From assembly GCA_020205615.1 (NCBI GenBank), contig CM035167.1:61135436-61199435 (forward strand): DNA of 64,000 nt. Direction: 5' to 3'. The notes under the pieces were generated by a model. That model was given only the letters and a program-made list of their open reading frames with translations. It did no database searches and was not told where the DNA came from. This stretch comes from Panax quinquefolius. Its lineage: Eukaryota > Streptophyta > Magnoliopsida > Apiales > Araliaceae. The translations under genes were made by a program, and so were the position numbers. This document shows positions 1-64,000 of this stretch, one piece after another (the first letter of the stretch is position 1; each line of letters opens with the position of its first letter).

Positions 1-1158
1 TTGTTCTACATTGAAGATCCAATCAACACTCTTCAATATCGTAGTGTTAACTCTACCAGTCAATGAGCAACACTCAACAAGACACTACGATCAAGTCCTC
101 GAAGACATATATCAGAATCATCGAGTTCGAACACCCGAAGATTGAAGCATTGGCAACGGTTCAAACTGAAGGATGGTATTCGGATAAAAGCTTATTCAGA
201 GCATCAATGTAAAAGGACAACCTCTGATTGAGAAATCAAAAGGAGATAATAAAGTCTTCAACCTGCCCAAGACATTAAAGTGACAACTCTGATGGGGTAG
301 GTGAAACAGTAGACTACAATGTCAAATAAAGTATGACATGTCACGTCAATAGTCTACCTCTGTCAACTCGAGATTTGTGAATATATTTAAATAGCCTTCA
401 ACAGCTACTTTCCAACTAAAGGGTTGGGAAGGAGTATAAATAAGGAAGAGCTTCAAAGATCGAGGGTTGCTGGAGTTGCCGAGTTTGGAGTAAAAGGTGG
501 ACTGTTCTAAACCAAGTGAAAAAGTGAAGTCCGAAGGATAACTCTATAATCCACCAAGAACACTCAGATACATGCAAAGGAAGAAGTAGAAATGAGAGTT
601 CTACTATGTAGAAGTGAGAGTTCTACTACAAGAAGAGTGTTCTGAACTGCCGAGAGAAAGAAGAGCATCATGTCATCTAGGTATCCATCATGGGAAGACT
701 CTAAGTACAATAGAGAAGAGCTCACAGTCATCTTAGCAAGTCCATCATGAGAAGATATCGAGTATCAAAAAGGGAGATCGCAAACGTCATCATGGTGGCA
801 AGCATGAGAAAGTTTCTAAGTACCAAGAAGAAGAACTTACAGTCATCTTGGAAACCTATTATTGCAAGCTATCATGTATCAAGAGAAAGATCTTCAAGGA
901 AATTCATCAAGGGATCATCCGAAGTGGTTGAGTAACTAAAGAAGTTGAGCATCATGCAACACTCAACTGCACTTCAAGGATGATCACGCCAAGCTGCTAA
1001 GTATAGAATATTTTCAGAGCATGAAGACATCTTAGCAGCTCAACACCAACTCCAACAAACCAACAAACAAACAACGAAAGCCAGGGCCTGAGGGGTCCTT
1101 GTCTAGAGGGACTAAACAAAGTTCCAAGCCTGCTGGGCTTGAAGAGTTCCTAGGGAAC
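1..1158 (+). mobile_element. R retrotransposon, LTR1 (left part; truncated by window edge)
   Basis: This stretch aligns throughout with 29620-30777 (LTR2) and 47030-48180 (LTR3), so it is the distal part of the first LTR of the tandem R array. It holds a TATA box (434-442) and then the transcribed part of the LTR. It stops at 1158, where element T is inserted, and resumes at 21508. Against the other two LTRs it carries several private G-to-A or C-to-T changes. Short ORFs here are not conserved as protein and I do not regard them as genes. Confidence 0.85.
434..442 (+). promoter_or_regulatory. TATA box of R LTR1
   Basis: GTATAAATA lies in the same context in all three LTRs (here, about 30053-30061 and 47461-47469), followed by a purine-rich GGAAGAGCTTC stretch. 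Conservation at the same LTR position makes it the likely Pol II promoter of element R. Confidence 0.6.
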
Positions 1159-4100
1159 TGTGAGGGCCTCGAATCCGAGGTCCTGGATCACCGCGGATTG
1201 GTTCGATCATTCTTATAGTATTACTATATTTGTGGAAGATATAAACATAAATTGTTTATACATTAAACTTACATACTTTTCCCCAAGGTCGAGTAACCTT
1301 AACTTAATCACAATTCATAACTTAACTAACACATAACATGATTATCAAACTATACTATTACAAAACTAATCGCGCACATTAACTTTAATCTGGATCTGTC
1401 TTTAATCTTTTCTTATATCTGACAATATAACGATATATCATGATTGAAATGATTTGAATAATTGGTTGGCTATAATTCAATAATATAATTGTGAACTAGT
1501 AGGAATAAATTTATGACTGAACAAGTATTATACATGAACAAATATATCTGAACCAACTGGTAATGAAGGTGATCAGCCTTTCATACCTGACTTATACATG
1601 CAATATGTACAGAGTACAATTCATGGCAACCAACAATGATTAACCATAAGTTTATCCGAATGAAACAACTCTTAGTAGAGTTAAGTAAAAATAAACTTGC
1701 CTGAACCGTTGATTACCGCTACGCAATTTATATCGCTTTATCCGAAGACCTAATATTAGTAATATAGATCTCCAATATTAGAATAATATCATCACAATAT
1801 AATACTATTATATATATAGATATACATGGAATAACCTAAACACATAATACATAACACATAACCCTATCAGTCTACAACACATATAAAACTCGGTATCAGG
1901 TCAAACTATTTCAGTCTGACTTGAACCCGATAAAATTCTAACATCTTGACGGTTTAGTCGGACTTTTATCGAGTCTAAGTTTAATTAAACTCTGACTAAA
2001 TACTTAACCATTATCTACGATAATTTTAATAACAGTCGAAATATTTTTCGTAAGCTCGTAATAATTTTTAAATAATTATTACTATTTATCTTAAGTTTTC
2101 AATCATTAATACGTATTTAAATGAATTAAATACCACATAATTCTTTTATCATTAATATCTATTCATTATCAAATATTAATGAAATACATGTCATAATATT
2201 ATAATATATTTATAATATCATAAAGTATTTTAATACTTTAAAATCATATTTATATGATTTTTAAACACTTCAATTCATTATCCGATAATTGCTTTTAATA
2301 TTAAAATATTAATATTTTCATGACAAAATATCAAAAGTTATATTTTATAACTTAAAATATTTTTATAATACTTAAATCATTTTCATATGATTTTTAAATC
2401 ATTTATTCTATTTTTCCATAATTTATTTAATATAGTTATTAAATAAACTAATTATCATTAATATTAATTAATTAATAAAATTCAACACAAAATATTAAAA
2501 GTCTCTAAAAATAACTTAAAATATTTTATTATACCATAATATTATTTTTCATGTATTAAAATCATTTTTAAATTATTTATTTAATATTATAATTAAATAA
2601 ATTAAATACCATTTATATTCCAAAAATATTTAATATTTATGAAATATACTTAAAATAATTAAAAACTATTTTTCAGATTTTAAAATAATTTTTCAGAATT
2701 TATTTTATATTTTTAATAATTAAAAACTATTTTTTTCTATTTATTTAATTAAAATAAGTATTTTCCGAAAATAAGTGTCGCTATAGGGAGCTTTAGGCGA
2801 CAAATCCGTCGCTGTTGGTGTTCTTGAGCCTCAAGACCAACGACAGCTGGGATTCTCGAGGTCATGGTTCGGCCAGTGTTTAATTTTCGTTCTAGCTTGT
2901 TTATGTCCCATCTAAGACTCACATCGTGTAGTAGGAATGTAGCACTACAATCTTCAATCATCATTTGGCTCATAAACCATCACAAATAGGAAATCCGGGC
3001 CTCCAAAATAGTTGTCAGACGTGTTCTTGTGCCCAGAATCTCCAACAGTGACAAGGGTCGCTTTTTGAGCCTTTACATCTTTGCTTTCCAGACTTTTTTA
3101 ATGTGTTATAAAGGTGTACTCATGGAGTATTAATGTCAGTGTACAATTGTATAATATTAAAGCATCATAACAACAACAAATATGAGCGATCTAGGCCAAA
3201 TTCGAACTAGGTTCGAGATCTGTTTCTTCAACGAATTCTCGGGTTTTCCGAATTGGTCTAAAGCGATTAATCAACAATTTAGGTTTGACCGCTTATAATT
3301 TTGATTCACTACTACAAAACAGTAAATAGACAACGCAGAAAAAACGTTGTGGTTTCAGTCAGAAAAACGTCGTGGTTAAGGGTGTTATCTATTTGATACC
3401 CTTACACAACGTTTTTAAAACGTTGTAGTTAAGCACATTCCACAACGTTTTTTTTCTTAAAAAACGTTGTAGATTTCTTTTCCATAAATTAGCAGATGAA
3501 TAAAAACGTTGTAGTTTAATATATCAGATAACGTTTAGACACTTTCACACAACGTTTTTAAAATGTTGTAGATTAAAAAAAAAGAAAAAAAAAATTGTAT
3601 TTCACCTATATTACCAATGCACCTGCAATATGCTAATGCCATGATATATAGCTAAAAGCACAATTACAATTACACAATTACAATAATATTCTACTTTTTA
3701 CATTCGCTACATAATTACAATTTGGTTGAAGCTCTTATTCCTACTAGATTAGATCACACCCAATGTAACAAGGAGAAATCCTTTACAACATTATAGTAAA
3801 AGATGAGAGAATTAGTAAGACCACTCTTGAGGCAAAGTCATCTCGTGGAGGAAGTCGGTAATGGCACTCCACTTCCTTCCTTGCATCAAACCTTTTCATG
3901 GAATCCCTAACTCAATACGATTGGATTTTCTTGTTTATTTCTCTCACCGCCAAAAGATACATAATGACTTTAAGTGTAAAAAAAAAAAAAAAAAGTAATT
4001 GGTTAAAATGTCAAAAATAATTGTTACGTTCTAAAATTTTCCAATTCTTTCTTCCGTTTACGATCAACAACAAACACTTCCAAAGAGCTAAACAGAAAGC

Positions 4101-4250
4101 GGTCTATGTTCTGCGAGTCTAATTAACAACACCGAAAAGGAGGGAAAAGCGAAGTAAAACTATATAGTTATTATGACAAAGTCGATACTTAATGGTTTTT
4201 CCTTCATGTACGATCTCAAACTAATTTCCTTCGTGAGTCTAAAGAGTTAC

Positions 4251-4392
4251 CTCATAATTTTCTGGTAAATGTTAAAGATTTTCCGATTTAATTAGGAAAT
4301 CGACATTGCCCCAACAATGTAACTGAAATTGCCATTGTTCCCCATGGGAATGCACTAAACCATGCTTCTTGTTTCAAGTTCACATTGAACAC
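4251..4392 (-). pseudogene. Captured exon of a PHT4-type anion/phosphate transporter (copy 1, degraded)
   Basis: This is the damaged counterpart of the exon at 33997-34143. The minus strand keeps the acceptor side before GTGTTCAATG and the donor AG/GTAACTC side. It has short indels at CTG/CAG positions (for example in the AVPWGT and SDFLIKSG segments) that break the 49-codon frame. In intact host genes this exon encodes part of the major-facilitator core of plastid anion transporters. Here it is a gene fragment inside the CACTA element. Confidence 0.75.
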
Positions 4393-4854
4393 CTATTTGA
4401 ACAAATGTGAACAAAAATTAATTAAATAAGATCAACATTACGGAATATTCAATATAGGTAGGAATCACATTGAAATGATGTGGATGAGCGGATGCAATAA
4501 TGAGATAATTTGACCGTGATCATATGGTTAACCCATCATAAATGTATCGCACCTACCCATATCAAACTTTCCACATAAATCGTAGGAACAAACAGTTCAT
4601 ATATAAGAATGAGGAATTGCAAGAATGCTACCTATAATTTTACCCACCAATTGCTTGCTAGGATATAGAAGCAACAAACAATAAAAGCTTAAGTATCACT
4701 TAAATGAATCCTTAGGTGTTAATAGTAAGTAATATTAAGAGATGAAGAAAGCTTAAGGTATCACTTAACGCAGTCCGTAAGTCTCGTATTCTCTAATATT
4801 TTATTTGACCTTACTCCTCCCAAGTTGGGATCTACAAAACTTTCTTATCTTTGA

Positions 4855-4927
4855 TCAATCACTCTTACCCTCTTGTACTCCAATTTCTTGCAGATAATGT
4901 TCTCGCTTCCAATCTTTGCCATGCATC
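4855..4927 (-). pseudogene. Captured last exon of NADPH-thioredoxin reductase (copy 1, degraded)
   Basis: This is the copy-1 version of the exon at 34605-34675. The end of the coding frame and the TGA stop are recognisable, but one-base differences in the [10 protein letters not shown] part disturb the frame. The splice acceptor GCAG is GCAA on the minus strand. It is a fragment only and cannot make a reductase. Confidence 0.7.
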
Positions 4928-5495
4928 TTGCATTACATGAATGGAAATAAACTTTAGGCGAATGAATATAAAGATAATGATGAGTTATCATGCACATGAC
5001 TATAAACTTTGCACCAAGAACAAACTATATGATAAAGCATAAGCGAGATTATGGAATTCAAAATCCTATTACCAAATCAAGAAAGGAGGAGCTCAATAAG
5101 ATCCGGAAGGCGTTAGATCAAACAAGGTACTACTTTTAATACTTCATTCAAAAGTTGGAACTTAGAAGTCCCGATCAAATAATCCTAGAGTATGGCCACG
5201 TAAGATTTACGATGGTAAAATCACTACCAACTTCATACTTGAACAAGCAAATGGCATACACTACATATGTTCTGCAATAACCGAGATAAAACATGTACCA
5301 ATAATTCAAATGAGTTTTAGCTTTCTTTCATTAAGTTTAAAATCAGTGCTTCAAGTCGAGACTTTTGATAACCTCAAACTTTTGCTCTAGTAACAGAGGC
5401 AAGAAAACTAGAGTTCTACCTCTAGTTACATGGAGTCTTTGACAAACCAAATGGCTAATAAATATGGGCAAAAAAATAGAGTTAAGATAAAATAC

Positions 5496-5582
5496 CTGCA
5501 TGTTTAGGGAGAGATCGCCAGGTACCATGGCCATGTGTGGTTATGTAATCAACAAGAATCTTGTCCTCTTCAAGAGTCCAAG
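5496..5582 (-). pseudogene. Captured R2R3-MYB exon 1, 3' part (copy 1, split by insertions)
   Basis: On the minus strand this is the downstream two-thirds of MYB exon 1, encoding [18 protein letters not shown] and ending RSLPKHAG at the donor GTATTTTATC. The upstream part continues at 17929-17973. The pieces add up as 87 + 1 (base 15350) + 45 = 133 bp, exactly the length of the intact exon in copy 2. Gypsy element 1 begins at the next base (5583), so the exon was broken by retrotransposon insertion. Confidence 0.88.
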
Positions 5583-6373
5583 TGTAAAACCCCAACTTTT
5601 TGAATAAAGATGAATTTTCTATGAATATTATTTTTGAATATTATAGAGTGAAATTGATATAATAGTTGTGGGTAATATTTATAAATTTTGTAAAGTACGT
5701 AAGTTGTTATATAATATTCGATTGGTCGGGGAATATTCGTTTTAACAGGGAATATTAGTACAACGGCACAATCATTGGTGGACCCCACAACGGAATTATT
5801 GTTGGATTGAGAAAACGACAAAAATACTTTATAAAAATAACGGCGGAAGTTTTACTGTTAATTGTTGAAACTCCCGGTGTTAAAAGTACAGTAATACGCG
5901 TGATTGCATAGTAGCACACGGTATTGATTATTGATGCTTACGTGATAAGTCACTCAGTTTTGTTGGTATTATTAATATAATAATACAGAAAATCTTTTTA
6001 TATAAAATAGAATACTTTTATAAAGTTATTCTATAAATAGAATATAATATATTCTATTATGCATAGTGTTGCATAATGTATTCCGTGATAGTGTTTTGCA
6101 TAGTAAATTTTTTATATAAAAATGTAATACTTTTATAAAGCTATCTGCTTTATTAGACAATAATTAGAATATATTATATTTTATTATGGATAGTGTTTGC
6201 ATAGTATGCATAGTGTTTGCATAGTAAAATCTTTTATAAAGTTATTCGCTTTATTAGATTATAAATAGAATATATTATATTTTATTTAAAAGATTTTACT
6301 TTAAATATGGACCGTCGATTAAAATAAATCAATCTGACCGCTCATGAGTTAGTTACTATCATGATTCCATTTT

Positions 6374-6383
6374 CTATAAATAG
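6374..6383 (+). promoter_or_regulatory. TATA box of the gypsy 5' LTR
   Basis: CTATAAATAG is followed by AAGCTCATTCCTTCATTATTTT. The same block occurs at the matching place in the solo LTR (16329-16338) and gypsy 3 LTR (61570-61579), and as a mutated CTATAAATGT in the 3' LTR (13709-13718). It is the likely promoter of the family. Confidence 0.65.
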
Positions 6384-6559
6384 AAGCTCATTCCTTCATT
6401 ATTTTCTTACGAATTCACTGAAACTCTAGAGAGAGAAAATTATAGAGAGAAAGAAGAAAAGATTTCTGCTACTTAACTACTCTTATATTCAGTTCTTTTA
6501 CGGTAAGGGGTGTTATTCTTTCTTATTCATGAAGAGAACTGTTGTTATTCCATTGCTTA

Positions 6560-6960
6560 TTATTCTGTTGGAATAACCTGTATACGCGGTCTACCCTATA
6601 CTTGGTGACATTCTTCTATTATTCCGTCTTTACTATTCTGTTGGAATATCCTGTCTGTGCGTTTTACGCCGGACCTGATTCCGTCTTTATTATTCTGTTG
6701 GAATATCTTGTCTGTGCGTTTTACGTCGGACCTGGTTCCGTCTTTATTATTATTCTGTTGGAATATCCTGTCTGTGCGTTTTACGCCGGACCTGATTCCA
6801 TCCTTATTAGTATTCTGTTGGAATAACCTGTCTATGCGAAGTACCGCATGCATGGTGATTTCTGTTGTTATTCCATTCTTTATTATTCTGTTGGAACATC
6901 CTATCGGGTGCAATTTATTTCCTCGACCGGGTTCCGTTATTTAATATTCTGCTTGGAATA
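6560..6960 (+). repeat. Minisatellite-like tandem repeat inside the 5' LTR
   Basis: About six imperfect units of roughly 55-70 bp, each built on TATTCTGTTGGAATATCCTG and TGCGTTTTACGCCGGACC followed by a TTCCGTCTTTATT spacer. The same block is present in the 3' LTR (about 13890-14260), the solo LTR (about 16500-16840) and gypsy 3 (about 61740-62150), with different unit numbers and many CTG-associated differences. Confidence 0.8.
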
Positions 6961-8064
6961 ACCTCGCCTGTCATGGGCACCGCATGCATGCCGATTTCTT
7001 TTGTTATTCCATTCTTTATTATACTTAGTTGGTTAAAGTTTTGACTTCTATACTCCATGAAATTAGTAGAATATCCTCGATATTTGCGCTTCATCCAAAG
7101 ATCTTTTCATGGAAATATTTTTCGATCATTCTTGAATTTTACTCTACAAAACAATATCATGTTGACAATTTGGACATTAGTAGTTCTTGGACAAATTAAT
7201 TCTTGAACTTGTTTTATTGAATTCTTATATCATTGTCATCATCCTCATGTTTATATTATGTTGAAAGTCATCTCGTGGCACAGAGTGCATAGATGGACTT
7301 GTTATGATTATGACTAGGGATTATTCATTGTAATCATGACCAATAATGTTACAAATGATGTGGTAAAAGTCCTCATTGGCCCGTGAGTGCATTGATGGAC
7401 AGCTTGTTGGCATGATCATGACCATTAATGAATACACAAATATTCTTGGCCCGTAGTGCATGGATAATTGTGGTCGTGATACTAAAGAATATCCTCGGCC
7501 GTAGTGTGCAGGGGGTGGTTCGATGATGTGGAATATTTATTAAGTCGAGTCTCGGCGATAACAGTGATGAAAAACCTTTTTAATCATAAAAGATAGTAGA
7601 TTTTATTTTCTACTTGACTCTTTTAATGGATTGTTTGTTCACCGCAGCTTAAACTTGATGTCTATTATATTTTATCGCTTTAATATTGTTGGAGACTAAT
7701 GATAATTTATTCTGCATTATCTTAGTCATAATATTTCTTACTGGGCTAGTTGAGCTCACCCTTTCTTTCATTGTTCTCTTCAGGAAATGAGAAAATAGTT
7801 GGGACGAGTTGGGGAACGGAGTGATGGTCCAGAGGATAGCATTAGTAGTCCTCACTATTTTGTGAAATAGTGTGATAATAATTGTAATGATGACTCCTTT
7901 TGAGTTTTTATAATCTCTAGTAGATAATATTTGTATTCAAACTCACAATTTATGTTTTGTCGTATTGTACACGACAGTTGTATTAGTAAGTTGTATTTGA
8001 ATTCTGTACCATGTATCTGGCGACCCAAGATGGGTGATGTATACCTAATTTTGGGGGCATCACA

Positions 8065-8081
8065 ACAGACATCAAAGCTTA
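8065..8081 (+). other. Degenerate primer-binding site of gypsy element 1
   Basis: Directly after the 5' LTR the sequence reads ACAGACATCAAAGCTTAGG, where gypsy element 3 has GTTGGTATCAAAGCTTAGG (63244 on). The TGGTATC part that would pair with the initiator Met tRNA is changed, while the downstream ATCAAAGC is kept. The copy is unlikely to prime reverse transcription as it stands, unless this is a sequence error. Confidence 0.65.
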
Positions 8082-8250
8082 GGATATGATCCTCACGCTA
8101 AGATGTGAGACTAGAACTAGGAGGGGAGAGACGAGGAATTCCTTCGCTAGTATGACCTACTTAAATTTATTTTGTATTTAAATTGGTTGGTCACAGTTTA
8201 GAGATATTATGTTACATGTAAATTAACATTTGTTTTGTGGCGATTCTGAA

Positions 8251-9363
8251 AATGACATCCGAAAATGTTGAGAATAGCAATGGAGCACAAGAGACCGCTG
8301 AGTCTCCACATATCAATAATCGAGAATGTGCATTAGAAGGCGACAATCCTCATGCAAACAACAACACCGACCAAATGATGAATGATGGATTGTTCGAGGC
8401 TTTATGCAATTCATGTAACAAAGAAAGCGAGAGCGCGGCTCGTCCAAAATGTAAGTGAAAACACTGGAAACTCTCGGTGGTCACCGCTAAATGCTTCAAG
8501 GAGCCGGGACCACCGAGAGTAAAAGGAGAGCCAAAACCACTTATGGCGGAAGCTTGGATAAAGCGTATCACTAAGATATTTGATGTCTTGGGATGCTCCG
8601 AGAGCAAAAGGTTCCCATTCACGCTTTACATTGCTTGGCGGAGAGGCGACATCGGTGGGAATTAGTAAAAACGTACTCAACTCGCCAGATTAAAGATGTC
8701 TTGGGAGAAGTTCCAAGAGTAGGTTCAACAACAAATACTTTCCCGAAAGTATTATTCGGCTACATGAAGGAGGTGGAGTTTATCAAATTGGAGCAAAACA
8801 ATATGATCGTGTCGCAATACGAGGCAAAATTTGAGGAGTTATCCCTGTTTTCATATCCCACTTAGTGGATAATGAAGAGAGAATGGCGCGAATGTTTTTA
8901 AGAGGTTTGAAGCGAGATACGCCAACATCTTATTTCTCATAAACCGTGTTTGTATTCGGATGTTGTAAATAAATAGGGCTCAATTGGTGGAGCGCGATAA
9001 CGAGTTAACGCAACCAAAAGAGAGAGCAAATGGAAAAATGATAATACCAATGAGAACAAATCGGCGGCGGTGACAACAAGCGTGGAGGGAATCAACAGTG
9101 CCGAAATGGTAACCACTTCTTGTGGTAATCGTGGCCAAAACAATAAGAATGGACATTTCAAGAAGTGGAGATTCAACAATGATGGAAAGACGCCAAGACC
9201 AAAGACCAAGTTGTTAAGGAAGGAGAAAGACCACCTATCATATGCTTCAAATGCGGAGGGGAGGGACACATCAGTCCAAATTGCGCGATGCCATCCAAAG
9301 CATGTTATAATTGTGGAAGAGAAGGTCACTTATCCCGATTTTGTCGTTCACCGAAGTCAAATT
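8251..9363 (+). pseudogene. gag remnant of gypsy element 1
   Basis: The start MTSENVENSNGAQET matches the starts of the two other gypsy copies (53829 on the minus strand, with two extra codons; about 63430 on the plus strand). The retrotransposon gag segment is scattered over frames: GEPKPLMAEAWIKRITKIFD (about 8528-8587) and EVEFIKLEQNNM..SQYEAKFEEL (about 8770-8843). Two CCHC zinc knuckles lie in frame at about 9243-9355, CFKCGGEGHISPNC and CYNCGREGHLSRFC. At least four frameshifts lie between start and knuckles, many next to CAG/CTG or short indels, so no full Gag can be made. Confidence 0.85.
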
Positions 9364-9914
9364 CAGCTAGGATGGAGGCACCAAAGGCTGTCCCAGAAAA
9401 GTCAAAGCTGGTAGTGCAAGGGAGAGTGTCTGTTGTGACCTCCCAGAAAGCAAGGAACCCGAATGAGGTCATCACGGGTAAGCTTATCATAAACTCTAGC
9501 CAAGTCTACACTTTATTTGATACCGGTTCTACCCATTCTTTTATTTCTCCTACTTGCGCTCAACGATTAAATTTGACTCCAGAGAAATTAGACTTTGACT
9601 TATCTGTGGAAACTCCGTTGGGAGAAACCTTCATTACATCCACGGTTTATAAGTCTTGTTTAGTTCAAGTTGGTACCCACACATTACCTGTCGATCTTAT
9701 TGCATTAAAAATACTTGCATTTGATGTAATTCTAGGGATTGATTGGTTAACTACTCATCATGCAAAAATTGATTATTTTCGTAAGGTTGTTAGCTTCCAT
9801 ATTCCTAATCGACCTATTATGCGAATTCAAGCAACCAAACCATTAAAATCAATCACTATCATCTCAACCCATAAACCTATTCATTTTTTGAAAACGGATG
9901 TCAAGCTTTCTTAG
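9364..9914 (+). pseudogene. Aspartic protease region of gypsy element 1
   Basis: This continues in frame from the zinc knuckles to a stop at 9914. The active-site motif LFDTGSTHSFIS is intact (about 9517-9552) and is followed by LGIDWLTTHHAKID, the second conserved block of gypsy proteases. In family polyproteins this domain releases the capsid and enzymes. The frame ends in FLKTDVKLS, and the reading shifts by a base before the RT region, so the fused Gag-Pol is broken here although the protease segment looks complete. Confidence 0.85.
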
Positions 9915-9939
9915 CTCATGTCACAGATCTAAACAAAAT

Positions 9940-10833
9940 ACGTCAGTTTTGAATAATATTTCTATTGTTAATGAATTTCCTGACGTATTCCCTGAAGAAC
10001 TTCCTGGCCTACCCCCAGAGCATGAAATTAAATTTTGTATCGACCTTGAACGCAGTACAAAACCCATTTCTAAATCCCCATATCGAATGGCTCCTATTGA
10101 ACTTCAGGAGTTAAAAACTCAACTGCAGGAATTTTTAGACATTGGCTTTATTCGTCCTAGTACTTCTCCTTGGGTTCTCCTGTTCTATTCGTGAAGAAGA
10201 AAGATGGGAGTATGCGACTTTGTATTGATTATCGGGAGTTGAATCATGTCACCATCAAAAATAGGTACCCATTTCCAAGTATTGATGACCTGTTTGACCA
10301 ATTGCAAGGAGCCAAATTCTTTTCAAAGATTGATCTTCGTTCCGGATATCACCAATTGAAGATTAGAACCGATGACATTCCAAAGACGGCTTTTAGAACT
10401 CCGTACGGGCATTATGAATTCCTAGTTATGTCCTTTGGATTGACTAATGCTCCTGCTGCCTTCATGGATATGATGAACCGAGTATTCAAGGAATATTTGG
10501 ATCACTTTGTGGTCGTCTTTATTGATGACATCCTCATATATTCCAAAACCCATGAAGATCATGAGCAACACTTGAGGCTGATACTCCAAAAGCTTTGTGA
10601 ATATAAGCTTTATGCCAAGTTGAAGAAATGGGAGTTCTGGCTTGAGGAAGTAGCATTCCTTGGGCACGTGGTATCAAGTCATGGAATATCCGTTGACCCA
10701 AAGAAAGATTGAAGCTATTCAAAGCTGGGAGAAACCTAAATCAGTGACCGAAGTACGTAGCTTTCTCGGCTTAGCTGGTTATTATCGGAGATTCGTAGAA
10801 GGGTTTTTTTGAATTGCTACTCCACTAACTCAG
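9940..10833 (+). pseudogene. Reverse transcriptase of gypsy element 1 (frameshifted)
   Basis: The N-terminal part [18 protein letters not shown] (about 9970-10027) sits in one frame, ending near 10194. A shifted frame (10170-10712) carries [51 protein letters not shown] and the polymerase core [11 protein letters not shown], with the two aspartates of FIDD (the gypsy form of YVDD) present. A one-base insertion near 10705 ends that frame, and a TGA at about 10810 replaces the arginine codon seen in [10 protein letters not shown] of the minus-strand copy. Function is lost unless the indels are sequencing errors. Confidence 0.88.
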
Positions 10834-12411
10834 TTGACTCAGAAAGATAAAAAGTTCGGTTGGAGCGAGGAATGTGAGAAGAGTTTTCAAGAACTCAAGA
10901 GGAGACTCATTTCAGCACCTGTTCTGACAATACCATCTGGTTCGGAGGGATTTGTCATCTATAGTGATGCTTCGGGCAAAGGGTTACGATGTGTTCTCAT
11001 GCAACATGGGAAAGTCATAGCCTATGCCACACGACAACTCAAAGAATATGAGAGGAATTATCCTACTCGTGATCTAAAGTTGGTCGCTGTTGTCTTCACA
11101 CTAAAGATTTGGAGGCATTACTTGTATGGGGAGAAAGTGGAGATCTTTACGGATCATAAAAGCCTCAAATATTTCTTCACTCAAAAGGAACTCAACATGC
11201 GACAACGACGTTGGCTTGAACTTTTGAAAGATTATGATCATACTATCCAATACCATCCTGGAAAAGCGAACATGGCAGCTGACGCATTGAGTAGAAGATC
11301 ATATGCGGGTACGAGTGCAATATTGTCAACGCAAAGCCCCATTTTATATGACTTGCAAAGGATGGAGATAGAGATAAAGACTTCAGGGACCCACGTGATG
11401 ATGGCAAATATACGAGTAGAATCGACTTTAATTGATAAAATTAAAGCTGCTCAAGTTACAGATCCGGAGCTGATGCGTATGAGGAAGAAAGTGCAAGAAG
11501 GTGCGATGCCGGAAGCAAGAATTGATGAAGAAGGAATACTTCGAGTCAACTCCAGACTTTGTGTTCCTAACGACCCTGATTTAAAGTATAAAATCATGTT
11601 GGAGGCGCACAACACACCGTTTGCAATCCATCCTGGGAGTACCAAAATGTATCATGATCTTCGACATACATTTTGGTGGGGCAATATGAAGAGAGAGATA
11701 GCACTGTTTATCACAAGGTGTCTAACTTGTCAACGAGTCAAGGCGAAGCATCAAGTACCAAAAGGTCCATTGCAACCACTTAAAATTCCAGAATGGAAGT
11801 GGGAGCACATTACCATGGATTTCGTTACTGGTCTTCCCAAATTTTCTCAAAGCATAGATGCGATTTGGGTCATTGTTGATAGATTGACCAAGTCTGCTCA
11901 TTTCTTACCGATACGAGAAACTTATACACTTGAACATCTTGCTCAGATGTACATAAACGAGGTTGTAAGATTGTATGGTATGCCAAGATCCATAGTTTCG
12001 ATCGAGACCCAAGATTCACTTCATGATTTTGGGTTAGTTTGCAAAAAGCTATGGGCAAAAATTTACGATTTAGCTCGGCATATATCCTCCTCGACCAGAC
12101 GGACGGTGGAGAGGACTATTCAAACTCTTGAAGATCTATTAAGACTCTGTGTCCTTGATTTCAAGGAAGTTGGGACAAGTTCTTACCATCGGTGGAGTTT
12201 TCCCTACAACAACAGCTTATCAAGCAAGTATCGGCATGGCTCCATTCAAGCGCCAGTATGGAAGAAAGTGTCGCTCTCCAAAGATCTTTGGGATGAGGTG
12301 GGTGAAGCAACGTTGTTGGGACCAGAGTTGGTACGTATGACTACGGAAAAAGATTCAAACGATTCGATAACGTATAAAAACCTCACAAGATCGACAAAAG
12401 AGTTATGTTGA
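10834..12411 (+). pseudogene. RNase H and integrase of gypsy element 1 (long partial ORF)
   Basis: This 525-codon frame carries RNase H first: [20 protein letters not shown] and [17 protein letters not shown], then ADALSRR. The usual catalytic glutamate of HDLEL (seen in the minus-strand copy) is lysine here (RDLKLVAVVF). The integrase follows with its HHCC zinc finger (HPGSTKMYHDLRH..CLTCQ) and the first catalytic aspartate in TMDFVTGLP. The second (FDRDPRFTS in the minus-strand copy) is lost where the frame shifts after about 11995 ([14 protein letters not shown]). The last 130 residues are therefore mostly out-of-frame sequence. Confidence 0.87.
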
Positions 12412-12427
12412 TCTTCATCGAAAGGAC

Positions 12428-12877
12428 GTGGAATTCGATATAGGAGATCATGTGTTGTTACGTGTTGCTCCATGGAAAGGAGTTACAAGATTTGGAAAGA
12501 GAGGAAAGCTCAATCCTCGATTCATCGGCCCATTTTTAATCCTTGAACAAGTAGGAACTGTGGCCTATAGACTCGCTTTACCGCCAAGTATGTCTCGTGT
12601 TCATAACATTTTTCACATATATATGTTACGTAAATATGTGGAAGACCCAAACCACATTATTGAGTTGGAACCGGACGAAATAGCGAAAGATTTGACGTAT
12701 GAAGAGGTTCCTGTTCAAATCTTGGATAAGAAGGAACATATTCTATGCACCAAGGTTATACCTCAAGTCAAAGTTTTGTGGAGAAACCACGATGTTGAGG
12801 AAATGACTTGGGAGTTAGAATCTGAAATGAAATCAAGATATCCTTACCTCTTCGACATACCGTGTATCGCACCCTAA
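12428..12877 (+). pseudogene. Integrase C-terminus with chromodomain-like region, gypsy element 1
   Basis: This 149-codon frame starts EFDIGDHVLLRVAPWKGV, the GPY/F-type integrase tail (LNPRFIGPFLILEQVGTVAY), then VHNIFHIYMLRKYV. It ends in a chromodomain-like segment (VQILDKKEHIL..VIPQVKVLWRNHD..MTWELESEMKSRYPYLF). In chromoviruses this end recognises chromatin marks and steers integration to heterochromatin. It is separated by a frame break from the integrase core. This domain itself is intact, and its stop lies only 32 bp before the 3' LTR. Confidence 0.85.
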
Positions 12878-12897
12878 TTTCGAGGGCTAAATTTCAT

Positions 12898-12909
12898 AAG
12901 AAGGGAGAT
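12898..12909 (+). other. Polypurine tract of gypsy element 1
   Basis: AAGAAGGGAGAT sits immediately before the 3' LTR start (TGTAAAAC). The minus-strand family member has the matching AAGAAGGGGAGGT beside its LTR at 49185-49197. It would prime plus-strand DNA synthesis. Confidence 0.8.
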
Positions 12910-15344
12910 TGTAAAACCCCAACTTTTTGAATAAAGATGAATTTTCTATGAATATTATTTTTGAATATTATGGAGTGAAATTGATATAATAGTTATGGGT
13001 AATATTTATAAATTTTGCAAAGTACGCACGTTGTTATATAATATTCGATTGGTCGGGGAATATTCGTTTTAACAGGGAATATTAGTACAATGGCACAATC
13101 ATTGGTGGACCCCACAACAAAATTATTGTCAGATTGAGAAAACAACAAAAATAATTTATGAAAATAACGGCGGAAGTTTTATCGTTAACTGTTGAAACAC
13201 CCAAGTGTTAAAGTAATACATGTACGCGCATTAGTTCAGACAAGAGTACACCAGTATTGATTATTGATGCTTACGTGATAAGTCACTCGCTTTTGTTGGT
13301 ATTATTAATGTAATAATACAAAAAATCTTTTATATAAAATGTAATACTTTTATAAAGTTATTCTATAAATAGAATATATTATATTCTATTATGCATAGTG
13401 TTGCATAAATGTTCTCATATAGTGTTTTGCATAGTAAAATCTTTTTATATAAAATAGAATACTTTTATAAAGCTATCTATTTTATTAGACAATAATTAGA
13501 ATATATTATATTTTATTATGTATAGTGTTTGCATAAGTGCTCAGATAGTGTTTGTATAGTAAAATCTTTTATAAAGTTATTCATTTTATTAGATTATAAA
13601 TAGAATATATTATATTTTATTTAAAAGATTTTGCTTTAAATGTGGATCGTCGATTAAAGTAAATCAATCTGGACCGTTCATGAGTTAGTTACTATGCAAT
13701 TCCATTTTCTATAAATGTAAGCTCATTCCTTCATTATTTTCTTACGAATTCAATTAAACTCTAGAGAGAAAAATTATAGAGAGAAAGAAGAAAAGATTTA
13801 TGCTACTTAACTACTCTTATATTTAGTTCTTTTACTAAGTAAGGGGTGTTATTCTTTCTTATTCATGAAGAGAACTTGTTGTTATTCTATTGCTTATTAT
13901 TCTGCTGAATAACTCAGATACGCTGGTCTACCCTATACTTGGTGACATTCTTCTATTATTCCGCCTTTACTATTCTCATGGAATATCCTATTCAATGCGC
14001 TTTTACGCCGGGACCGGTTCCGTCTTTATTATTATTCTCGTGGAATATCCTCGTCTGCATGCGTTTTTACGTCCGGACTTCATTCCGCCTTATTATTATT
14101 CTATTGAATAACTCGTGTCTCATCATAACCTCGCATGCATGCATGGTGATTTCATTGTTATTCCGCTCTTTATTATTCATTGGAACATCCTATCGATGCA
14201 AATTTCTTTGACTCCGTTCCGTTATTTAATATTCTGCTGAATAACTCGCCTCATGGCGCGAAGTACCGCATGCATGGTGATTTCTTTTGTTATTCCATTC
14301 TTTATTATACTCAAATGGTTAAAGTTTTGACTTCTATACTCCATGAAATTAGTAGAATATCCTTGATATTTGCACTTCATCCAAATCTTTTCATGGAAAT
14401 ATTCTTCCGATCATTCTTGAATTTTACTCTACAAAGCAAAGATCATGTTGACAATTTGGACATTAGTAGTTCTTGGACAAATTAATTCTTGAACTTGTTT
14501 TATTGAATTCTTATATCATTGTCATCATCCTCATGTTTATATTATGTTGAAAGTCATCTGTGGGCTCAGTAGTGCATAGATGGACTTGGTATGATTATGA
14601 CCGTGGATTATTCAAAGTAATCATGACCGTAATGTTACAAATGATGTGGTAAAGTCCTCATTGGCCGTAGTGCATTGATGGACAGCTTGTTGGCATGATC
14701 ATGAGCATTAATGAATACACAAATATTCTTGGCCCGTAGTGCATGGATAATTGTGGTCGTGATACTAAAGAATATCCTCGGTAGTAGTGCGGGGGTGATT
14801 CGATGATGTGGAATATTTATAAAGTCGAGTCTCAAATATAATAAAGATGATGAAAACCTTTTAATCATAAAAGATAGTAGATTTTATTTTCTACATGACT
14901 CTTTTAATGGATTGCTTGTTCACCGCAGCTTAAACTTGATGTCTATTATATTTTATCGCTTTAATATTGTTGGAGACTAATGATAATTTATTCTCGCATT
15001 ATCTTAGTCATAATATTTCTTCGGGCTAGTTGAGCTCACCCTTTCTTTCACTTTTCTCTTGTGAAAATGAGAAAATAGTTGGGACGAGTCGTGGAACGGA
15101 GTGATGGTCCGAGGATAGCATTAGTAGTCCTCACTATTCTGCGTGAAATAGTGTGATAATAATTGTAATGAGGACTCCTTTTGAGTTTGTATAATCTCTA
15201 GTAGATAATATTTGTATTCAAACTCACAGCTTATGTTTTGTCGTATTGTACCTATAGTTGTATTAGTAAATTGTATTTGAATTACGCACCATGTATCCAT
15301 GCACCCAAGATGGGTGATGTATACCTAATTTTGGGGGCGTCACA
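12910..15344 (+). repeat. 3' LTR of gypsy element 1
   Basis: The LTR is 2435 bp, from TGTAAAACCCC to GCGTCACA, and collinear with the 5' LTR. Its TATA box is CTATAAATGT. Differences from the 5' LTR cluster at CTG/CAG words (CTGTTGG against CTCATGG or CTCGTGG, for example). Raw LTR divergence here would overstate the age if these are consensus errors. Confidence 0.9.
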
Positions 15345-16025
15345 CCAAGCACCTTTGTAAAACCCCAACTTTTATAAATAAAGATGAATTTTTCTATAAA
15401 TATTATTTTTGAATATTATGGAATAAATTTGATATAAAGTTATAGTTATGGATAATATTTATAAATTTTGCAAAAGTAAGCAAGTTGTTATAAAATATTC
15501 GTTTGGTCTGGGAATATTCTTTTGTCGTGGGAATATTAAATGCGACTACTCAATCATTAGTGGACCCCATTAACGGAAGTATTGTCGTAGTTAGAAAACG
15601 ACAAAATTATCTTTCTATAAAAATAACGACAGAGGTGTTACCGTTAAAACCGTTGAACTACCCTTAGTAAACGTCAAATGTCGTGTAGTTGTATAGTAGC
15701 ACACGATATTGATTATTGATGCTTACGTGAGAAGTCACTCATTTATGCTCAATTATTGCTACGATAATTGCGTGATCATATCTCTTATATTATTGATTCA
15801 ATTATTGTCACAAGATCATCTCGTATAATATGTTATAGTATTAAATTAATAATTGAGACGACAAGTTATAAATGATTAATAATTGTTGAAAGATTAAATA
15901 TGTGTTGATTAAAATAAAATGATTTGTGGTAATATTTATTCAATCCTTGATGTATATAAAGAGTCCATATGAGAGGCGTTTGTGGTAAGTTTGATTATTT
16001 TATGGGGGGGCATATATGTCATCAT

Positions 16026-16300
16026 CTAAGAGTCTCTTCATCAATAGTAATTACCTTCGTCAATAGTAATTACCTTTGTGAATAGTAATTACCTTTGTCA
16101 ATAGTAATTACCTTTACCGACGCCAAACCACTTGTCGTTTCATATTACAAAAGTCCGAACCACTTGTCGTTTCACATTACTGAGCATCGAACCACTTGTC
16201 TTTTCACATTACAGTGTCCGAACCACTTGTCGTTTCACATTACAAAAGGCCAAACCACTTTTCTTTTCACATCACCGGTCGTCGAGCCACTTGCCTTTTC
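16026..16300 (+). repeat. Two short tandem-repeat modules upstream of the solo LTR TATA box
   Basis: The first module has four copies of a 20-22-bp unit TCAATAGTAATTACCTTTG (16040-16115). The second has about six copies of a 28-32-bp unit CCACTTGTCGTTTCACATTAC (16125-16300). They lie just upstream of TATA, where U3 enhancers of LTRs are usually found, and do not occur in the LTRs of element 1. The ORFs over this stretch are products of the repeat. Confidence 0.85.
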
Positions 16301-16499
16301 ACATGGCGGTGCTTAAGCTAGAAATCTTCTATAAATAGAGGCCTAGTGCTTCATTATTTTCACGAATTCATTCAAGCTATAGAGAGAGAAAGTATAGAGA
16401 GAATAAGAGAAAGAAGAAGAGTATTTTTTTACTACACTATCGCAAAGATTCAATCTCCTACTAAAAGTAAGGGGTGTTATTCTTTCTTATTCATGAAGA

Positions 16500-16840
16500 G
16501 AACTGTTGTTATTCCATTGCTTATTATTACATTGGAATAACTCAGATATGCGGTTTACCCTATACTTGGTGACATTCTTCTATTATTCTGTTGGAACATC
16601 CATGTCATGTGTTTTACACCTGACCGGTTCCGTCTTATTATTATTCATTGGAACATCCCGTCTGCGTGTGTTTCTACGCCGGACCGGGTTCCATTCTTTA
16701 TTATTCATTTGGAATATCCATGTCTCATGCGCTTTTGTGGGACCGGTTCCATTCTTTATTATTACATTGGAATATCACATCAAGCATGCGTTTTACTTGG
16801 GACTGGTTCCGTTATTTATTATTCTGTTGGAATAATCTGC
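16500..16840 (+). repeat. Minisatellite-like block in the solo LTR
   Basis: This is the counterpart of the block at 6560-6960. Units contain TTATTATT..TTGGAATATCC and GCGTTTTAC..GGGACCGGTTCC at a spacing of about 55-65 bp, ending in GCATGCATGGTGATTTCTTT shared by all family LTRs. Confidence 0.75.
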
Positions 16841-17928
16841 ATGTGCGGTCTATCGCATGCATGGTGATTTCTTTTGTTATTCCATTTTTTTTATACTCAG
16901 TTGGTTAAAACTTTGACTTTTATACTCCATGAAATTAGTGGAATATCCATGATATTTGCGCTTCATCCAGTATCCTTTCATGAAAATATTCTTCTAAGTA
17001 TTTTTGAGTTTTACTCTACAAAGCAGTATCATGTTGACAGTTTGGATGTTATTGGTTCCTAGATAAATTAATTCTTGAACTTGTTTTATTGAATTCTTAT
17101 ATCATTTTCATCATCCTCATGTTTATATTATGTTGAAAGTCATCTGTGGCCTGTAGTGCATAGATGGACTTAGTATGATTATGACCAGAGACTATTCGAT
17201 GTGATCATGACCGTAATGTTACAAATGATGTGGTAAAAATCCTCAGTGGCACGTAGTGCATTGATGGACAGTTGTTGGCATGATCATGACCATTAATGAA
17301 TACACAAATATTCTTGGCCCGTAGTGCATGAATAATTGTGGTCGTGATACTAAAGAATATCCTTGGTCGAAAATGCGGGGTGATTCGATGATGTGGAATA
17401 TTTATTAAAGTCGAGTCTCAAATTATATAATGAAGATGAAAAACCTTTACAATCATAAAAGATAGTAGATTTTATTTTCTACTTGACTCTTTTGATGGAT
17501 TCTTGGTTTCATTTGTAGTTAAACTTGATGTTCATTATATTTTATCAGTTTAACACTGTTGTAGGCTAATGATAATTTATTCTGCATTATCTTTGTCATA
17601 ATATTTCTTACTGAGCTAGTTGAGCTCACCCTTTCTTTCACTGTTCTCTTCAGGAAATGAGAATATAGCTGGGACAAGTCGGGGAACGGAGTAATGGTCC
17701 AGAGGATAGCATTAGTAGTCCTCACTATTCTGTGAAATAGTGTGATAATAATTGTAATGAGGACTCCTTTTGAGTTTGTATGATCTCTAGTAGACAATAT
17801 TGTATTCAAACTCACAGTTTATGTCGTATTGTACACGACAGTTATATTAGTAAGTTATATTTAAATTCTGTACCATGTATCTGACTACCCAAGATGGGTG
17901 ATGTATACCTATTTTTGGGGGCGTCATA

Positions 17929-17973
17929 ACCTTTCTTTACACCACCTTTGTCACAGCAAGGTCTTCTTCCCAA
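17929..17973 (-). pseudogene. Captured R2R3-MYB exon 1, 5' part (copy 1)
   Basis: This is the upstream part of the split exon whose remainder is at 5496-5582. On the minus strand it begins at the place of the start codon, but ATG is changed to TTG. It continues through [14 protein letters not shown], where the gypsy insertions interrupt it. Without the start codon and with 12.3 kb of retrotransposon inside it, the fragment is dead in this copy. Confidence 0.85.
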
Positions 17974-18044
17974 CTTCTAATTCCTCATATAAATAAGGGA
18001 TTACTTTATCCCATGACTGTACTAATCCCTCATAAACATATCAG

Positions 18045-18097
18045 TTTTAATCCCTTGATAATGGCTTGCATTTCTTACGCTAAAGACTTCAACCAAT
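18045..18097 (-). pseudogene. Captured formin FH2 exon, second piece (copy 1)
   Basis: This corresponds to 35452-35505 in copy 2 (minus strand, after acceptor TTGCAG), encoding the IQLKSLAEEMQAI segment. One base is lost here at a CTG, which breaks the frame. Confidence 0.75.
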
Positions 18098-18176
18098 CTG
18101 CAAGGAAGACCCTTAAGCAGCCATTTTCTAGCAACAATGTTTGATATTGGTAGTGAGAAGTGAATAGAATGCCAAC

Positions 18177-18248
18177 CTTTGATGCAGGTTCGAGACTAAC
18201 AAGATCCTCATGGAAGTCTAATAGAGCTGGCAACTTAGATGAAAGAAC
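18177..18248 (-). pseudogene. Captured formin FH2 exon, first piece (copy 1)
   Basis: This 72-bp exon lies between a TTGTCAG acceptor and AAAG/GTTGGC donor and reads VLSSKLPALLDFHEDLVSLE, matching the FH2 region of plant class II formins. It has three substitutions against the copy at 35585-35656. Formins nucleate actin filaments; only a small part of the FH2 domain is present, so this is a captured fragment. Confidence 0.82.
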
Positions 18249-20553
18249 CTGACAACAAAAAGTTATGAGATGAAATATTAACTCATAATTATAACAAGAT
18301 TCCAACACCACCAATATTAGGGGAAAAGGATGACCAGAATAACATGTAGTAAAGAGAAACAATGGCTTGTTATCATGTCGGAAAATTCTTTTGTTTACTT
18401 CATTACCAATAAATCCAATGTAAATACGTGAATAATCAATCGGCATATGACAATGAGAAGGCCATTACAATGACAATGCAATATCATTGAAAGCAAAACC
18501 CCATCATCTTATAAACATAATTAGATACAAATCTTGCCTTTTAATAAAGTATAATTCTTAGAAATTAGGAAACATCTCTTATTAAGAGGAAGTGCAAAAA
18601 TTGACAAAAATAGAGCGAGGTGGTTGTTGATTGCCGGGATGATTACAGAAACGCTAAGAATAGACAAAAGGCTAAAATTTTAAAAGTGCCCTAACAAGAA
18701 AAGAGGGGGAGGGGGAGGATTAACGGAGCCTGTGTGCTGCAAGGAAGATTTTTTGCACAATAATGAAGACAACAAAGCTAAGAAAATGGCTCTAATAAAA
18801 CAAGTTTTTGCCTTTCCTATGAATTGAGATATATCGGACAATCAGAGAACACAAAATTAGATTCTTTGAGCATAAATCAATTAGATAATAAAGAACAAAA
18901 GAATTAACAAGACATTATAGAAGAGAGAAACAAAATTACATTTTGAATCAGCCGCAAACCCTAAATGAAAATTTTCAAATAATCAAAACTCTACAATAAT
19001 CAAATACTACATATTATCAAGTAAAGTATTACCTTAATCCAAAATTTGGTGTAGAGCCAAGCGAAATCGTAAGCTTGATATCGAAATAACGGATCCGGCA
19101 AATTCATACAGTGCAACTTCGATAGAAGATCAAAGAGCAAATGACTATTTCCATTTACAAGACTAAAATCGCAAAATTAGACCCAAAGGTTTCCACTACC
19201 CAACCCTTAATTGTCTCCAGCTCCATGGTGGTTTTGTCTTCTTCATCGGCGGTGTCCTTGTCGTAAACTTCTCTCAATCGGTTGGTTTATGCGATAGAGA
19301 CGGTTGCAGCAAGCGTGTGGTCCGAATCGAACCTAAGTGCTCGCAAAGGCGTCTTGAAGAGGGTCGAAAGGTGGAGAAAGGAAATCGTGAGGGAGAAGTT
19401 TCAGATCTCGCCTGGAGACTAGGAGCCCTAGCATAAGAGTGATACTTATTATTTAAGTTTTCACTTCAGCGTCATTTTTTAAACCTCCGTGTTTTACTCG
19501 AATGATAACGTTTTTTAAAAAAAACGTTATCTAACTAACACCAAAAAATGCCCTTTTAAAAAGATAACGTTTTTGCATATGTATCTATAACGTTTTTTTT
19601 TTAAATCGTTGTAAAAAAAATACCACAACGTTTTTATAAAAAACGTTGTGGTTTAAGTGTTGTCTATTTACTATTTTGTAGTAGCGATTCTATGTGTTTT
19701 CTAGGTGAGATAAAGGCATTAGCGTGAAGTCCTTATACCAGAATACAACACAAAAATAAAAACTTAGCCTAAACATCAAACATCAGCAAGATCCATGGCC
19801 TGCAAACACGTTGTCAGAGGTTACTGGAATTCTGGGCTGCCCAGAATTTATTTTCCGTGAACGGTCAACCTACTTTGACCAATCATATCATGATTTCTAG
19901 ACCATGATTCCAATTTCAGAATAAAGACCACATAACATACTACAAGGTTGAATATTTAAAACACTAAACATGTTAACATACACCGATGTATGAAGCCTGA
20001 CATTTTCTTGTCAGACCACATTTAAAAATATTTCCAAATTTTTTTAAAACATGATTTCGAGCACTTTGATGTTATGGATTCACTATATAGCAACCCAGAT
20101 CATCAAGTGACATCCTTATACACTACTTTAAACAACAAACAACAAAATCTAACATCAAATCATAAGATTTTTATAAAGCTAAGGTTTATACCTTTATGCT
20201 CAAATCCTTTGATTCTGACCTCCGATCATGCTCTTGATGATCAAGAGACTTGTTTAGAGACTGAAATACTTTGTATTTTCGGAGGTTGGGAGAGAGAGAG
20301 TTGTTAGGAGCTTGGGTGAAAAATGACCAACTTTTTATGACTTTCTCTCTCTAGTTCTATAATATATCTATTGGTGAAATGAATTCAGCTGATAAGGTGG
20401 CTGAATGCTGTGAATTAAGTCACATAGGGTGGTTAGAGTTGGTGAACAACTCTCAATTTGCCATGATATGCAAGCTAAGTCACAATAATGCAAAAAGTGT
20501 ATTATAGTCATTTCGCATTTAATTTTAATGGCATTTTGGATATTGGCCAAACT

Positions 20554-21260
20554 CTTAGGGTTTAGGGTTTAGGTTAGGGTTTAGGGTTTAGACCATTTAG
20601 GGTTTAGGGTTTGGATCATTTAGGGTTTATAATTTAATTTTCTAGAATTTCCAATTTTAGATTTTCAAAAATAGAAAAAATAATATTTTTAAATTATAAT
20701 TAGAATTTTCTAATTATATTAAAATTAATTAATCATTACTTAAATCTTGCTAATTAGGATTAATATATCATAATTAAAATTAATAATTTAGCAATTAGGG
20801 TCAAAATCACGAATTAGGGTTTACAACCCAAAAATTAGGGTTTCTAATATAAAAATAATTTTCTAATTTAGAAATTAGATTTCGTAATTAGAATAGGGTT
20901 TTTTCTAATTACTAATAACTTGAAAATTAGGATTAATATTTCCTAATTAACATTAAAAATATTAAATTAACACTTAGGTTTTCCCTAATTATAAAATTAG
21001 GGTTTCAAATCCAAAAATTATTGTTTTATAAATTCAAAATTAGGGTTTGCTAATTAATTAAGCTTTACCCTAATTATTATTATAATTATTTACACTTATG
21101 CCATTAAGTTCCCAATTTAGGGTTTTATACACCGAATTAGGGTTTCGGATTCCCGAAACTGAAATTAGGGTTTTCAGAGCCGATTTTAGGGTTTCTTGTT
21201 AATCGTTAGGGTTTTCTAACCCAACGTCAACGTTTTTAATATATAAATTAGGGTTTGTTA
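20554..21260 (+). repeat. Telobox-rich segment of element T (copy 1)
   Basis: A short run of TTTAGGG-like heptamers (about 20554-20625) is followed by some fifteen more scattered TTAGGGTTT or ATTAGGGTTT words. The motif matches the plant telomere repeat and the telobox, but the array is degenerate and lies inside the LTR-like element. The same segment recurs at 37957-38660. Confidence 0.85.
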
Positions 21261-21507
21261 CAAATATCGTTTATCTGGTCAACCCTTGACCCTTAACCAC
21301 ATACTGTACATATATACACAGAACATACTCACGTATTCCCATAATCCTGAATAATTCACCTAAATCATTCATAGAATTTTGAAATCCTCAAAATTCTATC
21401 TTAAAAATATAAAACGCACACACTTATTTTATGTCTAGGTTCTAATTTTGGACCTTAAATCAATTAATAAAAATTTTAAAAATATTCAAAATTCTCGGAT
21501 TGTCACG

Positions 21508-21973
21508 GGAACTAGAGGAGTCCCAAGTCACTGGCGGCTCAAGAGTTCTTAGTGAATCAAGTCCCAAGGTCATTGGCTCAAGGAATTTTAGTGATTCAGG
21601 ATGCTGCCCTTCCTTAGTGGAAATACTACTAGTTGAAAGCAGAAGAGTGGATTAGGAGCTTGAGTCTCTGAACCACTTAAAACCTCTTGTGTCTTTTACA
21701 TTATATCATTTACAATATGTTCTATAACTGCTATAACTATTATGTATGTTTTAACTGCTTACAACCAAACTAACTCTACGAACAATGTATGTATGATTAC
21801 GAATATATCAATGAAGGGGATCTTTTACTTATTCCGTTGTGCTTGAAAAGATTCTTGTGTTTGTCATATGTTAAATTATGAGCAATACAAAGTAAACCAG
21901 AAAAGTACTTGAAATAAAAAGGATCTATTCAACCCCCCCTTTCTAAATCTATTGTGCCTACTGGGAACTAACA
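21508..21973 (+). mobile_element. R retrotransposon, LTR1 right end
   Basis: After the T insertion LTR1 resumes at GGAACTAGAGGAG and ends CTGGGAACTAACA, followed directly by the PBS. A C-homopolymer near 21935 has about eight bases here, about 15 in LTR2 and 12 in LTR3. CTG-rich words such as GGCTGCTGGCC are scrambled relative to LTR3. Confidence 0.85.
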
Positions 21974-21975
21974 AT

Positions 21976-21987
21976 TGGTATCAAAGC
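21976..21987 (+). other. Primer-binding site of R, unit 1
   Basis: TGGTATCAAAGC, complementary to the 3' end of plant initiator Met tRNA apart from one base, lies two bases after the LTR1 end. The same site recurs at 39381-39392. Confidence 0.85.
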
Positions 21988-24924
21988 AGGTTCTCATGCT
22001 ATATTCAAAAGTTAATCACTTTGAGTCTGATCCCAGGCACATACATTGTTCTAAACTTAGTTTAGTAGTAAGTAACTTGTTATATGCAGATGAGCTCACA
22101 CGTTGGAAATACTGTGTATAGGTAAATGTATATACACACAAGTCGCCAGATTGGTCCATGTTCTCGATTGCTACACCAACAAGACCAATCCTTGCCTGTA
22201 GTCAATCTTGTAGTTTGAAGATCAGACGAGAGAGCTCAAGAGACATCAATGACAAAGAGTCAAGCATCCACCAGTCTGAAAGATGAAGAGTCTATACATG
22301 CTAAGAAATGCTTATCAAGAAAAGAAAGAAGATCTTCTCAAACTTATGTCTGGCCAACCAGCAGCTGGGTACAAGCTTTTTAAACTAAAGGATGTCAAAG
22401 ATTTTAATGCAGAGATTCTCTTGGCCTACGTCTTCAAGACCACGACTGATTGATTAAAGGCCAACACGGGCAATAAGCTGTCAGGAAAAAAAGTGAAGCT
22501 ATGCACATCAATGCCTAAACTGAGTATATCTAAGATAAATGACCAATTAAGAGACCGACAAAGAAAAGGTACAGCCCTCACTATTACATGTGTTCATCAC
22601 AAAAGCACCCTCTTATGAACCATAACAGTATTTTTTCAAGAAGTCATAATCTACCTAAAAAGGTGAAGAGAGAAAGTACCCTAAGGATGGAAACTCAAAT
22701 GTCTATAAACTTTCTCTCCATCCAAGTTTTAGGTTGAAGATGACATCTTGAAGGAAATCTGAAATGGGTCATAAGAGCATCACAGGTCAAATGAATTTTC
22801 TGTGAAGTAATCTTTGTTGGTGGGTTAGTATGTATGCACAAATCCTTGTTCTAAGTGTTTGATAACACAAAGAGTATGATCAGTTCTACAAGAATATCTT
22901 GATGATGTGTAGAAACTGATCACCTCCATGAATCAACTAAATACTCTTAAATCGTAGAGTTGACTCTCACTCTATGAACACTTAAACATTGTGAACATAA
23001 CCCAGCAAATGATGAAACCATCAAAGATAAAGTGTGTGTTATTAAATGTCAAATCTTACACACACACTCACCTTCATGCATATCAAAGTGTATTATCTAA
23101 AACTAGTCTTATGCATGAATATGATGTTGGTGATAAATGTGATGATTATCCAAATAAGAGGAACAGGGGTTTAGAAAACTAACCTAGCAGGACCCATTTA
23201 ATTATGGGTACCAAAAATAGAAATATATTTAAACCTGCAGGTACTTGGTCAGTCTAACCACACTAAGGAATACTGAAGAAGAAGACTTCAGTCAAGAAGA
23301 CTCAACCAGCAGAAGGCTAAGGACTATACAGAGATGATCCTGATAAAGTTCCTATTTTTACAAGCCTGTCCTTGAAGACCCTCTGAGCTAACCAGAATGG
23401 AGCTCACATGGTTGCTAATCTGTGTATGGAAGCAGGCCAGTTAACTAAAGGATCCTATGTGCTCAAGAGCAAGCAAAGAATACTATATGAGAAGAATCCT
23501 CAAAGGAGCTCACAACAAAGGATCATTGAGCTTAAGTCAAGAGGAGTTCATTACAAAAGCAGAACCTCACAAACACAAGACTGTAAATGAAGACTATGAT
23601 CGTAGTGTAGTCAAAAGATCGTAGAGTGATCAGTCTTGAAAATATCCATGTCTACGATACAAGAAGATTTGTGCGATAATGATGATTCCAGTCAGAAAGA
23701 GATATTCAGGGCTGCCTCCAAATGAGTCTAAAGCAAAGGGAATCACATTCATCCGGGAAGACAGCTTCAACCATAGGGAGCAGTGATCTGTTGAGAAACA
23801 ACAACACTAAGTTATACTGTGAGGAAATATACCAGCTACAAAGTCCTAAAACTTTGTGGCTGATGAACCAAATGAAGATCCATAGTCAATAGGAACATCT
23901 CAAAACATACTACTGATAACCTTTCAGCCACCCAACCCAACATCGTGAAGTGCCTACGATCAAACATGTGATCGTAGTGTAAGAACAGGAGGATACCACT
24001 ATCTCAGCAAGCAATTGTCTAAAGTTGGTAGAGGATCTCCCCACCAGAAAAGGTCTCATGAGATGTCATTACAAATCACTTCTATTGCATTTCATCTGGA
24101 AAGCGCCTCAGGGACAAACCTGGCCCTTAGCTCACTCTAAGAGGTTGTCCCTTCCTGAGCTACCTTGTCCCAGAAGAATTGCTTGATCAAATTCATCTCA
24201 AGGACCAAGTCAGACAATGATCGTAGAGTCGAGGTTGAAGAGAACTCCACGATCGCAGTGCAACCTCAATGATCGTAGCGTCGAGGTTGAAGAGAACTCC
24301 ACTATAGCAGTGCAACCTCAACGATCGTAGAAGACAACTCGACGATCGTAGTTCTACTAAAGGGTACTCCAATTCACAAGGAGCTTAAAAATGAGACAAT
24401 TGCTCAACCATTCAAAAGGAGGAGATAATTTTGAATACATCAGTGATTTAGCTATGTTGCATCAAGGTGAGGATACAAGACAAAGCCATCCACTGCAACA
24501 TCTCTCAAAAGTAGATCGTTGAGTTAACAAAGAAAAACGTAGAGTCCACAGTTGCCTTACTATGCTACTCTACGAATCAAAAGGTCAGCGGTCAAAGCCA
24601 CGTTGTTTAAACGACTACTCTCCTAAAAGGAAATATCTAACTGAAAAGTTTTGGGGAGTTACAGCTCATTACTGGGCATCGTGCAACTAATGGTCGGTTG
24701 ACACATCACTAGTTATGCAGAGTTAGAAGGAACTGTCATAAAGACAAGTTCAAATCTGCAGACAATTATCAAAAGCTATCGAACCTTTCACCCTCCCATT
24801 TTCAAACCCTAAAATCCTCTCAAGAGCCAAAATAGGTTAACACCCCAAAGCTTTATCAAATCATAATCAGCTATCTCTTATAAACCTCTCCGAATCAAAA
24901 ACCCACATTCTTCGAACTGATCAA
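21988..24924 (+). other. R internal region, non-coding part (unit 1)
   Basis: These 2.9 kb between PBS and accessory ORF are about 90% or more alike in the two units. They hold only short, stop-ridden frames (for example 22991-23182 and 23408-23590, both mirrored in unit 2). I find no protease, integrase, RT or RNase H motif, so pol is missing or decayed beyond recognition. ATCGTAG-type words are frequent from 23600 to 24370. Confidence 0.6.
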
Positions 24925-27900
24925 ATGAAAAACTAGCGAGTAATCACTAGCATTCAGCTAGGAACCAAGTCATTCGAGAAATCTAAAAAGAAGTTCAGAG
25001 ACATTCTCAAACTTGTGAAGAAAGCTAGATTCTCAGAATGCCTTGAGGCTAGCACTCGAGGATATGATGATTTGGTTAAGGAGTTCTACTCAAATGCCTC
25101 CATAAACTCCGGAACCCTTTCTACCAAGGTTAAAGGTCAGTCTCTGAAGTTGAAGTCTTTTGACCTCAATCAATGCCTAGGTTTTCCTAACCAAGGGCTG
25201 AAGAACCTTGATGATGTCAATACTGAACAAGTAAAGGAGTTCATGGGGTACCAAAGAAACCCTAGTCTGAATGACATGAAGAAGAAGGAGTTTCCTAAAG
25301 AGTACGAGTTCCTTGCTGAAATAGTTAGAAAATGTATATCATGTCGGACACCCATGACATGACACAAGGTCTTGACCAACAGCTGAAGATAATGTCAGCA
25401 ATAGTTCTGAAGAAACAAATCAACTTTGGAGCTATCTTGTTCGATCAAATCTCTAAGTGGGTAGAAAAAGCTGAGATGAAGAAGTCCACTGAAAAACCCC
25501 TGACTAAGGTGTTTCATGGTAGACTGCTAAGTATTGTGCTGAAGAAGAAGCTAGGAGGAAAGATTAAGGATGATGAGAGAGAGCCTTTGAATGTTCACAA
25601 AGTGATGTCTCCACACTTATTTGTGAATTGGAAGAAGAACCCTAAGGAAAACCGAAGGCTGACAACTGGGAGCAGCAGCAGAGCCTTTGTAAAGAAGAGG
25701 AAAATAGAAGAGGCAGAGAGCTCTGAGTCTGATGACTCTATGACAGCAGAAATCACACCAGCCAGAAAGAAATCCAGAGGTGTGAAGAAAGCTGGTGATG
25801 TGAAGAAACCCCAGACCCTATCAAGAAGAGTCTCCACCAAAGTCAAAGATGAAGAAGAAAAAGGGCCTAACTGCTGAAACAACAAAGAGAAGAAGTAACA
25901 GATTACTTCAAGGCCCATTCAGCAAGAAAGCTAAGGTGGAAGACAAACTAGCCTCAACCTCCCAAAATAGTACATCTGCTGAAGAGAAGGACGTAGAGTC
26001 AGCAGAAGAAAAGGAAACTGATGTCAAGGCTGAGTCCTCTCAAACCAAATCCAAAGAAAGAAAGGTGAAGTCGGATTAATGAATGAAAATTCAAAGATCT
26101 CACGATAAAGAAGAAGAATGCTCAAGCCCCATGGCTAATTCTCAGAGTAGTCACTCTGCAAATGAAGAAGAGATTGAAGATGAACAAACTCCATCCCCAA
26201 ATGCAACTGCCCCAACAAGCCCAGATAATGGGTCAGACAATGTTGTCTCAAAAGAAGAAGAACATGCCCCTGCCCTTGCTAAACCTGAAGGAAGTTCTTC
26301 TGATAAACCAAAGGCTTCCAAGTCTGAAGAAGAAGAGGAGTCTGACTCTCCCATAGCTGAACCTCCAAGAAGAAGGAAGAGCTACAGACTGCAAGCCAAA
26401 TTTGCCTCCAAAAGGAGATGTGATCAATCAAATGCCCCCATTGAATTAATTGATGATGAGTCTGTATCACAGAAAGAAAGTTCTGAGAATGAAATGCAGC
26501 AAGAAGGATTCTCTGCTGGAAATGATCTGGATGGTTCAGGGTCTAAGAGAGAAGAGATTGAAAAAGATTCTTGTTCTGCACCACAGGAAGTAGATGAACA
26601 AGAAGATTATCCAGTTCTCTCTCCTGCAAGATTTAGCATAAGGATAGTAGTGGAAGTTTCAAATGAACTACCAGAGGCTCCACCAGAGAGATGGGTGAAC
26701 TATGGAAATGAGCAGCTCAAGGTAGTAAGAATGACTACCTTTGACATAGCTGAAAATTGGAATAACATGAAGCTAGACTGCTCGACCATTCTCTACAATC
26801 CTAATGACTTGCTGATGAGATGGTTCTTCCAGTGGATGCCATGGCTAAAGGCCCACACTGAAGGAGATGGAAGCTATCTCAGCTGGTGCTTCTCTCACTT
26901 TCCAAGCATGGAGCTGGTGGCTCAGAACTTCCCAAGGGTGAAGAAGTTTGCCACCAAAACGATCAAATACCAGCCTCACTTCAAAGTCTATCGACAGTCT
27001 GGCAATCACTATATCCCCTACGATCGTAGAGTGGACTCTGAAGGAAGAAGGAACATGATCAAGGAGATGATCGTAGAGTCTGGCCACTCTACTACTGAGA
27101 CTACTCAAATTCAAAGTCAGAAGCTTCCAACAACCCAAACACTACTCTCTGACATTCCCTCATCCTCAACCAGCAATTGGTACACAACGGTTGTTCAGAT
27201 TCTCCAAGATTTTAAAAATATGTCCAAGAATGAAAATCGTAAAGTCCAATCCAATGCTTAACCCGAAGCTGCCCAACAAGAGGATCAAACTATTTTGGAG
27301 CAGGAACTACTGAAGAGTTCTGATGAACTAAGTGAGAAAATATCTCTACTCACTGAAGAGTCACAGAAGCTGACATCAAAAGGAGATAATTCACTTCGAA
27401 ATGCACTTCGTTACTACGGTGGTGATGTATCTCTCAAACTCCAAGAGAGAGATAACATCTATCCGAAGGCCATACAACATCAAAAGGCAGAAGCTCTATG
27501 AGTTCAGAAGGCAAATGAAGAGCAGATCCAAGCCCTCTCTGACAAGATTGACGACCTGAAGCAGTCTTTCTCGGTGAAACTTGAGCTAGGCCAACAGGAA
27601 CTCAAGTTTGAAGTTGCCAACTCCTCCTACCTAATGGAGCAGCTTATGTCCAACATGGAGCAGCTCTCTCAAATGATTAATGACAAAAAAGGGAGAAAAT
27701 GAGGCATAGAAAGAAGAGGAGCAAGAGGCACTCAAAGAAGAGCAGAGGGACAAGAGAGAAGAAGTCAAAGAAGAAGACAATAGTTGCAAAAAAAGAATCA
27801 TCATCTGAGGGGGAGCCAAAAGATGATGATCACATGATCGCAGAGTCTGAGGGGGAGCATGTTCAGAAAGATGCTAAAGGGGAACAAAGCAAAGACAGAA

Positions 27901-27949
27901 GGTCATCATCCCAGGGGGAGCAAGAGCAAGAAAAAGAAACAGATGAGTA
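24925..27949 (+). pseudogene. R accessory ORF (putative plant transposon protein-like), unit 1, broken
   Basis: The frame begins at ATG 24925 but codon 4 is TAG (TGG in unit 2). It continues through LVKEFYSNASINSG..VKGQSLKLKSFDLNQCLGFP (25075-25200), a break near 25360, KKQINFGAILFDQISKWVEK and VFHGRLLSIVLKKKLGGK (25405-25560). A long charged Ser/Glu/Lys region follows, then PERWVNYGNEQLKVVRMTTF..WNNM (26690-26770), a C-terminal coiled coil (27290-27660) and a basic-then-acidic tail. The first part resembles the 'putative plant transposon protein' domain found in many plant retroelement ORFs. That assignment rests on pattern memory, not a search. An env-like or extra ORF of a Sirevirus is the alternative. 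It is disrupted by several frameshifts and stops. Confidence 0.6.
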
Positions 27950-28180
27950 ACTAATCATCAGACATCCTGGAAACACACATGGAGCCAAAGAGGTACATCT
28001 CTAACTAGTTAGGTATGTTCTAGATCAAGAATGTAAAGTGTCTAGATGTATAATTTGCCATATCTTTATAAATGACATTCATGATTATCTATTTTAGAAA
28101 TACAGCTGCTCATTATATATAAGATTCATTCATAACATGCATATGCAGTTATTGTTTTTGTCATAATCAAATAGGGGGAG
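27808..28180 (+). other. Repeated AGGGGGAG (multi-PPT) motifs, R unit 1
   Basis: Perfect AGGGGGAG occurs at 27808-27815, 27850-27857, 27913-27920 and 28173-28180, with near matches between (GGGAGA at 27692, AAGGGGAA at 27882). The last copy abuts LTR2 and is the probable polypurine tract. The others overlap codons for the acidic C-terminal tail. Arrays of PPT-like AGGGGGAG are a known hallmark of plant Sireviruses (Ty1/copia), which supports that origin for R. Confidence 0.7.
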
Positions 28181-28470
28181 ATTATCAGGATTAAACATTC
28201 GAATGATATTCCTATTTACATATGATTTGATTATGATATATATATATGAATGAATATGCAAGTATGCTTGCATTAAGAAAAGCTGTAAAGTCCTTTGATA
28301 GATAATAGAAACATGTGTACAAGGACTTAGAATGAATTGATCAAGTATGTTAGGTTGATCCTACATAAGCAAAATAGCTTTGTAAAGTCCTTAAAAAAAA
28401 TGATGTACAAGGACTATAAATATAGAAAGATCAATCATGTTAGGTTGATCTTATGATGTAATAGATAGGC

Positions 28471-29065
28471 TTGTCTGATCGTTGAGTACTGCACCAGAGA
28501 TCGTAGTCTTCCGGGAGAGTCAAGGATAACTCGAGAGCTATCGAGGCAAAATCGTAGTCTGCAAGATAGTAGATCTCAGAGTTCGTAGACTGCCAGGAGA
28601 AACGATGAAGGATCGTACTATATCAAGAAGAGCTTCCTCGGGATCGTAGTGTGCTGAGGAAGTCATGTTCGTAATCGTAGACACACCGCCACGAGCCGAT
28701 CAATATCCGCCGGGCCAAGTCGTAAACGAGACTACACTCGGAGTCGTAGAGTCTACCGATGCCGAAGCCAAGTCAAGGAACGTAGACTACACTAGAGATC
28801 GTAAAGTCTACTGATGCCGAAGCCATGTCAAGGATCGTAGACTACACTCTGAGTTCGTAGAGTCTATTGATTACATGCAGAGATCGTAGTCAAGCAAGAT
28901 CAGATGAAGACAACAAGCACAAGGTAGAAATAGTAGAGTGTCAAGATCTGATCTCAGGATCGTAGTGTCTGCACAGCCGAAGCTGAATCATAGAGTGAAG
29001 AACTACGACCTCAATAGAAGTGCTCACAATGCATAGGCAGAATCGTAGAGCAAGTATGATTCTCA
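28471..29065 (+). repeat. Dense ATCGTAG motif cluster in R LTR2
   Basis: GATCGTAG, TTCGTAG, AACGTAG or AATCGTAG followed by an (A/T)GTCT-like word recurs roughly every 25-50 bp, with more than a dozen copies. The counterpart in LTR3 is 45870-46460. The same word is spread over the R internal region, including inside the accessory ORF (27020 and 27070). Its even spacing upstream of the TATA box suggests cis-regulatory or structural repeats; no known factor is implied. Confidence 0.7.
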
Positions 29066-32000
29066 ACTAATGAGCACTTCCAGAATATCCAAAGGAACAA
29101 AGCCTCTGGTTGGCACTATAAAGATACATCCTACCTGAAGGGAACCAGAGAGCACTCAACGAATGGCATGCATGCTAACAGAAGATCTAAGCACCAACCC
29201 AATCTGCATCAAGATTAAGTTGTAAAGCCATTAGAGATGAAGTCTTCCACAAGATGATCATAAGACTTCAGTAACTAATTAATGAAAGTCAGCAAGTGCA
29301 GTAATTGTCAAGTGAACAGAAGACAACGATCTTGGAAGCAACCGAGATCGTAGTGTTTGCCAAACAAAGAAAGAACTGATGGAAAGTGAACCGAGATACT
29401 GGTTAGTCTCTGAAGAACAAGGCTAAAATGATTAAACGTAGGGTCAGTCCATTGATGATAAGTGAACGGGAGATCACAAGGAGAAAGAGAGCTGGACGGG
29501 CCACAAATCTGAAGTATCTTGCTATTCGGAGGGAACCCAGAGCAAGGAATTAGGCCATCACCACTCGAGAACAAATAAGCAAATAGAAGTGTTGAAACAC
29601 TCGCACAATAGAAGGAAGAGGTGTTCTACATCAAGATCCAATCAACACTCTTCAAGATCGTAGTGTTAACTCTACCAGTCAATGAGCAACACCGAACAAG
29701 ACACTACGATCAGGTCCTCGAAGACATACATCAAAATCGTAGAGTTCGAACACCCGAAGATTAAAGCATTGGCAACCGTTCAAACTGAAGGATGGTATTC
29801 GGACAAAAGCTTATTGAGAGCATCAATGCAAAAGGAAAACCTCTGATTGAGAAATCAGAAGGAGATAATAAAGTCTTCGACCTGCCCAAGACATTAAAGT
29901 GACAACTCTGATGGGGTAGGTGAAACAGTAGACTGCAATGTCAGATAAAGTATGTCATGTCACCTCAGCAGTCTACCTCTGTCAACTCGAGATTTGTGAA
30001 GATATTTGAATAGCCTTCAATAGCTACTTTCCAACGGATGGATTGGGAAGGAGTATAAATAGGGAAGAGCTTCAAAGATCGAGGGTTACTGGAGTTGCCG
30101 AGTTTGGAGTAAAAGGTGGACTATTCTAAACCAAGTGAAAAAGTGAAGTCCGAAGGCTCACTCTATGATCCACCAAGAACACTCAGATATATGCAAAGGA
30201 AGAAGTAGAAGTGAGAATTCTACTATGTAGAAGTGAGAGTTCTACTACAAGAAGAGTGTTCTGAACTGCCGAGAGAAAGAAGAGCATCGTGTCATCTTGG
30301 TATCCATCATGGGAAGACTCTAAGTACAATAGAGAAGAGCTCACAGTCATCTTAGCAAGTCCATCATTAGAAGATATCGAGTATCAAGAAGGGAGATCGC
30401 AAACGTCATCATGGTGGCAAGCATGAGAAAGTTTCTAAGTACCAAGAAGAAGAACTTACAGTCATCTTGGAAACCTATCATGCGTAATCCATCATGTATC
30501 AAGAGAAAGATCTTCAAGGAAGTTCATCAAGGATCATCCGGCGTGGTTGAGTAACTAAAGAAGTTGAGCATCATGCAACACTCAACTGCACTTCAAGGAT
30601 GATCACGCCAAGCTGCTAAGTATAGAAGATTTTCAGAGCATGAAGACATCTTAGCAGCTCAGCACCAACTCCAACAAACCAACAAACAAACAACGAAAGC
30701 CAGGGCCTGAGGGGTCCTTATCCGGAGGGACTAAACGAAGTTCCAAGCCTGCTGGGCTTGAAGAGTTCCTAGGTAACTGTGAGGGCCCCGAATCCGAGGT
30801 CCTGAATCACTGCGGATCTGGTTCGATCATTCTAACACTACTACTATATTTGCGGAAGATATAAATATAAATTGTTTATACATTAAACTTATATACTTTT
30901 CCCCAAGGTCGAGTAACCTTAACTTAATCACAATTTATAACTTAACTGACACATAACATGATTATCAAACTATACTATTACAAAACTAATCGCGCACATT
31001 AACTTTAATCTGGATCTGTCTTTAATCTTTCCTTGTATCTGACGCGTTCGTCTTAATCTGCAATGTTTATCATGATATAACAAGGGTGAGCATAAGATTG
31101 CCCAGCAAGTTTAAATTCAACAATATAACGATATATCATGATTGAAATGATTTGAATAATTGGTTGGCTATAATTCAACAATATAATTGTGAACTAGCAT
31201 GAACAAATTTAAGACTGAACAAGTATTATACATGAACAAATATATCTGAACCAACTGGTAATGAAGGTGATCAGCCTTTCATACCGACTTATACATCTGA
31301 TATGTATAGAGTACAATTCATGGCAACCAAAGAATGATTAACCATAAGCTTATCCGAATGAAACAACTCTTAGTAGAGTTAAGTAAAAAAATAAACTTGC
31401 TCGAATCAATTTGATTCTTACCGCTTACGCAATTTATATCGCTTTATCCAAGACCTAATATTAGTAATATAGATCTCCAATATTATAATAATATCATCAC
31501 AATATAATACTATTATATATATATATATATATATACATGGAATAACCTAAACACATAATACATAACACATAACCCTATCAGTCTACAACACACATAAAAC
31601 TCGGTATCAGGTCAAACTATTTCAGTCTGACTTGAACTCGATAAAATTCTAACATCCCGACGGTTTAGTCGGACTTTTATCGAGTCTAAGTTTAATTAAA
31701 CTCTGACTCTGACTAAACACTTAACCATTATCTACGATAATTTTAATAACAGTCGAAATATTTTTCGTAAGCTCGTAATAATTTTTAAATAATTATTACT
31801 ATTTATCTTGAATTTTCAATCATTAATACGTATTTAAATGAATTAAATACCACATAATTCTTTTATCATTAATATCTATTCATTATCAAATATTAATGAA
31901 ATACATGTCATAATATTATAATATATTTATAATATCATAAAGTATTTTTAATACTTTAAAATCATATTTATATAATTTTAAACACTTAAATTCATTATCG

Positions 32001-33013
32001 ATAATTGTTTTTATATTAAAATATTAATATTTTCATGAAAAAATATCAAAAGTTATATTTTATAACTTAAAATATTTTTATAATACTTAAATCATTTTCA
32101 TATGATTTTTAAATCATTTATTCTATTTTTCCATAATTTATTTAATATAGTTATTAAATAAACTAATTATCATTAATATTAATTAATTAATAAAATTCAT
32201 CACAATATATTAAAAGTCACTAAAATAACTTAAAATATTTTATTATACCATAATATTATTTTTCATGTATTAAAATCATTTTAAAATCATTTATTTAATT
32301 TTATAATTAAATAAATTAAATACCATTTATATTCCAAAAATATTTAATATTTATGAAATATACTTAAAATAATTAAAAGCTATTTTTCAGATTTTAAAAT
32401 AATTTTTTGAAATTTATTTTGTATTTTTAATAATTAAAAACCATTTTTTTCTATTTATTTAACTAAAATAAGTATTTTCCAAAAATAAGTGTTGCTATAG
32501 GGGCTTTAGGCGACAAATCCGTCGCTGTTGGTGTTCTTGAGCCTCAAGAACACTGACAGGCCGGTTCTCAAGGGTCATGGTTTGACCGTGTTTAATTTTC
32601 GTTCTAGCTTGTTTATGTCTCATCTAAGACTCACATCGTGTAGTAGGAATGTAGCACTACAATCTTCAATCATCGTTTGGGTCATAAAATATCACAACAA
32701 GAAGATCCGGGCCTCCAAAATAGTTGTCAGACGTGTTCTTGTGCCTAGAATCTCCAGCAGTGACAAGGGTCGCTTTTTGAGCCTTTACATCTTTGTTTTC
32801 AAGACTTTTTTAATGTGTTATAAAGGTGTACTCATGTAGTATTAATGTCAGTGTACAATTGTATAATATTAAAACATCATTACAACAACAAATACGAGCG
32901 ATCTAGACCGATCAAACTAGAGGTCAAGATCTGTTCTTCAACAAATTCTGGGTTTTCCATAATTGGTCTAAGGTAGTTGGTCAACACCGGTTTGACCGCT
33001 TATAATTTTAATT

Positions 33014-33330
33014 CACTACTACAAAACAGTAAATAGACAACGCAAAAAAAAACGTTTTGGTTTCAGTCAGAAAAACGTCGTGGTTAAGGGTGTTATCTAT
33101 TTGATACCCTTGCACAACATTTTTAAAACGTTGTAATTAAGCACAATCCACAACGTTTTTTTCTTAAAAAACGTTGTAGATTTATTTTCCATAAATTAAC
33201 ATATGCTTAAAAACGTTGTAGAATGTATGATTCCAAAACATTTTCTGAATAAAAACGTTGTAGTTTAATATATCAGATAACGTTTAGACACTTTCACACA
33301 ACGTTTTTAAAATGTTGTAGATTAAAAAAA
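33014..33330. repeat. Left subterminal repeat array of CACTA copy 2
   Basis: Words AAAACGTTGTAG, ACAACGTTTTT and AAAAACGTCGTGG repeat about eight times. Neighbouring pairs in opposite orientation form AACGTT-centred palindromes such as CAACGTTTTTTTCTT followed by AAAAAACGTTG. In CACTA elements such repeats bind the TnpA-type protein. The right array is at 36890-37071. Confidence 0.8.
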
Positions 33331-33599
33331 AAGAAAAAATTATATTTCACCTAAATTACCAATGCACCTGCAATATGCTAATGCCATAATATATAGCTAA
33401 AAACACAATTACAATTACACAATTACAATAATATTCTACTTTTTGCACTTCTGCTACAAAATTACAGCTGGTTGAATCTCTTATTCCTACTAGATTAGAT
33501 CACACCCAACAGAACAAGGAGAAATCCTTTACAACATTATAGTAAAAGATGAGAGAATCAGTAAGACCACTCTCAAGGCAAAGTCATCTCAGGAGGAAG

Positions 33600-33690
33600 C
33601 TGGTAATGGCACTCCACTTCCTTCCTTGCATCAAACCTTTTCATGGAATCCCTAACTGAATACAGTGGATTTTCTTGTTAATTTCTCACA
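33600..33690 (-). pseudogene. Possible further captured terminal exon (unrecognised)
   Basis: On the minus strand, after TTCAGTTAG (a possible acceptor), a short frame reads DSMKRFDARKEVECHYQLPP, then EMTLP and a stop. Its position downstream of the other captured exons and its clean stop suggest a captured last exon. I cannot assign the gene, and it may be chance. Copy 1 (about 3835-3925) carries it with several changes. Confidence 0.3.
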
Positions 33691-33996
33691 CCTGCCAAAA
33701 GATACATAATGACTTTAAATGTAAAAAAAAAAAGAAAAAAAAAAGTAATTGGTTAAAATGTCAAAAAACAATTGTTCTGTTCCAAAATTTTCCAATTCTT
33801 TCTTCTGTTCTGATCAACAACAAACACTTTCAGTTGCTAAACAGAGCAGTCTATGTTCTGCAGGTCTAATTAACACCAGAAAAGGAGGGAAAAACGAAGT
33901 AAAACTATATAGTTCTTATGACAAAGTCAGATACTTAATGGCTTTTCCTTCATGACAGTCTCAAACTAATTTCCTTATGTGAGTCTAAAGAGTTAC

Positions 33997-34143
33997 CTGC
34001 ATAATTTTCCTGGTAAATGTTAAAGATTTTCCTGATTTAATTAGGAAATCTGACATTGCCCCAACAATGTAGCCTGAAATTGCCATTGTTCCCCATGGGA
34101 CTGCACTAAACCATGCTGCTTGTTTCAAGTTCACATTGAACAC
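33997..34143 (-). pseudogene. Captured exon of a PHT4-family anion transporter
   Basis: This open exon is exactly 147 bp (49 codons), between an AAATAG acceptor and a GTAACTC donor. It reads NVNLKQAAWFSAVPWGTMAI, then SGYIVGAMSDFLIKSG and ends TRKIMQ. These are conserved blocks of plant PHT4 (plastid phosphate/anion) transporters of the major facilitator superfamily, covering a loop and one membrane span. No start, no further transporter exons and no stop are present, so it is a captured fragment. It is open in this copy and broken in copy 1. Family identity is from motif recognition. Confidence 0.85.
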
Positions 34144-34604
34144 CTATTTGAACAAATGTGAACAAAAAATTAATTAAATAAGATCAACATTCTGGAATAT
34201 TCAAAATAGGTAGGAATCACATTGAAATGATGTGGATAGACAGATGCAATAACAGATAATTTGACTGTGATCATATGGTTAACCCATCATAAATGTATCG
34301 CACCCGCCCATATCAAACTTTCCACATAAATCAAAGGAACAAACAGTTCATATATAAGAATGAGGAATTGCAAGAATGCTACCTATAATTGTACCCACCA
34401 ATTGCTTGCTAGGATATAGAAGCAACAAACAATAAAAGCTTAAGTATCACTTAAATGAATCCTTAGGTGCTAATAGTAAGTAATATTAAGAGATGAAGAA
34501 GGCTTAAGGTATCACTTAACGCAGGTCCAGAAGTCCCGTATTCTCCAATATTTTATTTGACCTTACTCCTCTGGGTTGGGATCTCTGAAACTTTCTTATG
34601 CTGA

Positions 34605-34675
34605 TCAATCACTCTTAACCTCTTGTGCTCCGATTTCTTGCAGATAATGTTCTGCTTCCAATGCTGCCATGCATC
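34605..34675 (-). pseudogene. Captured last exon of NADPH-dependent thioredoxin reductase
   Basis: After the acceptor TAATGCAG the exon encodes [18 protein letters not shown], then EVKSD and TGA, the typical C-terminus of plant NTRA/NTRB reductases (end of the FAD domain). It keeps the natural stop codon and some 3' sequence. The redox CxxC and nucleotide-binding domains are absent. It lies between the MYB fragment (upstream on this strand) and the PHT4 fragment, so a read-through transcript could splice onto it. Confidence 0.85.
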
Positions 34676-35247
34676 CTGCATTACATGAATGGAAATAAAC
34701 TTTAGATTGAATGAATATAAAGATAATGGTGAGTTATCACGCACATGACTATAAACTTTGCACCAGTAACAAACTATATGATAAAGCATAAGCTGTAGAT
34801 TGTGGAATTCAAAATCCTATTGCAAATCAGTAAAGGAGGAGCTCAATAAGATCTGGAAGGCGTTAGATCAAACAAGGTACTACTTTTAGTACTTCATTCA
34901 AAAGTTGGAACTTAGAAGTCCCGATCAAATAATGCCTAGAGTATGGCCACATAAGATTTCAGATGGTAAAATCACTACCAACTTCATACTTGAACAAGCA
35001 AATGGCATACACTAAATATGTTCCTGCAATAACCAGAGATAAAACATGTACCAACAATTCAGCTGAGTTTTAGCTTTCTTTCATTAAGTTTAGGTTGTGC
35101 TTCAAGTCAGTACTTTTGATAACCTCAAACTTTTGCTCTAGTAACAGAGGCAAGAAAACTAGAGTTCTACCTCTAGTAACATGGAGTCTTTGACAAACCA
35201 AATGGTTAATAAATATGGGCGAAAAAAATAAAGTTAAGACAAAATAC

Positions 35248-35380
35248 CTGCATGTTTAGGGAGAGATCGCCAGGTACCATGGCCATGTGTGGTTATGTAA
35301 TCAACAAGAATCTTGTCCTCTTCAGGAGCCCAAGAACCTTTCTTTACACCACCTTTGTCACAGCAAGGTCTTCTTCCCAT
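35248..35380 (-). pseudogene. Captured R2R3-MYB exon 1
   Basis: A 133-bp exon from ATG at 35380 to the donor AG/GTATTTTG at 35248, the canonical length and phase of R2R3-MYB first exons. It encodes [17 protein letters not shown], then [20 protein letters not shown] and RSLPKHAG, that is the N-terminus and most of the R2 repeat with two of its tryptophans. The second exon (rest of R2, R3) is not found downstream. The exon is fully open and preceded by 5' leader-like sequence joined to the formin fragment. On its own it could give only a truncated DNA-binding piece. Confidence 0.93.
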
Positions 35381-35451
35381 CTTCTAATCCCTCATATAAA
35401 TAAGGGATTACTTTATCCCATGACTGTACTAATCCCTCATAAACATATCAG

Positions 35452-35505
35452 TTTTAATCCCTTGATAATGGCTTGCATTTCTTCTGCTAAAGACTTCAAC
35501 TGAAT
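35452..35505 (-). pseudogene. Captured formin FH2 exon, second piece
   Basis: After acceptor CTTGCAG the sequence reads IQLKSLAEEMQAIIKGLK, then leaves the formin match, marking the capture breakpoint. It continues in phase from the exon at 35585-35656 across a short (79-bp) intron. The breakpoint lies about 70 bp upstream of the MYB start codon. Confidence 0.85.
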
Positions 35506-35584
35506 CTGCAAGGAAGACCCTTAAGCAGCCATTTTCTAGCAACAATGTTTGATATTGGTAGTGAGAAATGAATAGAATGCCAAC

Positions 35585-35656
35585 CTTTGATGCAGCTTCG
35601 AGACTAACAAGATCCTCGTGGAAGTCTAATAGAGCTGGCGACTTAGATGCAAGAAC
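35585..35656 (-). pseudogene. Captured formin FH2 exon, first piece
   Basis: A 72-bp (24-codon) exon between TTGTCAG and AAAG/GTTGGC reads VLASKSPALLDFHEDLVSLE and AASK, a signature stretch of plant class II formin FH2 domains just before the IQLKSLAEEMQAI segment. Both exons and the intron are kept, so capture was from genomic DNA, not from a cDNA. Confidence 0.88.
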
Positions 35657-36429
35657 CTGACAACAAAAAGTAATGAGATGAAATATTAACTCATAATTAT
35701 AACAAGATGCCAACACCACCAATATTAGGGGAAAAGGACTGACGAATAACAGGTAGTAAAGAGAAACAATGGCTTGTTATCATGTGCTGGAAAATTCTTT
35801 GTTTACTTCATTACCAATAAATCCAACAGAAATACGTGAATAATCTACTGGCATATGACAATGAGAAGGCCATTACAATGACAATGCAATATACTTGAAA
35901 GCAAAACCCCAGTCATCTTATAAACATAATTAGATACAGTACGCCTTAATAAAGTATAATTCTTAGAAATTAGGAAACATCTCTTATTAAGAGGAAGTGC
36001 AAAAATTGACAAAAACAGAGCGAGGTGGTTGTTGATTGCCGGGATGATTACAGAAACGCTAAGAATAGACAAAAGGCTGAAATTTTCAAAGTGCCCTAAC
36101 AAGAAAAGAGGGGGAGGGGGAGGATTAAGGGAGCCTGTGTGCTGCAAGGAAGATTTTTTGCACAATAATGAAGACAACAAAGCTAAGAAAATGGCTCTAA
36201 TAAAACAAGTCTTTTGCCTTTCCTATGAATTGAGATATATCAGACACCGTAGAACACAAAATTAGATTCTTTGAGCATAAATCAATTAGATAATAAAGAA
36301 CAAAAGAATCAACAAGACATTATAGAAGAGAGAAACAAAATTACATTTTGCATCAGCCGCAAACCCTAAATGAAAATTTTCAAATAATCAAATACTACAT
36401 ATTATCAAGTAAAGTATTACCTTAATCCA

Positions 36430-36830
36430 AAATTTGGTGTAGAGCCGAGCGAAATCAGGTAAGCTTGATATCGAAATAACGGATCTGGCAAATTCATACG
36501 GTGCAACTTCGATAGAAGATCAAAGAGCAGCGACTGTTTCCATTTGCAGCACTAAAATCGCAGCCCGAACCCAAAGGTTTCCACTACCCGAACCCTTAAT
36601 TGTCTCAAGCTCCGGCGGTGGTTTTGCCGTCTTCATCGGCGGTGTCCTTGTCAGAAACTTCTCTCGATCGGTTGGTTTGTACGATAGAGACGGTTGCAGA
36701 GCAGGTGGTCCGACCGAACCGGTGCTCAGCGTGCCGGAAGAGGGTCGAAAGGCAGGGAGAAAGGCAATCGCGAGGGAGAAGTTTCAGATCTCGCCTGGAG
36801 ACTGGGAGCCCTAGCATAAGAGTGATACTT
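36430..36830 (-). other. GC-richer patch at the head of the captured block (possible promoter or first exon, unrecognised)
   Basis: In contrast to the AT-rich surroundings this stretch is GC-rich and has open frames on the minus strand, ending in a possible donor AAG/GTAATACT near 36415-36423. It lies upstream of all captured exons and could be the 5' end of a further captured gene, supplying promoter and leader. I do not recognise the protein. Copy 1 (about 19030-19430) has frame-changing differences. Confidence 0.35.
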
Positions 36831-37956
36831 ATTATTTAAGTTTTCACTTCAGCGTCATTTTTTAAACCTCCGTGTTTTACTCGAATGACAACGTTTTTTA
36901 AAAAAAAACGTTATTTAATTAACACAAAAATAATGCCCTTTTAAATAGATAACGTTTTTGCATATGTATCTATAACGTTTTTTTTTAAAAACGTTGCTAA
37001 AAAAATACCACAACGTTTTTATAAAAAATATTGTGGTTTAAGTGTTGTCTATTTACTATTTTGTAGTAGTGATTCTATGTGTTTTCTGGGTGAGATAAAG
37101 GCATTAGCGTGTAGTCCTTATACCAGAATACAACACAAAAACAACAACTTAGCCTAAACATCAAACATCAACAAGATCCATGGCCTGCAAACACGTTGTC
37201 AGAGGTTACTGGAATTCTGGGCTGCCTAGAATTCATTTTCCGTGAACGGTCAACCTACTTTGACCAATCATATCTTGATTTCTAGACACTATCAGACCAT
37301 GATTCCAATTTCAAAATAAAGACCACATAACATACTACAAGGTTGAATATTTAAAACACTAAACATGTTAACATACACCGATCTATGAAGCCTGACATTT
37401 GCTTGTCAGACCACATTTAAAAAATTTTCCAGATTTTTTTAAAACATGATTTCGAGCACTTTGATGTTATGGATTCACTATATAGCAACCCAGATCATCA
37501 AGTGACATCCTTATACACTACTTTAAACAACAAACAACAAAATCTAACATCAAATCCTAAGATTTTTATAAAGCTAGGGTTTATAACTTTATACTCAAAT
37601 CCTTTGATTCTAACCTCTGATCATGCTCTTGATGATCAAGAGACTTGTTTAGAGACTGAAATACTTTGTATTTTCGGAGGTTGAGAGAGAGAGAGAGAGT
37701 TGTTAGGAGCTTGGGTGAAAAATGACCAACTTTTTATGACTTTCTCTCTCTCTAATTCTCTAATATATCTATTGGTTCAATGAATTCAGCTGATAAGGTG
37801 GCTGAATGTTGTGAATTAAGTCACATAGAGTGGTTAGAGTTGGTGAACAACTCTCAATTTTCCATGATTTGCAAGCTAAGTCACAATAATGCAAAAAGGG
37901 TATTATAGTCATTTTGCATTTAATTTTAATGGCATTTTGGACATTAGCCAAACCCT

Positions 37957-38660
37957 TAGGGTTTAGGGTTTGGGTTAGTGTTTAGGGTTTAGACCATTTA
38001 GGGTTTAGAGTTTGGAACATTTAGGGTTTGTAATTTAATTTTCTAGAATTTTCAAATTTAGATTTTCAAAAATAGAAAAATTAATATTTTTAAATTATAA
38101 TTAGAATTTTCTAATTATATTAAAATTTCTTTATCATTACTTGAATCTTTCTAATTAGGATTAATATATCCTAATTAAAATTACTAATTTAGCAATTAGG
38201 GTCAAAATCACGGATTAGGGTTTACAACCCAAAAATTAGGGTTTCTAATATAAAAATAATTTTCTAATTTAGAAATTAGATTTCGTAATTAGATTAGGGT
38301 TTTCTAATTACTAATAACTTGAAAATTAGGATTAATATTTCCTAATAAACATTAAAAATATTAAATTAACACTTAGGTTTTTCCTAATTATAAAATTAGG
38401 GTTTCAAATCCAGAAATTAGAGTTTTATAAATTCGAAATTAGGGTTTGCTAATTAATTAAGCTTTACCCTAATTATTATTATAATTATTTACACTTACGC
38501 CATTAAGTTCCCAATTTAGGGTTTTATACACCTAATTAGGGTTTCAGATTCCCGAAACTGAAATTGGGGTTTCCAAAGCCGGTTTTAGGGTTTCTTGTTA
38601 ATCGTTAGGGTTTTCTAACCGAACGTTGACGTTTTTAATATATAAATTAGGGTTTGTTAC
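37957..38660 (+). repeat. Telobox-rich segment of element T (copy 2)
   Basis: CCTTAGGGTTTAGGG and variants open the segment; TTAGGGTTT recurs at about 15 places up to 38650, set in an AT-rich background. The pattern matches copy 1 (20554-21260), so it predates the duplication. Confidence 0.85.
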
Positions 38661-39380
38661 AGATATTGTTTATATGGTCAACCCTTGACCCTTAACCACA
38701 TACTGTACACATTTACACATAACATATTCATGTATTCCCTTAATCCTGAATAATTCACCTAAATCATTCACAGAATTTTGAAATCTTCAAAATTCTATCT
38801 TAAAAATATCAAACGCATACACTTATTTTCTGTCTAGTTTCTAATTTTGAACCTTAAATCAATTAATAAAAATTTTAAAAATATTCAAAATTCTCAGGTT
38901 GTCACAGGAACTAGAGGAGTCCCAAGGCTGCTGGCCTTGAAGAGTTCTTAGTGAACTGAAGTCCCAAGGTCACGGCCTCAAGGAATCTTAGTAATTGGTC
39001 TTGCCGCCTTCCTTAGTAGAAATCCTACTAGTTGAAAGCAGAAGAGTGGATTAGGAGCTTGAGTCTCTGAACCACTTAAAACCTCTTGTGTCTTATACAT
39101 TATGCCATTTAAATTATGTTCTATAACTGCTATAACTGCTATGTATGTTTTAACTGCTTACAACCAAACTAACTCTACGAACAATGTATGTATGATTACG
39201 AATATATCAATGAAGGGAATCTTTTACTTATTCTGTTGTGCTTGAAAAGATTCTTGTGTTTGTCATATGTTAAATTATGAGCAATACAAAGTAAACCAGA
39301 AAAGTATTTGAAATAAAAAGGATTTATTCAACCCCCCCCCCCCCCTTTTAGATCTATTGTGCCTACTGGGAACTAACAAT

Positions 39381-39392
39381 TGGTATCAAAGC
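39381..39392 (+). other. Primer-binding site of R, unit 2
   Basis: TGGTATCAAAGC lies two bases after the end of LTR2, identical to unit 1. The central LTR therefore acts as 5' LTR of unit 2 as well as 3' LTR of unit 1. Confidence 0.85.
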
Positions 39393-42332
39393 AGGTTCTC
39401 ATGCTATATTCAAAAGTTAATTGCTTTGAGTCTGATCCCAGGCACATACATTGTTCTAAACTTAGTTTAGTAGTAAGTAACTTGTTATATGCAGATGAGC
39501 TCACACGTTGGAAATACTGTGTATAGGTAAATGTGTATATACACCTGAAGCTGCTCAGATTGGTCCATGTTCTCGATTGCTACACCAACAAGACCAATCC
39601 TTCCTGCAGTCAATCTTGTAGTCTGAAGATCAGACGAGAGAGCTCAAGAGACATCAATGACAAAGAGTCAAGCATCCACCAGTCTGAAAGATGAAAAGTC
39701 TATACATGCTATGAAATGCTTATCAATAAAAGAAAGAAGATCTTCTCAAACTTATGTCTGGCCAACCAACAGCTGGGTGCAAACTTTGTAAACTAAAGGA
39801 TGTCAAAGATTTTAATGCAGAGATTCTCTTGGCCTACATCTTCAAGATCACGACTGATTGATTAAAGGCCAACACGAGCAATAAGCTGTCAGGAGCAAAA
39901 GTGAAGCTATGCACATCAATGCCTAAACTGAGTATATCTAAGATAAATGATTGTTAAGAGACTGACAGTAAAAAGGTACGGTTCCTCACTATTACACGTG
40001 TTCATCACAAAAGCACCCTCTTATGAACCATAACAGTATTTTGTCAAGAAGTCATAATCTACCTAAAAAGGTGAAGAGAGAAAGTACCCTTAGGATGGAA
40101 ACTCAAATGTCTATAAACTTTCTCTCTATCCAAGTTTTAGGTTGAAGATGACATCTTGAAGGAAATCTGAAATGGGTCATAAGAGCATCACAGGTTAAAT
40201 GAATTTTATGTGAAGTAATCTTTGTTGGTGGGTTAGTATGTATGTACAAATCCTTGTTCTAAGTGTTTGATAACACAAAGAGTATGATCAGTTCTAAAAG
40301 AGTATCTTGATGATGTGTAGAAACTGATCACCTCCATGAATCAACTAAATACTCTTAAATCGTAGAGTTGACTCTCACTCTACGAACACTTAAACATTGT
40401 GAACATAACCCAGCAAATGATGAAACCATCAAAGATAAAGTGTGTGTTATTAAATGTCAAATCTTACACACACACTCACCTTCATGCATATCAAAGTGTA
40501 TTATCTAAAACTAGTCTTATGCATGAATATGATGTTGGTGATAAATGTGATTATTATCTAAATAAGAGGAACAGGGATTTAGAAAACTAACCTAGCAGGA
40601 CCCATTTAATTATGGGTACCAAAAATAGAAATATATTTAAACCTGCAGGTACTTGGTCAGTCTAACTACACTAAGGAATGCTGAAGAAGAAGACTTCAGT
40701 CAAGAAGACTCAACCAGCAGAAGGCTAAGGACTGTTCAGAGATGATCCTGATAAAGTTCCTATTTGTACAAGCCAATCCTTGAAGACCCTCTGAGCTAAC
40801 CAGAATGGAGCTCACATGGCTGATAATCTGTGAATGGAAGCATGTCAGTTAACTAAGGGATCCTATGTGCTCAAGAGCAAGCAAAGAATGTTATATGAGA
40901 AGAATCCTCAAAGGAGCTCACAACAGAGGATCATTGAGCTTAAGTCAAGAGGAGTTCATTACAAAAGCAGAACCTCACAAACACAAGACTGTAAATGAAG
41001 ACTACGATCGTAGTGCTGTCAAAAGATCGTAGAGTGATTAGTCTTGAAAATATCCATGTCTACGATACAAGAAGATTTGTGTGATAATGATGATTCCAGT
41101 TAGAAGGAGATATTCAGGGCTACCTCCAAATGAGTCTAAAGCAAAGGGAATCACATTCATCCGGAAGACACTTTCACCATACAGACGATGATGATCATTG
41201 AGAAATAACAGCACTAAGTTATACTATGAGGAAATATACCAGCTACAAAGTCCCAAAACTTTGTGGCTGATGAATCAAATGAAGATCCATAGTCAGTAGG
41301 AACGTCTCAAAATGTACTACTGATAACCTTTCAACCACCCAACCCAACATCGTGAAGTGCCTACGATCAAACATGTGATCATAGTGTAAGAACAGGAGGA
41401 TACCACGATCTCAGCAAGCAATTGTCTACAGTTGGTAGAGGATATCCCCACCAGAAAAGGTCTCATGAGATGTCATTGCAAATCACTTCTATAACATTTC
41501 ATCTGGAAAGCGCCTCAGGGACAAACCTGACCCTTAGCTCACTCTAAGAGGTTGTCCCTTCCTGAGCTACCTTGTCCCAGAAGAATTACTTGATCAAATT
41601 CATCTCAAGGACCAAGTCAGACAACGATCGTAGAGTCGAGGTTGAAGAGAACTCCATGATCGCAGTGCAACCTCAATGATCATAGAGTCGAGGTTGAAGA
41701 GAACTCCACTATAGCAGTGCAACCTCAATGATTGTAGAAGACAACTCGACGATCGTAGTTCTACTAAAGGGTACTCCAATTCACAAGGAGCTTGAAAAAT
41801 GAGACAATTGCTCAACCATTCAAAAGGAGGAGATAAGTTCGAATACATCAGTGATTTAGCTATGTTGCATCAAGGTGAGGATACAAGACAAAGCCATCCA
41901 CTGCAACATCTCTCAAAAGTTGATCGTTGAGTTAACAAAGAAAAACGTAGAGTCCACAGTTGCCTTACTATGCTACTCTACGAATCAAAAGGTCAATGGT
42001 CAAAGCCACGTTGTTTAAACGATTACTCTCCTAAAAGGAAATATCTAACTGAAAAGTTATGGGGAGTTACAGCTCATTACTGGGCATCGTGCAACCAATG
42101 GTCGGTTGACACATCACTAGTTATGCAGAGTTAGAAGGAACTGTCATAAAGACAAGTTTAAATCTGTAGATATTTATCAAAAGTTATCGAACCTTTCTCC
42201 CTCCCATTTTGAAACCCTAAAATCCTCTCAAGAGCCAAAATAGGTTAACACCCCAAAGCTTTATCAAATCACAATCATCCATCTCTTATAAACCTCTCCG
42301 AATCAAATATCCACATTCTTTGAGCTGATCAA
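39393..42332 (+). other. R internal region, non-coding part (unit 2)
   Basis: Collinear with 21988-24924. There are no conserved pol motifs. The small frame at 40399-40590 (MNITQQMMKPSKIK start) is conserved in both units but short and without a recognisable domain; it may be a gag relic. Confidence 0.6.
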
Positions 42333-45300
42333 ATGGAAAACTGGCGAGTAATCACTGGCATTCAGCTAGGAACCAAGTTATTCGAGAAATCCGAAAAGAT
42401 TTTCAGAGACATTCTCAAACTTGTGAAGAAAGCTAGATTCTCAGAATGCCTTGAGGCTAACACTCGAGTATATGTTGATCTGGTTAAGGAGTTCAACTCA
42501 AATGCCTCTATAAACTTCGGAACCTTTTCTACCAAGGTTAAAGGTCAGTCTCTGAAGTTGAAGTCTTCTGACCTCAATCAATGCCTAGGTTTTCCTAACC
42601 AAGGGCTGAAGAACCTTGATGATGTCAATACTGAACAAGCAAAGGAGTTCATGGGGTACCAAAGAAACCCTAGTCTGAGAGACATGAAGAAGAAGGAGTT
42701 TCCTGAAGAGTACGAGTTCCTTGCTGAAATAGTTGGAAAATGCATACTGTGCTAGGACACTGCACATGACACAGTGCTTGACCAACAGCTGAAGATAATG
42801 TCAGCAATATTTCTGAAGAAACAAATCAACTTTGGAGCTATCTTGTTCGATCAAATCTCCAAGTGGGTAGAAAAAGCTGAGATGAAGAAGTCCACTGAAA
42901 AACCACTGACTAAGGTGTTTCATGGTAGACTGCTAAGTATTGTGTTGAAGAAGAAGCTAGGAGGAAAGATTAAGGATGATGTGGGAGAACCTTTGAATGT
43001 TCACAAAGTGATGTCTCCACAATTATTTGTGAACTGGAAGAAGAACCCTAAGGAGAACCGAAGGCTGACAACCGGGAGCAGCAACAGGGCCTTTGTAAAA
43101 AAGAGGAGAACAGAAGAGGCAGAGAGCTCTGAGTCTGATGACTCTATGCCAACAGAAATCACACCAGCCAGAAAGAAATCCAGAGGTGTGAAGAAAGCTG
43201 GTGATGTGAAGAAAACCCAGACCCTATCAAGAAGAGTCTTCACCAACGTCAAAGATGAAGAAGAAAAGGGCCTAACTGCTGAAACAACAAAGAGAAGAAG
43301 TAACAGATTACTTCAAGGCCCATTCAGCAAGAAAGCTAAGGTGGAAGACAAACCACCTCGACCTCCCAAAAGCAATACATCTGTCAAGAGAAGGACGTGA
43401 GTCGTGAAGAAAAGGAGACTGATGTCAAGGCTGAGTCCTCTTAAACCAAATCCAGCAGTGAAGGTGAAGCTTGATTAATGAATGAAAATTCAGCATCTGC
43501 TGATAAAGAAGAAGAATGCTCAAGCCCCATGGCTAATTCTCAGAGTAGTCACTCTGCAAATGAAGAAGAGATTCAAGATGACCAAACTCCATCCCCAAAT
43601 GCAACTGCCCCAACAAGCCCAGATAATGGGTCAAACAATGTTGTCTCAAAAGAAGAAGAATATGCCCCTGCCCTTGCTAAACCTGAAGGAAGTTCTTCTG
43701 ATAAACTAAAGGCTTCCAAGTCTGAAGAAGAAGAGGAGTCTGACTCTCCTATAGCTGAACCTCCAAGAAGAAGGAAGAGCTACAGACTGCAAGCCAAATT
43801 TGCCTCCAAAAGGAGAAGTGATCAATCAAATGCCCCCATTGAATTAATTGATGATGAGTCTATATCACAGAAAGAAAGTTCTGAGAATGAAATGCAGCAA
43901 GAAGTATTCTCTGCTGGAAATGATCAGGATGGTTTAGGGTCCGAGAGAGAAGATATTGAAAAAGATTCTGGTTCTGCACCACAGGAAGCAGATGAACAAG
44001 AAGATTATCCAGTTTTCTCTCCTGCAAGATTTAGCATAAGGATAGTAGTGGAAGTTTCAAATAAACTACCAGAGGCTCCACCAGAGAGATGGGTGAACTA
44101 TGGAAATGAGCAGCTCAAGGTAGTAAGAATGACTACCTTTGACATAGCTAAAAACTGGAATAACATGGTTGCATCGCTCGACCATTCTCTCTGAATCCTA
44201 ATGACTTCAGCGATGAGATGGTTCTTCCAGATGGATGCCATGGCTAAAGGCCCACATCAAGGAGATGGAAGCTATCTCACCGGTGCTTCTCTCACTTTCC
44301 AAGCATGGAGCTGGTGGCTCAGAACTTCCCAAGGGCGAAGAAGTTTGCAACCAAAACGATCAAATACCAGCCTCACTTCAAAGTCTATCGACAGTCTGGC
44401 AATCACTATATCCCCTACGATCGTAGAGTGGACTCTGAAGGAAGAAGGAACATGATCAAGGAGATGATCGTAGAGTCTGGCCACTCTACTGCTGAGACTG
44501 CTCAAATTCAAAGTCAGAAGCTTCCAACAACCCAAACACTGCTCTCTGACATTCCCTCATCCTCAACCAGCAATTGGTACTCAACAATTGTTCCGATTCT
44601 CAAGATTTTGAAAATATGTCCAAGAATGAAAATCTTAGAGTCCAATCCAATGCTCAACCTGAAGCTGCCCAATAAGAGGATCAAACTATTTTGGAGTAGA
44701 AACTACTGAAGAGTTCTGATGAACTAAGTGAGAAAATATCTCTACTTACTGAAGAGTCACAGAAGATGACAGCAAAAGGAGAAAATTCACTTCAGAACAG
44801 ACTTCAAGCTACTATGGCTGATGTATCACTCAAACTCCAAGAGAGAGATAACATCTATTCGAAGGCCATACAACATCAAAAGGCAGAAGCTCTACGAGTT
44901 CAGAAGGCAAATGAAGAGCAGATCCAAGCCCTCTTTGACAAGATTGATGAATCAAGGCGGTCTTTCTCGGTCTGACTTGAGCTAGGCCAACAGAACTCAA
45001 GTTTGAAGTTGCTAACTCCTCCTACCTAATGGAGCAGCTTATGTCCAACATGGAGCAGCTCTCTCAAATGATTAATGAAAAAAAGGGGGAGAAAAAGAGG
45101 CACAGAAAGAAGAGGAGCAAGAGGCACTCAAAGAAGAGCATAGGGATAAGAGAGAAGAAGTCAAAGAAGAAGACAACAGCTGCAGAAAAAGAATCATCAT
45201 CTGATGGGGAGCCAAAAGATGATGATCACATGATCGCAGAGTCTGAGGGGGAGCATATTCAGAAAGATGCTGAAGGGGAACAAAGCAAAGACAGAAGGTC

Positions 45301-45346
45301 ATCATCCCAGCGGGAGCAAGAGCAAGAAGAAGAAACAGATGAGTAG
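42333..45346 (+). pseudogene. R accessory ORF, unit 2 (broken)
   Basis: The start MENWRVITGIQLGTKLFEKS (42333) is intact, and the first 140 codons are open to a TAG after KCILC. The next segments follow in shifted frames: KKQINFGAILFDQISKWVEK and VFHGRLLSIVLKKKLGGK (to 43400), a Ser/Glu/Lys-rich part (43478-44194), PPERWVNYGNEQLKVVRMTT, NHYIPYDRRVDSEGRRNMIK (44390-44460), a coiled coil (44700-45075) and the basic tail KKRHRKKRSKRHSKK with an acidic end (45029-45346). Frame breaks near 42755, 43395, 44190 and 44960 mostly differ from those in unit 1, so the source ORF was probably continuous. Function is unknown. The charge pattern and coiled coil fit a structural or env-like accessory protein. 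Confidence 0.6.
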
Positions 45347-45576
45347 CTGATCATCAGACATCCTGGAAACACACATGGAGCCAAAGAGGTACATCTCTAA
45401 CTAGTTAGGTATGTTCTGGATCCAGGATGTAAAGTGTCTTTATATATAATTTGCCATATCTTTATAAATGACATTCATGATTATCTGTTTTAGAAATACT
45501 GCTGCTCACTGTATATAAGATTCATTCATAACATGCATATACACTTATTATTTTTGTCATAATCAAATAGGGGGAG
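45084..45576 (+). other. Repeated AGGGGGAG (multi-PPT) motifs, R unit 2
   Basis: Perfect copies lie at 45084-45091, 45246-45253 and 45569-45576, with one-base variants at about 45204 and 45306. The last abuts LTR3 and is the probable polypurine tract. Confidence 0.7.
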
Positions 45577-45577
45577 A

Positions 45578-48500
45578 TTATCAGGAATAAACATATAAAT
45601 GATATTCCTATTTACATATGATTTGATTATGATATATATGAATGAATATGCAAGTATGCTTGCATTAAGAAAAGTTGTAAAGTCCTTTGATAGATAATAA
45701 AAACATGTGTACAAGGACTTAAAATGAATTGATCAAATATGTTAGGTTGATCCTACATAAGCAAAACAGCTTTGTAAAGTCTTTAAAAAGAAATGATGTA
45801 CAAGGACTATAAATATAGAAAGATCAAGCATTTTAGGTTGATCTTATGATGTAATTGATAGGCTTGTCTGATCGTTGAGTACTACACCAGAGATCGTAGT
45901 CTGCCAGGAGAGTCAAGGATAACTCGAGAGCTATCGAGGCAGAATCGTAGTCTGCAAGATAGTAGATCTCAGAGTTCGTAGACTGCCAGGAGAAATGATG
46001 AAGGATCGTGGTATATCGAGAAGATCTTCCTCGGGATCGTCAGGTGTCTTTGAGAGTAATGTTCGAATCGTAGAGAGAGACACCGCCACTGAGCCGATAG
46101 AATATCTACCGAAGCTAAGTTAGAAACGCAGACTATACTCGGAGTCATAGAGTCTACCGATGCCGAGGCCAAGTCAAGGAACGTAGACTACACTAGAGAT
46201 CGTAGAGTCTACTGATGCCGAAGCCATGTCAAGGATCATAGACTACACTCTGAGTTCGTAGAGTCTATTGATTACATGTAGAGATCGTAGTCAAGCAAGA
46301 TCAGATGAAGACAACAAGCACAATGCAGAAACCGTAGAGTGTCAAGTTCTGATATCAGGATCATACTGTCTGCACAGCCGAAGCTGAATCATAGAGTGAA
46401 GAACTATGACCTCAACAGAAGTGCTCACAATGCATAGGTAGAATCGTAGAGCAAGTATGATTCTCAACTAATGATCACTCCCAGAATATCCAAAGGAACA
46501 AAGACTCTGGTTGGCACTGCAAAGATAGATACATCCTACACGGCGGAACCGAGAGAGCACTCAACGAATGGCATGCAATCTAACGTAAGATCTAAGCACC
46601 AACCCAATCAGACATCAAGATTGAGTTGTAAAAGCCATTCGAGATGAAGTCTTCCACAAGATGATCATAAGAAGACTTGATGGCGATTAAGGAAAGTCGA
46701 CAAGTGCGATGGTTGTCAAGTGAATGAAGACAACGATCTTGGAAGCAACCGAGATTGTAGTGTTTTCCAAACAAAGAAAGAACTGATGGAAAGTGAACCG
46801 AGATACTGGTTAGTCTCTGAAGAACAAGGCTAAAGTGATTAAGTGTAGGGTCAGTCCATTGATGATAAGTGAACGAGAGATCACAAGGAGAAAGCGAGCT
46901 GGACGCGCCACAAATCTAAAGTGTCTTGCTATTCAGAGGGAACCAGAGCAAGGAATTAGGCCATCGATCTCGAGAACGATTAAAGTAAAATGTAAGTGTT
47001 GAAGCCTTTGCATGATAGAAGGAAGAGGTGTTCTACATTGAAGATCCAATCAACACACTTCAAGATCGTATTGTTAACTCTACCAGTCAATGAGAAACAC
47101 TCAACAAGACACTACGATCAGGTCCTCGAAGACATGCATCAGAATTGTAGAGTTCGAACACCTGAAGATTAAAGCATTGGCAACAGTTCAAATTGAAGGA
47201 TGGTATTCGGACAAAAGCTTATTGAGAGCATCAATGCAAAAGGAAAACCTTTGATCGAGAAATCAGAAGGAGATAATAAAGTCTTCGACCTGCCCAAGAC
47301 ATTAAAGTGACAACTCTGATGGGGTAGGTGAAACAGTAGACTGCAATGTCAGATAAAGTATGACATGTCACATCAGCAATCTACCTCTGTCAACTCGAGA
47401 TCTGTGAAGATATTTGAATAGCCTTCAACTGATACTTTCCAACGGAAGGATTGGGAATGAGTATAAATAAGGAAGAGCTTCAAAGATCGAGGGTTGCTGG
47501 AGTTACCGAGTTTGGAGTAAAAGGTGGACTGTTCTAAACCAAGTGAAAAAGTGAAGTCCGAAGGCTCACTATACGATCCACCAAGAACACTCAGATACAT
47601 GCAAAGGAAGAAGAAGAAGTGAGAGTTCTACTATGTAAAAGTGAGAGTTCTACTACAAGAAGAGTGTTCTGAACTGCCGAGAGAAAGAAGAGCATCCTGT
47701 CATCTTGGTATCCATCATGGGAAGACTCTAAGTACAATAGAGAAGAGCTCACATTCATCTTAGCAAGTCCATCATGAGAAGATATCGAGTATCAAGAAGG
47801 GAGATCGCAAACGTCATCATGGTGGCAAGCATGTGAAAGTTTTTAAGTACCAAGAAGAAAAACTTACAGTCATCTTGGAAACCTATCATGTGTAGCCATC
47901 ATGTATCAAGAGAAAGATCTTCAAGGTAGTTCATCAAGGGATCATCCGAAGTGGTTGAGTAAATGAAGAAGCTAAGCATCATGCAACACTCAAGGGCACT
48001 TCAAGGATGATCACGCCAAGCTGCTAAGTATAGAAGATGTTCAGAGCATGAAGACATCTTAACAGCTCAGCACCAACTCCAACAAACCAACAAACAAACA
48101 ACAAAAGCCAGGGCCTGAGGGGTCCTTGTCCGGAGGGACTAAACGAAGTTCCAAGACTGCTGGTCTTGAAGAGTTCCTAGGGAACTAGAGGAGTCCCAAG
48201 GCTGCTGGCCTTGAAGAGTTCTTAGTGAACTGAAGTCCCAAGGCTGCTGACCTTGAAGGAATCTTAGTGATTCAGGGTGCTGCCCTTTCTTAGTGGAAAT
48301 CCTGCTAGTTGAAAGCAGGAGAGTGGATTAGGAGCTTGAGTCTCTAAACCACTTAAAACCTCTTGTGTCTTATACATTATGTCATTTACATTATGTTCTA
48401 TAACAGCTATAACTGCTATGTATATTTTAACTACTTACAACCAAACTAACTCTACGAACAATGTATGTATGATTACGAATATATCAATGAAGGGGATCTT

Positions 48501-48653
48501 TTACTTATTCCGCTGTGCTTGAAAAGATTCTTGTGTTTGTCATATGTTAAATTATGAGCAATACAAAGTAAACCAGAAAAGTATTTGAAATAAAAAGGAT
48601 CTATTCAACCCCCCCCCCCCTTCTAGATTTATTGTGCCTACTGGGAACTAACA
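45578..48653 (+). mobile_element. R retrotransposon, LTR3 (uninterrupted)
   Basis: This is the 3' LTR of the array, 3076 bp, from about TATCAGGAATAAAC to CTGGGAACTAACA, with TATA at 47461-47469. It shows the pre-insertion state at 48176-48185 (GGGAACTAGAGG), where LTR1 and LTR2 carry element T. An ATCGTAG cluster lies at 45870-46460. The next bases (ATATG, 48654-48658) would be one copy of the R target duplication; the other copy is left of the window. Confidence 0.9.
47461..47469 (+). promoter_or_regulatory. TATA box of R LTR3
   Basis: GTATAAATA in the same context as in LTR1 and LTR2. Confidence 0.55.
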
Positions 48654-49184
48654 ATATGAATTATTGATTTGATAATTTGAAATATTGTGCAATGACAATT
48701 ATTGAATCAATAATATAAAATAACAACGTAGCAATTATTGAATCAATAAAATAAAGTATTGAATTGTAATTATTGTAAAAATTATTGAGTAGTGACTTCT
48801 TACGTAAGCATCAATAATCCAAGATACTGTATAATACTGTGTGCTACTATGCAACCACGCGTATTACTGTACTTTTACCACCGGGTATTTCAACAATTAA
48901 CGGTAAAACTTTCGCTGTTATTTTTATAAAAAGATAATTTTGTCATTTTCTAACTCCGACAATAATTCTGTTGTGGGGTCCACAGATGATTGTGTTGTCG
49001 TACGAATATTCCCAGACAAAAAGAATATTCCCCGACAAAATGAATATTTTATATCAACTTGCTTACTTTGCAAAATTTATAAATATTACCCACAACTATA
49101 ACATTATAACAAATTCACACCTTCATATTCAAAAATGATATTTATAGAAAATTCATCTTTATTCATAAAAGTTGGGGTCTTACA
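48654..49184 (-). repeat. Partial 3' LTR of gypsy element 2
   Basis: On the minus strand it starts TGTAAGACCCCAAC at 49184 and continues through the family block GATTATTGATGCTTACGT to 48654. The remaining two kilobases or so should resume left of the R array, outside the window. Confidence 0.85.
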
Positions 49185-49208
49185 ACCTCCCCTTCTTATG
49201 AAATTTTC

Positions 49209-49795
49209 CCCTCAAAATTAGGATACGTACATGGTATGTCGAAGAGGTAAGGATACCTTGATTTCATTTCAGATTCTAACTCCCAGGTCATTTCCTCAAC
49301 GTCGTGTTTTCTCCAAAAAACTTTGACTTGAGGTATAACCTTGGAGCGTAAAATATGTTCCTTCTTATCCAAGATTTTAACAAGAAACTCTTCATACGTT
49401 AAATCTTCCGCTATTTCATCCGGTTCTAACTCAATAATGTGGTTTAGGTGTTTCACATATTTACGTAACAAGGATATGTGAAAAACGTTATGAACACGAG
49501 ACATATTTTGCGGTAAAGCGAGTCTATAAGCCACAGTTCCTACTCGATCGATGATTAAAAATGGGCCAATGAATCGAGGATTGAGCTTTTCTCTCTTTCC
49601 AAATCTTGTAACTCCTTTCCATGGAGCAACATGTAATAACACATGATCTCCAATATCGAATTCCATATCTTTTCGATGAAGACTAACATAACTCTTTTGT
49701 CGATCTTGTGAGGTTTTTAAACGTTGTCGGATCGTTTGAATCTTTTCCGTAGTCATACGTACCAACTTCGGTCCCAATAACGTTGCTTCACCCAC
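49209..49795 (-). pseudogene. Integrase tail and chromodomain-like region of gypsy element 2
   Basis: An open frame of about 199 codons (49196-49795) includes EFDIGDHVLLHVAPWKGV, LNPRFIGPFLIIDRVGTVAY, VHNVFHISLLRKYV and the C-terminal KVIPQVKVFWRKHD..MTWELESEMKSRYPYLF. It is continuous and matches the element 1 tail, and is the best-kept chromodomain segment of the family here. It is cut from the integrase core by a frame break near 49800. Confidence 0.85.
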
Positions 49796-49801
49796 CTCAT
49801 C

Positions 49802-50736
49802 CTAGCATACTGGAGAACGATACTTTCTTCCATACAACGCCTCGAATGGAGCCATGCCAATACTTGCTTGATAACTATTGTTGTAGGAAAACTCCACCAA
49901 TGGTAAGAACTTGTCCCAACTTCCCTTGAAGTCAAGGACACAGAGTCTTAATAGATCTTCAAGAGTTTGAATAGTCCTCTCTGACTGCCCGTCCGTCTGA
50001 TGATGATATGTCGAGCTAAATCGTAAATTTGTGCCCATAGCTTTCTGCAAACTAACCCAAAATCGTGAAGTGAATCTTGGGTCTCGATCAAAAACTATGG
50101 ATACTGGCATACCACACAATCTTACATAATCTTTTATGTAATATGAGCAAGACATTCAAGTGTATATGTTTCTCGTATATGTAAGAAATGAGCTGACTTG
50201 GTCAATCAATCAACAATGACCCAAATCGCATCTATGCCTTGAGAAACCTTGGGAATACCGGTAACGATATCCATGGTAATGTACTCCCACTTTCATTCAG
50301 GAATTTCAAGTGGTTGCAATGGACCTTTTGGTACTTGATGCTTTTCCTTGACTCATTGACAAGTTAGACATCTTGAGATAAACTTTACGATCTCTCTCTT
50401 CATATTGCTCCACCAAAATGTATGTCGAAGATCATGATACATTTTGGTACTCCAAGGATGGATTGCAAACGGTGTGTTGTGCACCTCCATCATGATTTTA
50501 TACTTTAAATCAGGGTTGTTAGGAACACAAAGTCTAGAGTTGACTCGAAGTATTCCTTTTTCATAGATTCTTGCTTCCGGTATAGCACCTTCTTGCACTT
50601 TCTTCTTTATACGCATCAGCTCCAGGTCTGTAGCTTGAGCAGCTTTAACTTTATTGATTAAAGTTGGTTCTACTTGTATATTCGCTATCATTACATGGGT
50701 CCCTGAAGTCTTTAACTCTATCTCCATCATTTTCAA
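49802..50736 (-). pseudogene. Integrase core of gypsy element 2 (stops)
   Basis: The zinc-finger part (50353-50736: HPWSTKMYHDLRH..CLTCQ) ends in TGA where element 1 has CGA. The core continues with TMDIVTGIP (first Asp), several in-frame stops, then [15 protein letters not shown] (second Asp) and [20 protein letters not shown], where the E of the DDE triad is present (49802-50155). Most stops are C-to-T or G-to-A changes. Confidence 0.85.
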
Positions 50737-50737
50737 G

Positions 50738-51970
50738 TCATATAAAATGGGCCTTTATACGACAATATCGCTTTTCGTACGCGTATGATCTTCTACTCAA
50801 TGCGTCAGCTACTACGTTCACTTTACTAGGATGGTATTGAATAGTATGATCATAATCTTTCAGCAGTTCAAGCCAACATCGTTGCCGCTTGTTGAGTTCC
50901 TTTTGAGTGAAGAAATATTTGAGGCTTTTATGATCCGTAAAGATCTCCACTTTCTCCCCATACAGGTAATGCCTCCATATTTTAAGTGCAAAAACGATAG
51001 CTGCCAACTCTAAATCATGAGTAAGATAATTCCTCTCATATTCTTTGAGTTATCGTGAGGCATAGGCTATGACTTTCCCATGTTGCATGAGAACACATCC
51101 TAAACCCTTGCCTGAAGCATCACTGTAGATGACATATCCCTCCGTACCAGATGGTATTGTCAGAACATGTGCTGAAATGAGTCTCCTCTTGAGTTCTTGA
51201 AAACTCTTCTCACATTCCATGCTCCAACCGAATCTTGTATCTTTTCGAGTCAGCTGAGTTAATGGAGTAGCGATTCGAGAAAACCCTTCTACGAATCTTC
51301 GATAATAACCAGCTAAGCCGAGAAAGCTACGTACTTTGGTCACTGATTTAGGTTGCTCCCAGCTTTGAATAGCTTCAATCTTTGTGAGGTCAACAGATAT
51401 TCCATGACTTAATATTACGTGCCCAGGGAATGCTACTTCCTCAAGCCAGAACTCGCATTTCTTCAACTTGACATAAAGCTTGTTTTCACGAAGCTTTTGG
51501 AGTATCAGCCTCAAGTCTTGTTCATGATCTTCACGGCTTTTGGAATATATGAGGATGTCATCAATAAAGATGACCACAAAGTGGTCCAAATATTCCTTGA
51601 ATACTCGGTTCATCATATCCATGAAAGCATCAGGAGCATTAGTCAATCCAAAAGACATGACTAAGAATTCATAATGCTCGTACCGAGTTCTGAAGGCAGT
51701 CTTTGGAATATCCTCAATTTTAACCTTCAGCTGATGATACCCAGAACGAAGATCGATCTTTAAAAAGAATTATGCTCCTTGCAACTGGTCAAACAGGTCA
51801 TCAATGCGAGGTAACAGATACATATTCTTGATGGTGACATGGTTCAATTCCTGGTAGTCAATACAAAGTCGTATACTCCCATCTTTCTTTTTCACGAATA
51901 GAACATGAGCATCCCAAGGAGACGTACTAGGACGAATGAAACCAATGTCTAATAATTCCTACAATTGGGT
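50738..51970 (-). pseudogene. Reverse transcriptase and RNase H of gypsy element 2 (stops)
   Basis: The RT core includes [49 protein letters not shown] and the thumb up to [14 protein letters not shown]. RNase H begins [24 protein letters not shown] after IAYASR replaces a glutamine codon, then [20 protein letters not shown] keeps the catalytic Glu that element 1 has lost. Upstream, TAG replaces Gln in LKTQL-Q-ELLDIGF and another stop lies in LQGAKFF. Confidence 0.87.
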
Positions 51971-51972
51971 CT

Positions 51973-52716
51973 TTAACTCCTGAAGTTCAATAGGAGCCAT
52001 TCGATATGGGGCTTTGGAAATGGGCTTTGTACCAGGTTCAAGGTCGATACAAAATTCAATTTCATGCGCTCTGGGGGTAGGCCAGGAAGTTCTTCAGGGA
52101 ATACGTCAGGAAATTTATTAACAATAGAAATATCATTCAAATCTGAAGTATTTTTGTTTAAATATGTGACATGAGCTAAGAAAGCTTGACATCCGTTTTT
52201 CAATAAACGAATAGCATTATGGCTTGAGATGACAGTGATTGATTTTAATGGTTTGGTTGCTTGAATTCGCATAATAGGTTGGTTAGGAATATGAAAGCTA
52301 ACAACCTTACGAAAACAATTAATTTTTGCATGATGAGTAGTTAACCAATCAATCCCTAGAATCACGTCAAATGCAAGTATTTTCAGTGAAATAAGATCAA
52401 CAGGTAATGTGAGGGTACCGATTTGAACCAAATAAGACTTATAAACAGTGGATGTAATGAAAGTTTCTTCCAATGGAGTTTCCACAGATAAGTCAAACTC
52501 TAATTTCTCCGGAGTCAAATTTAAACGTTGAGCGTAAGTAAGAGAAATAAAAGAATGGGTAGAACCGGTATCAAATAAGGTATAGACTTCACTAGAGTTT
52601 ATGATAATCTTACCCGTGATGACCTCATTCGGGTTCCTTGCTTTCTGGGACGTCACAACAAACGTTCTCCCTTGAACTACTAGTTTTGACTTGTTTGGGA
52701 TGACATTTTGTGTCAC
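51973..52716 (-). pseudogene. Protease region of gypsy element 2
   Basis: This 247-codon frame contains YTLFDTGSTHSFISLTYAQR with the DTGS active site, LGIDWLTTHHAKIN, and [15 protein letters not shown] leading into RT. A one-base shift near 52060 (a base lost after PPE) puts the following RT start out of frame. Confidence 0.85.
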
Positions 52717-52752
52717 CGTTCAAACTGGACTTGTCTTCGGTGCACGACAAAA

Positions 52753-53829
52753 TCAGGCTAGGTAACCTTCTCTTCCACAATTATAACACGCTTTGGATGG
52801 CATCGGGCAGTTTGGACTGATGTGTCCCTCCCCTCCGCATTTGAAGCATTTGATAGGTGGTCGTTCTCCTTCCTTAACAATGGGTGCTGGTGATGACGTC
52901 TTTCCATCATTATTGAATCTCCTCTTCTTGAAATATCCACTTTTATTGTCTTGGCCATGATTACCACCGAAGTGGGTATAGTTTCTGGCATGTTGATTCC
53001 CTCCACATTTGTTGTCACCGCTTCGATGACTGTTACCAGTGATATTATCATTTTGTCGACTGCTTTCTCTTGGTTGGGTTGACTCGTTATCGCGCTCTAA
53101 TAACTGAGCCCTATTTACAATATCTGAATACAGACACAGTTTATGAGAAATTAGATATTGATGTATCTCGGGTTTCAAACCTCTTAGAAACATCTGCGTC
53201 ATTCTTTCCTCATTATCAACCAAGTGAGATGCAAACCGGGAAAACTCGGCAAACTTAGCTTCGTACTGCGACATGGTCATATTGTTCTACTCGAACTTGA
53301 TGAACTCTACCTCTTTCATATGACAAATACTTTCAGGAAAGTACTTATCATTGAATAGTTCTTGGAACTTCTCCCAAGACATTTTTAGTGCGGCAGGTTG
53401 AGTACGCTTTACCAATTCCCACCAGTAATCTACCTCTCCTCGCAACATAAAGGTGACAAAGGGAACCTTTTGCTCCTCGGAGAATCCTAAGACATCAAAT
53501 ATCTTGGTGATCTGCTTTATCCACGCTTCCGCCTTAAGTGGTTTTGGCTCTCCAATAAACTCTGGTGGTCCTAGCTCCTTGAACTATTTAGCGGTGACCG
53601 TCCGAGAGTTTCCAGTGTTTCCACCTACATTTTGGACAAGAGCCGCTCTCGCCTGATGTTGCATGAATTGCATAAACTCTCTGAACATTCCATCATTCAT
53701 CATTTGGCCAGTGTTGTTGTTTGCATGAGGATTGTCGACTTCCTGATGCACATTATCCTGATTATTGATCTGTGGAGACTCAACGGTCTCCTGTGCTCCA
53801 TTACTATTCTCAACATTCTCGGATGTCAT
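52753..53829 (-). pseudogene. gag of gypsy element 2 (nonsense-interrupted)
   Basis: It starts MKMTSENVENSNGAQETVES (ATG at 53835; the second Met at 53829 matches element 1). A TAG replaces the Gln of TAK-Q-FKELG near 53582, and another replaces Gln in KFE-Q-NNM near 53288. The middle (52753-53280) is open: MSQYEAKFAEFSRFASHLVD, then two zinc knuckles CFKCGGEGHISPNC and CYNCGREGYLA, where the next codon is TGA instead of CGA. Three nonsense changes of methyl-cytosine type would account for most of the loss here. Confidence 0.87.
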
Positions 53830-53904
53830 TTTCAAATACTGCCATAAAACAAAGGTTAATTGACATGCAACATATTATCCCTATAGTCTGACCGACCAAT
53901 TAAA

Positions 53905-55748
53905 TGTTAGGTTTTGTGAAAATCAAAGTAGCAATCAAATTGCAAAAATAGCGGAAGCATAATAAAATCAGATTTTAAAATTTTTCACAAACCAATTACC
54001 CGGATCATCCTTTATGCATATTATTAATTAAAACGAAGAACAAGAAGTTATGTAATCATACCCTTGTGAATCTGAGCTTCCACAGTGCAGAGTTCAACTC
54101 CTACTCCTCCGCGATCTCCTTGAATCTCCGGGTAGATTCCTTCCTTTGATCAATGTAAGCCACCCAAGTGTATGGCCTCTAGAGGTGATCCACCAAGAAA
54201 GAACAATTTTCAAGAAAAATGGTATATTGGCTCAAACCCTAGTTTTTCTCATCTCTATAGAAAAAGGGGGCGTACTCTCCAATAATTGGAATTACGTATC
54301 GCTCGATATCTGATATAAGACTCTTCTTATAAAGATATCAGGTAACCCTATTTTAATTAAAATAAGGTATTATTTATTTAATTAAATGGGCTCCCTAATC
54401 TTATTAGGGATAATTAATTAAACTCCTTTAACTAATTTTCCCTCCTAATCCTATTAGGAATAAATAAGAGTACTTATATTAAATTAATTTCTAAACTCTT
54501 TTAGAAATTAAAATAATAATAATTGTAATAATATTAATAAGACTCCTCTTATTAATTTATATTTAATATTTCTAAAATATTAAATAATAAATATTAATCT
54601 ATTTAATTTATTCTATCACCATGATTAAATTAAATATACTTAACATATTATTACGATTATGACATTAACTTCTTAAATAATTATTCTTCCTTTTATGGTG
54701 TGACCCTTTAGGTTCTCCATATTAAACCGATTGTGAATAAATCAATTAGAACAATTCTAATCTTATTTAAATAAATAAATTAAGCGATTAATTTATTTAA
54801 ATAAATAATATTTATTCTACATAGGGATAAGTCTCCTAGCGATCAACGACTTTCCGGATAATATAGATTTCAACATTAATCATAAAAGAACCTTTGAGTT
54901 AATAGTTACTGCATAATTCAATCCTTCCACCATCTGATGTCCCAATTAAATATAAGATATGGAATTACTATCAAGTCTTATTTTATTTAATTATATGTAT
55001 TTCGATTCCTAAATGCACAACTCCTAATGAATGTAAATTAGAAACTACTTTCTAATTTCATTGCACCTTGGCCAAGGATTCCTTGGTTGTCATTTATCGA
55101 ATCACATACGAAATTTCTCTTCTTTTACTAGAAGTGGTAGATTTTTTATTGATCATTCACTACCTTCATATATAACTTATTACACCCAAGCATACCCTTT
55201 GATATACTCTAAGAGTCTTAAGGAATAAGTCAAAGTGTAATTCATTATATATAAGATACTATGATGATCTCAAGTCTAAGGATCATTTGTACTACTATCA
55301 CTACAAGAATTCCTATTGACAGACAAGTAAAACTCCATTAGGTATTCCATAGCGAGTCACGTTCAGTGAACTTATTCTCTAATAATCACCTACATACTTG
55401 CTTTAGTGTCTCCACACAAATGATCATGAGATCAATCATCCTCATCCAGTGAGCAAGCAACATACGTACCAATCTATCCGGATTCACTAATCCCCTTTTT
55501 AGTAATCCATTGATTGGGAACATTTTAGTTTTAAGCTATCTAAGAATTTAGATCTCATTAGCATGATCTCATCACGATTCTAAAAGCATTGCTTAAAACT
55601 ATGGGTTTATCACATATTATTCAAATAGCACCACGTAGATAATAAATGCCTTTAATAAATAATTTTTTTATTAATAAATAAATAAGATTGATTACAAAGT
55701 ATATGCTTTATCATCATACATGATTGGCTTGTATGCATACTACTTTCA
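53905..55748 (-). repeat. 3' LTR of the copia element
   Basis: On the minus strand it reads TGAAAGTAGTATGC to CAAAACCTAACA (TG..CA), 1844 bp, AT-rich, and follows the PPT AGTGGAAGAT. I see no ORF of significance in it. The length is in the range of Angela/Tork-type copia LTRs, which is only a weak hint to lineage. Confidence 0.8.
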
Positions 55749-55835
55749 ATCTTCCACTTGCACTAAAGCCAATCGCCGTGGTATCTCATACCCATCTTCT
55801 CTAAGTGACGATCAAACTGATGTTGTGCTAACGCT

Positions 55836-56321
55836 TTAGTAAATGGATCTGCAATATTGTCTTGAGAGTCTACACGCCTGGGAGGCGACGCTCTCTTCAA
55901 TGATCTCTCCGATCAAATGAAACCGCCAAGAACACGTGTTTGGATTTACGATGAGACCTAGGTTCCTTAGCTGCAAGATGACTCCAAAGTTGTCACAGAA
56001 TAAAGGTACTTGTCTCTCAGAATCGCTAGGAACCACACCAAGTGTGGTAATGAACTTCTTCATCTAAACAGCTTCCTTTGCAGCTTCACTTGCAGCTATG
56101 TATTCTGCCTCTGTCACTAAATCAACAACTATTTGCTGTTTCGAACTCTTCCAACTCACTGCGCCACCATTCAAGGTAAGCACATACCCCGAAACGGATT
56201 TAATGTCATCTTGGTCCGTTTGAAAACTTGAGTCTGTGAAGCCTTCTAGTTTCAATTCAGACCCACCGTAGACAAGAAATACATCTTTAGTTCTTCTTAA
56301 GTACTTTAGGATATTTTTCAC
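55836..56321 (-). pseudogene. Copia RNase H
   Basis: Two adjoining frames: 56064-56321 with MKNILKYLRRTKDVFLVYGG, LEGFTDSSFQTDQDDIKSVSG and TEAEYIAASEAAKEAV, then a stop in place of the usual Trp and MKKFITTLGVVPS (to 55836), with LFCDNFGVI where family members have DN. The catalytic Asp, Glu and Asp positions are visible. The C-terminal part after LGLIVNPN is frameshifted. Confidence 0.85.
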
Positions 56322-56486
56322 TGCCTTCTAGTGCTCTTCTCCTGGATTCGACTGATATCTGCTTGTTACACTAAGTGCATGAGCGACATCCGGTCTAGTA
56401 CATATCATACCGTACATGATAGATCCTATTGTTGAAGCATAAGGAATCTTAATCATACGGTCCCTCTCCTCAGGTGTCTCTAGGGC

Positions 56487-57644
56487 CTATTTCTTGGAGA
56501 GATGTATTCCATGGCTCATCGGCATGAGACCTCTTTTGGAATCTTCCATGCTAAACCTCTTTAGCATCGAGTCAATATACGTTCCTTGGGAAAAGCCAAG
56601 CATCCTTTTAGATCTATCTCTATAGATTTTTATCCCCAAAATATAGGATGCTTCTCCCAAGTCCTTCATGGAGAAGTGTTTAGATAACCAGATTTTAATT
56701 GATTGTAGCATAGGAATATCATTCCCATCGGTAATATATCATCAACATATAATATGAGGAATGAAACAAATATCCCCACTAACCTTCTTGTACACACATG
56801 GTTCATCCTCATTTTGATAAAATCAAACTCTTTGATTGTCTCATCAAAACGGATGTTCCACCCACGAAGCTTGCTTCAATCCATAAATGGATCGTTGAAG
56901 CTTACAGACTTGATTTGTTCCAACCTTTGAAACAAATCCCTCTGGCTGTGTCATATACACATCCTCCTCAAGTTTCCCATTGAGGAAGGCCGTTTTCACG
57001 TCCATCTGCCAAATTTTGTAGTCATGGTAAGTTGCAATCACAAGCAAAATCCGAATAGACTTGAGCATTGCTACTGGTGAAAAGGTTTCGTCATAGTCAA
57101 CTCCTTGTCTTTGTTTGAAATGTTTTGCGACCAGTCGGACCTTATAGGTCTCTACCTTGCCGTCTGCTCCAGTCTTTCTTTTAAAGACCCATTTACACCC
57201 AATAGGCTTAATGCCTTCAGGTGGTGAAACCAAAGTCCATACTTGGTTTTCATACATGGAGTCCATCTCGAATTTCATGGCATCTTGCCACTTCTCTGAG
57301 TCTTTACTATTCATAGCCTGTTCGTAATTCAATGGATCATCATCATCTATGATGCTTACCTCGTCGTCATCCTCTATGACAAGTCCATACCTATCAGGTA
57401 TCTTTGGTACTCTTCCAGATTTATGAATAGGGTGTGGTACAGAAGGAATCTCTACTTGGTTAGGTACCTCACTTTGATCTATAGTATTTTGTGGTTCTTG
57501 AACCTCTTCAAGATATATCTTACTCCCACTGACCCCTTCAAGGATAAACTCCTTTTTCAAGAAGGCAGCATGTTTCGCAACAAACACCTTTTGATCAGTT
57601 GGATGATAGAAATAATACCCCGATGTTTCTTTAGGGTATCCCAC
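56487..57644 (-). pseudogene. Copia reverse transcriptase (frameshifted)
   Basis: The frame at 56844-57644 has WQDAMKFEMDSMYENQVWTL, GCKWVFKRKTGADGKVETYK, QMDVKTAFLNGKLEEDVYM and QPEGF..VCKLQRSIYGLKQAS. A shift follows; the catalytic LILYVDDI lies in a broken stretch at about 56720-56760. The frame at 56487-56711 resumes with HFSMKDLGEASYILGIKIYRD. All landmark motifs exist, but in three frames. Confidence 0.87.
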
Positions 57645-57661
57645 AAATCATTTATCGAGAT

Positions 57662-58225
57662 CTAGTCCAGTAGCTTATCGTTTTCAAACTTTTTGACATA
57701 AGCTGGACAACCCCAAGTCTTAACATGCTTAAGATTTGGTTTCCTCCCTGTCCATAACTCATATAGGGTCTTGGGGACGAATTTTGTAGGTACCTTGTTA
57801 AGTAGGTATGCAGCCGATTCTAGGGCATATCCCCAGAAGGAAACTGGAAGGTCGGTAAAGCTCATCATGGATCTAACCATGTCCAACAATGTTCGATTTC
57901 TCTTTTTAGATACACCATTCATCTGTGGCATTCCTGGTGGAGTCCATTGTGAGAGTATACCATTTTCTTTGAGACAATTGAGAAACCCACCACTTAAGTA
58001 TTCTCCTCCTCGATCAGATCGAAGAATCTTAATACTCTTACCAGTTTGCTTCTCTACTTCACTTATGAACTCTTTGAACTTTTCAAATGATTCAGATTTG
58101 TATTTCATGAAATACACATATCCAAATCTTGAGTGATCGTCAGTGAATGTAATAAAATAAGAATACCCTCCTCGTGTAGTCGTTGTCATAGGTCCACATA
58201 CATCTATGTGTACCAACGCTAACAA
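57662..58225 (-). pseudogene. Copia integrase core
   Basis: This 187-codon open frame carries the first two catalytic aspartates (LVHIDVCGPM and ILRSDRGGEYLSGGF). The third catalytic residue, Glu in GVSERRNRTL of relatives, is Lys here (NGVSKKRNRTLLDMVRSM), so the DDE triad is incomplete. It continues with SFWGYALESAAYLLNKVPTK and the C-terminal KTWGCPAYVKK. The Glu-to-Lys change is a single G-to-A transition. Confidence 0.87.
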
Positions 58226-58267
58226 CTCTGTAACTCTTTCTCCTTTTCCACTAAAAGGAGATTTAGG

Positions 58268-58462
58268 CTATTTGCCCATGAGACAAGATTTACAAGTTGG
58301 ATATGATTCATAATCCGATAGATCTAGGAGCCCATCTTTGTGCAACTTGGATAATCTTGTTTCATTAATATGACCAAGTCTACAGTGCCACATGAAGTTA
58401 TAATTAACATCATCTCTTTTCCTTTTCTTAATTTGTTCAATTTGAAGTATATTTTCATGCAA
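58268..58462 (-). pseudogene. Copia GAG-pre-integrase (HHCC) domain
   Basis: A 64-codon frame includes MWHCRLGHINETRLSKLHKD and SYPTCKSCLMGK, giving the H-x3-H and C-x2-C of the integrase zinc finger. A TAG (58262-58270) after MGK separates it from the integrase core. Confidence 0.83.
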
Positions 58463-58659
58463 GTCAAGTATATAAAGTTCATTTCACAAATTACCAACAC
58501 CATATAAAACATTATCATTATAAATAGAACAACTGTTGTTCTTTATTATAATATTAAAACCATCCATAGCAAATACAGAGATAGAAATAATGTTTCTAAT
58601 GATATTTGGAACAAAATAACAATTATTTAAATTAATGAACTTGCCCGTAGGCGGTCTTA

Positions 58660-58840
58660 AAACAATAAGTCCTTACTACTAATGTCAAGAACCTTTGCTC
58701 CATTTCCCACTCGTAGGGCGACCTCATCCTTCTTTCGACTTTCTACTTGACCGGTCCCATATATTATTACATATGTGAGAACCACAACTAGGTATCCAAT
58801 ACCCAAGTAGAAGATTGACTTTTAGAAAAATTAACTTCAT
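58660..58840 (-). pseudogene. Copia protease remnant
   Basis: On the minus strand the region around 58730-58805 shows remains of a WVLDTGCGSH-type active site (GSHICNNIW is readable) and VGNGAKVLDIS. A frame change and stop fall inside the active-site motif, so no protease could be made. Confidence 0.6.
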
Positions 58841-59693
58841 TCATAAACAAACCTTGATTAGGATTGAAGCTTCTCCAAGCTTCTTCGCTTTTCGCAAAGA
58901 TAATCCTTGCGATTCCTCTTCCATGACTCGGCTTGTTGCAATTGAAGAAAATTCCTTTGCTAATTTGGATCGAGTTTCTTTTGATCCTTCACTTTCGCTT
59001 TTCCTTAGCCTTCTTGGATTTCTTCTTTTGTAAGACACCTTGGGCCTCTTCCTTTTCTTGGAAGAATCATCCACCAGTAAGACATGGTTCTTCTTGGATG
59101 GGAAGTGACCTTCAACAGTTTTCAACATGTTAAGTAACTCAGGCAAGTTGACGTCCAACTTATTCATATGAAAATTCACAACAAATTGTGAGAAGGTGTC
59201 AGGGAGTGACTGCAAGATCAAATCTTGACTCAACTCCCCATCTAAGACGAACCCAAGCTGTCCAAGACGTTCAATCAGATTGATCATCTTTAAGACATGA
59301 GTCTCAACGGTAGTGCCCTCGGTCATCCGAGATCAGAAGATCTCTTTAGATATTTCATATCTAGCAGTCCTACTTTGCTCACCATACAACTCTCGAAGGT
59401 GCAGTAGCATAGTAGGAGCATCCATGTTTTCATGCTGACGCTGAAGCTCGTTACACGTGGATGCGAGCATGATGCATTGAGCCACTGATGCATCATCTTG
59501 CCACTGTTTAAAAGTAGCAATCTCTTCCTCGAGGGCTATTTCGCAACTTTTTGCAGTGCGAGTAATTTAGGACATAAGAAATCTTTTCAGCAGTGAGAAC
59601 AATTCTATGATTCCTTAACCAGTCCGTGTAATTCGGTTTTGTCAGTTTGTTAGCATCAAGTATGCTACGCAGTGAAATTAGTGAATGTGACAT
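58841..59693 (-). pseudogene. Copia gag
   Basis: It starts MSHSLISLRSILDANKLTKP and continues NYTDWLRNHRIVLTAEKISY, the standard N-terminus of plant copia Gag. Frame breaks near 59520 and 59325 separate it from the piece with LIERLGQLGFVLDGELSQDL and FVVNFHMNKLDVNLPELLNM (58841-59326). The zinc knuckle at the end is out of frame (the Cys-x2-Cys remnant falls in AKEFSSIAT). Confidence 0.85.
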
Positions 59694-60389
59694 TTTCAAA
59701 ATTCTGCATGTAAAAAGACAATATTTAAGCAAACATTCATTTAATTAATTACCAAAATAAATTAGGTCTTATTTTATATTGGTATCTCCCACTATTTTCT
59801 TCAAACTATATTACCCTCGTTTATATAGTTCGGCAAAAGCCAATTAATGTTTTTGTTAGTGAGAATAAGGATCCCATTTCAAATATATATAGCCTTGTGG
59901 TGACACAACAAACTATATATAAATAAATAGGTAGACAACTCCTTGTCAATTACATCATCATGAAACTCCTTATATTTTGCCTCTTAGATTATTTTGATCA
60001 AGTGGTGGCACATCAAAATCAAAATTATCTAAGTTAAGTCCAACCTAGTACTTCGTGGTGACACAACAAAACAATATTGTTCAATTTTCTTTATAAGCAT
60101 CAACTGTGATAAATTAACATCTTAAATACTCAATACTTGCCTTGTGGTGACACAACAAACTAATATTAAATATTTAATACTCTATTAATTTTATCATGCT
60201 AGAAGGCGACGTTCGATATTCTAAATATCTTTGAACGCTTAAGACTTAATATATAAAAACTTTGAAGGATTTGTTATTATTAGTCTCATCTTGTTTAGCG
60301 CGCATGCAAATATATGTATAAAATACGCGTCATATTATTAAACATGCGAAACATGTTTGCATAATATATAATATATATCATACTAGCAT
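59694..60389 (-). other. Copia 5' leader with a repeated 18-bp motif
   Basis: Non-coding and AT-rich. The plus strand contains three copies of (T/C)GTGGTGACACAACAAA (about 59896, 60054 and 60141), spaced by roughly 85 and 160 bp. No PBS or LTR end is seen before gypsy element 3 starts at 60390, so the 5' LTR is expected to the right of that element. Function of the motif is unknown; a packaging or dimerisation role is speculation. Confidence 0.6.
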
Positions 60390-61197
60390 TGTAAGACCCT
60401 AACTTTTATGAATAAAGAATAATTTTCTTGAATTATATTTTTGAATATAATGGTATTGATTTGATATAATGTTATAGTTGTGGGTAATATTTATAAATTT
60501 TGCAAAAGTACGCAAGTTGTTATATAATATTCGATTGGTGGAGAATATTCGCTTTTAACGAGGAATATTAGTACTGACGTCACAATCATTGGTGGACCCT
60601 ACAACGGAATTATTATTTCGGATTGAAAAACGATAAAAATACTTTATGAAAATAATGGCGGAGGTGTTACCGTTAAAGCTGTTGAACTACCCTAGTAGTA
60701 AAAGTACGATAATAAGCGTATTTACACAATAGCACTTACCGGTATTGATTATTGATGCTTACGTGAGAAGTCACTCGGTTATACTCAATTATTACTACGA
60801 TAAATCAACGCATCATATTTTTCATATTATTGATTCAATTATTGTTACGATCATCATCTCAGATTATATGATATATTATTAAATCAATAATTGAGACTAA
60901 CAAAGTTATTCATATTATTATTTGTAATATTGACAATGTCAGAAGTTACATCGAACGAGAGGTTTGGTCACCTAATTGCGGCAATAAGGAGAAATCCTTA
61001 TCGAAAAGCCCTCTTTCACAGAAACGACCTAGTTGTTAAATATTGTGAATTATAATATTAATGATGAATAAGTTCGTGTTGATTAAAGATGAATTTTATA
61101 GTTCCATTGTGTTGGACTTATTTGTGTTAGTATAATTGATGTCCGGAGGATATATTGTTCAATTGGGTATTCGGGACACTTTTCAGATTATCGACTA

Positions 61198-61535
61198 TTC
61201 ACGATTCACGAGTTACTATTCATGAGTTACTATTCACGAGTTACTATTCATGAGTTACTATTCACGAGTTACTATTCACCCGATTACTATACACTCTAGT
61301 ATTGTGCATTCGGGCATTTGGATACAATATTATTCCATGAGGAGATGTGGTAATTTTTCAGACCGTTGGTTGAAGATATAATAGTAAGTCAATATGGACC
61401 GCTGGTGGAGTTATAATAGTAAATCAATATGGATCGCTGGTTTAAAGTTTTAATAGTAAATCAGTATGGACCGTTGTTTAAGTTTTAATAGTAAACCAAT
61501 CTGGATCGTCCGTTTAATAGTAAATCAATCTGGAC
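61198..61535 (+). repeat. Two tandem-repeat modules upstream of the TATA box, gypsy element 3 LTR
   Basis: The first module has about six 17-bp units TTCACGAGTTACTATTC / TTCATGAGTTACTATTC (61198-61285). The second has about five units of 35-41 bp built on TAATAGTAAATCAATATGGA and CCGCTGGT (61360-61535). They replace the different modules seen at 16026-16300 in the solo LTR. Confidence 0.85.
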
Positions 61536-61739
61536 CGTTCATGAATTAGTTACTATTCATTCCATTTTCCTATAAATAGAAGATCATTCCTTCATTATTT
61601 ATTACGAATTCACTGAAACTCTAGAGAGAGAATTATAAGAGAACCTATAAAAAAGTATTCTGCTACTTCCCTACTCTTATATTCGGTTTCTTTTACTGGT
61701 AAGGGTGTTATTTCTTTCTTTCATTATAATGAAGAGAAC

Positions 61740-62150
61740 TTATGTTATTCCATTATTTATTATTCATTGGAATAACTTGTATACTGCGAACTACCTATAC
61801 ATGGTGACATTCTTCTAATATTCCGTTGTTTATTATCCTCGTTTAATATCCACATGCATGCGCGCGTACGCTGACCAGTTCCATTATTTATTATTCTGTT
61901 TTAATATCACATGCGTGCGTTTTTCATGGGACGGGTTCCATCCTTTTTATTATTCTCGTTTAATATCTTTGTCATGCGTTACGCTGGGACACCGTTTCCA
62001 TCCTTTTATTATTCGCCGAATATCATGTCTGCGTGCGTTCTTACGGGACTGAATTCAATCCTTTATTATTACATTTGGAATATCCTCGTCTATGCGTTTT
62101 TACACTGACTGGTTCCGTTATTTATTATTTTATTAGAATAACATGCCTGT
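61740..62150 (+). repeat. Minisatellite-like block in the gypsy element 3 LTR
   Basis: Units with TTATTATTCTCGTTTAATATC and GCGTGCGTTTTT..GGGAC at about 55-65-bp spacing, equivalent to the block at 6560-6960. Confidence 0.75.
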
Positions 62151-63245
62151 GCAGTCTATCGCATGCATGGTGATTTCTTTTGTTATTCTATTCTTTATTA
62201 TACTCAGTTGGTTAAAACTTTGACTTCTATACCCATGAAATTAGTGGAATATCTTTGATATTTGCGCTTCATCCAGTATCTTTTCATGGAAATATTCTTC
62301 TGAGCATTCTTGAATTTTACTCTACAAAGCAGTATTATGTTGACAATTTGGACGTTATCAGTTCCTAGATAAATTAATTCTTGAACTTGTTTTATTGAAT
62401 TCTTATATCATTGTCATCATCCTCATGTTTATATTTTGTTGAAAGTCATATGTGGCACTGTGTAGTGCATAGATGGACTTTGTATGATTATGACCGAGGA
62501 TTATTCTTGTAAATCATGGCCGTAATGTTACAAATGATGTGATAAAAGTCCTCATTGGCCCGTAGTGCATTGATGGACAGTTGTTGGCATGATTATGACC
62601 ATTAATGAATACACAAATATTCTTGGCCCGTAGTGCATGGATAATTGTGTTCGTGATACTAAAGAATATCCTTGGCCGTAGTGTGCGGGGGGTGATTCGA
62701 TGATGTGGATTATTTATTAAGTTTGAGTCCCAAATGATTAAAGTGATGAAAAACCTTTTAAATCATAAAAGATAGTAGATTTTATTCTCTACTTGACTCT
62801 TTTAATGGATTGCTTGTTCACCGCAGCTTAAACTTGATATTTATTATATTTTATCAGTTTAACATTGTTGAAGGCTAACGATAAATTATTCTGCATTATC
62901 TTAGTCATAATATTTCTTACTGGGCTAGTTGAGCTCACCCTTTCTTTCACTGTTCTCTTCAGGAAATGAGAACGTAGTTGGGACTAGTCGGGGAATAGAG
63001 TGATGGTCCTAGATGGTGCATTAGTAGTCCTCACTATTCTGTGAAATAGTGTGATAATAATTATAATGAGGACTCCTTTTGAGTTTGTATAATCTCTAGT
63101 AGACAATATTTGTATTCAAACTCACAGTTTATGTTTTGTCGTATTGTACACGATAGTTGTATTATTAAGTTGTATTTGAATTCTGTACCATGTATCTGGC
63201 GACTCAAGATGGGTGATGTATACCTAATTTTGGGGGCGTCACAGT

Positions 63246-63257
63246 TGGTATCAAAGC
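63246..63257 (+). other. Primer-binding site of gypsy element 3
   Basis: TGGTATCAAAGC starts three bases after the LTR end (CACAGT/TGGTATC), fitting priming by initiator Met tRNA. It is the intact reference for the damaged site at 8065. Confidence 0.85.
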
Positions 63258-63429
63258 TTAGGGATATGATCCCTGGCTAAGATGTGAGAATAGAACTAGG
63301 AGGGAGAGACGGAATTCCTTTCTAGTATGACCTACCTAAGTTTTTTTTGGTATTTAATTGGTCGGTCAGAATATAGGGATAATATGTTACATGTCAATTA
63401 ACCTTTTGTTTTGTGGCAGTATCAGAAAA

Positions 63430-64000
63430 GGACATCCTAGAATGTTGAGAATAGCAATAGAGCACAGGCGACCGTTGACTCACCACATAATCAGGATAAT
63501 GTGCATCAGGAAGCCGACAATCCTCATGCAAACAAAAACACTGACCAAATGATGAATGATGGAGTGTTCAGAGGCTTTATGTAATTCATGCAACAACAGG
63601 CGAGAGCGGCTCCTGTCCACAATGTAGGTGGGAATACTGGAAACTATCGGACGGTCACCGCTAAACAGTTCAAGGATCTGGGACCACCGGAGTTTATTGG
63701 AGAGCCAAAACCACTAAAGGCGGAAGCATGGATAAAGAAGATCACCAAGATATTTGATGTCTTGGGATGCTCCGATGAGCAAAAGGTTCCCTTTGCCTCC
63801 TTTATGTTGCGAGGAGAGGCAGATTACTGGTGGGAATCAGTAAAACGTACTTAACCTGTCGCATTGAAGATGTTTTAGGAAAAGTTCCAAGAACTATTCA
63901 AAGACAAGTACTTTTCCAAAAGTATTCGTCATATAAAAGAGGTAGAATTCATCAAATTGGAGCAAAATAATATGACCGTGTCACAGTATGAAGCCAAATT
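63430..64000 (+). pseudogene. gag of gypsy element 3 (5' part, damaged)
   Basis: The expected start codon region reads AAAAGGACATCCT instead of AAAATGACATCCG, so the ATG is lost. The frame continues with QARAAPVHNVGGNTGNYRTV and PPEFIGEPKPLKAEAWIKKI, then FASFMLRGEADYWWESVKRT (63588-63854). Stops replace Gln after FRGFM and after VKRT, and a Trp near 63880 (TAG). After that EVEFIKLEQNNMTVSQYEAK is readable to the window end. It is the best-preserved capsid-domain segment of the family here. Confidence 0.85.

Follow-up and report, generated by a model that had tools for sequence, protein, structure and literature searches.

A CACTA element of Panax quinquefolius with a composite cargo of at least five host gene fragments

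How do pieces of unrelated host genes come to lie side by side in one small transposon, and do they amount to a gene? The question is raised by a CACTA element of 4,058 bp at positions 33014-37071 of a 64,000-nucleotide stretch of Panax quinquefolius DNA, referred to here as the window. A preliminary description had read CACTA ends, ATT duplications and captured genes at this locus, and we found that both the element and the capture are real. The left terminal inverted repeat (33014-33048, plus strand; CACTACTACAAAA...) and the right one (...TTTTGTAGTAGTG) belong to arms of 36 nt, 33013-33048 and 37037-37072, which are 89% complementary; the repeats begin with CACTA as in other members of the superfamily. 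The 3-bp target-site duplication expected of such elements is present on either side as ATT (33011-33013 and 37072-37074). All 14 AACGTT subterminal motifs are close to the termini, no farther than about 290 bp from the left one or 185 bp from the right one: eight at 33051-33300, inside a left end common to related elements (33014-33916, plus strand), and six in the right end (36831-37071, plus strand). In a search with the left end, the best 40 of 2430 first-look candidates were scored, and each matched at no less than 91% across the first 301 bp; a literature search gave no match to the end sequence. Pfam scans in six frames detected no transposase domain in the element, and because the six-frame scan overlooked three of the four gene fragments confirmed below in those very frames, a short transposase remnant might escape Pfam. 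The CACTA superfamily takes in non-autonomous members, and a transposase is expected in autonomous members only. We consider it very probable that this is a non-autonomous Pack-CACTA element whose cargo was gathered stepwise, that the composite then transposed, and that the cargo is now decaying passenger DNA.

The four fragments named at the outset, all on the minus strand, proved to belong to the families claimed. The PHT4;2/ANTR3 fragment (33908-34265) contains a 147-bp exon at 33997-34143 with an AG acceptor and a GT donor; 206 of 207 candidate proteins matched this exon at E<=1e-3, and among the 120 matches listed many of the named ones are anion transporter 3 or PHT4;2. The NADPH-thioredoxin reductase (NTR) fragment (34281-35211) retains the last exon with its stop codon (34605-34675), which resembles the C-terminus of Arabidopsis NTR (1vdc, E 2e-4) and is followed by AATAAA at 34552-34557 on the minus strand. 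The R2R3-MYB fragment (35207-35385) carries exon 1, 133 bp at 35248-35380 with its ATG and GT donor, and scores 27.3 bits against Pfam Myb (cut-off 24.4). Between MYB and formin lie 9 bases unlike either neighbour, AATCCCTCA (35386-35394), which belong to a short repeat of the formin sequence at 35429-35441. The formin-20-type fragment (35395-36384) has FH2 exons at 35585-35656 and 35452-35505, and an internal deletion at 35452-35457 by which 264 bp of the C3 donor described below are gone. The two exons match Pfam FH2 contiguously over the intron (E 2.5e-6; 27.3 bits, below the cut-off of 34.8), and 202 of 223 candidate proteins matched them at E<=1e-3, many of the 120 listed being formin-like protein 20. 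Splice consensus had been described as kept throughout; this holds for the GT of MYB and the AG and GT of PHT4, but the second formin exon ends at the capture junction and not at a splice donor.

The cargo had been credited with four donors in a single orientation. At least five contributed, since an AN1 zinc-finger (SAP-type) fragment had been overlooked at 36383-36830 (end approximate), with a coding part at 36600-36746. Because this fragment reads on the plus strand, the single orientation does not hold: the cargo comprises four fragments on the minus strand and one on the plus strand. A deletion after 36600-36746 takes out the AN1 core, and the CpG observed/expected ratio of the fragment is 1.07. 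One homologue search with this fifth fragment, covering one frame only, returned 0 homologues. Minus-strand coding readings of 36421-36830, among them a peptide ending in KFWIK before a GT donor, were rejected, as the plus strand here is that of an AN1 gene; these readings matched no protein at E<=1, and no family or structure exceeded its cut-off, the weak Pfam matches (E 0.05-0.19) all being far below cut-offs. A candidate C-terminal exon at 33578-33699 was also set aside: it had no match, and the stretch falls within the left end common to relatives.

Donor-type loci for two of the fragments are present in the same 3.57-Gb genome at 97-98% DNA identity, over 939 bp for formin (C3:160.468 Mb, 97.9%; C19:14.344 Mb, 97.0%) and over 358 bp for PHT4 (C4:152.556 Mb, 97.5%; C10:148.091 Mb, 97.2%). 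Since neighbouring exons are present at these loci, a chance match is excluded for both. The preliminary description had asked whether the fragments might be contiguous in one host locus, and these donors are on different contigs. Capture from a gene is directly shown for formin and PHT4 only, since the searches established no such locus for the other three. The MYB donor was not found among the relatives scored (the best 40 of 1586 candidates), and the nearest NTR match without element ends, at C19:27.848 Mb (94%), is a putative donor; inspection by eye of the 4.5 kb of L043 and of the next 1.5 kb showed no second NTR exon. AN1 relatives were found elsewhere in the genome, with no locus singled out as the donor gene.

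The shared stretches bear on the possibility that the element acts through RNA, with siRNAs from it, including those of the reversed AN1 piece, silencing members of the five donor families. The element has hundreds of bases in common with the formin or PHT4 loci at 97-98% identity, and such a length and identity are in principle sufficient for siRNA targeting. An epigenetic conflict over captured fragments is an idea mentioned in the literature (PMC8978399) that would favor the same explanation, which we nonetheless regard as unlikely.

The element is not single, even within the window. A second copy (copy 1) lies on the plus strand in two halves, 3306-5582 and 17928-19687, separated by 12.3 kb of retrotransposon DNA; it arose when a 17.4-kb unit was duplicated in tandem, an event that would have carried one composite along. 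Elsewhere, among the best 40 of 1586 candidates, all five parts are unbroken at C17:87.73 Mb and C24:11.63 Mb, the C24 copy being without the outermost left end. In the same sample all five parts occur, interrupted, at C19:96.37-96.41 Mb, and at C16:33.42-33.45 Mb four parts are accompanied by the initial 43 bp of the AN1 part. A search for relatives with other cargo had been proposed, and it was productive within these 40: L041 (TAT duplication) and L042 carry PHT4 and NTR, L048 and L049 carry AN1 and the same MYB segment as the element, and L046 (TCT duplication) and L047 (CAA duplication) carry AN1 with both ends. The C17:87.73 Mb copy (L039) has its own AAA duplication, and its flanks are without match to the window flanks compared. 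The composite therefore transposed after it was put together, and an independently inserted copy with the same cargo is a feature of Pack-CACTA elements.

These relatives suggest how the cargo may have grown. One lineage would have acquired PHT4;2 and NTR and another MYB and AN1, and the composite seems to combine a left part taken from the first and a right part taken from the second, with formin between them; the shared segments are observed, and we infer the order in time from them. From their look, the joins may be products of error-prone end joining in which short overlaps were used and filler was copied. A CACTA transposase encoded elsewhere would mobilize the ends in trans. The cargo would then be passenger DNA, decaying with no selection visible, and any transcript a by-product. 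In one genome the donor loci of two fragments, elements carrying one or the other half of the cargo, the composite and its junctions at base level are all visible. This is a well-resolved case of the growth of a gene-capturing transposon.

Several known systems resemble this element. Helitrons lack both terminal inverted repeats and target duplications and transpose by a mechanism of their own, and maize Helitrons differ from the present element in these respects. They are like it in that fragments of several genes were gathered stepwise (PMC3288121). In the Tpn1 family of Ipomoea nil, captured genic regions likewise replace the interior while terminal regions are conserved, and chimeric transcripts are reported (PMC5105172). 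Four donors in about 4 kb had been thought unusual, a view weakened by what is described for soybean and maize. The soybean CACTA element Tgm-Express1 holds five gene fragments in 5.7 kb (Zabala & Vodkin 2007, PMC1947982), and maize Pack-TYPE elements often contain more than one locus, Pack-CACTA most of all (PMC8903248). Tgm-Express1 is a direct precedent: its unrelated host gene fragments retain exons, introns and splice sites, and these are shown to be spliced into chimeric transcripts (PMC1947982), implying splice sites that are usable in one direction. According to the same account it lies in a gene intron, whereas the present element carries other cargo and has one of five fragments reversed. 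Like Pack-CACTA and other Pack-TYPE elements, ours has CACTA ends and captured coding DNA of several loci, and there is no basic difference; in the present case, elements holding either half of the cargo can be seen alongside the composite. Growth by fusion of neighboring elements has been proposed for Pack-TYPE elements (PMC8903248), and dating the steps would allow this model to be tested for Pack-CACTA. The process has already been described in soybean and maize, and no principle is changed.

We then considered whether the cargo is a functional chimeric gene, its minus-strand fragments spliced to one mRNA and the plant using the RNA or a protein made of a MYB R2 half-repeat and an NTR tail. 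The splice sites of the minus-strand fragments are kept in the window copy, and cassette-exon splicing is described for a similar element of soybean (PMC1947982). As had been claimed, a frame that starts in MYB and stops in NTR is predicted: the reading frame continues from MYB exon 1 into the NTR exon, giving 67 amino acids, with AATAAA after the stop. However, the second formin exon, a 71-bp linker and MYB exon 1 form one exon in which, by eye, five ATGs precede that of MYB, and the AN1 fragment is antisense. Moreover, the frame is intact in just two of the six composite copies compared. In L040 a stop interrupts NTR, in L014 MYB has a stop and the NTR acceptor is lost, the C16 copy has a MYB frameshift and an NTR stop, and copy 1 has neither the ATG nor the NTR acceptor. 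Exon changes among composite copies are mostly nonsynonymous, and nothing in the sequences suggests selection on the chimeric frame. A functional chimeric gene is thus very improbable. A combined effect is very improbable as well: the two frame-intact copies would express the spliced half-repeat with its NTR tail and disturb MYB binding, and antisense RNA from the reversed AN1 would be directed against stress-associated zinc-finger genes. Several gene families would then be affected together by a single mobile element.

Selection was not read from copy 1 alone. In that copy 33 of 71 private C-to-T changes are at CHG sites, compared to 9 of 71 for three other copies taken together; in its left half 77 private indel columns were counted, compared to 3, 5 and 1 in the others. 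These anomalies are consistent with rapid deamination or with read errors at methylated CHG, and for this reason the other copies were compared too. Those at CHG sites would also favor an assembly artefact, in which misjoined reads made the mosaic. We give that explanation almost no credence, as the mosaic is unbroken at the C17 and C24 loci and recurs, interrupted, at two more.

The element at positions 33014-37071 has ends that pair over 36 nt as an inverted repeat (89% complementary) starting CACTACTACAAAA, and is bordered by ATT duplications on either side. It contains 14 AACGTT motifs, all near the ends (8 left, 6 right). We found no transposase in six-frame Pfam scans of the element; because these scans also missed the formin, NADPH-thioredoxin reductase (NTR) and PHT4 pieces, a short transposase remnant could have escaped them. 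The element is a non-autonomous CACTA element. Genome searches covered the 3.57-Gb host assembly (821 contigs), in which the first 301 bp of the element gave 2430 first-look candidates; the best 40 of these were scored, and all were at least 91% alike.

The preliminary description placed formin, MYB, NTR and PHT4 fragments on the minus strand, and Pfam, structure and protein searches bear out all four. MYB exon 1 scores 27.3 bits against Pfam Myb (cut-off 24.4) and matches the WER structure (E 2.3e-5), and the NTR fragment ends in residues that align with the C-termini of 1vdc (E 2e-4) and of 2whd (E 7.6e-4). The PHT4 exon searched alone had no match in PDB or Pfam; 206 of 207 candidate proteins matched it at E<=1e-3, the best with 96% identity across the exon and the best named one, from Heracleum, with 90%. 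Many of the PHT4 matches listed are named anion transporter 3 or PHT4;2, and some others by MFS family only. The formin exons had no match in PDB, and they cover FH2 positions 253-293 contiguously across the intron in Pfam (E 2.5e-6, with a score below the family cut-off). They were matched at E<=1e-3 by 202 of 223 candidate proteins; among the matches listed, the top five by score are Brassicaceae formins (74-81% identity), followed by many named formin-like protein 20 (up to 95%). Splice sites are kept as described, with one exception: formin exon b stops at a capture junction.

The cargo had been read as lying in one orientation, which is wrong because a fifth fragment, an AN1 zinc finger that we take to be SAP-type, is reversed and reads on the plus strand. 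The CpG observed/expected ratio is 1.07 in 36421-36830 versus 0.24 in 33330-36420. The plus strand of 36421-36830 reads ...SLSETSLDRLVCTIETVAEQVVRPNRCSACRKRV; this reading had no Pfam match and matched the AN1 structure 1wfh weakly (E 0.058). A zf-AN1 search across the host genome gave 42 matches, six of them at loci resembling the AN1 segment and on the strand corresponding to window plus (C4:32.85, C13:90.05, C13:115.40, C6:83.29, C6:114.09 and C3:20.05 Mb). When the best 40 of 1586 candidates from the cargo query were scored, 13 non-composite loci matched the AN1 segment, and zf-AN1 was found at 6 of the 13. About 92 bp of the C4 locus, including the AN1 core, are missing from the fragment. 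Thus, the element holds pieces of at least five donor genes, one of which (AN1) is reversed. Several similar loci have AN1 zinc-finger ORFs whose frames stay open for 112 aa: C4:32.85, C13:90.05, C13:115.40 and C3:20.05 Mb, and the related locus L054 (1726-2061, window orientation), where the ORF runs on into CACTA-like subterminal repeats. At L054 it looks as if the end of the zinc-finger gene has been amplified by this CACTA family.

Formin donor loci lie at C3:160.468 Mb (97.9% identity over 939 bp) and C19:14.344 Mb (97.0%), and carry another FH2 exon beyond the captured stretch. PHT4 donor loci at C4:152.556 Mb (97.5% over 358 bp) and C10:148.091 Mb (97.2%) have more exons on both sides, spanning reference residues 146-516 in the part read; one flanking exon of the C4 locus has a frame break. 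Over the segments compared, the PHT4 pair diverges by 0.3% and the formin pair by 2.3%. Such pairing of donor loci, the best named PHT4 match being from Apiales, and large contigs with numbers reaching C24 among those encountered suggest that the host is an allotetraploid member of the Araliaceae, such as Panax ginseng. The NTR segment gave 17 first-look candidates, all scored. One, at C19:27.848 Mb, is 94% alike, and 4.5 kb read there showed neither element ends nor a further NTR exon; four other genomic matches to the NTR exon are only 80-83% alike. The MYB segment is present in two related elements, L048 and L049.

BLAST alignments of adjoining segments overlap by 9 bp at 33908-33916, 5 bp at 35207-35211, 6 bp at 35452-35457 and 2 bp at 36383-36384, lengths that are upper bounds for true microhomology. 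At the MYB/formin junction, 9 bases repeat a short stretch of formin sequence that lies 45 bp off, and the PHT4/NTR junction holds 15 bases (34266-34280) matching neither neighbor. These junctions suggest that the segments were fused by end joining that used microhomology and copied in filler bases.

Among the best 40 of the 1586 cargo-query candidates, and including both window copies (33014-37071, copy 2; 3306-5582 plus 17928-19687, copy 1), there are at least six composite copies. The whole cargo is present at C17:87.73 and C24:11.63 Mb (97%) and, interrupted in three pieces, at C19:96.37-96.41 Mb; at C16:33.42-33.45 Mb it lies in two pieces and stops 43 bp into the AN1 part. The C17 copy has AAA duplications, and its flanks do not match window 30001-33012 or 37073-40000; the C24 copy lacks its outermost left end. 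Other loci hold subsets. In L041 (TAT duplication) and L042, the PHT4 and NTR segments extend to 35211, where other sequence takes over; remnants of both segments remain in L044 and L045. L048 and L049 have the MYB segment, about 2.3 kb of other sequence and then AN1 with the right end, and L046 (TCT) and L047 (CAA) combine AN1 and both ends with other content. From these arrangements we infer that the composite probably arose from a PHT4+NTR lineage and a MYB+AN1 lineage, joined with formin in between. The PHT4 fragment is deleted to differing extents in L041, L044 and L045, which might serve as a series to date its capture and loss.

The proposed chimera with a MYB start and an NTR stop can be read: the reading frame of MYB exon 1 continues into the NTR exon, for 67 residues in all. 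The chance of an in-frame join for such exon pairs is one in three. The frame is intact in two of six composite copies, copy 2 and the C17 copy; in the latter, the PHT4 exon no longer has its acceptor or its frame. NTR carries a stop in the C24 copy (L040); MYB carries one in the C19 copy, which also lacks the NTR acceptor; the C16 copy has a MYB frameshift and an NTR stop; and copy 1 lacks both the ATG and the NTR acceptor. Between copies 1 and 2, these exons show 13 nonsynonymous and 3 synonymous changes (per-site ratio about 1.2), and they have not diverged to a significantly different degree than the non-exon sequence (p 0.14). Copy 2 compared with the C17, C24, C19 and C16 copies gave 43 nonsynonymous and 7 synonymous changes in exons without length change, a sum that counts changes private to copy 2 more than once. 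These comparisons of composite copies show no sign of selection.

Tgm-Express1 of soybean likewise has fragments of five unrelated genes, within 5.7 kb, and is spliced into chimeric transcripts (PMC1947982); a further paper bears on the comparison (PMC13317346). Among the papers searched, none named both Pack-CACTA and Panax; 13 mention Panax, CACTA and captured together, a ginseng genome paper among them. The window element belongs to an already known kind of gene-capturing element.

The flanks of the two window copies match on both sides (about 94%), so the copies arose when a 17.4-kb unit (29622-47028) was duplicated in tandem, not through two insertions. The unit has partial copies at 1-29621 and 47029-48186 (about 94% identity) and holds the CACTA element together with ORFs that have sub-threshold Transposase_32 matches. 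Retrotransposon DNA splits copy 1 at about 5583-17929; by eye, it comprises two adjacent insertions, a full LTR element (CCAAG duplication) and a solo LTR (ACCTT). The LTR pair in this insert differs by 9%, versus 6% between the tandem units, yet only one unit has the insertion. The copy 1 branch is longer than that of copy 2, and the left half of copy 1 has many private indel columns. Of the 71 private C-to-T changes in copy 1, 33 fall at CHG sites, compared with 9 of 71 for three sibling copies combined, a bias that would fit either errors in reads over methylated CHG or rapid deamination.
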